Of a DNA stretch of 48,482 nucleotides, positions 1 through 48,482 are shown in pieces. Location: the IMG/VR virus record IMGVR_UViG_3300034198_011196, positions 1 through 48,482 of that record, one strand, 5' to 3'. The notes under the pieces are model-generated. The model made no database searches. It had not been told where the DNA came from and saw nothing but the letters and a program-made list of their open reading frames with translations. The DNA is from a virus. The position numbers were made by a program, and so were the translations under genes. Position 1 is the stretch's first letter. Each line of letters starts with the position of its first letter.

Positions 1-357
1 AAACCAATCATTAACGATGCGTACTCTAGAAAGGTGGCGTGCCCATTGGACGCTTTGTACATCACGCTTGTCGCGATAATAGAGATCGTGATTGCCCGGA
101 ATAAACAAGACTTGATCAAAGTTATCATTTAAATGCTCCAATCCTTGCAAACTATAGTTTAAGGTTAGGATATTGATTGACGCCCGATTATTATGGTAGT
201 CACCCAAGAAAAAACAAGTTTCGCAACCTTCTTCTCGGGCGCGTGCTGTAGCCCATTTGATAAATCGCAGACAATCTTCGTTGTGGACGGTACTATTTGA
301 CTTTAATCCAAAGTGAATATCAGTCAGTACCATGGCTTTTTTGAATAATTTACTCAT
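1..357 (-). CDS. 47: Recombination nuclease subunit, gp47/SbcD-type metallophosphoesterase (partial, 3' end outside window)
   Basis: The reading frame starts at the ATG at 357 and runs off the left edge of the window, giving the first 119 residues. The visible part has the calcineurin-like phosphoesterase signature: D-I-H-F-G near residue 13-17, G-D-Y-H-N-N near 53-58, and G-N-H-D about 90 residues in. These are metal-binding motifs of the Mre11/SbcD family. In T4, gp47 pairs with the SMC-like ATPase gp46 to resect DNA ends in recombination-dependent replication. The partner is expected beyond the left edge. The gene lies 31 bases downstream of the late sigma factor on the same strand, and genes 47 and 55 are also near each other in T4-like genomes. 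The family call is firm; the assignment to gp47 rather than another phosphoesterase follows from context and the conserved D-L-Y-Y-R-D stretch after G-N-H-D. Confidence 0.85.
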   Translation of the reverse strand, partial: MSKLFKKAMVLTDIHFGLKSNSTVHNEDCLRFIKWATARAREEGCETCFFLGDYHNNRASINILTLNYSLQGLEHLNDNFDQVLFIPGNHDLYYRDKRDVQSVQWARHLSRVRIVNDWF

Positions 358-388
358 ACATAGATTATACGAGATTCAATCAGCAATA

Positions 389-1267
389 TCAATCATCTAT
401 GTGACCTGGTTTATCCAATCCCCATTCATATTGTCTGGTAAAGCTGGGTGTCATGCCATTTGCTTCCAGGATATCATCACGAATACTTTGGTTACGTTTT
501 TCAGCATGTAAGATGCGAGTGAAACTATTGGTTATAGCTGCTGTATAATAGGCAAAAGGATTCTGACTTTTGCTTTCGTCGAATTTCAAACCATTGTAGC
601 TAAGCTGAAGCAATGCTTGTCCTCGCATTTCGTCATTGTAAGTATAACCTCTCCAATTACTTCGGGTAGCATACTTTTCGCAGAGTTTAATAAACATTGT
701 GGCTAATTTTCGGGTAATTTGACCATGTTCTTTGCAGAATTCGCCTGTTTCTAAGTCACCCCGCCAGTGGCTCTTGCCTACACAGTAAAGTTCTCCTGAT
801 TCATCAACTTTATAATGCATAAACGGAGGAAAGTTTGATTTAACGTATTTGTTATGGGTGGTATCTGCTTCGTCGTAATCTATTAGAAGTGGATCTTCGT
901 CATCTTCGATCTCTAGTGCTACCATTCTTGCTCGTTTGGTCTTAGCATCATCTAATGGTATATGTTCCCATGTCATTACACGAAAAACTACGTCAGTGTC
1001 TTTGATAGACTCCACTGGTATCTCGAACTCATCAAGTTTTCGCTTATCATTTTCGTCATCTTTAACCGCTTCTGAAAATGCAATTTTCGCTAATCTTGCA
1101 GCTCTGTTGATTCTTGCTTCGGCAATAATGTCTGAATCTATCTTTTTGACATCATCTAGGATCATATCATAATCTGCATACGCAGAATCAATGAAGCTAC
1201 AGTAAGTATTTTTGCTTTTATGTATTTCTTTTAATATGTCTTTATTGTTTAGATAGTTTGTCTTCAT
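389..1267 (-). CDS. 55: Late-transcription sigma factor, gp55-like, enlarged N-terminus
   Basis: A 292-aa protein whose C-terminal third (about residues 185-275) resembles the minimal sigma region 2 of phage late sigma factors. It has K-Y-A-T-R-S-N-W-R-G-Y, then D-E-M-R-G-Q-A-L-L-Q, then S-Q-N-P-F-A-Y-Y-T-A-A-I and R-I-L-H-A-E-K-R. These blocks parallel region 2.1-2.4, which contacts core polymerase and reads the -10-like late motif. T4 gp55 is about 185 aa, so the acidic N-terminal 180 residues here are extra and unrecognised. The start at 1267 is preceded by AAAGGAAA. A probable sigma70 promoter lies at 1291-1319. Its role would be to direct host RNA polymerase to the ATAAATA motifs before the tail genes. 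The sigma assignment is good; the function of the N-terminal part is unknown. Confidence 0.8.
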   Translation of the reverse strand: MKTNYLNNKDILKEIHKSKNTYCSFIDSAYADYDMILDDVKKIDSDIIAEARINRAARLAKIAFSEAVKDDENDKRKLDEFEIPVESIKDTDVVFRVMTWEHIPLDDAKTKRARMVALEIEDDEDPLLIDYDEADTTHNKYVKSNFPPFMHYKVDESGELYCVGKSHWRGDLETGEFCKEHGQITRKLATMFIKLCEKYATRSNWRGYTYNDEMRGQALLQLSYNGLKFDESKSQNPFAYYTAAITNSFTRILHAEKRNQSIRDDILEANGMTPSFTRQYEWGLDKPGHIDD

Positions 1268-1290
1268 CCGGTTTCCTTTATTGGTGGATT

Positions 1291-1319
1291 ACAATATCAT
1301 ACTACTTGACAGTAGTCAA
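1291..1319 (-). promoter_or_regulatory. Probable sigma70-type promoter for the late sigma factor gene
   Basis: On the minus strand TTGACT (1314-1319) is followed after 17 bases by TATTGT (1291-1296), 24 bases upstream of the ATG at 1267. The -35 matches 5 of 6 and the -10 matches 4 of 6 consensus positions. The -35 box lies inside a dyad at 1302-1320, so access may be controlled. Confidence 0.4.
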
Positions 1320-1320
1320 G
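1302..1320. repeat. Inverted repeat in the divergent gap (possible operator)
   Basis: Two overlapping dyads occur: CTTGAC-AGTA-GTCAAG (1305-1320) and CTACT-TGAC-AGTAG (1302-1315). They lie between the minus-strand sigma gene and the plus-strand structural block and overlap the -35 box of the sigma promoter. There is no T-run after them, so a terminator is less likely than a protein-binding site. Confidence 0.4.
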
Positions 1321-1346
1321 CATTAATGTTAGCCGTTTATTCAAGC

Positions 1347-1354
1347 AATAAATA
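1347..1354 (+). promoter_or_regulatory. Late promoter motif AATAAATA
   Basis: AATAAATA lies 25 bases upstream of the ATG at 1380. It matches the T4 late-promoter core TATAAATA at 7 of 8 positions. It recurs at the same distance before 9294 and 33282, which supports a real late promoter for the first tail operon. Confidence 0.6.
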
Positions 1355-1379
1355 GTCTTATATAGATGGAATATATTTA

Positions 1380-2291
1380 ATGGCTTTGACCACGGCAGAA
1401 CTTTTAGCAATCCACGCAGAAGAAGGAATAGCTGCGCAAGCAGCAGTTAACGCATTATCACCCGAATATGCTGACGGTAGATTAGCTGGTCCGCCGGCTT
1501 CTGCGTATAATCCAGCGTTTTTTAATAACACTCCTGGTGGATTTATATCTAATCCAAGCGATCTGCGATTACAAGCAGCTGGATTATTTCCTGGTGGTGC
1601 CAATACTAACATATCACCGGGATTAAATGTAATTCCAACAATGGGAAGTAGCACGCAAAAAGATTGGCGTGTAAAGATAACTATTGCAGATTGGGGGATT
1701 TTTAGCACTGCACCGACAGATTTGATCAGCCCGTTAGTTCGTACTAATGGAGTAATATTTCCATATGTTCCGAGTATTTCAGTGACACATAATGCTAGAT
1801 ATCAAGAACAAGCATTGACACACAGTAATTATAAGAATTACTTTTATGAAGGCTCAGATGTAGCACCAATTTCTATAGCTGGAGATTTTACTGTACAGAA
1901 TGTTGAGGAAGGTAGATATCTACTAGCTGCGATATATTTCTTTCGTGCAGCTACTAAGATGTTCTTTGCAAATGGAGAGAATCTGGGTAATCCGCCGCCA
2001 TTGGTATTTTTAGACGGATTTGGCGAACATTATTTTCCTCATGTTAGTTGTGTTTTACAACAGTTCGTGCATACAATGCCAAATGATGTAGATTATATTC
2101 AAATACCTGTGACAACCGGTGGCATACCTAGTACAGCTACTACCAGTGGCCAGACTGTACGACTGCCGACTACCAGTCAGATACAGATTCAAGTTCAGCC
2201 AGTGTACAGTCGCAAGAATGTCTATGATAAATTTAATCTACGAGACTTTGCACAAGGCAAACTATTACGCAGCAATGGAGGATTTATCTGA
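1380..2291 (+). CDS. Tail-tube/baseplate structural protein (gp48/gp54-type candidate)
   Basis: A 303-aa protein that heads the late structural block. It is not recognised with certainty. The middle (about residues 120-260) has the alternating beta pattern of the tail-tube fold: F-P-Y-V-P-S-I-S-V, then L-T-H-S-N-Y-K-N-Y, then I-A-G-D-F-T-V-Q-N, then a helix rich in Y-F-F-R-A-A-T-K-M, and P-P-P-L-V-F-L-D-G-F-G. The end (S-R-K-N-V-Y-D-K-F-N-L) is typical of phage proteins encoded beside gp53. The N-terminal 100 residues are rich in Ala, Gly and Pro. The stop codon overlaps the next start by one base (TGATG), so translation is probably coupled with gp53. Position suggests a tail-tube initiator or cap at the tube-baseplate junction; this is inference. 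Confidence 0.5.
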   Translation: MALTTAELLAIHAEEGIAAQAAVNALSPEYADGRLAGPPASAYNPAFFNNTPGGFISNPSDLRLQAAGLFPGGANTNISPGLNVIPTMGSSTQKDWRVKITIADWGIFSTAPTDLISPLVRTNGVIFPYVPSISVTHNARYQEQALTHSNYKNYFYEGSDVAPISIAGDFTVQNVEEGRYLLAAIYFFRAATKMFFANGENLGNPPPLVFLDGFGEHYFPHVSCVLQQFVHTMPNDVDYIQIPVTTGGIPSTATTSGQTVRLPTTSQIQIQVQPVYSRKNVYDKFNLRDFAQGKLLRSNGGFI

Positions 2292-2593
2292 TGGCTGCAA
2301 AATATAGTAAAACTAGTGCATATTATAACACCGGCACATTCAGCAACTTTCTCGATATTTTAACGTACCGGCCTATCACTAGGTATTCAGACGATGTGTT
2401 ATATACGATCGATAAGTTTTATGAACTTAGGCCAGATTTATTAGCATACGATTTATACGGCGATGCAGCATTGTGGTGGGTATTCCGAGAAAGAAATCCC
2501 AATACAATCGATGATCCTGTCTTTGATTTTCGTGCAGGTTTGAATATCTATCTTCCTAAGAAACAGAATCTCGCATCAGATTTAGGTATCTAA
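2291..2593 (+). CDS. 53: Baseplate wedge protein gp53-like
   Basis: A 100-aa protein matching the short form of T4 gp53 found in aquatic T4-like phages. The diagnostic block is R-P-D-L-L-A-Y-D-L-Y-G-D-A-A-L-W-W-V-F at about residues 48-66, followed by R-N-P-N and a closing L-N-I-Y-L-P, a LysM-like fold. In T4 gp53 binds the gp6-gp7-gp10 wedge and completes it before wedges join the hub. It is about half the length of T4 gp53 (196 aa), as in related marine phages. It starts in a one-base overlap with the preceding gene and is followed after four bases by the next. Confidence 0.8.
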   Translation: MAAKYSKTSAYYNTGTFSNFLDILTYRPITRYSDDVLYTIDKFYELRPDLLAYDLYGDAALWWVFRERNPNTIDDPVFDFRAGLNIYLPKKQNLASDLGI

Positions 2594-2597
2594 CAAT

Positions 2598-5558
2598 ATG
2601 GCTACTGACTACGAAGTCACAGATAAACTTAGGCTTCTAAACGCTCAAAAAACTCAACTAGAAGCTCAACTAACAGAGCTTGACGATTTATATAATCGTT
2701 TAGATGCAACGTCTGAACAAGCAAAAAATGACGAAGAATCTAATTCTATTTTTCAGCAAAAATTAGCTATTAGCGAAAAAATAACCAATATTCAGAAAAA
2801 TGTTGATGCTGTATCAAATCAGATAGCCGATCTAAATAATCGAGCAAATACTCAAGCTACACCAGCTACGCAAGCAGAGAAAGATAATGCAGCCGTAAAC
2901 ACTGCATCAGAATCACAAAATACTACAACAACCGGCACTGGATTTACTTCAGTTACATTGCTATCTTCTGATGAACAAAAGAAACAAACAGACAGTTTAT
3001 ATCCTACTGATCCCAATGCAACTGAGCCTGATCCTACAGCAATTAAAAAATCAACCGAAGATGCTGCTAAAACAGAAAAACCAGCAGCTGAAATTACTTC
3101 TATTGACAAAAAACAAAAAGCTGAGCCGATACCTAATCCGTTACATGAATACCCTAGTTACACTTACGGCATTAGTTTACACGCATTAACAACAAAAGAT
3201 TTTAATGACTTATCAACCAACGGTCCAAAAAAATTCAAGATAAGCAAGACTCTGATCAGTTCAGCTAGCAGATATCATGATACTCGTATACCAAGTTTCC
3301 GTGATGATTTCTACTTTGAAGACTTAAAAATGGAAACAATTGTTGGCATGAATTCTCATGCACAAGGAACTAATGCTATTCAGTTGAGCTTCTCTTTAAT
3401 TGAGCCGTATGGATTAACATTGTTGAATCGATTGATAGATGTTAACATCAGTGAGTTTGAAGCTACTAGTTACCTCGAAATACCATATTTGTTAGAAATC
3501 AATTTTTTTGCTTACGATGACCAAGGTAATATAGCAGATCTTAAAGATCATACGAAATTTATACCAATAAAACTAGTAGACATGAAAATAAAAGCCTCAG
3601 TCAAAGGAGGCGAATACGAAATATCTGCAGTGCCATTTAGTCATTCTGCACTTAGCGAGACAACCAACGCTAGTCCTGCTAACTTTGAAGTTGTCGCACA
3701 AACAGTGCGAGGATTTTTCAATTCACAAACATTAGCTATAAATGAATTAAAACAGATTAATGATTCTGTGCCTAAATCACCTAACTCTGGCAGCAATGGT
3801 ACAAATACAGCCGGATCTGATGTAAGACAAGCTGATACTGCTAACAAAAGCAACAATGAAACTGGAGCTGCAACTACACCACCTGCAATAAGCATCACTA
3901 GTTATGTAGCAGCATATAATGCATGGCAAATACAAGCTGCTAAAAACGGAGTTCAACAGTATGCCGATGAGATAAAAGTTATAGTTGACGATGCTATGCA
4001 GACAAATATAGTTTTTCCTAGAAAGAATCCATCAGACAAAGCACCAATAAAAGATAAATTAAGTGCTAGTAAGAGAGAAGCTAGTAATAATGTCGCTACA
4101 CAATCATCTACTCCTGTGACAGGACCAGATTTTGAAAGATCCACTTTTAATGTTAATGCAGGAACATCTATTCTGGCTTTGATAAATCAAGTTTTATTAA
4201 ACAGTGAATACATAACCAAACAAATTATCGATCCAACTGTACAACAAGATATTAATTCATTGACCTCAGACGGATCTCCGGCAGCGTTAGCAGCGAAACT
4301 AAAAAAAGAGACATTTAAATGGTATAAGATTATTCCTCAGGTTATTCTTGGGCCATATGATACTGTGAGAAATCAATATCAACGATCAATCGTGTATCAT
4401 GTGAAAACGTTTGAATATCATAATAGTAAAGATAATAGAGCAGTACAATCTTTTCCAGATGGTTACGCTAAAAAATATGATTATATGTTTACCGGACAGA
4501 ATAATGATATCATCGATTTTGAAATAGATTTCAATAGTTTATATTATACGGCAGCCCAAAGCGACCTTGCTAAAAATGAACAAATTTCTAAACAGCAAGA
4601 TAGTGGTGCATCAGCAAATTCAAAATCAACTGTTGGTAGTAATCCAAGTTCAGGTGTCACTAAGATTTCAAATATTCCTGTGGCAGGTCAAGCAGGTGCA
4701 GGCACATTGGGCGCAGGAACAGATTCTACCAAAGTACAAGCTCGTCTAGTATCGCAAAGTATATTGAGTGGCGCTAAAGGCGACATGTTAAATTTAAAAC
4801 TTAAGATACTAGGAGATCCACAATTCATTAAGCAAGATGATGTCTTCATCAATCCGGGCCATCCTGATTACGATGATACCAAAGTTTTATCAACGACCAC
4901 CAATAGCCTAGTTATGGATAGTGGCGAAATATATTGTTATGTTACTTTTAAAACTCCTGTTGATATAGATGAAACCACAGGATTGCTTAGAAAAGATTCA
5001 AAATATGTAGAAAGTGTTTTCAGTGGATATTTTAGGGTCATGACTGTGCAAAGTGAATTTCAAAACGGCAAGTTTGTACAGACTATTGATTTGATTCGGC
5101 AATTCAATCAACCAGGCGACGATAAGTCTTCCGATTCAAATCAGTTAGGAGATAAAAACGCCGCAGATAACCGTATCACTGATAAAAATTTAGTCAATGG
5201 TAATAAAGCAGCAGATCCTAAGGTAAATTCTACTGCGTCAGGAAATCCAGATACGGTAGTAGTAGATAAAAAAACAACTTCCACGAATGAATCAAATGCT
5301 GCCGGCACAGTAGTAAGTAGAAAAGAAACTTCTTCTACAACAACAGCTATGGTATCAGGTGGTGGTGTGACACTAAGAAAAGCAGATGGTACTACACAAT
5401 ATCTGCCAGATGATCCAAACGAGAGACAAAAGGCTATATCACAAGAAACTAAAGATCTGAACGCACTGGCTGATGAAGCCAATGACCAAGTAAATGTGGA
5501 TAAAGAGTTAGCACAAATAGTAAACAGCGGCCCACCGCGAGAAAATCAAGACTTCTAA
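2598..5558 (+). CDS. Large baseplate hub-like structural protein
   Basis: A 986-aa protein. Residues 3-80 form a strongly charged coiled coil rich in Leu, Gln and Glu. Residues 80-185 are low-complexity Thr/Ala/Pro linker. Residues 190-375 look like a folded beta-rich hub domain, with F-Y-F-E-D-L-K-M-E-T, I-E-P-Y-G-L-T-L-L and P-Y-L-L-E-I-N-F-F. Residues 510-850 form a second region with Y-H-V-K-T-F-E-Y-H, L-K-I-L-G-D-P-Q-F-I and a final G-Y-F-R-V-M-T-V-Q-S-E-F with T-I-D-L-I-R-Q-F. This last pattern is common in tail-hub proteins of the gp27/gpD type. The C-terminal 130 residues are again disordered. It lies directly before the gp5-type spike, where the hub protein would be expected. Hub function is inferred from context and fold-like pattern, not from a clear family match. 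Confidence 0.55.
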   Translation: MATDYEVTDKLRLLNAQKTQLEAQLTELDDLYNRLDATSEQAKNDEESNSIFQQKLAISEKITNIQKNVDAVSNQIADLNNRANTQATPATQAEKDNAAVNTASESQNTTTTGTGFTSVTLLSSDEQKKQTDSLYPTDPNATEPDPTAIKKSTEDAAKTEKPAAEITSIDKKQKAEPIPNPLHEYPSYTYGISLHALTTKDFNDLSTNGPKKFKISKTLISSASRYHDTRIPSFRDDFYFEDLKMETIVGMNSHAQGTNAIQLSFSLIEPYGLTLLNRLIDVNISEFEATSYLEIPYLLEINFFAYDDQGNIADLKDHTKFIPIKLVDMKIKASVKGGEYEISAVPFSHSALSETTNASPANFEVVAQTVRGFFNSQTLAINELKQINDSVPKSPNSGSNGTNTAGSDVRQADTANKSNNETGAATTPPAISITSYVAAYNAWQIQAAKNGVQQYADEIKVIVDDAMQTNIVFPRKNPSDKAPIKDKLSASKREASNNVATQSSTPVTGPDFERSTFNVNAGTSILALINQVLLNSEYITKQIIDPTVQQDINSLTSDGSPAALAAKLKKETFKWYKIIPQVILGPYDTVRNQYQRSIVYHVKTFEYHNSKDNRAVQSFPDGYAKKYDYMFTGQNNDIIDFEIDFNSLYYTAAQSDLAKNEQISKQQDSGASANSKSTVGSNPSSGVTKISNIPVAGQAGAGTLGAGTDSTKVQARLVSQSILSGAKGDMLNLKLKILGDPQFIKQDDVFINPGHPDYDDTKVLSTTTNSLVMDSGEIYCYVTFKTPVDIDETTGLLRKDSKYVESVFSGYFRVMTVQSEFQNGKFVQTIDLIRQFNQPGDDKSSDSNQLGDKNAADNRITDKNLVNGNKAADPKVNSTASGNPDTVVVDKKTTSTNESNAAGTVVSRKETSSTTTAMVSGGGVTLRKADGTTQYLPDDPNERQKAISQETKDLNALADEANDQVNVDKELAQIVNSGPPRENQDF

Positions 5559-5570
5559 AAAGGATAAACA

Positions 5571-8500
5571 ATGGCAGAAGATAGGCGACAAGGCAGAAAA
5601 ACTCCGGCTCACACAGACCGAGAAAAAGTTGCCGGTACGAAATTAGACGCAGCTACCTATATAGGAGTAGTCAAAGATAATTATGATCCAACTCGCAGCG
5701 GTAGACTACAGGTATGGATACCTGACTTTGGTGGTACCCAGGACGAAAAATCTGGTAATAATCCTGCGTTCTGGAGAACAGTAAGCTATGCAAGTCCTTA
5801 TTTTGGTGCAACTTATCAACCTAGCAAGTATGAAAAGAATAGCTTTGACACAGTAAATCATACGTATGGGATGTGGATGATACCACCTGATATAGGAAAC
5901 CAGGTATTGTGCACATTTGTAAATGGAGATCCAGGTAGAGGATACTGGTTTGCGTGTATTAATCCTACTCTAAGTCATGGCATGGTACCTGGCATAGCTA
6001 CAAACCCTAAGGCAGATACAACGACGGTTGACGATTATCTTAAACCAAGTCTTGACCCTAACGGGCCAAAACCTCAGGTACTGCCGGTCGTCGAGTTCAA
6101 TGAAAATGCTCCAGATGCAATATCAGATAACTTTTACAATAACCCAAGACCTATACATGAATGGCAAGCTAATGTGTTACTCAGGCAGGGGTTGGACATC
6201 GATGGTATTCGCGGCGCAATAAGCAGCAGCAGTCAGCGTGAAACACCAAGTCACGTATTTGGTATATCTACACCTGGACGTGCTTACGGAAATGATCCTG
6301 CAGATGATCCTGAGTACCAACAAAAAGTCAATCAGGGTTTGATTGATGATAATACGTATGCTGTTCGTGCTCGTAAAGGTGGTCATCAGTTTGTAATGGA
6401 TGATGGCGATAGCACAGGCAAAGATCAGTTAATACGCCTACGCACATCATCAGGGCATCAAATTCTGATGAATGACTATGAAAAGATTGTGTATATTGCT
6501 AACAGCGAAGGCTCAGTCTGGATAGAATTAGCTGGCTCAGGGCACATGCATATTTTCACCGCATCCGGCTTCAATCTTCATACTCAAGGCGACATGAATC
6601 TTCACTCCGGCAAGAATGTCAACATACACGCTGAAAATAATGTTAACCTGTTTGCAACTAATGAATTTAATGTCAATGCTTCTAAAATCAATGCAACTGC
6701 TTCAGATAGTATATTAGCTTTTGGTGGCAAAGTAAACATTGGATCTGGTAGCTTTATGAATATCGGAGCTAGTACGATAAACATGGGTGCCGGTGGTGCA
6801 ATACAAATTAATGGCAGTAAGATAGATCTGAATAAGACATCGGGTGGCAATACAATTACAGGTGCTTCGATTCAGCAAAACACGCACAATGCAACTGGAT
6901 TTATAAGTGATCCCAATGTTACGCCAAGAAATGTTTGGCGAGAACAAATAGCTGCAGCACAAAGTATTGTATCAGTGTTGCCACAACACGAACCTTGGAC
7001 ACGACAAGGTGCAGGCATTCAAGTAACAGGCGATGCTCCATTAACAGTTGTAAACAGCAGTATCTGTCCACCTAAGAAAGGTGCACCGCCTAGCTATACT
7101 CTACCGCCGCCGAATAACGCCGCTGATCGAGGTAAAGTTAAAGGTCAACCATATCCTTGGTCTACTGATAAACCTTTTCTTGACAAAGTAAAGAGTATTA
7201 GTGAAACGTTAAATCTAAACTATATTGACATGTTAGCCTGCATGAATTTAGAAACAGGAGGTACGTTTGATCCAGCGATAACAAACAGCTTAGGTTATAC
7301 TGGTTTAATTCAGTTTGGCGCAGATGCTTGTCGGGCATGTGGTACAACTACTAACGCGATAAAAGATTTGACTCGGCAGGATCAGTGTGACTTTGTTTTG
7401 AAATATTTTCAAGTTAATCAACTTAATCAAAAAGCACCAACACCTAGACTAGTTGACATTTATCTAACGATATTATGGCCAGCTGCAGTGGGTAAGCCTG
7501 ACGATTATGTAGTTTTCCAACCAAATAGTGCTGCACAAAGAGCTAATTCAGGATTTGACACAGATAAAAAAGGTTATACTACAGTTGCTGACGTAGCAGC
7601 TAAAATTAAACAGAATCAAGATTCAGTTAAACAATTGTTGGCTAATGCAGGCGAGCAGTCACAAACACTGCCAGAAAACAAAGAAGTTTCTGATGGAACC
7701 GGCAATGTATTGTCAAGCACCGGTAGTACTACCATTTCTAATGTAGACACCGGCATCACTCAGGCTTCTGCTAAATCTCTACAGGGAGACACATGCCCTG
7801 CTGAATATCTGAATAAATCTGATAACTATAGCCCACCAGGTGGAATCGGTGATACCTCGCCTCAGTTTAGTCAACTGCAAGTTAAAGCTATGATGAGTGA
7901 GCTAGGCTATCTTGAGAGTAAATGGGATTACGCTAAAGTAGCTAACGATACAGTCATTGGCAAATATCAAATCGATGCTTTTTATCTCACAGATACTGCG
8001 CGAGCATATATTAAGCCTGATGCTTACAAGCAATATAGTGATTCTGCTGTGATATATAACGAAAGTTGGACAGGCAAAGATAAAATAAACAGCGAAGAAA
8101 CGTTCTTTGAATACAAGAGTACCCAAGATCAAATTCAATTTGATGAATTTACCACAAACTACGCTGCGTTAATAGCTAATGGTGGAATTAAGAATACTGA
8201 TGATATTTGTACCGCAGCAGGCATGCTGTTCGTAGCACATTATTACCGAGATGTTGATAAAGCTAAAAAATGGCGAGATCAAGGTGGTGATGATACTGCT
8301 GCGAATTACTTCAATCACGGGCGTTACTCTATTGATATTCTGGCAGCTAACGGTGCAGTGACACCTACTGTAGGCAGTGGGCTTGCTAGCGAAAATACCA
8401 GTGGTATTAATCCAGACGACGTATTAGTGTTCACCTCAGGCAGTGGCGACAGGTCACATTTCGATCAGTTGGATGGTAGTTTCAAGAGCGCCATGCTTAG

Positions 8501-8837
8501 ACTTGCGCAAGATTATAAAAATAAGACTGGTAGCAAAGTCACAATAACCAGTGCCTATCGCAGCCAAACTGAACAAACAGCTATATATGACAAATGGCAA
8601 GCTGCAGGTGGTAAAAAACCAGAAAACCCTTCTGCTGCAGGAATCACTACGCCTGCTTTACCCGTTGTTTACGGCGGAAAATTAAACGCTCACGGCCAAG
8701 GCATTGCTATTGATAGTAGCCAGGCTCAGATATTGAATTCTACTTTCACTATCAGTGATTACGGGTTGAGTTGGGGCGGAAACTATTCGCCAGCAGATCC
8801 AGTGCATATCTACTTGTCAACATATCAACCTAAATAA
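5571..8837 (+). CDS. 5: gp5-type baseplate hub/tail spike with three predicted cell-wall hydrolase domains
   Basis: A 1088-aa protein. Residues 30-145 form the gp5/VgrG OB-fold: Y-I-G-V-V-K-D-N, S-G-R-L-Q-V-W-I-P-D, D-I-G-N-Q-V-L-C and G-D-P-G-R-G-Y-W. Residues 277-424 are a repetitive beta-helix of N-V-N-x-x-A and I-N-I-G-type strands, like the gp5 needle. Three enzymatic regions follow: a lysozyme/transglycosylase-like domain (about 530-680) with E561-T-G-G and G-Y-T-G-L-I-Q-F; a second such domain (about 770-930) with E782 and V-I-G-K-Y-Q; and an M15 (VanY-type) peptidase (about 970-1088) with S-A-Y-R-S, H1041-x2-G-x-A-x-D1048 and H1079 as zinc ligands. T4 gp5 is 575 aa with one lysozyme inserted before the needle, so this order and number differ. 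AAAGGAT precedes the ATG. Confidence 0.8.
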   Translation: MAEDRRQGRKTPAHTDREKVAGTKLDAATYIGVVKDNYDPTRSGRLQVWIPDFGGTQDEKSGNNPAFWRTVSYASPYFGATYQPSKYEKNSFDTVNHTYGMWMIPPDIGNQVLCTFVNGDPGRGYWFACINPTLSHGMVPGIATNPKADTTTVDDYLKPSLDPNGPKPQVLPVVEFNENAPDAISDNFYNNPRPIHEWQANVLLRQGLDIDGIRGAISSSSQRETPSHVFGISTPGRAYGNDPADDPEYQQKVNQGLIDDNTYAVRARKGGHQFVMDDGDSTGKDQLIRLRTSSGHQILMNDYEKIVYIANSEGSVWIELAGSGHMHIFTASGFNLHTQGDMNLHSGKNVNIHAENNVNLFATNEFNVNASKINATASDSILAFGGKVNIGSGSFMNIGASTINMGAGGAIQINGSKIDLNKTSGGNTITGASIQQNTHNATGFISDPNVTPRNVWREQIAAAQSIVSVLPQHEPWTRQGAGIQVTGDAPLTVVNSSICPPKKGAPPSYTLPPPNNAADRGKVKGQPYPWSTDKPFLDKVKSISETLNLNYIDMLACMNLETGGTFDPAITNSLGYTGLIQFGADACRACGTTTNAIKDLTRQDQCDFVLKYFQVNQLNQKAPTPRLVDIYLTILWPAAVGKPDDYVVFQPNSAAQRANSGFDTDKKGYTTVADVAAKIKQNQDSVKQLLANAGEQSQTLPENKEVSDGTGNVLSSTGSTTISNVDTGITQASAKSLQGDTCPAEYLNKSDNYSPPGGIGDTSPQFSQLQVKAMMSELGYLESKWDYAKVANDTVIGKYQIDAFYLTDTARAYIKPDAYKQYSDSAVIYNESWTGKDKINSEETFFEYKSTQDQIQFDEFTTNYAALIANGGIKNTDDICTAAGMLFVAHYYRDVDKAKKWRDQGGDDTAANYFNHGRYSIDILAANGAVTPTVGSGLASENTSGINPDDVLVFTSGSGDRSHFDQLDGSFKSAMLRLAQDYKNKTGSKVTITSAYRSQTEQTAIYDKWQAAGGKKPENPSAAGITTPALPVVYGGKLNAHGQGIAIDSSQAQILNSTFTISDYGLSWGGNYSPADPVHIYLSTYQPK

Positions 8838-8854
8838 ACTTGGTAAATATTAAT

Positions 8855-9244
8855 ATGTCAACATACAATGGTTTTTCTACATTTAATAGAGTCAAAAAGT
8901 TTAAAGTCACCGATTTTGAATTAGCTAAACAAGATCTCATAAACCACTTCAATACAAGAAAAGGTGAAAGAGTAATGCATCCTGATTTTGGAACAATGAT
9001 ATGGGATAGTTTATTTGAACCATTTACTGAAGCTCTCAGACAAAGTATTATAGACGATGTTAATAGTATTGTTAGATATGATCCTCGTTTAGGTGTGACT
9101 CAATTTGATATTACAGAACAACTTTACGGTATACAAATCATATTGACTTTAGTATATCTAACAACAAATCAAACTGAAACATTGATGATGCAATTCGATA
9201 AGAATTCTCCAGGAACTACTAAAGTATTTTCATCAAGCCAATAA
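8855..9244 (+). CDS. 25: Baseplate wedge protein gp25-like
   Basis: A protein of 129 aa from the ATG at 8855; the frame is open back to a TTG at 8840, but the ATG is the better start. It shows the gp25/anti-adapter lysozyme-like fold pattern: D-F-E-L-A-K-Q-D-L-I-N-H-F, then R-K-G-E-R-V-M-H-P-D-F-G-T-M-I-W-D, then I-x-x-D-V-N-S-I-V and D-P-R-L. In T4-like phages and type VI secretion (TssE) this protein clamps the gp6 wedge ring and initiates the sheath. Length equals T4 gp25 (132 aa). It sits between gp5 and gp6, the usual order in marine T4-like phages. A CTAAATA string at 8830-8836, inside the end of the previous gene, resembles the late motif of cyanophages, but whether it works is unclear. 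Confidence 0.85.
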   Translation: MSTYNGFSTFNRVKKFKVTDFELAKQDLINHFNTRKGERVMHPDFGTMIWDSLFEPFTEALRQSIIDDVNSIVRYDPRLGVTQFDITEQLYGIQIILTLVYLTTNQTETLMMQFDKNSPGTTKVFSSSQ

Positions 9245-9263
9245 AACCCCTGTTTCTAACAGT

Positions 9264-9271
9264 CATAAATA
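9264..9271 (+). promoter_or_regulatory. Late promoter motif CATAAATA
   Basis: CATAAATA occurs in the 49-base gap before the gp6-like gene, 22 bases upstream of the ATG at 9294. It is the same core and spacing as before 1380 and 33282. It would drive gp6 and the 4612-aa gene. Confidence 0.65.
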
Positions 9272-9293
9272 AGAGATACAGGATATTTAAAGA

Positions 9294-12200
9294 ATGGCTA
9301 TCACTAGACGTCAGACCAATCTATTAGTAAACCAGGACTGGAAGCAAGTATACCAGTCCTTTAAAGAAGCTGATTTTCAGAGCTACGACTTTGAAACTAT
9401 TCGCAAGTCGATGATCGAATATTTGCGAACATATTATCCAGAAGATTTTAACGATTACACTGAGAGCAGTGAATATATTGCTTTGATTGATTTAATTGCG
9501 TTTTTAGGTCAAAGTCTTGCTTTTCGCACGGATCTAAATGCTCGTGAAAACTTTTTTGATACAGCTGAACGTCGTGACAGTGTACTGAAATTAGCACGCT
9601 TAATTAGTTATAACGCTAAGCGCAATGTGCCAGCAAACGGATTACTTAAAATAGACAGCATTACGACCACTGAACGAGTTATAGATTCTAACGGCTTTGA
9701 TCTCAGTAACCTGATTATCAGCTGGAACGATACAACTAATCCAGATTGGCAAGAACAATTTGTAACTATATTCAATGCAAGTTTAGTAAACAGTCAGATG
9801 ATTGGAAAACCCGGAAATAGTCAATCTATTAACAGTATTCAAACTGATGAATATACAATAAATCTTGTGCAGGGTGTATTGCCAACTTACGGATTTCGGG
9901 CCACGGTTGACGGCAGTGTCATGAATTTTGAAGCAGTCAGTGCTACCACCGTGAATCAGAGCTACATCTATGAACCTGAGCCTAAGCCCTCAGGTAAATT
10001 CAATGTATTATATCGTAATGACAATCAAGGCAACAATAGCGCAAACACTGGCTATTTTGTCTACTTCAAACAAGGCACACTAAGCACTACTACATTCAAT
10101 TTAGCTCAAGCATTAGCTAATCGTGTCGTGAATGTAAATTTTGATAACATTAACAATAGTGATATATGTTTATATCAGCTAGATAGCACAAACACACCAA
10201 CAACACTTTGGACTAAAGTACCAGCATTAGCTGGCATAAATGTCATTTATAATCACAGTACAGATCGAAATTTATATCAAGTAAACACTCGTGCTAATGA
10301 TCAAATTGATCTAGTGTTTGGCGACGGATCATTTGCAAATGTACCGCAAGGTGTATATCGATTATATTACAGAGTTAGCAACGGCCAACGCTATAAAATA
10401 ACGCCTGACGAAATGCAGGGAATAATAGTATCTATTAACTATGTCAGTCGAAATAATAGGGTTGAAACTCTTACTATTCGCGCCAGCTTACAATATACAG
10501 TAGCAAATTCTGATATACGTGAAGTATCTGATGATATTAGAGTCAAAGCACCGCAGCAGTACTATACACAGAATCGTATGATCACTGGTGAAGATTATAA
10601 TATCTTTCCTTATGTAAATTTCAATAGTATTCTTAAAGTAAAAGCAGTGAATCGTTCTAGTGCTGGTGTAAGCAGATTCTTGGATGTGTTAGACGCAACT
10701 GGAAAATACTCTAGTACTAACATATTTGGCAGTGATGGTTTCATATACCAAAATCAACCAATCAAAAGTGTAAATTTTAGTTTCACTTCACCTAACGACA
10801 TTAATAATGTTGTTTACAACATAATTGATCCACTGTTGTCTACAACAGAAATGAAGCAGTTTTATTATGCAAACTTTCCCAGAAAGAATCAGCCTTCTGA
10901 TTTTAACAACGTTTTATGGTCACAAATATCTATAGATACCAACTCTAGCAGTGGATATCTACGGTCTGGTAACGCACAGACTGGTGCAATCATGAATATT
11001 GGTAAAATCACTGCTAGTGCACTAAAATATATTACGGTAGGTTCATTGCTTCGATTTGTAGCAAGTACGGACAATACCAAATATTTCGATACACAGAATC
11101 AAATTCAAATTGGTACCCCCGTATACGAAGGTGAAAAATTATATATCTATGCTGCGGTGACTTCTACCTTGTCCAATAACGGTGTGAATCTCAGCGTTAA
11201 AGTGCCTACAGGTGCTGTGCTAGATCAAATAATACCAGTTTTTAATAATACATTACCTGGTAAATCAATGACAGATGAAATGACTCGCTTGATCCAAAGC
11301 TACAAAAACTTCGGTATCAGATATGATGTCAACTATCAAACTTGGAAAGTCATTTATCCACAAGATTTAAACCCAACCAGCATATTCGATCTTACTAACA
11401 CCGGCAATACATCAGGCAATGCGTTAGATGCTAGCTGGTTAGTAAGATTTAGTTTTAACGGTACTAGTTATTCTGCACTGTATAGAACGCAAGAATATAT
11501 ATTTGGTAGCGTTGATCAAACAAGATTCTATTTTGATCCAAAAGTTAATGCATATGATCCAAGACTCGGTATAATAGTGCATGATCAAATAAAAATTTTG
11601 AAAATCAATAATAAACCTGATAGTGCATCTCCATTGACCCAAGATCAAACTTGGTATATCTATAATACATTAATAGACAGCACTGGATTTCTTGATAATT
11701 CCAAGTTGTTAATAACTTTCACTGATTCTAATTTTGATGGTGTTCCGGACGATCCTGATTTATTTGATAATATAGTTGCACCAACTGTAAATCTTAGTAA
11801 GAAATATGTATTCTTTCAGCATCAATTGACCACTGATAACTATGATATTCTTGTGCCAATAGATAATACAACAGTAGTAACTACATATACCACACAGTCA
11901 TCTATATCAGCTAATAAGAGCCTTTATGCAGCTGGCCAAATATTTTATGCAACCTCTGAACAGCTATTTTATAAGTTGAATTCTACTGGTCAATTGAACA
12001 ACGATACTAGTTATGTTGCTGAGATTGGAAGACAAAGCGTATATTTTCAGCATCGTCATAATAGTCCAAGTGAACGAAGAATTGATCCTAGCCCAAATAA
12101 TATTATGGACTTTTATATTCTTACTAAGCAATATTCCCAAGATTACATTGCTTGGATCAGAGATACTAGTGGCACAGTTATTGAACCAACTAGACCTACT

Positions 12201-12692
12201 AATGAAGAACTTAAAATGGCTTATGGCGCAGGTTCTACTAGTCTAGATAATTATAAAGCATTGAGTGACACTCTAGTCTACAACTCAGGAAAATTTAAAC
12301 CAGTGTTTGGATTAGATACTAATAAAGTAAGAATTGAATATCAAGCTGTATTTAAAGTAGTAAAGAATCCTAATGTTATCGTTAGTGATAACGATATCAA
12401 GACCAGCTTGATTACAGCTATTAATACTTTTTTTGATACTAACAATTGGGATTTTGGTGAGACATTCTATTTTAGTGAACTCAGTACCTATCTTCATAAT
12501 ATGTTATCTCCTAATATAGCTAGCGTTATAATTGTCCCTTCTTCCAACAATCAGGCTTTTGGAAGTTTGATGCAAATTAATGCACAACCAGACGAAGTGA
12601 TCATTAGCGCAGCAACAGTAGATAATGTGGAGATTATCAGTGCAATAACAGCTACACAGCTGAATCAAAGCCTAGCAAACGTTATACCATGA
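9294..12692 (+). CDS. 6: Baseplate wedge protein gp6-like, enlarged
   Basis: A 1132-aa protein. The N-terminal 120 residues carry the gp6/baseplate J-type signature: Y-P-E-D-F-N-D-Y-T-E-S-S-E, then L-I-D-L-I-A-F-L-G-Q-S-L, then F-R-T-D-L-N-A-R-E-N-F-F-D-T-A and R-R-D-S-V-L-K-L-A. A second conserved block is V-R-I-E-Y-Q-A-V-F-K-V-V near residue 1010. T4 gp6 is 660 aa and forms the inner baseplate ring as a homodimer; this one is about 70% longer. The extra mass lies in the middle, where beta-rich sequence without a recognised family is found. The next gene follows after 10 bases and is probably co-transcribed from the promoter at 9264. Confidence 0.8.
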   Translation: MAITRRQTNLLVNQDWKQVYQSFKEADFQSYDFETIRKSMIEYLRTYYPEDFNDYTESSEYIALIDLIAFLGQSLAFRTDLNARENFFDTAERRDSVLKLARLISYNAKRNVPANGLLKIDSITTTERVIDSNGFDLSNLIISWNDTTNPDWQEQFVTIFNASLVNSQMIGKPGNSQSINSIQTDEYTINLVQGVLPTYGFRATVDGSVMNFEAVSATTVNQSYIYEPEPKPSGKFNVLYRNDNQGNNSANTGYFVYFKQGTLSTTTFNLAQALANRVVNVNFDNINNSDICLYQLDSTNTPTTLWTKVPALAGINVIYNHSTDRNLYQVNTRANDQIDLVFGDGSFANVPQGVYRLYYRVSNGQRYKITPDEMQGIIVSINYVSRNNRVETLTIRASLQYTVANSDIREVSDDIRVKAPQQYYTQNRMITGEDYNIFPYVNFNSILKVKAVNRSSAGVSRFLDVLDATGKYSSTNIFGSDGFIYQNQPIKSVNFSFTSPNDINNVVYNIIDPLLSTTEMKQFYYANFPRKNQPSDFNNVLWSQISIDTNSSSGYLRSGNAQTGAIMNIGKITASALKYITVGSLLRFVASTDNTKYFDTQNQIQIGTPVYEGEKLYIYAAVTSTLSNNGVNLSVKVPTGAVLDQIIPVFNNTLPGKSMTDEMTRLIQSYKNFGIRYDVNYQTWKVIYPQDLNPTSIFDLTNTGNTSGNALDASWLVRFSFNGTSYSALYRTQEYIFGSVDQTRFYFDPKVNAYDPRLGIIVHDQIKILKINNKPDSASPLTQDQTWYIYNTLIDSTGFLDNSKLLITFTDSNFDGVPDDPDLFDNIVAPTVNLSKKYVFFQHQLTTDNYDILVPIDNTTVVTTYTTQSSISANKSLYAAGQIFYATSEQLFYKLNSTGQLNNDTSYVAEIGRQSVYFQHRHNSPSERRIDPSPNNIMDFYILTKQYSQDYIAWIRDTSGTVIEPTRPTNEELKMAYGAGSTSLDNYKALSDTLVYNSGKFKPVFGLDTNKVRIEYQAVFKVVKNPNVIVSDNDIKTSLITAINTFFDTNNWDFGETFYFSELSTYLHNMLSPNIASVIIVPSSNNQAFGSLMQINAQPDEVIISAATVDNVEIISAITATQLNQSLANVIP

Positions 12693-12702
12693 TGGAAATA
12701 AG

Positions 12703-15700
12703 ATGGCCATAAAGACAGTAAATTTTCTACCAGAGATATTTCGTTCAGATACTAACAAGAAGTTTTTGAACGCCACATTAGACCAGCTAGTTAGTCAACC
12801 TGATCTGAGAAAAATCAATGGATATATTGGGCGCAAGTTTGCGCCTACTTATAAGAGTACAGATAATTATCAGCCAGAACCTACTGTAGAACGGCAGAAT
12901 TATCAGCTAGAGTCTAGTATTGTAGTTAGAGATAAAACTAAGAAAACTCAATTTTTTAGTAGCTATATTGACCTACTCAATCAAATCGAACATAACGGTG
13001 GCAATGTTTCTGATCAAAGTAGATTATTCAGTAATGAGACTTATAGTTTTGACGGAAGATTTGACTTTGATAAATTTATAAATTTTAGTCAATATTACTG
13101 GCTTACTGATGGCCCAGACCCAGTAGACGTTTACGGAAGTTCTATAGAAAAGGAACAAACCTTTGTTGTTACTCGTGATCCTTCGACTGGTAGCTATCAT
13201 TTCAGCAGCTTAGGTTCGACGCAGAATCCTGCTTTACACTTAGGCTATGGTGGCACATACAAATTCATAGTTGATCAACCTGGATTTCCGTTCTGGATAC
13301 AAAGTGATCCAGGAACCTTAGGCTATAAAACAAATCAAAAAAATATATCTACACGAGACGTATTAGGTGTAGCTAATAATGGCATAGATCGCGGTACAAT
13401 AACTTTCTCAGTGCCTCAGCCGACACAACAAGATCGATATTTACAAATGCCAATGGTAGCTTCAGCAGATCTGAGTACTGATGCGCATTTTAATGATATA
13501 CAACATATTAAGTTAAGTGATTTGAAAAAATCGCCCTATTTTGGTTTCGATAAAGTGACTGCTAGTCTAGCAGGCAAGACTGTAGTATTCATCAATAATG
13601 ATACAGACGATGTTTTCTGGACAGCTAATGATTTATATGATAGTGAGTTATATGCTGAATCAATGACTCGACAGTTGACATCAGCAACAGTTGCTACTGA
13701 CACAACGATCTATGTTGAAAATTCAAACGACTTAACGGTAGGAATGTATCTTAGTGACGAACAGCTATTGCATACCAATATAAGAATTAAACAGATAAAT
13801 GGAAATCAACTTATTCTTACTAATCCAATTGGTATTGAACTTAGCTCAGGTACAGCTATTTTGTTTACTTCTTATAACTATTCTTCATACCCTACTGTAC
13901 TAGAAAGTCAGAGAAGAAGTTTATGGCGTATTAATCTAGTTGGTATTCCTGGCAATGAAATAGTGAAACTAGTTCCAGACGTCCAGGTAAGCGTAAATCA
14001 AAGAGTTTTTGTTCGCAATGGCAGTACTAGAAGCCAATTAATATATTATCTAGATGCAAATTCTGGTCTTTTGGAACGTGTGCCCCATATTACTGCACCT
14101 TTACCTGTATTGTATTATCAGGACGGTTTAAAATCTGGATTCCAAGGAGAAATATTATTATCTGAGATATTTAATAATTCGATTGATATCAGCAAGATAC
14201 TGAATAGCAAGACTTATAAGAGTCCTAACGGTGTAGAATTTACCAATGGTATGAAAGTCAAATTTGGCAGCGGTGTTATTCCTGCATCATACATAGACAA
14301 CACATATTATGTTGAAGGCGTTGGTACTTCTATTAGATTAATAAATGTAAATTACTTTGTCAGTCCAGAAGGATTTGGTAAACAGAAAGATTATATAACT
14401 ATTAATCGTGGTAGTCAGGATTTAAATTCATGGACTAGAAGTAATCGCTGGTTTCACATTGATATAATCAAAAAAACTGCTGAGTATAATAATACCATTG
14501 CATTGATTGATCAAACCCTGCGAGCTAACAGACCTATTATCGAATTTGAACCTGATATTCAGTTGCAACAATATGGCCGAAAAGCCAAAGAACCAATCAA
14601 TATTTTATTATTGACTAGTACATTTACCGATGCATTCAATGGCATTGAGCTTAAAGAAACAGTAACTTTACCGCACAACGTAAAGTTAAAAGATGGTCAA
14701 AGAATAATATTTGGTAATGACATAGACTATACAGTTAGAAATAAAATCTATGTAGTTAAGTATTCATACATTAACGAAAAATACTTGATTACATTACAGC
14801 CATCAACCGATACTGAAGTATTTGCATATAACAATCTAATTGCATCTGATGGAGTCATCACTGATAGTGCAGTTATTACAGGTGTAGAGTACTATTTTGA
14901 CGGAACAAGCTGGCTACCCTGTCAATCTAAAACTTCATTAAATCAAGCGCCATTATTCGATGTAATTGATCAGAATGGATATAGTCTAGGCGATACAGAT
15001 GTATATCCTGATAGTACATTTGTCGGCACTAATATATTTTCTTACACAACGGGCACCGGCCCCGATGATCCAATATTAGGATTTCCGTTAAGTTATCGTA
15101 ATTTTAACCAAATTGGTGATATACAGTTTACCAATAATTTTGATAACGACACTTTTACGTATTTGAACACTGATATAGACAATAATGTTACCACGAATAT
15201 CAATTCTGTAGGTTTGTTGCGTGTCAACAATGGTCTTAATGATTATGCTGTGCGTAATATGTGGATAAAAGAAATAGAGCCTAGTCAACAGTTTCAAATT
15301 ATCAGTGGAGTTTTTGACGGACTAAATCGATATTTTATCATAGATATATTGCCAAATGAAACAGACAATACGGTGCCACATTTAAGAGTATACAAAAATA
15401 GTAATTTGGTGATACCTTCTTTATATGCTCAAATCAAAGTTGGTGCAAATACTTATATTCGTATAGATGATACATCTCTCGTAGCAGGCGATAAGATTGA
15501 CATCAGAATATACAGTGATACTGTTAGTAAAATAGGTTATTATGAAGTACCTAAAAATCTAGATCTGAATACTGAAAATAAGAATTTTACTACTTTAAGC
15601 TTGGGTCAAATGCGTAATCATTTGTCTCGTCTTGCTGAAAATACAACTCGTATTGTGGGCACATTGCCGGGTGATAGTAATCTAAGAGATGTTCCTATTA

Positions 15701-18700
15701 AACGACAGGGTGGTAGCATAGTTCAACACGCTAGTCCAATTCTGTATAGCGAATTGTTTTTGGTAGATACAGATGCAAATCTGATAAAAGGTATTGATTT
15801 AGCTAGGCACGAATTTCAGAAGATCAAAAACAAATACATAGAATCAGTATCAAAACTATCTGATTCAGTAGCTCTTACAGATATACCGGGCATATGCGAC
15901 TTGATTCTGAAAAATATGAATCAAGTAAAGAATAAATCTTTTCCATGGTACTATAGTGATATGATTCCTTACGGAGATATCAAAAATACTATCACTTATA
16001 CAGTATTGGATGCTGAAATTAGAGACTATGAAATCAGCAGAATATTTGATGATACTAAACTAAGCAATAACGCTGTATTAGTTTATATTAATAATAGACA
16101 GCTAACCAAAGGCACTGACTATGTTTTTGATACCACAAGGGCTGGCGTAACAATCAATACTTCCTACATATTAAATGTTGAAGATACAATCACAATCAAT
16201 GAATACGATAATACAGATGGAAACTATATTCCAGAAACACCAACTAAATTAGGTTTGTATCCTAAGTTTACACCAATGATATATTTGGATGATACATATC
16301 AAGATCCAGTATACGTTATCCAAGGTCATGATGGCAGTATTACTCCTGCATTTGGTGATATGCGAGATGATCTTCTTTTAGAATTTGAAAAAAGAATCTA
16401 TAATAACATTAAGATTAATTACAGTAAAAATGTATTTGATATATTTGATCACATACCAGGTAAATTTCGTTCAAGCAAATATAGCCATACAGAATTTACG
16501 CAGATATTAACTCGCAGCTTCTTGAAATGGGCAGGTGCTAACCGAGTTGATTTTACTACGAATGACTATTTCCAAGTCAGTAATCCATTTACTTGGAATT
16601 ACAGGATATACAATGACAGTATAGATGGAGAACGGCTTACTGGAACATGGAGAGCTATTTTTGATTATTTCTATGATACATATAGACCTCATACTAATCC
16701 ATGGGAAATGTTAGGATTTTCTGAAGAACCAGACTGGTGGCAAGACCGTTACGGCGCACCTCCGTATACCGGCGGCAACACAGTAATGTGGCATGATTTA
16801 GAAAAAGGATATATTTATGCAGGTCCTCGAGCCGGTTTCGATACTAGGTTTGCTAGGTCAGGACTAAGCAAAATTATTCCTGTAGATGATCATGGCGAAC
16901 TTAGACCACCAAATCAATTTGCAGTAGCTGGAATCGATAGTAGTAATACCAGTGCGAGTTATGTAGTTGGCAACCAAGGACCAGTTGAATTCGCGTGGCG
17001 TCGTAGTAGTGACTTTCCTTATGCTTTACAACAAGCGTTAGCAGTTGCATTCCCTGCATTTTATTTTGGAACTCTGATCAATGTAGGCGAATACTTCAGA
17101 AATGTTGAGCTTGATCAATATACATTAACAAGTAATCTGCAACGTATAACACCAGCGACAGTAACACTGAACGGCGACACCACTGGTGGAAGTATTAAAC
17201 GAGTAGCTGGTTATATAAACTGGGTGTCAGATTATTTACGTAATAACGGCATAGATCCTATTACTAAAATAAACACTTATCTTCAATATGTGTCAGTGCA
17301 ACTAGCTTATAAAATGGCTGGCTATACAGATCCAACGATGATAGAAGTGATCGCTGAACAAAGTAGTCCTACTAGCACTAATCAAGGCGTTGTGATTCCA
17401 AAAGAGAATTACACAATCGAACTCAATAAATCTACACCTATCAACACTATAACATACAGTGCTGTTATTGTAGAAAGAAGCGAAAATGGATATACAGTAA
17501 GCGGATATGATGTGGATAATCCATATTTCACAATCATACCTAGTTTAGCTAATAACAACGCCTATGCTATCTCAGTGCTTAATGATCGTGCAGTTATCTA
17601 TAAAGATTATCAGAAATATAAAGTTACTATTCCTTATGGATTTGAGTTTACCAATAAACAACAGTTAGTAGATTTTTTAATAAGTTATGGAAGGTATCTT
17701 ACTGGCTTAGGCATACAATTTGTTGATTATGATACTGATTTGACTGAGCAAAGAGATTTTGTGCTCAGTAGTAAAGAATTTCTAAATTGGAGTCAGCAAA
17801 GTTGGCCACTGGGTAGCGTACTTGTACTCAGTCCAATTCTGAATACTATTAAAATCAATACTACTTCTGGCGTTATAGATAACATTAAAAATGCGCCTGG
17901 GTCTAGTAGAATTTTAGATACTAACTTTACTTTTATCAAGTCTAATCAGTTCACAGTGCTTAGAGATGAAGGAAATTTTAAACTTACTGCTAACTTTGTA
18001 CAGACTATTGCGTTGGCAGTTCTAGATGTGGTTGAATTTGAACATGTAATGGTATTTGACAATACCACAGTATTCAATGACATCATTTATAAACCAGAAT
18101 TAGGTAATAGACAATACAGAATGAAGCTGGTCGGTAGCAAGACTGGCAATTGGACAGGTTCTCTGAATCCTGGAGGTTTTATTTATAATAGCCCAATAGT
18201 ACCAGACTGGAATAGTGGAGTTGATTATAAGAAAGGTGAACTAGTAAGCTATAAAAGTTTTTATTATGCTGCTTTGTATGACATCGTGGCAACAGTAGAG
18301 TTTGCGCCTTCTCAATGGAGACAGATACCTACTAATCAAATAAAAACTGGATTGTTACCTAACTTCACATTTAATGCTGGAAAGTTTAATCAGTTCTTTG
18401 ACCTAGACGATCCTTCTACAGAAGGAGGTTTCGATGAGTTTTCAGATAGAGTTATAGGATTCCAAGAACGTCAGTATATGACTGATCTTGGTATTAATAA
18501 ATCTATACAAGCTAAGTTCTATCAAGGTTTTATTAAAGAAAAAGGCACAATCAATTCTGTAAATGCATTCACTGCTGCTGGATTTAACAGTGTAAGTAGC
18601 ACAGTTAATTTATATGAAGAATGGGCATTACGCATTGGCGAATATGGTGCATTAAACAACAATAAGTTTGTTGAAGTTCAGCTGATTGAAGGTGAATACA

Positions 18701-21700
18701 CTGGCGATCCGATCGTTCTTACTTTACTTCCTAATAATGGATCGTCTGTTGATCAAATCATTGGTATCACTCCAGATAAAACATATCGTACAGGCACAGA
18801 TTATAAAGCTAATATCTTCCTGAATCGGGATGCTCATAGTATCTACGAAAATGATATTCATACTGCTGGATATGTCAGTATGAATGACATAAACACCACT
18901 ATATACGACATTGCAAATTATTCTTCTCTCAGCAACAAAGTTGCTCAAATGGGTATAGGATATAAAATCTGGTGTGCTAAAGATTTTAACAATGATTGGA
19001 ATGTATATCGCCTAACGGAGACCGAAGGCAGTATCATATCACTATCATATAACATTGATAATATTTCAACTGTAACTACTGATCGCAGAGTGTCACTTGC
19101 ATATGGAGATTTAATTGTTATAAAAGCGTTTGATACACGAGTTGACGGCATATACCAAGTTTATAGCGTCGATAGTCCTACTAAATTTAATATTGCTACA
19201 GTGGCTATTGCACCTACAATTAAGCAATTACAGACTATCACAGGTACTGGTTCTTTATTTAAGTTTATAAGTTCTCGGTTGAAGACAGCTACTGATTTAA
19301 ATTCAATAACACCGCTCAGGGGCTGGATGAACGGTGATAAGTTGTGGGTAGACAATGATATAAATTCAGGTAAATGGTCTGTTTATAACAAAAGTGATCC
19401 ATGGCAAGGAAATGTCAGCAATTTTAATGCTAACATGAAGATGTCAGCCAATGATTACGTTACCGACGGTGGCTTTGGTACAGTAACAACTATCAGTCAA
19501 GACGGCAAATTTGCTGCAGCTGGTATGCCGTCAGCTGACTCAGGTCGAGTGATGGCGTTTGTGTCGAACGTCGTAAACGGCAGTACATTTACATTGGTAG
19601 CTAACATATCTTCGTCAAATACTGGACTTAGTAATTTTGGTGCTAGTTTAGATAGTGCTGCAAATGTACTTTACGTCGGTGTGCCGGGCGACGGTTCTAC
19701 TCAAGCAGGTAATGTATTTGTTTACAGTTTTGATGGCAACGCTACGTTTACTAAACTTCAGCAGATAAGCAGCCATTGGACTTCTATGCTAGGAGTATCT
19801 AATATCGGCGATACATTTGGGCAGAGTATAAGCGCAAGTACTGATGGTCGTTGGTTGTTCATAGGTGCTCCAAACAAAGGTAATGTTGAAGTATTCCATG
19901 CAAACACTGCTGGAGTGACACAATACATTTATGCAAATACTATATCAAACAGCAGTGCTGCTAAATTTGGATACACAGTTAAGACTACAAGTGATGCTAG
20001 CCAAACAATAATCAGTGCTCCATATGAGACTGTAGATGGTGTAAGTTCAGCCGGCGCAGTATATGTCTATGACAGAAGTATTGAAACTTTTATAGCTAAT
20101 ACAAGTGCAAGTTATGCTACTCAAAATTCTTTTGACCCGTATACCATTAGAATAACGATTGATGGTAATCTACAAACTATAACTACTCACTATACTATAT
20201 CTGGTAATGTTATAACTTTCAAAAATACACCGATCATTGGTAGTCGTATCGATATAGAAACTAGTAAATTACAATTTATGGAAAGAATCGTTTCTGATTC
20301 TCAGACCAGTGGTGCTACTTTTGGCATAACATCTCATATCAGTGGTAATGATGCTGATATCTATATTGCTAGCCCTGGATACAGTGAAATAGGTTATTAC
20401 AGTGGTATTGTTTATAGATTTGTTAATGAAGGTGCAGCTTATGGTGTGATAAGCAGCAACAAGTTCTCTCCAGCTGTTACGGTGGGCGATTCTATTAGAC
20501 TCAATGGCCAATTAGTCACATTTACTCAAACAGACGTTGCAAATGTAGCAGTCAACATTAATAGTGTTGGAATATCTGGCGTTACAGCTAGCGTGTCAGA
20601 TATAGGTGTATTGTCTATCACCAGTAATGTATTGACACCTTACCAGAGATTGGTCGTTAGCCCTGGTCCGGGTACTGCACTTAGGGATCTAGGATTAAAT
20701 GTCTATCAAGCAGCACAAACATTGAAACATCCAGCCAATGACCAAGTTAATAATTTTGGTGCACACGTAGTGTCTAGCAGTGATTCACGTAAGTTAGTAA
20801 TTGGTGCTACTGGTGGCACAACATATAACTCTCTTACTTTAGATACTAATACTACAACATTTGATCAAGACAGCACAAATTTCTTAGACAGTATATATGG
20901 TTCTGGTTCTGTATACGTCTATGGGCTAGTTGGTGGAGATTTAGCTGGTGTAGCACAAGATCAATATGTGCTAGTTCAACGTTTAGAAAACAATAGTCTA
21001 GTTAATAATGACTTGTTTGGTAGCAGTCTTGCTATGAATGACAATACATTGTTAGTTGGTGCTCAAAATGACAGTGGAAATAAAATAATACCTGATCAAG
21101 TTAGTGGTCTTCTCACTGCTGTCCCACGCACTGGTACATACTATATCTATAAGGATATATCAGGTAATGTAGGGTGGGACATCATTCGTTCAGAAATGCC
21201 AAAAGTTGATACTAGAAGTATCACTAGTTTTTATATCTACGATAAAAATACAGATGTAGTCCTGTCGAGATTGGATCATATCGATCCAGCTAAAGGCAGA
21301 ATATTAGGCGTTGCAGATCAAGATATTGATTATCGTACACCATACGATCCAGCAATTTATAACGCAGCTGGAGCTGCTGACGAAACTGCAATGGAACTGT
21401 CAGTGAATGTTAATAGTCATTGGGGTATGAATCAGGTTGGAAAAGTATGGTGGAATTTGTCAACCATGAGATATCTTGATTATGAACAGGGTAGTCTGGT
21501 TTACCGTGAAGCAAATTGGGGAGAACTGTTTCCTGGCAGCTCAGTTGAAGTTTATGAATGGATAATGAGTGATGTTCTGCCAAACAGTTACACTGGTTCA
21601 GGCACACCTAAGTATCCAAACAATACTGCTTATGTAGTAGAGAGTTATGTAGATGCAGTTAGTAAAACAACACGCAGTCGATATTATTTCTGGGTGCGCG

Positions 21701-24700
21701 GTAAAACTACCATTGATCAAGACAGTAACAAAAATATCAGTGTAGCTGCGATCGAAAACATGATTATGAATCCTTCCCGGCAAGGTATTCCTTATGTCCA
21801 GGTTCTTCGTTCTGATACTATTAGTCTGCACGGCATAACAAACAAAATCACTGCTAATAATACAATCTTGCATATTAATTACGACACGCTTAAGAATACG
21901 GATGTGATTCATAGTGAGTATGCATTGATACAAGAAGGCAATGCTACTAGTTTAATACCCCCTCGATTTATCAATAAACTCAGGGATAGTTTATCTGGTG
22001 TTGATAGTCACGGTCAGAACGTGCCTGATCCTACACTAAGTCCACAAAATAAAATAGGTATCTATGACAGACCGCGACAGTCTTTCTTTGTCAATAGATT
22101 TGCTGCATTGAAAAACTGGATAGAGTATCTCAATGACGTATTGATCAATGTACCTGTGATTGAAGAATTTCGAATAGATTCATTATACAATGGCGAACCT
22201 CTGCCGTCAGACGAGACTTATGATATTACAACTGATACCAAAATTGAATTAGATTACATTGATCTATCAAAGATTTCATCTGGATATACTGTTTTAGTAT
22301 TGAGTGACGAATCTCAACGAGGTATATGGGCTCTGTATGTATATTCAGGTAATATCAATAGTCCTTGGACATTATCAAAAACTCAGAGTTATAATGTACC
22401 ATTTTATTGGACTAAAGCAGACTGGTATGATAGCACATATGATCCTACAGTCAAGACAGATTATGTTGTTGAAACATCAAATGATCTTCTGAAATTTTCA
22501 AACTTGCCTGAGACTACTACGATTAAAGTAATGAATAATGGCCATGGTCAATTTGAAGTTTATCGTTATAATGCATCAGGCACTCGTGATCTAGTGGGCA
22601 TCCAAAATGGAACAATTCAGTTTAAATCGTCTTTATATGATTCAACTGTAAATGCTACAACTGAAATTAGAATTATATTTGATGTAATATTGAACGATAT
22701 ATTCATCAAGAGTCTACAAAAAAATCTGAATCAGATGTTTTTCTTTATGATTAATTACGTGTTAACTGAACAAAAAGACGTAGACTGGATTTTCAAAACT
22801 AGCTTTGTTAGCGTTATACAGCAACTCAGAAAATTAGAGCAGTTTCCAAATTATATTCGTGATAATCAGACCTATTACGAAAGCTATATCAATGAAGTCA
22901 AACCATACAGAACTAGTATACGTGAATATATTGTTGATTATCAAGGAAAAGATGATTACCAAGCTGACATGACAGATTTTGACTTACCTAGTATCTATAA
23001 TCAAATTACTAGCAATTATCACAGTCCAGATGGATCAGTAAGCACAGATGCATATCAACTAGAGAATTCAAAAGTGTACAGTCAGTGGCGAGATAACCAC
23101 ACTTATAGTATTAAAGAAGTTTTGGTAGCTAACGTCGGTAGCAGCATACAATCACCGATTATTTCATTGTTTCTTAGTAGCCCTGTTGTGCTTGAAGTTG
23201 GAAACACAGTTACACAAAGCAGCAACAGTGCTTCAGGTACGGTTATTAGCAGTAGTGACACTGGTATTTTAAATTTATCAGGTGTAAGTGGCACATTCGA
23301 TACTACAAATTATATCTATGATAATGGTGCTAATACCTATGCTACAGTAAGTTCGTTAACAACTTTGTCAGATAATGGTTATTTCTTAGAACCAAGCGTC
23401 ACTGTGAAAGGCGGTGGTGGTAGTGGTGCAGAGATCAGAGCAGTGATAAATGCTGGCACTAATACTATTCAAAAATTCGAAGTAATAAAACCAGGAGAAG
23501 GATATACTAGTACACCACAGATATTCATTAACGGCACCGGCACAGGTGCTGCAGGATATCCAATGCTCACAGGTCAATACTACTTAGAAACTATACCGAC
23601 AATAAACTTGTCATTAGAACGAGCAGTTACTGTTTATACTGGAAATCTAATATATCAACCTAATACTAATGCATCTGGTACAGTCTATACAAGTTCAAAT
23701 GGAAATGTGATAACATTAGTAAATGTGGTAGGTGCGTTTCAAAGTAATTCATACATATTCTCAGAGTTTGCAAACTTATACGTCAAGCCAGCAGTTGCTA
23801 CTCAGATAATATGGATATCCGGCAATGCAACTGTTTACGCAGGTAATACGTTAACTCAAGGTACCTGGGCATCCGCAACAGTATTTTCAAACGCTTCGGG
23901 TGCGTATGAACCTGAGGTAACAAGATGGATAACTAAAGTGCCGATTTGGAATGTTCGTGGCACGTTCTATAGTAATGCCTCCATAGCCAAGGATAATTAT
24001 AGTTTAGGTTTGTATAACATAAGAACCATATCAACTAATCGTACATCTCCTATGATTTCATTTAATCAAACGGTGAATAAGAGTTATAATAAAGTTCGTA
24101 CATTTGATACAAAGCTGAAGTTTGATCGTGTCAGTTATGGTACACAAGTGATAGATTGGACTCCAAATGTTACGATTACTGCTAATACTATTGTAAGTTA
24201 TCGAGGAAAAGCATATCGGGCATTAACTGATGTGTATAGCTCAGCTGTATTAAAACTCAGCGGAAATATTTATGTATCAGGAAATCTTCCTTTACAAGCT
24301 GGTGTAGCTATTTGGCAGTCTGGTCAAACAGGTAATGCTACTGTATTAACAACAGTTACTGGCGGCAATATTGTTACTGTCGCTAATATCAGTGGTACAT
24401 TCGTTAAGAGACTTGGAAATATTAAATATGCCAATAATGTAGATAGCAGAGTAAGGCCAGTTCGTGTAACAAATATATTTGATTATACGAAATATGTATT
24501 AGTCTCAGCTGATGAATTTGATAATGCTAACGATAGAATATGGGCTTCTTATCAGCCAGACAACACAATGTTATCTAAAGACTTGAAAAAGTTAGTCTAC
24601 GGTATCGAATATCCTGGTGTAAAAGTGCAAGGTATTAAATTTGATGAATTAACTTCTTCTGCAAATACTTCTGTAGTGCACACTGGTACTATAACTAATA

Positions 24701-26541
24701 CTCTTAATATGGTAGTAGATGACCTAACAAAACTAACTAGTGATGATATCGCTGTGTTTAATTTTACTGAACATGGATATAGCAGAGGTCAATATCTGAC
24801 AGTTATAAACAATGATGTTAACATTGTAAAACTGTCTGGTGCTGTGATCGTCAAAGAAGGCGATTATATCAAGCAAGGAACAGCTAATGTCAAAGTGTTG
24901 ACTCAATCGTCTAGTAATGTAGTGACAGTATCTGCTCCTGGGCTAACAACGTCTGGTGGTGTTATTACTATATACAATCGTATACCTACTGTTGGTAATA
25001 TAAGACTAAATTCTAATATAACTACACTTAGTGGTAATGTGTTAACGCAGCTTTCTTCTGGTGCAACTGCTATAGTTTCTGCTGATACTACAGATAGCAA
25101 CGTAATACCAGTGGTCAGTATAACCGGCACTTTCTTAGCAAATAGTTATTTGTATGATCAGGCAGCCAACACTGGTGTCAAGGTGTCATCATTGACGTTC
25201 AGCTTCTCTGCACTGCCAACATCTGTTGAACCAACTAGTATCGCCTTAAACACAAATCAAGTGTTAATTGAAGAAGTTACTGAAGGAAATCTGTATATAA
25301 CTGGTCAGCTTGACTATATTGCACCAAGTGCTAATATCACACTTAATTATTATGATCAAAATAATCCGTTATTTACTGACACGAATATTCAAAGCGATTA
25401 CGGGCATCGCACTGTTGAAATTACATTGCCGTCAAATATTACTGCTTCATATGGTAGCATAATAGGACAAGTTGGCGGTAACGCTACAGCAATATTGAGA
25501 TCAACGGTTGTAAACACAAACTTCATAACGCTGTCAAATGTAGCAGGAATATTTGATACTGTGAAAAATTTGTCATTGGATGGCAATGACCTCGCGATAG
25601 CACCTGTTAATATATCTACCATAATAGATACACAAAGTACACTTGGCACTAGAGCTGAAGACATTATAGTGTCAGGTGGTGCTTATTACGATACTTTCAG
25701 TAGTCATGCTCCAGAAGAACTAGTGCCAGGTGTGACATACGACACAATGGTTATGAGAGTTTACAGTAATATCTATACAAACACTACTACATTAGCACAT
25801 TCAGTCGTGCAGGGCATGAATGCAAATGTTATGTCATCTGACAGTAAACAATGGCCTAGTTATTATAAGATAGACGCTAATACTTTTGCTAAAACTACAT
25901 TCTTGACTGCTAATTTGCATATAACTGACACTGATATATTTGTAGCAGATGCAGCAGTATTGGCATCTCCAAATCCAAGTTTAGTTTCGCCGGGCACTAT
26001 ATATCTCAATGGTGAAATCATAACTTATTATGAACGAGATATAGTTCAAAATAGATTGGGGCAGATTCGTCGTTCAGTAAATGGCACAGGAGCGCCGCTA
26101 GTACACTTGGCTGCACCGTATGTCACGCACGCGAATAAGTTGTTCTATTCAAATGCTGCGATAGTGCAAGATATGACATCTCGTCCGATTCCAGGTACTC
26201 CTCATAAAGATACTTGGTATACTGCACCAGCTACACAGACTTTGACTATCTCTGTTGCTAATACTGTTACAGCGGGCGACACTATTACTCAAGCTATAAC
26301 TGGGGCGACAGGTATAGTAGCAGTGAACAGTACTGGTACAACCATTACATTAGTGAATAGCAGTGGAGTTTTTGCTAATTGTAAATATCCAGACAATGAT
26401 GTTACCAAACGTTTTTATCTATATAAAAATGCGTCGAATCTACGAGTATATCCAACTTCACCTATTAACTTCTTAGCAGGCAATGGTTTCCAGGGTAGTA
26501 AGTCTACCGAGGTAACATACCTAAAGAACAACGTCACATGA
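12703..26541 (+). CDS. Giant virion structural protein (4612 aa), baseplate/tail-fibre associated
   Basis: One uninterrupted frame of 13.8 kb. The first 150 residues (F-L-P-E-I-F-R-S-D-T-N-K-K-F-L, G-Y-I-G-R-K-F-A-P, I-N-F-S-Q-Y-Y-W-L) match the conserved start of large structural proteins encoded after gp6 in marine T4-like phages. Residues about 2247-2830 contain seven F-G-x-S/T repeats with V-Y-V-Y-type strands, an FG-GAP/integrin-like propeller. Residues about 3494-4562 hold eight copies of a 45-50 aa beta module (G-x-x-x-x-Q ... G-T-V ... V-x-G-x-F). A K-G-G-G-G-S-G-A segment lies near 3570. Two W-x(n)-Y-x-x-G/A-x-x-V-x-Y segments (near 1836 and 3819) recall small carbohydrate-binding modules. 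A role linking baseplate wedge to fibres or binding surface glycans is inference. Confidence 0.75.
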   Translation: MAIKTVNFLPEIFRSDTNKKFLNATLDQLVSQPDLRKINGYIGRKFAPTYKSTDNYQPEPTVERQNYQLESSIVVRDKTKKTQFFSSYIDLLNQIEHNGGNVSDQSRLFSNETYSFDGRFDFDKFINFSQYYWLTDGPDPVDVYGSSIEKEQTFVVTRDPSTGSYHFSSLGSTQNPALHLGYGGTYKFIVDQPGFPFWIQSDPGTLGYKTNQKNISTRDVLGVANNGIDRGTITFSVPQPTQQDRYLQMPMVASADLSTDAHFNDIQHIKLSDLKKSPYFGFDKVTASLAGKTVVFINNDTDDVFWTANDLYDSELYAESMTRQLTSATVATDTTIYVENSNDLTVGMYLSDEQLLHTNIRIKQINGNQLILTNPIGIELSSGTAILFTSYNYSSYPTVLESQRRSLWRINLVGIPGNEIVKLVPDVQVSVNQRVFVRNGSTRSQLIYYLDANSGLLERVPHITAPLPVLYYQDGLKSGFQGEILLSEIFNNSIDISKILNSKTYKSPNGVEFTNGMKVKFGSGVIPASYIDNTYYVEGVGTSIRLINVNYFVSPEGFGKQKDYITINRGSQDLNSWTRSNRWFHIDIIKKTAEYNNTIALIDQTLRANRPIIEFEPDIQLQQYGRKAKEPINILLLTSTFTDAFNGIELKETVTLPHNVKLKDGQRIIFGNDIDYTVRNKIYVVKYSYINEKYLITLQPSTDTEVFAYNNLIASDGVITDSAVITGVEYYFDGTSWLPCQSKTSLNQAPLFDVIDQNGYSLGDTDVYPDSTFVGTNIFSYTTGTGPDDPILGFPLSYRNFNQIGDIQFTNNFDNDTFTYLNTDIDNNVTTNINSVGLLRVNNGLNDYAVRNMWIKEIEPSQQFQIISGVFDGLNRYFIIDILPNETDNTVPHLRVYKNSNLVIPSLYAQIKVGANTYIRIDDTSLVAGDKIDIRIYSDTVSKIGYYEVPKNLDLNTENKNFTTLSLGQMRNHLSRLAENTTRIVGTLPGDSNLRDVPIKRQGGSIVQHASPILYSELFLVDTDANLIKGIDLARHEFQKIKNKYIESVSKLSDSVALTDIPGICDLILKNMNQVKNKSFPWYYSDMIPYGDIKNTITYTVLDAEIRDYEISRIFDDTKLSNNAVLVYINNRQLTKGTDYVFDTTRAGVTINTSYILNVEDTITINEYDNTDGNYIPETPTKLGLYPKFTPMIYLDDTYQDPVYVIQGHDGSITPAFGDMRDDLLLEFEKRIYNNIKINYSKNVFDIFDHIPGKFRSSKYSHTEFTQILTRSFLKWAGANRVDFTTNDYFQVSNPFTWNYRIYNDSIDGERLTGTWRAIFDYFYDTYRPHTNPWEMLGFSEEPDWWQDRYGAPPYTGGNTVMWHDLEKGYIYAGPRAGFDTRFARSGLSKIIPVDDHGELRPPNQFAVAGIDSSNTSASYVVGNQGPVEFAWRRSSDFPYALQQALAVAFPAFYFGTLINVGEYFRNVELDQYTLTSNLQRITPATVTLNGDTTGGSIKRVAGYINWVSDYLRNNGIDPITKINTYLQYVSVQLAYKMAGYTDPTMIEVIAEQSSPTSTNQGVVIPKENYTIELNKSTPINTITYSAVIVERSENGYTVSGYDVDNPYFTIIPSLANNNAYAISVLNDRAVIYKDYQKYKVTIPYGFEFTNKQQLVDFLISYGRYLTGLGIQFVDYDTDLTEQRDFVLSSKEFLNWSQQSWPLGSVLVLSPILNTIKINTTSGVIDNIKNAPGSSRILDTNFTFIKSNQFTVLRDEGNFKLTANFVQTIALAVLDVVEFEHVMVFDNTTVFNDIIYKPELGNRQYRMKLVGSKTGNWTGSLNPGGFIYNSPIVPDWNSGVDYKKGELVSYKSFYYAALYDIVATVEFAPSQWRQIPTNQIKTGLLPNFTFNAGKFNQFFDLDDPSTEGGFDEFSDRVIGFQERQYMTDLGINKSIQAKFYQGFIKEKGTINSVNAFTAAGFNSVSSTVNLYEEWALRIGEYGALNNNKFVEVQLIEGEYTGDPIVLTLLPNNGSSVDQIIGITPDKTYRTGTDYKANIFLNRDAHSIYENDIHTAGYVSMNDINTTIYDIANYSSLSNKVAQMGIGYKIWCAKDFNNDWNVYRLTETEGSIISLSYNIDNISTVTTDRRVSLAYGDLIVIKAFDTRVDGIYQVYSVDSPTKFNIATVAIAPTIKQLQTITGTGSLFKFISSRLKTATDLNSITPLRGWMNGDKLWVDNDINSGKWSVYNKSDPWQGNVSNFNANMKMSANDYVTDGGFGTVTTISQDGKFAAAGMPSADSGRVMAFVSNVVNGSTFTLVANISSSNTGLSNFGASLDSAANVLYVGVPGDGSTQAGNVFVYSFDGNATFTKLQQISSHWTSMLGVSNIGDTFGQSISASTDGRWLFIGAPNKGNVEVFHANTAGVTQYIYANTISNSSAAKFGYTVKTTSDASQTIISAPYETVDGVSSAGAVYVYDRSIETFIANTSASYATQNSFDPYTIRITIDGNLQTITTHYTISGNVITFKNTPIIGSRIDIETSKLQFMERIVSDSQTSGATFGITSHISGNDADIYIASPGYSEIGYYSGIVYRFVNEGAAYGVISSNKFSPAVTVGDSIRLNGQLVTFTQTDVANVAVNINSVGISGVTASVSDIGVLSITSNVLTPYQRLVVSPGPGTALRDLGLNVYQAAQTLKHPANDQVNNFGAHVVSSSDSRKLVIGATGGTTYNSLTLDTNTTTFDQDSTNFLDSIYGSGSVYVYGLVGGDLAGVAQDQYVLVQRLENNSLVNNDLFGSSLAMNDNTLLVGAQNDSGNKIIPDQVSGLLTAVPRTGTYYIYKDISGNVGWDIIRSEMPKVDTRSITSFYIYDKNTDVVLSRLDHIDPAKGRILGVADQDIDYRTPYDPAIYNAAGAADETAMELSVNVNSHWGMNQVGKVWWNLSTMRYLDYEQGSLVYREANWGELFPGSSVEVYEWIMSDVLPNSYTGSGTPKYPNNTAYVVESYVDAVSKTTRSRYYFWVRGKTTIDQDSNKNISVAAIENMIMNPSRQGIPYVQVLRSDTISLHGITNKITANNTILHINYDTLKNTDVIHSEYALIQEGNATSLIPPRFINKLRDSLSGVDSHGQNVPDPTLSPQNKIGIYDRPRQSFFVNRFAALKNWIEYLNDVLINVPVIEEFRIDSLYNGEPLPSDETYDITTDTKIELDYIDLSKISSGYTVLVLSDESQRGIWALYVYSGNINSPWTLSKTQSYNVPFYWTKADWYDSTYDPTVKTDYVVETSNDLLKFSNLPETTTIKVMNNGHGQFEVYRYNASGTRDLVGIQNGTIQFKSSLYDSTVNATTEIRIIFDVILNDIFIKSLQKNLNQMFFFMINYVLTEQKDVDWIFKTSFVSVIQQLRKLEQFPNYIRDNQTYYESYINEVKPYRTSIREYIVDYQGKDDYQADMTDFDLPSIYNQITSNYHSPDGSVSTDAYQLENSKVYSQWRDNHTYSIKEVLVANVGSSIQSPIISLFLSSPVVLEVGNTVTQSSNSASGTVISSSDTGILNLSGVSGTFDTTNYIYDNGANTYATVSSLTTLSDNGYFLEPSVTVKGGGGSGAEIRAVINAGTNTIQKFEVIKPGEGYTSTPQIFINGTGTGAAGYPMLTGQYYLETIPTINLSLERAVTVYTGNLIYQPNTNASGTVYTSSNGNVITLVNVVGAFQSNSYIFSEFANLYVKPAVATQIIWISGNATVYAGNTLTQGTWASATVFSNASGAYEPEVTRWITKVPIWNVRGTFYSNASIAKDNYSLGLYNIRTISTNRTSPMISFNQTVNKSYNKVRTFDTKLKFDRVSYGTQVIDWTPNVTITANTIVSYRGKAYRALTDVYSSAVLKLSGNIYVSGNLPLQAGVAIWQSGQTGNATVLTTVTGGNIVTVANISGTFVKRLGNIKYANNVDSRVRPVRVTNIFDYTKYVLVSADEFDNANDRIWASYQPDNTMLSKDLKKLVYGIEYPGVKVQGIKFDELTSSANTSVVHTGTITNTLNMVVDDLTKLTSDDIAVFNFTEHGYSRGQYLTVINNDVNIVKLSGAVIVKEGDYIKQGTANVKVLTQSSSNVVTVSAPGLTTSGGVITIYNRIPTVGNIRLNSNITTLSGNVLTQLSSGATAIVSADTTDSNVIPVVSITGTFLANSYLYDQAANTGVKVSSLTFSFSALPTSVEPTSIALNTNQVLIEEVTEGNLYITGQLDYIAPSANITLNYYDQNNPLFTDTNIQSDYGHRTVEITLPSNITASYGSIIGQVGGNATAILRSTVVNTNFITLSNVAGIFDTVKNLSLDGNDLAIAPVNISTIIDTQSTLGTRAEDIIVSGGAYYDTFSSHAPEELVPGVTYDTMVMRVYSNIYTNTTTLAHSVVQGMNANVMSSDSKQWPSYYKIDANTFAKTTFLTANLHITDTDIFVADAAVLASPNPSLVSPGTIYLNGEIITYYERDIVQNRLGQIRRSVNGTGAPLVHLAAPYVTHANKLFYSNAAIVQDMTSRPIPGTPHKDTWYTAPATQTLTISVANTVTAGDTITQAITGATGIVAVNSTGTTITLVNSSGVFANCKYPDNDVTKRFYLYKNASNLRVYPTSPINFLAGNGFQGSKSTEVTYLKNNVT

Positions 26542-26542
26542 C

Positions 26543-26550
26543 CATAAATA
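26543..26550 (+). promoter_or_regulatory. Late promoter motif CATAAATA (first of two)
   Basis: This motif begins two bases after the stop of the 4612-aa gene and 29 bases upstream of the 45-aa ORF start. Same core as at 9264 and 33250. Confidence 0.55.
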
Positions 26551-26565
26551 TACGATATAGAAGGT

Positions 26566-26573
26566 AATAAATA
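26566..26573 (+). promoter_or_regulatory. Late promoter motif AATAAATA (second of two)
   Basis: This motif lies only six bases before the ATG at 26580. In T4 late transcription starts roughly ten bases after this element, so RNA from here would begin at or inside the 45-aa ORF and would serve the genes downstream of it. Confidence 0.4.
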
Positions 26574-26579
26574 CTTATT

Positions 26580-26717
26580 ATGAAAGACCTCACTGAAGAA
26601 TCTAAAAAAGCAGCACCTGAGCGACGTCCTGACGAACTTGGCGGCATGTATGTGCAAGGACATATAAAGATTTTTGATCCAGAATCTGGAAAAATTATCG
26701 TTGATAAGCGAGGATGA
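26580..26717 (+). CDS. Small 45-aa protein duplicating the N-terminal module of the next structural gene
   Basis: A short frame between the giant gene and the next structural gene. Residues 27-43 read G-H-I-K-I-F-D-P-E-S-G-K-I-I-V-D-K, closely matching G-H-I-K-I-F-D-P-S-N-S-E-I-L-V-D-K in the protein encoded at 26789-27463. The preceding charged stretch (E-R-R-P-D-E-L-G-G) differs. It ends in TGA straight after V-D-K-R-G. Read in frame past that stop, nine further codons (N-A-K-H-L-Y-H-S-E) weakly resemble the paralogue's N-S-I-H-Y-E-N-I-S-E before another stop. It is therefore either a genuine tiny structural protein or the remnant of a duplicated gene. The conserved start and upstream late motifs make translation plausible. 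Confidence 0.5.
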   Translation: MKDLTEESKKAAPERRPDELGGMYVQGHIKIFDPESGKIIVDKRG

Positions 26718-26718
26718 A

Positions 26719-26850
26719 ATGCCAAACATTTATATCACAGTGAATAATTATAAAAAAGATAATAATATGAAGATATATAGAACTACTGATGGCTGGAAAT
26801 CAATCAAATTTGGCAATAGAAAAAGTGGTAGAAATAAACATGCACAATAA
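26719..26850 (+). CDS. Small 43-aa hypothetical protein
   Basis: An ATG one base after the preceding stop opens a 43-codon frame rich in Lys, Asn and Tyr, with T-D-G-W-K-S-I-K-F in its middle and a basic end. No family is recognised. It overlaps the first 62 bases of the frame annotated from 26789, but only 11 bases of that gene if its start is the internal ATG at 26840. Either the small frame is real and the next gene starts at 26840, or it is chance. No clear ribosome-binding site is seen. Confidence 0.35.
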   Translation: MPNIYITVNNYKKDNNMKIYRTTDGWKSIKFGNRKSGRNKHAQ

Positions 26851-27463
26851 ATTAGATGCGCTAATAACAGGTCACATTAAAATATTTGATCCATCGAACT
26901 CAGAAATATTGGTGGATAAATTCAATAGTATCCACTATGAAAACATTTCAGAAGCCATCGCTTATTCTCTGTCAAATAAAGGACAGAGTTATATCTATGA
27001 GATGCATTTTGGAAACGGAGGCACAAGCGTGGATCCAACCGGCGTGATCAATTATCTACCAGCCAATACCAATACTCAAAATTCTAATTTGTATAATCCT
27101 ACATACGCTAAAATTGTGGATAATACTGCAGCCGCGAATCTGAATCCTCTTTATAACAAAATGGAAGTGAGACACGTACCTGGACAAGTGTACACAGATA
27201 TATTAGTGTCTTGTCTTCTTGATTATGGCGAACCTGCAACACAACAAGCATTCGATAACACTACTAATTTGAATGACACTTATACTTTTGACGAACTAGG
27301 ACTCAAAGCTCGAAGTACTGACGGCAGTAGTGGTTTGACTACAACGGGCAAGCTGTTAACTCATGTTATATTCCATCCAGTTCAAAAGAGTTTAAATCGA
27401 CTGATACAGATAGATTATACTGTCAGAATACAAACACTGACTAATTTAAGTACAATAGGATAA
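26789..27463 (+). CDS. Tail structural protein with GHIKIFDP N-terminal module
   Basis: A 224-aa protein with the block G-H-I-K-I-F-D-P near residues 28-35, V-D-K-F-N-S-I-H-Y-E-N-I-S-E, then Y-I-Y-E-M-H-F-G-N-G-G-T-S-V-D-P. This pattern recurs in virion structural proteins of marine T4-like phages encoded beside fibre genes. The precise role is unknown; a baseplate or fibre-attachment protein is likely from context. The start is uncertain: the ATG at 26789 adds 17 residues not resembling the module, whereas the ATG at 26840 gives M-H-N-K-L-D and avoids the preceding small frame. The end is followed after six bases by the next fibre gene, so the two are probably co-transcribed. Confidence 0.65.
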   Translation: MAGNQSNLAIEKVVEINMHNKLDALITGHIKIFDPSNSEILVDKFNSIHYENISEAIAYSLSNKGQSYIYEMHFGNGGTSVDPTGVINYLPANTNTQNSNLYNPTYAKIVDNTAAANLNPLYNKMEVRHVPGQVYTDILVSCLLDYGEPATQQAFDNTTNLNDTYTFDELGLKARSTDGSSGLTTTGKLLTHVIFHPVQKSLNRLIQIDYTVRIQTLTNLSTIG

Positions 27464-27469
27464 TAAACG

Positions 27470-28663
27470 ATGGCAAATAGCTATACGATAAACAACAGCA
27501 GAGGACAACAAGTAGTCGTACTTTATGATGGTACAGCAGATGGTCCTGACGTTAATTCACCAAATAATAATACTTCTTTGAATTTAATCGGCAGAAACTA
27601 TCCAAACTATGGACTAATTCAAAACGAAAACTTTGTTAAGATATTGGAAAATTTTGCTCAAACTACTAGCAATCCTCCGTCTAAGCCTATCACTGGTCAG
27701 TTGTGGTATGATACGACCTTAAATCGACTGAAAGTATATAATGGATCCGACTTTAAACTAGTAACAGGTTCAGCCTTCACTAGCAGCACAACAGCACCAT
27801 CAGGTGCATCAACTGGCGACCAATGGTGGGACACAGCTAACGATCAATTTAAATCATATAACGGCAGTGCATGGGTAACTGTAGGTCCTGCATATAGCAA
27901 ACTCAATGGGTTTGGTGGTGCTATACCAAGTTTAGATGGCGCTCATCCAATCCTAAAAATGTATGCGAACGGAAATCTCATTGCTATTTTTAGCTGGGAT
28001 TCTGCGTTTACATTTACTCCGATAACAGGATTTACAACCAGTGATGCTAAATTATATCCTGGACTAAATTTGAATGCTTCAAACAGTGGTATATTCAACG
28101 GTCAAGCCACTGATAGTCAGAAATTAAACAGTATATCAGCATCTAGTTACGCTAGAAAGGATATTACTGAAACTTTTGCAGCTAATATCAATCTCGGTGG
28201 TAGCAGTGCTGGTTTAATTACATCAGCTTCGTCTGGCACAGGTGATATGGCTATACGCAACGCTGTTCTTAATGCAGATTTGAGCTTATATGTAAATGTT
28301 GGTGCGGTAACAACAAGAGCATTGAGAATTTATGGCTCAACAGGCGAGGTGCAGCTAGGTGCTTCTCCAAGTACTACCTATGGAGCAGCTACCAAAGGAT
28401 ACGTTGATACTGCGATATCTAGTCTTAGCTCTACATATGCGCCTATCAATAGTCCTACATTGACAGGCACGCCATTGCTGGCTTCGACACCAGCAACTGG
28501 TGATAATTCAACCAAGATTGCTACTACTGCATTTACTAAAGCTGCTATTACTGCAGCTACAGATTCAAAATGGCAAAGTAGTGCAAAATATGTGAGAAGT
28601 ACTATACCTACTGGCACAGAAGCTTCAGCTGCTGCAGTAGGAGATTTTTGGTTTCAAGTCTAA
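27470..28663 (+). CDS. Tail fibre-type structural protein
   Basis: A 397-aa protein. Residues 35-135 contain L-N-L-I-G-R-N-Y-P-N-Y-G, N-E-N-F-V-K-I-L-E-N-F and two G-Q-L-W-Y-D / G-D-Q-W-W-D units. The same block starts the 1315-aa fibre at 33282, so the two share an attachment or head domain. A-T-K-G-Y-V-D-T-A-I near residue 305 and S-P-T-L-T-G-T-P with K-I-A-T-T-A-F near 327-350 are collar-type repeats typical of phage fibres. The C-terminus (A-A-V-G-D-F-W-F-Q-V) ends abruptly, without the glycine-rich tip seen in its paralogue. It may act as a connector or short fibre. Confidence 0.7.
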   Translation: MANSYTINNSRGQQVVVLYDGTADGPDVNSPNNNTSLNLIGRNYPNYGLIQNENFVKILENFAQTTSNPPSKPITGQLWYDTTLNRLKVYNGSDFKLVTGSAFTSSTTAPSGASTGDQWWDTANDQFKSYNGSAWVTVGPAYSKLNGFGGAIPSLDGAHPILKMYANGNLIAIFSWDSAFTFTPITGFTTSDAKLYPGLNLNASNSGIFNGQATDSQKLNSISASSYARKDITETFAANINLGGSSAGLITSASSGTGDMAIRNAVLNADLSLYVNVGAVTTRALRIYGSTGEVQLGASPSTTYGAATKGYVDTAISSLSSTYAPINSPTLTGTPLLASTPATGDNSTKIATTAFTKAAITAATDSKWQSSAKYVRSTIPTGTEASAAAVGDFWFQV

Positions 28664-28675
28664 AAGATACAAAAC

Positions 28676-31600
28676 ATGGCGATTAATAGTAAACTAGGAA
28701 CGATATGGATAAAAGATCCTGCAACTGGAAATTGGAAACCAGTGCAAAATATGTGGATCAAGAATGCAAGTGGTTGGCAACCTGTTCAAAAAGCATGGAC
28801 AAAGGTCGGCATTGAAGAGTGGGAACAGATCTATCCTACTCCGTCAGGTTCACTAAACACTAATATTTCTTCGTTATCATTTACAGTTTATCAGAATCAT
28901 GATAGTGACACTCAGACAGTTTCTATCACTAATAACGGCACTGCTAATCTTTCGATAACTAATATCGTTGCATCCAACAGCAGTTATTATACATCAGTAT
29001 TTTCAGCTGGCGCAACTTTTCCTATTACTGTAAATGTTGGTCAATCAATATCTATTACTATAAAAGTACGTGGTGTGTTGTTGGGGAAAGATACGTCTGG
29101 ATTACTGGTTATAACAGCAACAGTGGGTACATTAGGAACAAGCACGTTGACAATACCTATCTCAACGACTGTGATTCCAGAATTTAAGACATTATCACTT
29201 GCACAGTCTAGCATAAAGACTACTTCTGCTTCAACTCTGACAATGTACTATGGAGACAGTCTGCCTAGTACTAGTATTCCTTTATACAATAACGGCAACG
29301 GCGCGACAGTCAATATATTAAGTGTTTCAAGTCTGAATGGTACAATAAACGTTACTAGTTATCCAGCTTCTATTGGTTCACCAGCTGGCAACGGCACTCT
29401 AGTTCTCAGTGCTACATCAAAAGCAATAGGTACATATGTAGATACAATAACGATCACCAGTGATGATCCAGTAAATTCAACTATTACTGTCTACCCAGTG
29501 ACTTTACAGGTCAATAAAAAACAACCAATAATTAGAGTGCAAAATACTTTATCAGATACATATAATGATATCGCTGCCAGCGGAAACTTAAAAAGCGTAA
29601 CCATTTATAATGACGGTATAGGAGTTTTGAATATTTCCAATCTGAGTAGCACTGGAAAATGCATTATAACAAATAAACCAACTTCAATACCGGCTGGTAG
29701 TAATGCTACATTTAATGTAACTGGTATTCAGTTAGCTGCCAGTGCCACAGACACGATAACAATCAGCTGTGATGACCCAGCGAGTACTACTAAGACAATA
29801 GCTGTTGAATATACAATAATTAAGCAACCTGTTATTTCTGTGCCTGCTTCAGTAACAGATTCCTACAATGATATTGATAACACCGGTGCAGATAAAACAG
29901 TTACTATTACTAACAACGGTGCTGGTGAACTAAGAATCACCAGCATAACAACTGCTTCCGGCGGCGCAAAAGCTAAAGTCAGCATATCACCTGTTCCAAG
30001 CACTACTGCGCCGTTGATTATAGCAGCAGGCGCTAGTGCAAATTTTAAAGTCACTGGTCAGAAACTAACTAACAGTGACACCGATACTATTACAATTACT
30101 AGCAATGATCCAATTAATTCTAGCAAGACTATACCAGTCACATATACAATAACTCAGCAACCTATTATTGCTGTTACCCCTTCGCCTGTCACAGATACAT
30201 ATAAAGATACTGATACAACAGGTCATACTGTAACAGTTACTATTACTAACGGAGGCGCAGGAACATTAAACATAAGCAGTATATCCACTACTTCAGGTGG
30301 CTCAGTAGCTGCTGTCAGTGGCTTAGCTACTCCTACTACTGTAGCAGCAGGCGCATCTAAAACATTTAATATAATCGGACAAAAATTATCAAAAACTACA
30401 AATGATACAATCAACATTATTAGTAACGATCGTGGAATACTAGATCAGTTGACTGTTGTGCCAGTTACTCTAACTATATCTGCAGTACCTGTTATTTCTG
30501 TGCCTGCTTCAGTAACAGATTCCTACAATGATATTGATAACACCGGTGCAACTAAAACAGTTACTATTACTAACACTGGAACAAGTCCATTATCAATCAC
30601 CAGTATTACGACGGTTTCTGGTGGATCTATTGCTAGAGTTAGCGTATCTCCTGTGCCTATTGCTAGCTCACCATTATCTATAGCACCAGGCGCTAGTGTA
30701 AATTTCAGTGTCACTGGTCAGAAAATAACTGGCACAGCAACTGATACAATTGGAATTACAAATAATACCAACGGTGTTCCTGGCACACTCACTACGATCC
30801 CAGTTACATATACTATAACTAACTTACCAGTTATTGAGATAAGTCCAACAAGTTTAACAGATTCATATTATGATGATACTGCTGGTACTGTTAAGACTCT
30901 TACGATTTATAACCGCGGCCCAGTTGCTTCTTTAACTATCACCAATCCTATAACTATCAGTGATAATTTAACAATAGTAACAGCGCCCGGTAGCTATACT
31001 ATTGCTGGGGGTGGAAGTAATTTTATTACACTTACGGTCAAAGGAAATCAATTAGCAGGTGCTGTTACTCAACCTTTCGTACAGACTTATAATGAAAAGA
31101 TCAGTGTTTATAGCAATAATCGAGGCAATGCTGGTAGTTTATCTGAAATACCTTTTTTATTGAATGTTACTAAAAAAATTGCAGTAATAGGAGTTAGTCC
31201 AACAACATTAACAGATTCATATTATGATACAGATGCAGGTGGTACAGGCAAACTCATAACAATCAAAAACACTGGACTGCTAGACTTAACTGTCAATAGC
31301 ATAGTATCTAGAAATAGTAAATCTACAATAAGTGGCATCAGTTTGCCTGTTACTGTAACGAAGAATGGTGGTACCGCAACATTTACTGTAACTGGCAAAA
31401 AAATAACTACCGGCGGCACTATCTTAGATTTTATAGATATTACTAATACTGGTGACCTCTCAAACCCAATTGTCACCGTAAATTTACAATATAATATCAC
31501 AGTGAAACAAGCTGCAATACAGGTATATCCGGCAATAGCAACGCCGACAGCTGGTACAGTAGTTACTCCTATAAGTTCGTGGACATTAAACGCTGATACG

Positions 31601-33235
31601 AATAAGCCAAATTCACAAACTATAGTAATAAAGAATATTTCACCAGCAGTAGCAGGCTCAAGGAGCATTACGATCAGTGATATTTCTCCGAGTGGAAGCT
31701 GCACAGTATCTGCACTTTCCACAACGGTAATAGCACCGCAGCAGACTGCAACAGCTATTGTATCAGCAGGAGATGATTGGCCGACAACTGGACAGCAACA
31801 AATTGGAACATTAACCATTAATAGTGACACAACCACCACTGGATATACATCGTTAGCAGTGCCGGTACTTTACACGTATATACCTAAGTATCCCAATATT
31901 CTTGTATATCTTGGTGGCACTACAACTAGCTTATCAACTATAAGCCTCGGCACTATAAAACAAGGCGATACACCTACGAGTGTCAAAGTGTGGATACAGA
32001 ATACCCAAGCAGGTTCATCACCATTGAGTGTGACAGCAATTAACAGTACCAATGGATACACATCCTATTCAGACATTACGCCAACAGTCACAATAAATCC
32101 TGGTACTAGTTTGTCATTTAATTTAACATTTTCTGCATGGAACGCATTAGCTACTGGTACATATACTGACACAATGACCATAGTCAGTAATGATCCTGAT
32201 ACACCAAACAAACAGATAACCATAACTGGAACAGTTATAGCGAAACAGCCAAGTCTGAATGCAAATAAATCATCATTGTCTCTAACTAATGTAGCTGGTA
32301 CTGACTTGCCTACGACGACAATTGTATTAAAAAATAATGGAGATAATCCCTCGACGCTGAATATTTCCAGTATAAGTTCAAGTCTTGGTAATTTTACCGT
32401 ATCACAAAGCAGTGCTTCATTAAACTATAATGAATCAATTACATTGACATTGACAATGGTCAGTACTACTGATGTGGGCTCTTATAATGATTCTTTAATT
32501 ATAAAGAGCAATGCAGCAAACGGAGAAACACAAAATATTCCTGTCTCTATCAAGGTGACACAACCAGCGTTTAGTGCAGAATATACCGCTGGAACACACA
32601 TAATTACTCATCCTGGCTATTCTGTTCGTAATTTAACAATTACCCTGGTTGGTGGTGGCGGTGGCGGCGGATCAGGAACAGAAGGTGGCAATGGCGGTGG
32701 TGGTGGCGGTGGCGGCAGCGGCGCAGCTATTGTCAATTGGGTATATCCTACCACTGTATCAAAAGATCATGCTATCTCTATAACTGTTGGCGCTGCTGGT
32801 CTAGCCATAGATTTGGTAGGAGACCGTGATCACGCCGGTAGGAATGCACGAGCAGGTGCTGGTGGAGTTAGTAGTTTAAGTATTGCAAACATAATTGTTG
32901 CATCTGTAAATGGTGGAACAGGTGGCGTTGGCGCTGACACTGACAGAGGTGGCGCACAGGGAGCAGGCGGCACAATCGTTAAGGGTGGCATCACTACTGA
33001 TACTAACATAAACAAAGCAGGAAAGAGTGGTACAGCTGGTATAAAAGGCACAAGAGATGATTCAAGTTCTAACGGCGGCGCAGGTGGCACTGGCACTTTA
33101 TTAGATAATAAATATTATGGAACAGGTGGTAATGGCGCAGATGCACCTGACAGAACAGCGCCTTATGATTTCCAGGGTAGTAATGGTCAAGGCGGCTATG
33201 TAAAGATCAGTTGGCCTGCTTATACGCCGCCGTAA
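28676..33235 (+). CDS. Fibre/adhesin with ASH-type Ig-like repeats and glycine-rich tip
   Basis: A 1519-aa protein. Residues 7-50 hold three W-I/T-K-x(n)-W-x-P-V-Q units, a frequent start of phage fibre-tip proteins. About eleven Ig-like repeats of roughly 100 residues follow (about 58-1295), each with a V-T-I-T-N-N-G or equivalent strand, a G-x-L-x-I-T-S-I strand and a D-T-I-x-I-x-S-N/D-D-P turn. This is the ASH/HYDIN or choice-of-anchor-D pattern. Residues 1305-1519 begin H-P-G-Y-S-V-R-N-L-T-I-T-L-V and run into poly-Gly, ending G-G-Y-V-K-I-S-W. Such glycine-rich domains form adhesin tips in T4-like phages. Repeats 4 and 6 share 64 identical bases, a sign of recent internal duplication or gene conversion. 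Host-surface binding is inferred. Confidence 0.7.
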   Translation: MAINSKLGTIWIKDPATGNWKPVQNMWIKNASGWQPVQKAWTKVGIEEWEQIYPTPSGSLNTNISSLSFTVYQNHDSDTQTVSITNNGTANLSITNIVASNSSYYTSVFSAGATFPITVNVGQSISITIKVRGVLLGKDTSGLLVITATVGTLGTSTLTIPISTTVIPEFKTLSLAQSSIKTTSASTLTMYYGDSLPSTSIPLYNNGNGATVNILSVSSLNGTINVTSYPASIGSPAGNGTLVLSATSKAIGTYVDTITITSDDPVNSTITVYPVTLQVNKKQPIIRVQNTLSDTYNDIAASGNLKSVTIYNDGIGVLNISNLSSTGKCIITNKPTSIPAGSNATFNVTGIQLAASATDTITISCDDPASTTKTIAVEYTIIKQPVISVPASVTDSYNDIDNTGADKTVTITNNGAGELRITSITTASGGAKAKVSISPVPSTTAPLIIAAGASANFKVTGQKLTNSDTDTITITSNDPINSSKTIPVTYTITQQPIIAVTPSPVTDTYKDTDTTGHTVTVTITNGGAGTLNISSISTTSGGSVAAVSGLATPTTVAAGASKTFNIIGQKLSKTTNDTINIISNDRGILDQLTVVPVTLTISAVPVISVPASVTDSYNDIDNTGATKTVTITNTGTSPLSITSITTVSGGSIARVSVSPVPIASSPLSIAPGASVNFSVTGQKITGTATDTIGITNNTNGVPGTLTTIPVTYTITNLPVIEISPTSLTDSYYDDTAGTVKTLTIYNRGPVASLTITNPITISDNLTIVTAPGSYTIAGGGSNFITLTVKGNQLAGAVTQPFVQTYNEKISVYSNNRGNAGSLSEIPFLLNVTKKIAVIGVSPTTLTDSYYDTDAGGTGKLITIKNTGLLDLTVNSIVSRNSKSTISGISLPVTVTKNGGTATFTVTGKKITTGGTILDFIDITNTGDLSNPIVTVNLQYNITVKQAAIQVYPAIATPTAGTVVTPISSWTLNADTNKPNSQTIVIKNISPAVAGSRSITISDISPSGSCTVSALSTTVIAPQQTATAIVSAGDDWPTTGQQQIGTLTINSDTTTTGYTSLAVPVLYTYIPKYPNILVYLGGTTTSLSTISLGTIKQGDTPTSVKVWIQNTQAGSSPLSVTAINSTNGYTSYSDITPTVTINPGTSLSFNLTFSAWNALATGTYTDTMTIVSNDPDTPNKQITITGTVIAKQPSLNANKSSLSLTNVAGTDLPTTTIVLKNNGDNPSTLNISSISSSLGNFTVSQSSASLNYNESITLTLTMVSTTDVGSYNDSLIIKSNAANGETQNIPVSIKVTQPAFSAEYTAGTHIITHPGYSVRNLTITLVGGGGGGGSGTEGGNGGGGGGGGSGAAIVNWVYPTTVSKDHAISITVGAAGLAIDLVGDRDHAGRNARAGAGGVSSLSIANIIVASVNGGTGGVGADTDRGGAQGAGGTIVKGGITTDTNINKAGKSGTAGIKGTRDDSSSNGGAGGTGTLLDNKYYGTGGNGADAPDRTAPYDFQGSNGQGGYVKISWPAYTPP
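29827..29890 (+). repeat. Direct repeat copy A inside the Ig-like fibre gene
   Basis: A block of 64 bases identical to 30487-30550 at an offset of 660 bases. It encodes P-V-I-S-V-P-A-S-V-T and the following strand in Ig-like repeats 4 and 6. Neighbouring repeats have diverged much further, so this pair is recent or has been homogenised. Confidence 0.9.
30487..30550 (+). repeat. Direct repeat copy B inside the Ig-like fibre gene
   Basis: Identical to 29827-29890. Recombination between the two would remove or add two Ig-like repeats (660 bases, in frame). Confidence 0.9.
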
Positions 33236-33249
33236 GCCGACGCACTGGG

Positions 33250-33257
33250 CATAAATA
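33250..33257 (+). promoter_or_regulatory. Late promoter motif CATAAATA
   Basis: This motif lies in the 46-base gap before the 1315-aa fibre gene, 24 bases upstream of its ATG at 33282. A TAGGAT ribosome-binding site lies between them. Confidence 0.65.
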
Positions 33258-33281
33258 CATGAACAAGTAGGATAACGACAA

Positions 33282-36200
33282 ATGGCTTATTTTTTGACAT
33301 TAACGAATGGTACAGCTCTTCTTACACTGGCTGATAGTACATCTAACCAGACAGCTACTAGTATCAATCTAATAGGTAAGAACTATGCAGGTTATGGTCT
33401 GCAGATCAATGAAAACTTCATCAAGATGCTGGAAAACTTCAGCAACTCATCTGCTCCAACAAATCCACTAAGTGGACAGTTGTGGTGGGATAGTCAAAAT
33501 AAACTGTTAAAGACATATGTAAACAGCACAATAGGCTGGAAATCAACATCTTTTTCACAGAGTTCGATTGCAGCACCGTCTAATCCTCAGGTAGGAGATC
33601 TTTGGTGGGATACAAATAAAGCATTATTGAATGTATATTCAGGTCCATCTGCTGGCTGGGTGCCCATTGGGCCAACTTCTAGTCTTGCTGTTGCACCTAC
33701 TTCTTATGTAGCCAATATCTTAACAGACAGCACTTCTACTACTCATATTGTAGGAAATCTTACAGTTAACAACAAACTCACTGCAATACTGAGCAGTGAT
33801 TCTACTGCATTTAACTTACAGCCAGGAGTCTCAATCTCTGGCCTGAGTACTATAAATCCAGGTATGAATTTTAGTTCTACTGCTGAGACTAGCATGATCA
33901 GTTCACCTAGTTTCAAATTTGGGGTTAGCAGTGGAAATGTAAACATTACTTCATTGGGAACAGCCAATGGCTTTAAGCTGTTTGTATCACCAACATCAGT
34001 CACTACTTTAGAAGCTATGAAAGTCAATGGCACTAGTGGATTGATTGAAGTCTCAGGTAATCCAGTCAATGCGTTGGGAGTAGCAACTAAAGCATATACA
34101 GATTCAGCAGTAGTCACTGCAAATACTGCAATGAAAAATTATGTAGATGATGGCAATACTCGTCAGACAACATATACTTCATCTATAGTTACCGTAGCAA
34201 ATACATCAATGAAAAGTTATGTTGATGATAAAATAACGTCAGTTAGTACAAGCATAACTTCTTTAACTCTGGCTGCAACTAACACTGGATTATTAATAAA
34301 CGGCGGATCTAGTGCAACGATCACTGCACCTAGTGGAACACTAACGATCACCGGTACACTACAAGCAGATAATGGCGGGACAGGATTAAATTCATACACT
34401 GCTGGTGATATAGTATATTCGGCATCTACTGGATCACCAACAGCATTGACTGCACTAGGAATCGGCACTAATGGATACGTGATGAAATCTACTGGTTCTG
34501 CACCTAGCTGGGTAGCTCAAAGTTCTCTTGCTGTAGGTACTGCAACTAATCTCGCGAGCGGTGCTACTAATTCTATTCCGTATCAAAGTGGCTCTGGTGC
34601 TACAACTTTCTTAGGAATTGGTACTTCTGGTCAAGTATTGACAGTCAGTGCCGGTGGTGCACCAACTTGGACTACATTGAACACTACTACATCTGTTGCC
34701 TTGTCTGATGATACTTCTACTGCTTCTACTATGTATCCGTTATTTTGGAATACAACTACAGGTACAACAGGCACTGTCAAGACATCATCAACTAAATTAA
34801 CTTACAACCCTAGCACTGGTGTACTATCATCAACAACATTCTCTGGATCTGGTGCATCTTTAACGAATATACCAGCTGCCCAGATTACTGGCACTTTGTC
34901 CTCAGCCGTACTTGGTGCGTCATCAGTATATATCGGCACTACTGCTGTAGCGTTGAATCGTACTACAGGATCATTAAATTTAACTGGTGTAAGCATTGAC
35001 GGCACTGCCGCAACTGCTACCGCTGCAACTAATCTTGCTGGTGGCGCTGCAAATCGAATACCATACCAAACTGGTACCAGCACCACTGGATTTATAGATG
35101 CTACTGGCGCAAGTGGAAAAGCTTTGGTGTTTACCACAGCACCGGCATGGGGAACAGTTGCTATTGCTGGCGGAGGCACAAACAGTACTGCTACACCTGC
35201 CGCTGGTGGTATCGCATATGGCAATGGTAGTGCCTATCAATTTACTGCAGTGGGATCAAGCGGACAAGCCTTACTCAGCGCAGGCACAGGAATACCTACC
35301 TGGGGAACTGTAGGAATAGCTGCTGGTGGCACAAACAGTACTGCTACACCTACCGCTGGTGGTATCGCATATGGCAATGGTGGTACTGCGTATGCGTTTA
35401 GTGCAGCAGGTAGCAGTGGACAAGTTTTAGTTAGTGGAGGAACAAGTGCTCCCACATGGGCTAGTATAGGTTCAATTCCTGGCGCTGGCACAGTAACACA
35501 AGTAACAGTTTCTAGTGTTCCGGCATTCTTGACTGCAAGCGTAGCTTCCGGCACTACTACACCTGCTATAACAATTGGTTACAGCGGCGCATCATTGCCG
35601 ATTGCCAACGGTGGTACCGCATCTACCGCTACACCTACAGCAGGTGGTATATCGTATGGCACAGGCTCAGCGTATGCGTTTAGTGCAGCAGGTAGCAGTG
35701 GACAAGTTTTAGTTAGTGGAGGAACAAGTGCTCCCACATGGGCTTCTGCCAGTACATTAACTGTTAGCGCAGCAACTAGCGCAACAACCGCAACTAACCT
35801 TGCAGGCGGAACAGCAGGTAAAGTACCATATCAGACAGGATCAGGTACTACCGGATTTACAGCAGCTGGATCAAACGGACAAGTTTTGCTCAGCGCAGGC
35901 ACAAGTTCTCCTATATGGGGCAGTGTAGCAGTAAGCGTTGGCGGAACAGGCGCTATCGCAGTAGGATCGAACGGCTCAATTGCATACAGTGATGGTAGTG
36001 CATATGCATTCACTGCTTCAGTCGGAACAAGTGGCCAAGTATTACGCAGTGCAGGTGGTGGATCGCCTACATGGGGCAGTGTAGCAGTAAGCGTTGGCGG
36101 AACAGGCGCTATCGCAGTAGGATCTGCTGGTTCAGTTGCATACAGTGACGGGAGTAAATATGCTTTTACTTCAGCAGGCTCAAGCGGTCAAGTGTTAACT

Positions 36201-37229
36201 AGTCAAGGAACAAGCGCGCCAACTTGGACTAGTGTTGGTACTGTAACATCATTCACTGCAAGTTCTAGTACTACATTCCTGACTACAAGTGTAGCTACCA
36301 ACACTTCAACTCCAGCTTTAACCATAGGATTTGGTGCTACACCATTGCCTGTCAGTCAAGGCGGTACCGGTGCAACAACATTGGATACTGCAGGCATCGT
36401 GACTAAATCAGGTACACAAAGTGATATTAGCGGTGCTAAAACTTTCACTAATGGTGTTACTATCAATAGTGGTTTGACACTGGGCACTCCATTAAGTGTT
36501 ACTAGCGGCGGCACTGGCAGTACAACATTAGATGGTGCAGATATAGTCACCAAAAGCCAAACACAAACAATATCGGGCGCAAAAACATTCAGTGGTGCAG
36601 TTACGCTAAATGGTGCAGTTACGCTAAATGGTGCAACTACAGCAGTTACTCAAACTTCATCTGACAGCTCTACTAACGTGGCTACTACCGCATTTGTTCA
36701 AGCAGTAGCAGTATCTGCAGGATTCTCTGATATGGTAGTGAAAACTAGTAGCGGTTCCTGGACGGTGCCGACCAATGTTACAAAATTTAAAGCTATTGTA
36801 ACCGGCGGCGGCGGCGGCGGTGTTTACGATGGAACAAGTTCTCGTAGCTCGTCAGGTGGCGCTGGTGGAACAGCAATAAAAATATTCACTGGTGTCACAC
36901 CAGGGACAACATATTATTGTGAAGTTGGCGGAGGGGGTACCAGCTCTTCTTCTCCATTATCGACTACAAATGGTGTTGGTTCACGGTTGAGGTTAAACAG
37001 TAGTTCGGGTCCAATACAAATGTTTGGTAACCTTGGTTCCCGAACTACCTCGGATACCGTGGGTGGAAATGGTGGTACTGCTGATTTGGGTCAGCTGGAA
37101 CTCGCTGGCGCTGACGGCGTAGGAGGATGCCAAGACCCTGGCAATGCACCAAGTTTTTGGGGTGGTGGTTACGGCGCGGGCGGTGCACGAACTAATGGAA
37201 AAGGTGGCGTTATAGTTATCGAATATTGA
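33282..37229 (+). CDS. Long tail fibre with collar-type repeats and glycine-rich tip
   Basis: A 1315-aa protein. Residues 25-130 repeat the L-I-G-K-N-Y-x-x-Y-G, N-E-N-F-I-K-M-L-E-N-F, G-Q-L-W-W-D block of the 397-aa protein. A-T-K-A-Y-T-D-S-A near 270 precedes a long repetitive shaft (about 355-1130) of G-S-S-G-Q-V-L-x-S-x-G-T-S-x-P-T-W and G-G-T-x-S-T-A-T-P units, followed by collar-like G-A-K-T-F and N-V-A-T-T-A-F-V. From about 1154, G-S-W-T-V-P-T-N-V-T-K-F leads into G-G-G-G-G-G and a Ser/Gly-rich tip ending G-G-V-I-V-I-E-Y, the usual glycine-rich adhesin end. Several shaft units are identical at DNA level over 54-75 bases. It is the last gene of the late block and is likely to be the host-range determinant. 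Confidence 0.75.
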   Translation: MAYFLTLTNGTALLTLADSTSNQTATSINLIGKNYAGYGLQINENFIKMLENFSNSSAPTNPLSGQLWWDSQNKLLKTYVNSTIGWKSTSFSQSSIAAPSNPQVGDLWWDTNKALLNVYSGPSAGWVPIGPTSSLAVAPTSYVANILTDSTSTTHIVGNLTVNNKLTAILSSDSTAFNLQPGVSISGLSTINPGMNFSSTAETSMISSPSFKFGVSSGNVNITSLGTANGFKLFVSPTSVTTLEAMKVNGTSGLIEVSGNPVNALGVATKAYTDSAVVTANTAMKNYVDDGNTRQTTYTSSIVTVANTSMKSYVDDKITSVSTSITSLTLAATNTGLLINGGSSATITAPSGTLTITGTLQADNGGTGLNSYTAGDIVYSASTGSPTALTALGIGTNGYVMKSTGSAPSWVAQSSLAVGTATNLASGATNSIPYQSGSGATTFLGIGTSGQVLTVSAGGAPTWTTLNTTTSVALSDDTSTASTMYPLFWNTTTGTTGTVKTSSTKLTYNPSTGVLSSTTFSGSGASLTNIPAAQITGTLSSAVLGASSVYIGTTAVALNRTTGSLNLTGVSIDGTAATATAATNLAGGAANRIPYQTGTSTTGFIDATGASGKALVFTTAPAWGTVAIAGGGTNSTATPAAGGIAYGNGSAYQFTAVGSSGQALLSAGTGIPTWGTVGIAAGGTNSTATPTAGGIAYGNGGTAYAFSAAGSSGQVLVSGGTSAPTWASIGSIPGAGTVTQVTVSSVPAFLTASVASGTTTPAITIGYSGASLPIANGGTASTATPTAGGISYGTGSAYAFSAAGSSGQVLVSGGTSAPTWASASTLTVSAATSATTATNLAGGTAGKVPYQTGSGTTGFTAAGSNGQVLLSAGTSSPIWGSVAVSVGGTGAIAVGSNGSIAYSDGSAYAFTASVGTSGQVLRSAGGGSPTWGSVAVSVGGTGAIAVGSAGSVAYSDGSKYAFTSAGSSGQVLTSQGTSAPTWTSVGTVTSFTASSSTTFLTTSVATNTSTPALTIGFGATPLPVSQGGTGATTLDTAGIVTKSGTQSDISGAKTFTNGVTINSGLTLGTPLSVTSGGTGSTTLDGADIVTKSQTQTISGAKTFSGAVTLNGAVTLNGATTAVTQTSSDSSTNVATTAFVQAVAVSAGFSDMVVKTSSGSWTVPTNVTKFKAIVTGGGGGGVYDGTSSRSSSGGAGGTAIKIFTGVTPGTTYYCEVGGGGTSSSSPLSTTNGVGSRLRLNSSSGPIQMFGNLGSRTTSDTVGGNGGTADLGQLELAGADGVGGCQDPGNAPSFWGGGYGAGGARTNGKGGVIVIEY
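35388..35462 (+). repeat. Direct repeat copy A in the fibre shaft
   Basis: A block of 75 bases identical to 35670-35744 (offset 282, in frame). It encodes the A-Y-A-F-S-A-A-G-S-S-G-Q-V-L unit. Confidence 0.9.
35670..35744 (+). repeat. Direct repeat copy B in the fibre shaft
   Basis: Identical to 35388-35462. Exchange between the copies would change shaft length by 94 residues. Confidence 0.9.
35915..36124 (+). repeat. Direct repeat pair in the fibre shaft (offset 156)
   Basis: Bases 35915-35968 (54 bases) are identical to 36071-36124. The unit encodes W-G-S-V-A-V-S-V-G-G-T-G-A-I. The copies are 156 bases apart, in frame. Confidence 0.85.
36594..36635 (+). repeat. 18-base tandem repeat in the fibre gene
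   Basis: The unit GGTGCAGTTACGCTAAAT occurs twice in tandem plus a partial third copy. Each unit encodes a G-A-V-T-L-N hexapeptide. Slippage here would be in frame. Confidence 0.85.
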
Positions 37230-37235
37230 TTTAAC

Positions 37236-37286
37236 AGGAGGCTTGAATAAATGAAAACACTTGTTGAACTTTATTTTTGCGACTAA
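37236..37286 (+). other. Perfect Shine-Dalgarno followed by an 11-codon micro-ORF
   Basis: AGGAGG (37236-37241) stands nine bases before an ATG at 37251 that opens M-K-T-L-V-E-L-Y-F-C-D and stops at 37286. It lies directly after the last fibre gene, in the 127-base convergent gap. The spacing is ideal for translation, but the product is too short to judge. It may be a true tiny gene or the start of a gene lost by deletion. Confidence 0.3.
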
Positions 37287-37356
37287 CGGTCACAAACTAT
37301 AAAACCACTGTCTTATTGGTTGCAATAGATAGATTATCATCACAAGCATTCTATAA

Positions 37357-38016
37357 TTAGAAGCTAGAAGTCATAGGAAACACTGTGGAGATCACCGCTG
37401 CGCAAGCAACAGCGATCTCCTGATGTTCTTTCTGAGTACCGTGAGCACTGCGTAATTCCATATAATGAATCCAACTACGTAGAGTACCATTCATATACAA
37501 GCGACTAACAGTGTTTCCCTCAGGCAGTATTGCACGAGCTTGTTCTTTGGCAATGCCACGTGAAATAGCCTGAGCATAGATATCTTTAACTAAGTTGATC
37601 ACTGTTTTTTGCTGGTCCTGCCACCATGATTCCAGCTCATTATCATCCGTATCAATACTGTTTTGTCGATTTTTCAGGTCCCGGAGGCGTGCTTCTCGAA
37701 CTACGAAGTCTAGATCTTGTGTAGGGTCTGCATATCTCTGGCTAAATTCCTGGAAACTGAAACTACGATGGCGCAGGATTTGTCGGGCAATATCTCGCGT
37801 GGTTTCTATTTCAAGACAAGCAGAAACCATTTCCAACGGACTCCAATGCTGATTCTTGATCAGATATCGAATTAACTTTTCTGATGTTTCAGTGTTGAAT
37901 TGATTTGCTGGATTACTGACTCGCGCACAGTATGCTACAAGTTCTTGCATATCATCAATGCCTAGATCAGAAAATTCTGAGGTAGATTGACTGTAACTGA
38001 TTAAACGAACGTTCAT
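37357..38016 (-). CDS. thyX: Flavin-dependent thymidylate synthase ThyX
   Basis: A 219-aa protein with the exact ThyX signature R-H-R-x2-S-x4-S-x-R at residues 82-94 (R82-H83-R84, S87, S92, R94). It also has H-x-S-P-L-E near 57-62 and E-x-R-S-A-H-G-T-Q-x-E-H-Q-E-I-A in the last 35 residues. The enzyme makes dTMP from dUMP using methylene-tetrahydrofolate and FAD, supplying phage DNA synthesis. Length fits the family. A ribosome-binding site (TGGAGAAT) stands just before the ATG. It has its own promoter overlapped by a palindrome at 38031-38057, although it follows the 113-aa gene on the same strand after 45 bases. It faces the late fibre gene across a convergent gap in which no strong terminator is seen. 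Confidence 0.93.
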   Translation of the reverse strand: MNVRLISYSQSTSEFSDLGIDDMQELVAYCARVSNPANQFNTETSEKLIRYLIKNQHWSPLEMVSACLEIETTRDIARQILRHRSFSFQEFSQRYADPTQDLDFVVREARLRDLKNRQNSIDTDDNELESWWQDQQKTVINLVKDIYAQAISRGIAKEQARAILPEGNTVSRLYMNGTLRSWIHYMELRSAHGTQKEHQEIAVACAAVISTVFPMTSSF

Positions 38017-38030
38017 TAGATATTCTCCAT

Positions 38031-38057
38031 GTGTATACTGTGCAGCACAGTATACAC
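38031..38057. repeat. 27-bp perfect palindrome at the thyX promoter (operator candidate)
   Basis: Two 13-base arms, GTGTATACTGTGC and its exact complement, flank a single central base at 38044. The palindrome covers the -10 box and probable start point of the thyX promoter. It could also form a hairpin in read-through RNA from the upstream gene, but there is no T-run, so it is not an intrinsic terminator. Confidence 0.7.
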
Positions 38058-38076
38058 TGGTTTAGAGGTTTTTCAA
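38049..38076 (-). promoter_or_regulatory. Probable sigma70-type promoter for thyX
   Basis: On the minus strand TTGAAA (38071-38076), then 16 bases, then TATACT (38049-38054). Each box matches 5 of 6 consensus bases. The predicted start falls inside the palindrome, about 25 bases before the ATG. Confidence 0.5.
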
Positions 38077-38403
38077 TAGTGAATCAGTGGCAGGCTGTAT
38101 TGTTTTAGCCACATGCTCGATGCTGATTAAAAAATCAACATCTTCTACAATGCCGTCTAGTTCTTTTAGTTTGCGACTAATCTCTTGTTCGAGGAACTCT
38201 GCGTCAACGCCTTCAGTTAACAGATCTTGGACATTAATGTCTACACTAGTGCCGTCGATCAAGTTGACCGTGATAGCATGCAAGATAGATACCGGAGCTT
38301 CTGCTTTTTCAACTTCTTTCAGTATCTGTCGCCACTTGTCCCTCTCGGTGAGAGCTAGCTTAAGCCGTTTGCTTTTTGCTGGTTTTTTTGGGCTTCTTGC
38401 CAT
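38062..38403 (-). CDS. Conserved phage protein of unknown function (113 aa)
   Basis: A small protein with a very basic start (R-S-P-K-K-P-A-K-S-K-R), then E-R-D-K-W-R-Q-I-L-K-E-V-E-K, a D-G-T-S-V-D-I-N-V strand pair and a helical D-A-E-F-L-E-Q-E-I-S-R-K-L-K-E-L segment. Its end, T-I-Q-P-A-T-D-S-L-L-K, resembles a small protein I associate with marine T4-like phages. No catalytic motif is visible; DNA or RNA binding is possible from the basic N-terminus. Its start lies 44 bases inside the end of the preceding 224-aa gene, in a different frame, so the two are translationally linked. Confidence 0.65.
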   Translation of the reverse strand: MARSPKKPAKSKRLKLALTERDKWRQILKEVEKAEAPVSILHAITVNLIDGTSVDINVQDLLTEGVDAEFLEQEISRKLKELDGIVEDVDFLISIEHVAKTIQPATDSLLKNL

Positions 38404-39034
38404 CTGAAGAAACTACCTTATCAAATGATGCAGCTTCCTTCTCCAGACGCTCGGCTTCAGCTAATAGCTGCTGTGCCTCTAGTTTCATCTTGGCTGCTTG
38501 GGCGATACGTTGACTAGCTAACTGGTCATCGGTTAGTACTTCTTCGATAGTAGCATAAGTCGATACATCAGCTACAGCTGTTCTGCTAGCAGGATTAGCT
38601 CCCACTTCTTTAGCTTCCTTCTTACGAGTAGTCAATCCTTTGTTCTTATCCAGGTCAGCTAGTCGTCTGACTGCTTCTTCGCCTGTCTTCATCTCATTCA
38701 AGATAGTATTAAGTTCATCTAAACGCACGTTACTCTTTGCATTAGGAGTAATGATTACCTGATTAGTTGCAACTTTCTTGAGAAAACCACTGCGGTGCAA
38801 AGTATCTAAACAATTACGGCCGTCTTTCATTGTGACGCGAAACAAAGCATCCGACAATTCTTCTGCTGCTTGCCCTACTGGGCTTTCCAAGCACTGCATG
38901 ACTTCATCATGCAGAAGCTGTGGCAAAGTATCACTATAGATAACGAGGCACATGTGTTCATCGCCTGGAACTTGCCTGAAGGCAAGCACAATCCTCTTAT
39001 CGTTGTGCCTACCTACGTGTTTTAATATCTGCAT
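38360..39034 (-). CDS. Conserved phage protein of unknown function (224 aa)
   Basis: The N-terminal half (about 1-110) is a compact alpha/beta region: K-R-I-V-L-A-F-R-Q-V-P-G-D-E-H-M-C-L-V-I-Y, then L-H-D-E-V-M-Q-C-L-E-S-P-x-G-Q-x-A-x-E-L, then D-G-R-N-C-L-D-T-L-H. A conserved V-R-L-D-E-L-N-T-I-L segment follows. The C-terminal half is charged coiled coil rich in Ala, Glu and Lys, ending in a lysine-rich tail. The arrangement resembles a protein of unknown role in marine T4-like phages. AAGGAA precedes the ATG. It follows the 84-aa gene after 10 bases and may share its late-type promoter. Confidence 0.65.
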   Translation of the reverse strand: MQILKHVGRHNDKRIVLAFRQVPGDEHMCLVIYSDTLPQLLHDEVMQCLESPVGQAAEELSDALFRVTMKDGRNCLDTLHRSGFLKKVATNQVIITPNAKSNVRLDELNTILNEMKTGEEAVRRLADLDKNKGLTTRKKEAKEVGANPASRTAVADVSTYATIEEVLTDDQLASQRIAQAAKMKLEAQQLLAEAERLEKEAASFDKVVSSDGKKPKKTSKKQTA

Positions 39035-39044
39035 GATGATTTCC

Positions 39045-39299
39045 TTATTCAGCAGCTACAACAGCTTCATCTGCGGTAGTTTCAGCAGTATCAGCAACAG
39101 GTGCAGTAAGTGCGCCTTGAGCTTCTAGGAAGTTCTTGAGACGATCATGCAAGTTACCGACGGCAGACATTTCTTCAGCACGAACTGCGCCACGCTGTGC
39201 AACTACTTGGATCATGTTAAGAGCGACCATAAGGTCGTTAAGGGTTAAAGATGGTGCTGCTGTTTCAGCAGTTGTTGTTTGAGTGACTTCTTCAGACAT
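39045..39299 (-). CDS. Conserved small phage protein (84 aa)
   Basis: A Thr/Ala-rich start and an acidic Ala/Thr end flank a helical core: L-N-D-L-M-V-A-L-N-M-I-Q-V-V, then Q-R-G-A-V-R-A-E-E-M-S-A-V-G, then L-H-D-R-L-K-N-F-L. This core resembles a small protein seen in many marine T4-like phages, whose role is not known to me. A GGAGAT ribosome-binding site precedes the ATG. A perfect TATAAATA late motif lies 99 bases upstream, with a small hairpin between, suggesting late expression despite its position among early-looking genes. That would fit a virion or assembly protein, but this is inference. Confidence 0.65.
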   Translation of the reverse strand: MSEEVTQTTTAETAAPSLTLNDLMVALNMIQVVAQRGAVRAEEMSAVGNLHDRLKNFLEAQGALTAPVADTAETTADEAVVAAE

Positions 39300-39330
39300 A
39301 GTGTTATATCTCCATTGTAAAATTATAACT

Positions 39331-39347
39331 ACACATATTTAATGTGT
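39331..39347 (-). other. Small hairpin in the untranslated leader of the 84-aa gene
   Basis: ACACAT and ATGTGT (6-bp arms) flank the loop ATTTA, between the TATAAATA motif at 39398 and the ATG at 39299. A T-run lies upstream of it on the minus strand rather than after it, so it does not look like a terminator. It may shape the leader RNA. Confidence 0.3.
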
Positions 39348-39377
39348 GGCGCAGAGTAAGAAAAAAAATTTGTTGAT

Positions 39378-39677
39378 TTAAAAATCGTAAGGACTGGTAT
39401 TTATAGTGTCGAGCATTAAGGCAAAGTAACTAGCTTCGCTTGGTATTTCAAATGATAACCTAGTCTTAAGAACGACACTATTGTGTTCTAACCTTTGTAA
39501 CTCATCATAATAACTATCAAAGCAAAAACGACCTGATAGATTGGTATATACCCAATCAATGATATCTTTTTCGCTAGTCCGTATATCAAATACAACTGAT
39601 ATAAAATGAGGAGGACAATGATTTATCCTCCTCAATTCAAATACCGACAATGGGTTTACTTCGCCGTATTTAAGCAT
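39378..39677 (-). CDS. Hypothetical protein (99 aa)
   Basis: No family recognised. It is rich in aromatic residues (F-I-S-V-V-F-D-I-R, D-I-I-D-W-V-Y, F-C-F-D-S-Y-Y-D-E-L) and reads as a small alpha/beta domain. Its ATG overlaps the preceding stop by eight bases (ATGCTTAA), indicating coupled translation. The late motif for the next gene lies inside its last 30 bases. Confidence 0.6.
   Translation of the reverse strand: MLKYGEVNPLSVFELRRINHCPPHFISVVFDIRTSEKDIIDWVYTNLSGRFCFDSYYDELQRLEHNSVVLKTRLSFEIPSEASYFALMLDTINTSPYDF
39398..39405 (-). promoter_or_regulatory. Late promoter motif TATAAATA
   Basis: An exact match to the T4 late consensus on the minus strand, inside the 3' end of the 99-aa gene and 99 bases before the 84-aa gene. 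The distance is longer than for the plus-strand late motifs. Confidence 0.5.
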
Positions 39678-40035
39678 CCAGATCGTCAGTTACAATAGTG
39701 ATTTTCATCGGACCATTATCAGGTTGCTTAATCTGAATTTTTCCCTGTAGATATGTATCTGCGCTTTGTTTAAAGCTGTCTAGCATATCAATATTGCGCA
39801 TGACCGAAGCAATTTCTATTGCACGACTGAGGTCTTCCAATAGCATCTCAACCTGAAGTAATCGCTGAACGGCATCAGTCAGTTCATCAGGTGCATTTAC
39901 ATAGGTAGGACTAAGGCTTTGCCCTAAGTCTTTTTCTGCAACGTCAGTGGTACCTTTCATATCAATAGGTTCGCTCAGACCAAGATAGTCAGCCATCTTT
40001 TTTACTGAATTTGGTGACAAAGTAGTAATTTTCAT
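39670..40035 (-). CDS. Conserved hypothetical protein (121 aa)
   Basis: The frame is open upstream to 40167, but the ATG at 40035 (M-K-I-T-T-L-S) is preceded by TAAGGAAT and starts 10 bases after the VWA gene stops, so the longer form is rejected. The protein has an N-terminal V-K-K-M-A-D-Y-L-G-L-S segment, then an acidic stretch, then a long helix (L-T-D-A-V-Q-R-L-L-Q-V-E-M-L-L-E-D-L-S-R) and a strand-rich end. No family is recognised. It is the third gene of the unit transcribed from the VWA promoter and may work with the AAA+/VWA pair, though nothing in the sequence proves this. Confidence 0.6.
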   Translation of the reverse strand: MKITTLSPNSVKKMADYLGLSEPIDMKGTTDVAEKDLGQSLSPTYVNAPDELTDAVQRLLQVEMLLEDLSRAIEIASVMRNIDMLDSFKQSADTYLQGKIQIKQPDNGPMKITIVTDDLDA

Positions 40036-40045
40036 AGTTGATTCC

Positions 40046-41305
40046 TTACTTGACTTTCTTGGATGCAGTTTCATAAATTGCCCATACACCAAACGGCGGC
40101 TTGCACTCAGGGTTGCCCTTGATGATCCAAACTGTATCTGTGTAATGTTCATCGCCCCATTCGCCACAAGGATAACCGTCAGTAAACATGATGAACTTCT
40201 TGGGTTCGATGCCGTTGTCTTTCATATAACGCCAGTTAGCCATGAAGTCAGTGCCACCACCACCTACAGGCACATAGTTGCCAATGTCTTCCATATTGTC
40301 ACTGGTAAACTCTTGATCAGCATAAATTTCAGTATCAAAGCACCAGACTCGAATATTGTATTCGTCATAGGCTTCCATGATACCTTTGATTTCGCTCAGA
40401 AACACCTTGCTATCTGCTGTTCCAATTGAACCAGACTGATCGATGCCGATGCAGATATCAATCATTTCACCGTTTTTCATGCCAGGCAGAATAGCATCCA
40501 TATGCCAACCGCGACGACTAGGACGAGCAAATGTGAAGTCATTTTTAATTGTACTTTGAATCTGTTGCTCCAGCAATTCCTTCCAGCCAATCATAGGCTG
40601 GGTAAGGTCCTTGATAAGACGTTTGACACCATTCGGAACATTGCCAGCACCAGCTGCTTGTGCAGCATTAATAATGGCTTCTTTAATTTCATCGCGAATC
40701 TGGCGGCGATCTTCCGCAGTCAGTTTAACTGGACCACTGCCATTGATGGATTTTTTTCCATCATTGCCTTCAGTGTTGTCCTCGTTATCTTCACCATCCA
40801 TGTGCTCATCCAAAAGCATTTTGGTAAGCTGTTCAATATTGATCTTGTCAGCATTTTTATACAGGTCATCATAGACCTCTTCCGCAGATTTACCAATATA
40901 CTTTGTATCAAACAGCATGCCAACTACTGTAATCTTTTCACCTACACCGCTTTCAATAAGGTCAGCATTAACACAATAGTCGTCAGCAATGTTCCATAAT
41001 TTTGGATCGCGGTTACCACGACGACCCATGTGATCGTATACGACATGAAGCACTTCATGACCGCATAGAAACTCACATTGTTTCAGTGGCATCTTATTAA
41101 TGAATTCGCTGTTGTAATAGAAGTGACGACCATCAGTTGCAGCAGTCTGACACCAATCATCAGCATTGACCAGCTGAAGGCGAGTAGCAAGATTTCCATA
41201 AAAAGGTTGACGCAGTAATAGACCAATACGAGCTGTAACCAGCTTTTCACGGGCAGCAGCATCGACCTTCGGATTAGTTTTTGTGCGCTCAGCGATTGCT
41301 TCCAT
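40046..41305 (-). CDS. VWA-like protein with an HExxH metallopeptidase-type domain
   Basis: A 419-aa protein. The N-terminal half has a zinc-peptidase-like motif H83-E84-V-L-H87 followed by H92, inside C-G-H-E-V-L-H-V-V-Y-D-H, as in the metallopeptidase-like domain family often fused to VWA. An acidic, Asn-rich linker (about 170-195) follows. The C-terminal half is a von Willebrand A domain with an intact metal site: D289-Q-S-G-S, a G-G-G-G-T-D segment near 345, and F-T-D-G near 372. Such proteins partner with MoxR AAA+ ATPases, here the next gene upstream, in chaperone-like remodelling of a target. Its own consensus promoter lies at 41333-41361, and AAGGAG precedes the ATG. The target is unknown. 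Confidence 0.85.
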   Translation of the reverse strand: MEAIAERTKTNPKVDAAAREKLVTARIGLLLRQPFYGNLATRLQLVNADDWCQTAATDGRHFYYNSEFINKMPLKQCEFLCGHEVLHVVYDHMGRRGNRDPKLWNIADDYCVNADLIESGVGEKITVVGMLFDTKYIGKSAEEVYDDLYKNADKINIEQLTKMLLDEHMDGEDNEDNTEGNDGKKSINGSGPVKLTAEDRRQIRDEIKEAIINAAQAAGAGNVPNGVKRLIKDLTQPMIGWKELLEQQIQSTIKNDFTFARPSRRGWHMDAILPGMKNGEMIDICIGIDQSGSIGTADSKVFLSEIKGIMEAYDEYNIRVWCFDTEIYADQEFTSDNMEDIGNYVPVGGGGTDFMANWRYMKDNGIEPKKFIMFTDGYPCGEWGDEHYTDTVWIIKGNPECKPPFGVWAIYETASKKVK

Positions 41306-41332
41306 AGCATACTCCTTACATTATTTACAGAT

Positions 41333-41361
41333 ATTATACTTCTCTGAGGACAACTTGTCAA
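41333..41361 (-). promoter_or_regulatory. Consensus sigma70 promoter for the VWA gene
   Basis: TTGACA (41356-41361), 17 bases, TATAAT (41333-41338): a perfect match to both boxes and to optimal spacing. The -35 lies in GGTTGACAAG, shared with the promoters at 42590 and 42906. The ATG follows 28 bases after the -10. Confidence 0.85.
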
Positions 41362-41375
41362 CCGCTTGATCCAAT

Positions 41376-41413
41376 AAAAAAGAGGACTTACAGCTTTCGC
41401 CTGCCTCTAGTCC
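41376..41413 (-). terminator. Probable intrinsic terminator after the MoxR gene
   Basis: On the minus strand GGACT and AGTCC arms (41413-41384) enclose an inner CAG/CTG pair around a GCGAAAG loop, followed by TC and six T residues (41381-41376). It lies between the MoxR stop at 41430 and the VWA promoter, so it would insulate the two units. Confidence 0.5.
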
Positions 41414-41429
41414 GTGACTAAGGGACTCG

Positions 41430-42530
41430 TTACTTGCCGCTTGCAGCAATGATGTACTTGCCAAAACGCTGATGAAACTCATCGAAGTTTTTCATCTTGC
41501 CCGGCACCATCGGAAGGTTGTAGGTAGTCAGCGCCACTCGCGCACCCATAACTACCAACTCGGTGGTAAAATTATCCATCATAAACTTGAGAAAACAGTC
41601 AGCCATAGAGTGCCAAGCAGGCATCTTGTCCTTGCCCAATTTCTTATGCTGTTCCTGCAGTTCATAGCACATAGAGATAGTCAGCGAATACATTGCCGAG
41701 ATATCCTTGATCTTGAGTTCCTTGACCCTGCCACTGAGAACATCCTCGGGGTTAGGCATCTGGCCAGCCACCTTGCGATGAGCCATAAACTTCACTGCCA
41801 ATCCTTCACCCACAGTGCCTGAGATAAGGTCGGTAAGCTCAGCGTCGGTAGCATCATCATCCTCGAGAAACTGTGACACAAAGGTCCAGCTCCGCGGAGT
41901 AGCGAATGCCCGACTAGCACTCTTAGCATCAAATTCCATGAGGTCTTGCTTAGCAAAGCTGATATACCCAACAACATCCTTGTGGATGTTGTTGCCCACA
42001 GCCCACTGGAACCAGCTATCAAAGTCAGGTCGGACCTCAAGATGAACAAAACGATTGGCTAACGGACTCGGCATGCGATAGGTCACACCCTTGTCAGATT
42101 CGCGATTGCCAGCAGCTACGATAACCACGTTATCAGGCAGCTTGTACTTGCCGCTGCGACGATTCAAAATCAGCTGATAAGCAGCAGCTTGCACGGCGGG
42201 TGCAGCCGAATTCATCTCGTCCAAGAACAGCACTACAATCGGGTACTGCGAGGCGAGTTCCTCATCAGGCAGGTCAATCGGCGGCGCCCAATCCATGACT
42301 TCATTGTTCTTATTGAAGAACGGAATGCCACGAATATCAGTAGGTTCCATCTGACCCATACGCAGGTCAATCATATAACCATTGAGGTCTTCAGTGAGGC
42401 CAGCCACCAATTCAGACTTGCCGATACCCGGAGGCCCCCACAAGAACACAGGACGTTTAGCCTTGAACGCCCGAAGAACACGCGAGCGAGCTTCAGACGG
42501 CGTAATAGTACGATTTTCAGTCACGGACAT
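41430..42530 (-). CDS. MoxR-type AAA+ ATPase
   Basis: A 366-aa protein with Walker A G32-P-P-G-I-G-K-S39, Walker B L-F-L-D-E (101-105), sensor 1 near V-V-A-A-G-N-R-E-S-D, and an arginine-bearing L-A-N-R-F-V-H-L-E-V segment. This is the dynein/midasin-like MoxR group. These ATPases act with VWA proteins to remodel or activate protein complexes, and the adjacent VWA gene completes the pair. Start at 42530 is supported by AAGGAG in front. A perfect sigma70 promoter lies at 42562-42590 and an intrinsic terminator follows the stop. Separate promoters for the two partners would allow different amounts of each. The role in infection is unknown. Confidence 0.88.
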   Translation of the reverse strand: MSVTENRTITPSEARSRVLRAFKAKRPVFLWGPPGIGKSELVAGLTEDLNGYMIDLRMGQMEPTDIRGIPFFNKNNEVMDWAPPIDLPDEELASQYPIVVLFLDEMNSAAPAVQAAAYQLILNRRSGKYKLPDNVVIVAAGNRESDKGVTYRMPSPLANRFVHLEVRPDFDSWFQWAVGNNIHKDVVGYISFAKQDLMEFDAKSASRAFATPRSWTFVSQFLEDDDATDAELTDLISGTVGEGLAVKFMAHRKVAGQMPNPEDVLSGRVKELKIKDISAMYSLTISMCYELQEQHKKLGKDKMPAWHSMADCFLKFMMDNFTTELVVMGARVALTTYNLPMVPGKMKNFDEFHQRFGKYIIAASGK

Positions 42531-42561
42531 AAATTACTCCTTAGTCACAATTTGTGCAAGT

Positions 42562-42590
42562 ATTATAGCTTGCGTGCGGTAGCTTGTCAA
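42562..42590 (-). promoter_or_regulatory. Consensus sigma70 promoter for the MoxR gene
   Basis: TTGACA (42585-42590), 17 bases, TATAAT (42562-42567), with the shared ACGGTTGACAAGCT context. The ATG is 32 bases further on. Confidence 0.85.
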
Positions 42591-42593
42591 CCG

Positions 42594-42845
42594 TTAAACG
42601 CAGCCAAACTCCGAAAAATTCACAACGGCTAGCGCCGCCAACGAACGGCTGCTGCCTACACAAAGCTTGTTGCCGACCACATCGGCGCTGTACCATTCAC
42701 CTTTGTAATAGTGAACGCTGCCCTGAGTTTTGAGTTCCAAGTCCAACACCGAAAACGCAGTATCGGTAATCGGCCATAACCAGCAAGCCTGCTCAGCCTC
42801 ATCCTCATACTCGCATTCCCACGCAATGGCAATCAGGTCACTCAT
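42594..42845 (-). CDS. Hypothetical protein (83 aa)
   Basis: No family is recognised. The protein is acidic at first (W-E-C-E-Y-E-D-E-A-E-Q-A) with many Trp and Cys residues, then strand-like (V-H-Y-Y-K-G-E-W-Y-S-A-D-V-V-G-N-K-L-C-V-G). GGAG stands ahead of the ATG and a sigma70-type promoter lies at 42878-42906. It ends just four bases before the MoxR promoter. Sharing the same promoter type as MoxR and VWA hints that the three are expressed together. Confidence 0.55.
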   Translation of the reverse strand: MSDLIAIAWECEYEDEAEQACWLWPITDTAFSVLDLELKTQGSVHYYKGEWYSADVVGNKLCVGSSRSLAALAVVNFSEFGCV

Positions 42846-42877
42846 GCTAGATGCTCCGTTTCGTTCAATATGTGCAT

Positions 42878-42906
42878 ATTCTATATAGCCAAACCAAGCT
42901 TGTCAA
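42878..42906 (-). promoter_or_regulatory. Sigma70-type promoter for the 83-aa gene
   Basis: TTGACA (42901-42906), 17 bases, TAGAAT (42878-42883), again in ACGGTTGACAAGCT context. Five of six bases match in the -10. Confidence 0.75.
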
Positions 42907-42983
42907 CCGTTTGGCAAAAATAATTTTAGGCGTATAGCAGCATCAATGTGCTGATTGGACAAGTTTCTTTCAAGCAATTTTAA

Positions 42984-43055
42984 CTAAGTGATTGATTTTC
43001 TTAGATTTTTACTCAGGACTGAACTGTAGCACAGCTTATCTAAGTAATTGATTTT
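42984..43055. repeat. Pair of 16-base direct repeats in the gap after the 131-aa gene
   Basis: CTAAGTGATTGATTTT (42984-42999) and CTAAGTAATTGATTTT (43040-43055) differ at one base and lie 56 bases apart. The rest of this 208-base gap holds the promoter at 42878-42906; no other gene or RNA was recognised in it. Confidence 0.4.
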
Positions 43056-43449
43056 ATTGACTTTCTAGATTGTCTAGATATGAAGCTAAGTCTCCGGCAT
43101 GGAGGTTAAGCATGATAGCGTCCTTTTCTCCGAGTACGTAAATATAGCGATTCAAGAGGTAATACGGTTCATCGAACAGGCGTTCTAGCTGTAGCATTAT
43201 CTTTGGTGTGACAGTCTGGTTATTATGCAATTGAATTTCATGGAAATGAAATCTTGCCTTGCTACTGAAAAATTTAAATCCTACACGAGTCAAGCGTAGA
43301 CTGATAGGATTGATAGGATTTTGCCACCATGCTGCGCGAACATTATCAATAACTGAGAAGTCTATACCAATTTTGGTTAGAACTAGCTCTTCGTAGAGTC
43401 GTTTTTTATCAGGGAAATATCTGTTCGCCTGCACGCAAAAGAACCACAC
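43054..43449 (-). CDS. Conserved phage protein of unknown function (131 aa)
   Basis: There is no ATG near the beginning. The frame can start at GTG 43449 or GTG 43434, so the start is uncertain; both lie inside the end of the previous gene (overlap of 26-41 bases). The body is well conserved in style: R-Y-F-P-D-K-K-R-L-Y-E-E-L, then I-D-N-V-R-A-A-W-W, then I-S-L-R-L-T-R-V-G-F-K-F-F, then T-P-K-I-M-L-Q-L-E-R-L-F-D-E-P-Y-Y, and G-E-K-D-A-I-M-L-x-L-H-A-G-D-L. It resembles a protein paired with the preceding gene in marine T4-like phages. No catalytic motif is visible. Confidence 0.65.
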   Translation of the reverse strand: MWFFCVQANRYFPDKKRLYEELVLTKIGIDFSVIDNVRAAWWQNPINPISLRLTRVGFKFFSSKARFHFHEIQLHNNQTVTPKIMLQLERLFDEPYYLLNRYIYVLGEKDAIMLNLHAGDLASYLDNLESQ

Positions 43450-43696
43450 TGAACTTATCAGTCTTATAAAGTGAGTTAAGTTTTTTAGCTAGGTTGATAG
43501 CGTGACCTTTGTTACTGAAGCTGACTTTTTTGTACTTAGGTCCTGGATAGTTAACCAGCATATTATATGTTTTGAGATTGATAGGCTGTTGATTATAAAA
43601 TACAGCCCAAATCCCTTCACTTGCTAATACTTGATCACTCTTGTATGTAGTTTTGTTTACGTATTCTAACAACACGGTTGGCTTTGGTCTACTCAT
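43409..43696 (-). CDS. Conserved phage protein of unknown function (95 aa)
   Basis: The protein starts R-P-K-P-T-V-L-L-E and contains N-L-K-T-Y-N-M-L-V-N-Y-P-G-P-K-Y-K-K-V-S-F and A-I-N-L-A-K-K-L-N, patterns I associate with marine T4-like phages. The basic, strand-helix character would suit nucleic-acid binding, but function is unknown. A GATAAATA late motif lies 22 bases before the ATG, the same distance as for the tail genes, so this gene and the 131-aa gene are probably expressed late. Confidence 0.7.
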   Translation of the reverse strand: MSRPKPTVLLEYVNKTTYKSDQVLASEGIWAVFYNQQPINLKTYNMLVNYPGPKYKKVSFSNKGHAINLAKKLNSLYKTDKFSVVLLRAGEQIFP

Positions 43697-43717
43697 CGAA
43701 TCTTATCCTTGATGAAG

Positions 43718-43725
43718 TATTTATC
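43718..43725 (-). promoter_or_regulatory. Late promoter motif GATAAATA
   Basis: GATAAATA on the minus strand in the 45-base gap upstream of the 95-aa gene, at the spacing seen for plus-strand late genes. Confidence 0.55.
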
Positions 43726-43741
43726 CAGATAACATCGTATA

Positions 43742-43969
43742 TTACTTAAAGCCACCGCCATCCATGCCAATCTTAACAACAGCATCAGTTTCTACTGCTG
43801 CTGGACGACGAGTTAAGTCTGCGATCTGAGCCAATAATGCAAACAATTCAGTGTGTAAATTGCGAGCCTCGATTGCAGATAGCACTACGTCTTTCTTTTG
43901 TGTTTGGTTCATTACTCGTACTTTGTCATTGAATAACTTAAGAGGAAGAGCTATGTTTTGATCATTCAT
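43742..43969 (-). CDS. Conserved small phage protein (75 aa)
   Basis: The N-terminus reads P-L-K-L-F-N-D-K-V-R-V-M-N and is followed by V-V-L-S-A-I-E-A-R-N-L-H-T-E-L-F-A-L-L-A-Q-I, a predicted helical hairpin. A flexible C-terminus ends G-M-D-G-G-G-F-K. It resembles short proteins of marine T4-like phages without known function. The ATG overlaps the previous stop in ATGA (43966-43969), so translation is coupled. Confidence 0.6.
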   Translation of the reverse strand: MNDQNIALPLKLFNDKVRVMNQTQKKDVVLSAIEARNLHTELFALLAQIADLTRRPAAVETDAVVKIGMDGGGFK

Positions 43970-44427
43970 GGTTTGTTTTTCTGTAATTCTTGTTCTGTGT
44001 GAAAAGGTCCACGATGTTCATAGCGATTAACTGCAATAAGTTTTGGGCAGAATATTTCTGACCACACATCGCCCATTTTTATCCAGTAATAACCAGCGCA
44101 GAAAAAACATTTACTCTTGCTAGATTTAGTATAAACAGGAATACGCTTTTGTAGGTCGTATACTGCATTGAATATCTTGCTATCAGTAGGATATCCATAA
44201 ATTTCTCTCAAACCTGTACTTAGATTCTTACGCTCCAGCCTACTGATCTCAATATTGTATTTTCTCTTCAACAGATTGAAGCTAGGAAACATCTCTCGTC
44301 TAGCACCGCTAACGAATGCTACTCCACCGCCTTCATCTACCGCTTGAATAGTAGCTACTTTTCGTCCACTATTTTCAACAATCCAGAATTTATTTTTCAC
44401 AATTGGCTTTGCGATTAAAATGCTCAT
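43966..44427 (-). CDS. Conserved phage protein of unknown function (153 aa)
   Basis: The N-terminal half contains I-A-K-P-I-V-K-N-K-F-W-I-V-E, G-R-K-V-A-T-I-Q and a strand-turn pattern ending R-R-E-M-F-P-S. The C-terminal half has Y-G-Y-P-T-D-S-K-I-F-N-A-V-Y-D-L and K-C-F-F-C-A-G-Y-Y, where the C-x-x-C pair could bind a metal. It overlaps both neighbours by four bases (ATGA at each end), so it belongs to a tightly coupled unit. It resembles marine T4-like phage proteins, but no function is known. Confidence 0.6.
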   Translation of the reverse strand: MSILIAKPIVKNKFWIVENSGRKVATIQAVDEGGGVAFVSGARREMFPSFNLLKRKYNIEISRLERKNLSTGLREIYGYPTDSKIFNAVYDLQKRIPVYTKSSKSKCFFCAGYYWIKMGDVWSEIFCPKLIAVNRYEHRGPFHTEQELQKNKP

Positions 44428-44699
44428 TGGCTAATGATCTCCATACTTACGATCTGTGCAATACGTTCTGACAATGACTCTTCTTCACTGACTACATATG
44501 TAAATGAACGATTTCGATCAGTTTTTCTTTCGTATTTGTGAACCTGTATTACAGTGCCGCCACGGGCAGGCAAAACTTTAAGAGAAAACGAGTCGGTCAT
44601 GTTTATTTCGTCAAGAATAGAAATACTACCGAGTTTTGTGTTTTCATTCCCCCACGATTCTCTAACTTTGTTTTCAAACCAATCATTAAACCATTTCAT
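44424..44699 (-). CDS. Conserved phage protein of unknown function (91 aa)
   Basis: The frame is open to 44726, but the ATG at 44699 (M-K-W-F-N-D-W-F) has AAGGAAAAAAAT in front and is the better start. The sequence shows an amphipathic N-terminal helix, then R-G-G-T-V-I-Q-V-H-K-Y, then a Ser/Glu-rich helix (S-E-E-E-S-L-S-E-R-I-A-Q-I). Similar short proteins beginning M-K-W-x-x-x-W-F are frequent in marine T4-like phages. The function is unknown. It slightly overlaps the end of the exonuclease gene and, by four bases, the next gene. Confidence 0.6.
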   Translation of the reverse strand: MKWFNDWFENKVRESWGNENTKLGSISILDEINMTDSFSLKVLPARGGTVIQVHKYERKTDRNRSFTYVVSEEESLSERIAQIVSMEIISQ

Positions 44700-45696
44700 A
44701 TTTTTTTCCTTCAGGATAAGCAGCACATAGGAAATCTACATAGTTTTGTGCTTGATCGCTGATACGATTCAGCGCATATTTTCCACAAAATTTTAGAAAC
44801 TTGGTGCCTACTTGAGATACATTCTTGGGCACTGAATTAACTGTGATAGTTTCATTGATCCATTCACGCACTCGTGCAGGTTGCGCAGACAAATCTACTA
44901 AAATACGATTTCGCTCATAATCATCTAATACTCGATGCTCTTCACCATTATGATCAACCCAACGTTGCAGCATCAGGTTATTCCACGCAAAACCTTTTCT
45001 GGACCTATCCTGATATGCTTCTTGCAATCCTACTTTGTTTTTCGTGCCTTTAGTCCTGACGCCGGGAAATGCACTGAATACGTTATCTGATGGGTCGCCA
45101 CGCATGCATTTTTCAAAAAGGATCCACTGTGGATCTGGGATTTTTTTTGGTTCCTTAGTTTTCTTATCTTGCACTGGGGCACCTTTTTTGTCAAAAATGC
45201 CTTCAATCGTGTGTAATTCATCGGTTATGCCATTATATTGTTTTACGTTCGGTGCTAGCAATTGATGAAAGTCAGTGTCACTGCTGACAATAATGTGTTG
45301 ATCATTAGTATGAGTCTGAATCCAGCCAGCAATAAGATCATCTGCTTCTAGTTCAGCATGACGCAGACAAGTGCAGTTAGTCTTTTCTTCTAGAAAAGTT
45401 TTTAGGTCATCTAGTCCTTGCCAGAATAGTTTGTCTTCAATCTGTTCTGATTCATTCAAGGCAGCACGCGCCACTGCACGATTCTTTTTATAAGGTTCGT
45501 AAAAGTCTTTGCGCCAGCTACGACCTTCGAGACAGATAACCACATGATCAGCATGCTGTTCTCGCCAGGCTTTAGCAATACTGTTCAGTGTTACATGAAC
45601 TGCAAAAGCTACTTTTTCTTCCGAGTCCTGCGAACGATGCGCAGAAAACCGAGCACGAAAATAAGTGTTTGTTAGGTCTACAAGTAAATATTTCAT
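44686..45696 (-). CDS. FEN-type 5'-3' exonuclease (T4 RNase H-like)
   Basis: A protein of 336 aa from the ATG at 45696 (M-K-Y-L-L-V-D-L-T-N); the frame is open to 45732 and in-frame ATGs at 45705 and 45732 are possible. The metal-binding aspartates of the 5' nuclease superfamily are present: L-V-D-L-T-N-T, an R-x-x-W-R-K-D-F-Y-x-x-Y-K-x-x-R arch segment, E-A-D-D-L-I-A, S-S-D-T-D-F and M-R-G-D-P-S-D-N. T4 RNase H (305 aa) removes RNA primers and flaps on the lagging strand, and this protein fits that role. The neighbouring small genes overlap its 3' end. A recombination role alongside gp47 is also possible. Confidence 0.82.
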   Translation of the reverse strand: MKYLLVDLTNTYFRARFSAHRSQDSEEKVAFAVHVTLNSIAKAWREQHADHVVICLEGRSWRKDFYEPYKKNRAVARAALNESEQIEDKLFWQGLDDLKTFLEEKTNCTCLRHAELEADDLIAGWIQTHTNDQHIIVSSDTDFHQLLAPNVKQYNGITDELHTIEGIFDKKGAPVQDKKTKEPKKIPDPQWILFEKCMRGDPSDNVFSAFPGVRTKGTKNKVGLQEAYQDRSRKGFAWNNLMLQRWVDHNGEEHRVLDDYERNRILVDLSAQPARVREWINETITVNSVPKNVSQVGTKFLKFCGKYALNRISDQAQNYVDFLCAAYPEGKKYEMV

Positions 45697-45741
45697 ACTG
45701 AACATGATAACATCATGAAAAAAGAACGGCAAAGATTTTGG

Positions 45742-46125
45742 CTAAGAAATACCAGATTTACCGTCGCCGTAGTCTTCATAGCCTGTTTTTCGCACGGTAG
45801 CATAGTTCGCTTCCCATTGTTCATAGTTTTCAGCTAACACATTTCGGCAAACATCTCTGAACCATAAATCTACCATATCAGAGTCAGTCTTGCCTTTGTA
45901 TCCAGCTCGTACTAAATTGGTGATGAATTTATCATTCCAATCTAATTCAAAGGCGCCGTTGCCGATGTTGTCTGGATCTAGTTCGACATTGAGAATCGCT
46001 ACATAAGGTTCGCCTTTTTTGGTAGCAATTTCTTTGGCAGTCTTCTTAGGTTTTGGCGCAGGGTTTGGTGATTCAGTTTGATCAGAAACAGGTTTCTTAT
46101 TTTTAAAAATATCAAATAATGCCAT
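45742..46125 (-). CDS. Conserved phage protein of unknown function (127 aa)
   Basis: The ATG at 46125 (M-A-L-F-D-I-F-K) lies one base after the queE stop; the longer open frame to 46188 is rejected because it would run into queE. A basic Pro/Lys linker (18-38) is followed by a folded part with L-D-P-D-N-I-G-N-G-A-F-E-L-D-W-N-D-K-F-I, V-R-A-G-Y-K-G-K-T-D and W-F-R-D-V-C-R-N-V. This pattern resembles a conserved hypothetical of marine T4-like phages. No active-site motif is obvious. Its coupling to queE is probably only operonic. Confidence 0.6.
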   Translation of the reverse strand: MALFDIFKNKKPVSDQTESPNPAPKPKKTAKEIATKKGEPYVAILNVELDPDNIGNGAFELDWNDKFITNLVRAGYKGKTDSDMVDLWFRDVCRNVLAENYEQWEANYATVRKTGYEDYGDGKSGIS

Positions 46126-46126
46126 G

Positions 46127-46957
46127 TTATGTACCCCAACTATTTTTGAAAAGTGGCACTTGTAAACGATCACTGTAACGAAGACCATGCTTCATTGCTA
46201 GATCTGCCACTCGACGATTATTTAGTGCATACACAGATTCAGTGCCCCCCACTGGCATTAAATACACTGGACCTTGAAATCCTGTGTCACGATAAATGTC
46301 AATCACTTCCAATGCTTCAGCAGCGTCTTCTTCGGTAGCTATTACAAACTTCAAATATGTATAGCCTACATTTGCATATTCCTTTACAATTTCAGGATTG
46401 ATCGAATCTTTACGAGATTCTCCGCTACAGCTCAATTTAGGACTCACACTAAATGTGACTTCTTCCCAATCCCAAATATTTAATGCACTGATTAATTCTC
46501 GACTTAGCGTTTGAGTTCCATTTGTCTCAAAAGTAATTTCTTGAACATTTCGCATTTTTTCGTGCATCAATAAATCAGGATAACACCGCTGCCACCCAAG
46601 TAGTGGTTCGCCGCCAGTGATGACTAGATGTTCATCTCGCCATTCACCATGTGGCAGCAGTGTCATGATCTGTTCTACGATCTGCTCTGAATCCATTATA
46701 GGACTCATATGCTTGAAGTTATGATGCCAACTGGCATAACTATCGCAACCAGTGGATACCAACGGTAGATCTCGATAGTCTGCATACTTGTTGGCATCAA
46801 TATCATCAGCTTCAGTGCTGAGTTGTCCTCGTGGCATACCGAAGCCCTTACAAGAAAAATTGCAGCCAAAGGTGCGCAGAAAGATACTAGGAACTCCCAT
46901 GTATCTGCCTTCTCCCTGGATACTATAGAAGAGTTCAGAGATCTTGATCTTGCTCAT
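46127..46957 (-). CDS. queE: 7-carboxy-7-deazaguanine synthase QueE (radical SAM), split-cysteine variant
   Basis: A 276-aa radical SAM protein. The start contains F-Y-S-I-Q-G-E-G and G-V-P-S-I-F-L-R, as in QueE. C32-N-F-S-C36 is followed only at C71 by the third cluster cysteine in G-C-D-S-Y-A-S-W, so about 34 residues separate cysteines two and three. This spacing replaces the usual C-x3-C-x2-C. V-I-T-G-G-E-P-L-L and E-T-N-G-T are the SAM-binding motifs, and S-V-S-P-K-L is typical of the family. It converts carboxy-tetrahydropterin, the product of QueD, into 7-carboxy-7-deazaguanine. It begins one base after the queD stop. In phages this route makes preQ0 or archaeosine-type bases for DNA modification or tRNA queuosine; later enzymes are not in the window. 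Confidence 0.88.
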   Translation of the reverse strand: MSKIKISELFYSIQGEGRYMGVPSIFLRTFGCNFSCKGFGMPRGQLSTEADDIDANKYADYRDLPLVSTGCDSYASWHHNFKHMSPIMDSEQIVEQIMTLLPHGEWRDEHLVITGGEPLLGWQRCYPDLLMHEKMRNVQEITFETNGTQTLSRELISALNIWDWEEVTFSVSPKLSCSGESRKDSINPEIVKEYANVGYTYLKFVIATEEDAAEALEVIDIYRDTGFQGPVYLMPVGGTESVYALNNRRVADLAMKHGLRYSDRLQVPLFKNSWGT

Positions 46958-46958
46958 T

Positions 46959-47384
46959 TTATACCTCTACCGTAACACTACATTTACGTGTTTCTTCAAT
47001 GTCTACCCGAATCAATTTGGCATCTGTTCCAGACAACTGAATAGGACCAATAACATCTACCAAATACTGCCCCATATTTTCTGCAGTAGGATTAAACGGA
47101 ACGATAACTACACCATGTGGATCTAATGCTGAAATAGGTGATGCCCATGAATCCTGATCCCACAGAAGAAACTTATGATCCCAGTTGTCTTCTAGCCAGC
47201 TGCACAGCAATTCCTTGATCACACTAAAGTCTAGCACTCGACCAATATTGTCTAGCTGTGGCGCTTCAATCGTGAAATGAACACGATAGTTATGCCCATG
47301 CATATGAGCACATTTGCTTTCATGTTGAAAAACTCGATGCCCTGCACTAAAATCATGATACCGACTTGCTGTGATTTTAGTCAT
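46959..47384 (-). CDS. queD: 6-carboxy-5,6,7,8-tetrahydropterin synthase QueD
   Basis: A 141-aa protein of the 6-pyruvoyl-tetrahydropterin synthase fold. Zinc ligands H16 (F-S-A-G-H), H29 and H31 (H-M-H-G-H-N-Y) are present, with the nucleophile C25 just ahead. D-x-x-D-H-K, P-T-A-E-N and E-E-T-R-K-C are further family motifs. The enzyme converts dihydroneopterin triphosphate to carboxy-tetrahydropterin, the substrate of QueE encoded next. The ATG overlaps the previous stop by eight bases, and queE follows after one base, so the two are coupled. A folE-type GTP cyclohydrolase and queC are expected elsewhere in the phage or supplied by the host. Confidence 0.92.
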   Translation of the reverse strand: MTKITASRYHDFSAGHRVFQHESKCAHMHGHNYRVHFTIEAPQLDNIGRVLDFSVIKELLCSWLEDNWDHKFLLWDQDSWASPISALDPHGVVIVPFNPTAENMGQYLVDVIGPIQLSGTDAKLIRVDIEETRKCSVTVEV

Positions 47385-47577
47385 TGTTGGAACCCTTCAT
47401 TGCATCGCCGATCGCATGATTACGATTGACACGAACTTTAGACTGTTCTTGCGTTGCTGTTACCCACATACGAATGAATAATTTAAACATAGAAGGATCC
47501 TTTAGTGACAGTGACAGACCGCGTGCCTGACTCTTGATTGCCTTTGGTACATTTGTTGATTTGCTTGTATACGCCAT
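47377..47577 (-). CDS. Hypothetical small basic protein (66 aa)
   Basis: A short Lys/Arg/Ser-rich protein with no recognised family: V-P-K-A-I-K-S-Q-A-R-G-L near the start, then a hydrophobic M-F-K-L-F-I-R-M-W-V helix and K-V-R-V-N-R-N-H-A-I-G-D. AAGGA precedes the ATG. It overlaps queD by eight bases. Two operator-like repeats (47590-47627) lie just upstream, so it may head the queD-queE unit. Confidence 0.55.
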   Translation of the reverse strand: MAYTSKSTNVPKAIKSQARGLSLSLKDPSMFKLFIRMWVTATQEQSKVRVNRNHAIGDAMKGSNND

Positions 47578-47589
47578 TTATTTTTCCTT

Positions 47590-47627
47590 GTGCTTGATTT
47601 TAGTACGTTTGTGCTAGATTTTAGCAC
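47590..47627. repeat. Tandem 17-base operator-like sites upstream of the queD-queE unit
   Basis: GTGCTTGATTTTAGTAC (47590-47606) and GTGCTAGATTTTAGCAC (47611-47627) differ at two of 17 bases and repeat with a 21-base period, two turns of the helix. The second is a perfect dyad (GTGCTA, 5-base centre, TAGCAC). A TTGACA box at 47638-47643 lies beside them, but no good -10 stands at the right distance. Confidence 0.5.
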
Positions 47628-47654
47628 AATTTAGTGTTGTCAATCAGTTGACTT

Positions 47655-47975
47655 TCAACATAAAATATTTTCTTCATGTAAAAGTTCTTTCATATTATGT
47701 TTCCATATGTGCTTATCGAACTTTAAAATAAACATCAATGCTACACTAGCATCTTCTGCACAAAAATACAAACGTACTGGCACCATATCTGGTCCTATAA
47801 AACACCATTTGCTGTTGCCATATGCTAGATAATGTTTAGTAAAAATTTGTCCCCATGAACCTGACTCTATTCTAGAATTTACCTTGCCGCCGATATTGCG
47901 ATACCATTCAACTATTTCTTCTGTGATTGTATCAAGATCAATGGCAATAGGATTCAACCAGTTGCTTATGTTCAT
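47655..47975 (-). CDS. Hypothetical protein (106 aa)
   Basis: No family recognised. The sequence shows D-T-I-T-E-E-I-V-E-W-Y-R-N-I-G-G-K-V near the start, then S-W-G-Q-I-F-T-K-H-Y and V-P-V-R-L-Y-F-C-A-E-D-A-S-V-A-L-M-F-I-L-K-F, so a small mixed alpha/beta domain is likely. Start and preceding stop overlap in TAATG at 47975, indicating coupled translation with the 156-aa gene. Confidence 0.55.
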   Translation of the reverse strand: MNISNWLNPIAIDLDTITEEIVEWYRNIGGKVNSRIESGSWGQIFTKHYLAYGNSKWCFIGPDMVPVRLYFCAEDASVALMFILKFDKHIWKHNMKELLHEENILC

Positions 47976-48445
47976 TAACAGTCTTCACCTGAAGTTGCCG
48001 GTGGATTTAATGAATCCATATAAGGTTTGATATTTGGATCATCAGCAAGATTGCCCCCAAACAAACTAGGTTGATTTAACTTGGTATTCCAAGTGCCATA
48101 AGGATATGGTGGCATGGTATTTGGTGTGACGGTGATCGGCATGCTATATTGGTCTAAATCCCAACTTGGCTTCTGATTCATCTGATTCAACATCTTTTCG
48201 TATATATCAGCGTGCTCGATTTTATTGAGTCTGCGATTGATATTATTAACATCATCAAACAAACGACGCAGCGGACCTTTTGTTACTTGGTCATGATCAC
48301 TTTTAGTTCTAATTAATGCACTGATCACCAACAAATCTTGCAGCGCACGCTGCACACGAGGGTCATTACTGGATATAGCTTCATCAAACAACTCGATGAA
48401 TGTGTCTAGATCTAGATCTGCTTGATCCCTTTCTCGACTTGACAT
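47975..48445 (-). CDS. Hypothetical protein (156 aa)
   Basis: An acidic helical N-terminal half (D-L-D-L-D-T-F-I-E-L-F-D-E-A-I, then L-L-V-I-S-A-L-I-R) leads to a coiled-coil-like V-N-N-I-N-R-R-L-N-K-I segment and a Pro/Asn-rich, probably disordered C-terminus with M-P-P-Y-P-Y-G-T-W. No family is recognised. AGGAG precedes the ATG at 48445. The remaining 37 bases to the window edge are upstream sequence. Confidence 0.55.
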   Translation of the reverse strand: MSSRERDQADLDLDTFIELFDEAISSNDPRVQRALQDLLVISALIRTKSDHDQVTKGPLRRLFDDVNNINRRLNKIEHADIYEKMLNQMNQKPSWDLDQYSMPITVTPNTMPPYPYGTWNTKLNQPSLFGGNLADDPNIKPYMDSLNPPATSGEDC

Positions 48446-48482
48446 TATGATTTCTCCTAGTAATTGCCGCTGTGACCTTTCA

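Follow-up and report, generated by a model that had tools for sequence, protein, structure and literature searches.

The 48,482-nt window analysed here, the whole of the virus record IMGVR_UViG_3300034198_011196, encodes a giant virion structural protein of 4612 aa (12703..26541, + strand), and the question raised by this locus is what a series of FG-type repeats is doing in the middle of such a protein. A preliminary description made from the sequence had placed a seven-bladed FG-GAP propeller of the integrin-alpha type at 19441-21170 and had suggested that, in a baseplate-proximal protein, it would form a receptor- or glycan-binding platform. Here, we examined the predicted fold of this region, its boundaries within the giant protein, and the fate of the corresponding site in relatives. 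Our preferred reading is that an FG-GAP propeller, set in a hairpin turn of the protein at the gp7 gene position, probably serves as a glycan- or receptor-binding head.

Gene neighbourhood of the giant protein

The giant gene follows a run of baseplate genes on the same strand. Upstream lie a wedge subunit that is gp53-like by position (2291..2593, +; PHROG 7145), a gp5-like hub protein with a C-terminal endolysin-like domain (5571..8837, +; PHROG 13211 and 2649, Pfam Phage_base_V), a gp25-like wedge subunit (8840..9244, +; PHROG 43), and a gp6-like wedge subunit (9294..12692, +; PHROG 10646 and 219). The C-terminus of the hub protein is closer to VanY/endolysin peptidases than to a lysozyme domain. 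With the order gp25-like, gp6-like, giant gene, set beside the order 6-7-8 in T4, the 4612-aa gene directly after the gp6-like gene occupies the position of the T4 gp7 gene. The protein itself matches the PHROG 10938 profile in four stretches (1182 bits, E 0), and its scaffold is conserved among jumbo phages of the RaK2/PA5oct/Atu_ph07 type. Homologues from PA5oct, Phosso, SCTP-2, Vibrio phage 2.275.O, Atu_ph07, RaK2, and GAP32 have a similar neighbourhood, in which the gene just before encodes a large protein, annotated in most of them as a wedge subunit, and the record of the PA5oct homologue notes its detection by ESI-MS/MS.

In marine T4-like phages, VrlC is found in place of gp7 (PMC7029224). 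No sequence relation to either protein was detected: T4 gp7 aligned to the three conserved regions of the giant protein with an hhalign probability of at most 1.4%, VrlC of HTVC008M aligned to the giant protein with less than 1%, and the HTVC008M gene after gp6 had no relation to the scaffold by profile comparison. Likewise, gp7 was absent from PDB profile searches with the conserved regions and from the matches listed by Foldseek for a low-confidence scaffold model of one relative (L041, pTM 0.51). The term baseplate-proximal therefore stands as far as the gp53-, gp5-, gp25-, and gp6-like genes directly upstream and the mass-spectrometry note for PA5oct are concerned, but does not extend to a detectable relation with gp7 or VrlC; from these gene neighbours, we infer that the giant protein is located in the baseplate.

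Further along the tail operon, the window encodes a 1519-aa protein (28676-33235) in which Pfam matches repeats of HYDIN/ASH-type Ig domains in 7 stretches (E 4e-20); its C-terminal domain is glycine-rich, and it is probably a fibre or adhesin. On the minus strand, at 40046-42530, a DUF2201 metallopeptidase/VWA-like protein and an AAA ATPase, taken as MoxR-like from this VWA neighbour, form a chaperone-like pair, and a weak radical SAM match slightly under the cut-off (E 2.6e-6) lies at 46127-46957.

FG-GAP units and predicted propeller fold

Seven FG dipeptides occur exactly where they had been placed before, namely at aa 2258 (FGTV), 2312 (FGAS), 2372 (FGQS), 2422 (FGYT), 2540 (FGIT), 2685 (FGAH), and 2772 (FGSS), and the units that they open span aa 2258-2832 of the 4612-aa open reading frame. 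By itself this count is only moderately unlikely, as 163 of 20,000 composition shuffles gave at least seven FG in a 590-aa stretch (mean 2.5). The decisive evidence comes from FG-GAP_2 matches across the family, a profile match to integrins, and a confident AlphaFold2 model. When the full 4612 aa were scanned, Pfam FG-GAP_2 (PF14312) remained below its cut-off of 23 bits (18.9 bits, E 0.0018), so that family searches miss the propeller domain, and on the excised 785-aa stretch it scored 28.5 bits, above the same cut-off. It was found in all 22 members of the family alignment (E ≤ 0.1) and in the cargos, as we call the sequence inserted at this site, of all 40 further members (E ≤ 0.01). Searched against PDB sequences, the family profile matched integrin alpha-4 (E 5e-8). 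Pfam FG-GAP (PF01839) had no match anywhere in the window, and calcium loops of the integrin type DxDxDG, sought as D-x-[DNS]-x-[DNS]-G, were found nowhere in the 4612-aa protein. A tblastn search with the propeller as query covered 50,697 phage records and returned nothing at 1e-5, and cultured relatives are thus of no direct help.

AlphaFold2, run on aa 2076-2860 with 22 sequences, predicted seven four-stranded blades with good confidence (pLDDT 84.3, pTM 0.83). The integrin-alpha-type propeller proposed earlier is therefore also the predicted one; a model without a closed propeller, which had been named as the outcome that would speak against it, did not arise from the structure prediction. 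Comparison of DSSP strands with the sequence assigns FGxSV to strand A of each blade, the GAP-like motif to strand B, and GxVxVY to strand C, which is followed by strand D. The blades had been described as mostly ending in G-x-V-x-V-Y/F, but this motif is the third strand and a fourth follows in every blade. Integrin alphaV led the Foldseek matches in the PDB (E 3.2e-10), with alpha4 and alpha6 among the integrin alpha chains that came next. Target-normalised TM-scores of 0.68 to 6-phosphogluconolactonase (6PGL, 6nau) and 0.71 to the WD40 domain of PRPF19 (4lg8), both seven-bladed, fit a predicted closed ring of seven blades. In a viral structure library, FG-GAP proteins were prominent among the matches, both from giant viruses and from phages.

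In the model, all on the + strand, blade 1 (FGTV) spans aa 2253-2311 (19459..19635), blade 2 (FGAS) aa 2312-2371 (19636..19815), and blade 3 (FGQS) aa 2372-2421 (19816..19965). The long insertions that had been noticed in blades 4, 5, and 6 are present and can be assigned to particular loops. Blade 4 (FGYT, aa 2422-2539, 19966..20319) carries a small beta module in its C-D loop (aa 2466-2514, 20098..20244) and blade 5 (FGIT, aa 2540-2684, 20320..20754) a predicted alpha/beta module in its C-D loop (aa 2576-2667, 20428..20703); relative L033 lacks both inserts. The long loop of blade 6 (FGAH, aa 2685-2771, 20755..21015) is the B-C loop, modelled with low confidence (20809..20904). Blade 7 (FGSS, aa 2772-2832, 21016..21198) completes the predicted ring. 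The insert of blade 5 follows the flagellin hook IN motif in its pattern, and the corresponding insert of relative L027 gave a marginal Flagellin_IN match (23.0 bits, Pfam cut-off 22.7).

Insertion in the turn of a scaffold hairpin

Pairwise alignment of the giant protein to its cultured homologues extends no further than about aa 2115 and restarts at about aa 2825-2846. Scaffold HMMs from both sides of this site, mapped onto the fetched loci, define an inserted unit of 594 aa (aa 2231-2824, 19393..21174, +), very close to the span of 19441-21170 given at the outset; blade 7 ends at about aa 2832. The exact borders come from 12 distinct contigs (L032/L067, L041/L079, L068-L075, L080, and L083) in which the site is empty and the flanks are only 4-6 aa apart, e.g. 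WAVYTY[NGAT]WDRTRQQ. In the AlphaFold2 model of one of them (L041, overall pTM only 0.51) the flanks form a hairpin with strands at 611-615 and 620-625 joined by a short turn. The counterparts in the window protein, also strands in its model, are KWSVYNK (aa 2224-2230, 19372..19392, +), which corresponds to WAVYTY of L041, and WDIIRSE (aa 2825-2831, 21175..21195, +), which corresponds to WDRTRQQ. Prediction and comparison place the propeller, with its 594 aa, as an insertion within the turn of a single scaffold beta-hairpin.

The strand order in the model suggests how the two parts may be joined. Blades 1-6 would come wholly from the cargo, as would strands A-C of the seventh blade, whose strand D would be the scaffold strand WDIIRSE; the propeller would in this way be clipped onto the scaffold. 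Just before the site, the L041 scaffold has a motif HxLxxGDxV, and this region possibly resembles the FCCH domain found in ubiquitin E1 enzymes (a weak Foldseek match); Pfam E1_FCCH matched in one relative with E 1.6e-4.

Among cultured members, RaK2 and GAP32 have about 115 aa between the flanks, Vibrio phage 2.275.O has 172, PA5oct 323, SCTP-2 420, and Atu_ph07 and Phosso have 1533-1534, and no FG-GAP propeller was seen at the site in the cultured PHROG 10938 members examined. The roughly 1530 aa at the site in Phosso (L006) and Atu_ph07 (L009) contain many GxGYxxxPxVxxxGG repeats, and the Phosso site sequence had no Pfam match. Since 12 contigs carry no cargo and RaK2 and GAP32 only about 115 aa, the propeller is not universally needed.

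States of the site and evolution of the cargo

Relatives of the giant protein provide a natural series at this one site. Besides the empty sites, five relatives (L033, L076, L081, L082, and L084) have a bare propeller of 392-403 aa, and most others a cargo of 460-1435 aa. Inside the cargo, the carbohydrate-binding module CBM5/12 was detected in 27 of the 40 further relatives scanned, with scores above the Pfam cut-off in L043, L046, L048, L051, and L057. It was not found in the cargo of the window protein, in which a CBM5/12-like stretch lies outside the propeller (aa 3819-3842, 24157..24228, +; Pfam E 4.4e-5, 23.9 bits, short of the cut-off of 26.2). In L040, a YHYH domain (PF14240, E 1.3e-30) is located exactly at the propeller site (L040:12701-14218). 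YHYH domains have been noted fused to tail or baseplate proteins and are predicted metal-dependent hydrolases (PMC7824862).

In a FastTree phylogeny of the scaffold (local support values), the empty sites form one clade (0.998) within a clade of bare and empty sites (1.0), which in turn is nested in a propeller-bearing group (0.999, 39 taxa). The YHYH-bearing L040 falls somewhere within this same group. As the empty sites are nested within propeller bearers, the empty state in that clade is best read as a loss of the propeller. Assembly errors were rejected as an explanation of the empty sites, which comprise eight distinct sequences on the 12 contigs in a single supported clade. Less certain is a gain of the propeller relative to cultured phages, which depends on the root.

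The cargo diverges faster than the scaffold. The propeller core without inserts was less identical than the scaffold in 99.6% of 231 pairs (alignment A2), and, with all cargos included, the cargo was less conserved in 99% of 4371 pairs. Both sets of identities are correlated with those of the scaffold (r 0.91 for the 231 pairs, r 0.86 for the 4371), which indicates that the propeller was inherited mostly vertically with its scaffold. A rapid exchange of cargo between close relatives was considered and rejected on this correlation, together with the observation that no pair with a scaffold identity above 80% had a cargo identity below 64%; exchange appears to be rare, with no recent swapping seen among the compared pairs. 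Relaxed constraint fits the faster divergence of the cargo as well as adaptation to receptors does.

Proposed role of the propeller

The fold, the number of blades, the insertion point, the loss and replacement in relatives, and the faster divergence were all computed, and to these we add a proposal on function. The faces of a propeller are wide and its loops variable; here the small modules in the loops of blades 4, 5, and 6 would enlarge its surface, and many relatives add CBMs within the cargo. We suggest that the propeller is a binding head, which would be held out from the tail tip at adsorption. Its exposure and the type of ligand are inferred. The platform for receptors or glycans proposed in the preliminary description is made likelier by the CBM5/12 domains of the relatives' cargos, the faster divergence, the loss, and the replacement by YHYH. 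In a more tentative extension, which we hold to be possible but rather less likely than not to be right, the hairpin tip would be a docking point for alternative host-contact heads, namely an FG-GAP propeller with CBMs gathered in its loops, YHYH, or none.

The main rival is a structural role, in which the propeller would be a spacer or a protein-docking module of the tail tip, holding e.g. a fibre or a wedge, without contact to the host. Protein docking is a common use of the propeller fold, and some phage tails employ it structurally, such as the T7-like nozzles; Foldseek gave matches, with low TM-scores, to the portal-tail complex of cyanophage A4 and to the HRP29 tail. The mostly vertical inheritance with the scaffold over the 4371 pairs is what would be expected of a structural part. 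However, such a module should not vanish cleanly or give way to YHYH, and the CBM5/12 domains in the cargo point to sugars; we regard this role as unlikely, though a serious competitor to the binding head.

An enzymatic cargo that hydrolyses glycans or peptides on the cell surface, like the endosialidase propellers, is improbable. No catalytic family was matched in the Pfam scans, the matches to sialidases reach TM-scores of only ~0.15-0.23, and no integrin-type FG-GAP propeller is known to be an enzyme. In favour of an enzymatic role are the weak fold matches to the phi92 and K1F-type endosialidases and the predicted hydrolase function of the alternative cargo YHYH (PMC7824862). Similarly improbable is an inert passenger kept by drift, with which the loss in one lineage and the faster evolution would agree, as an idle insert of 400-1400 aa is expected to decay, yet all 62 bearers scanned (alignments A2 and A8) have kept a recognisable FG-GAP_2 match across their wide divergence.

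Comparison with known systems

The binding head proposed here shares features with several described proteins. Integrin alpha propellers, the best PDB match by both fold and profile, likewise consist of seven blades of four strands each, with FG, GAP-like, and GxVxVY motifs in the strands, whereas the window protein lacks their calcium loops, has large modules in the blade loops, and presents the propeller as an insertion in a phage protein outside any integrin context. PhiKZ gp131C (4GBF) is a seven-bladed propeller at the baseplate periphery of a jumbo phage and has been speculated to bind a receptor (PMC4901313), but there the propeller is a C-terminal domain and not an internal insertion; a PDB search with the family profile, carried to E 10, did not recover gp131C, nor was it among the best 50 Foldseek matches listed. 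In phage phi11, Gp45 also places a propeller in a receptor-binding platform (PMC4901313), although it is five-bladed and the homotrimeric receptor-binding protein of a siphophage. The wedge protein Gp119 of Vp4 (Herelleviridae), a Bacillus cereus phage, carries a CBM fold and binds cells (PMC11406892); like many relatives of the window protein it bears sugar-binding modules, but these are CBM folds without a propeller.

The cultured PHROG 10938 proteins (RaK2, GAP32, PA5oct, Atu_ph07, and others) have the same scaffold at the same gene position, but differ at the site itself, where they have about 115 aa (RaK2/GAP32) or other sequence of 172-1534 aa. A similar predicted fold is found in S-TIM5 (H6WG31) and in the Atu_ph07 'hemagglutinin' (A0A2L0UZX4), which unlike the window propeller are separate FG-GAP proteins of ~400 aa and not insertions. 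Each element taken alone is already known: phages have FG-GAP proteins, baseplates have propellers, and wedges have CBMs. Among open-licence literature, no paper joining FG-GAP, phage, and baseplate was found, nor any earlier description of a delimited site with empty, bare, decorated, and replaced states, which is weak evidence that this combination is new.

Implications for jumbo phages

For most of the large structural proteins that jumbo phages encode, no function is assigned; one of the largest is resolved here into a conserved scaffold and a precisely delimited cargo. The natural states of its site, i.e., empty, with a bare or decorated propeller, or with YHYH, mark the borders for domain constructs and provide natural comparisons, and they make a role of non-fibre tail-tip proteins in host recognition directly testable. 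If the hairpin tip is indeed a docking point for alternative heads, changes at this one site would contribute to the specificity of adsorption without involving the tail fibres.
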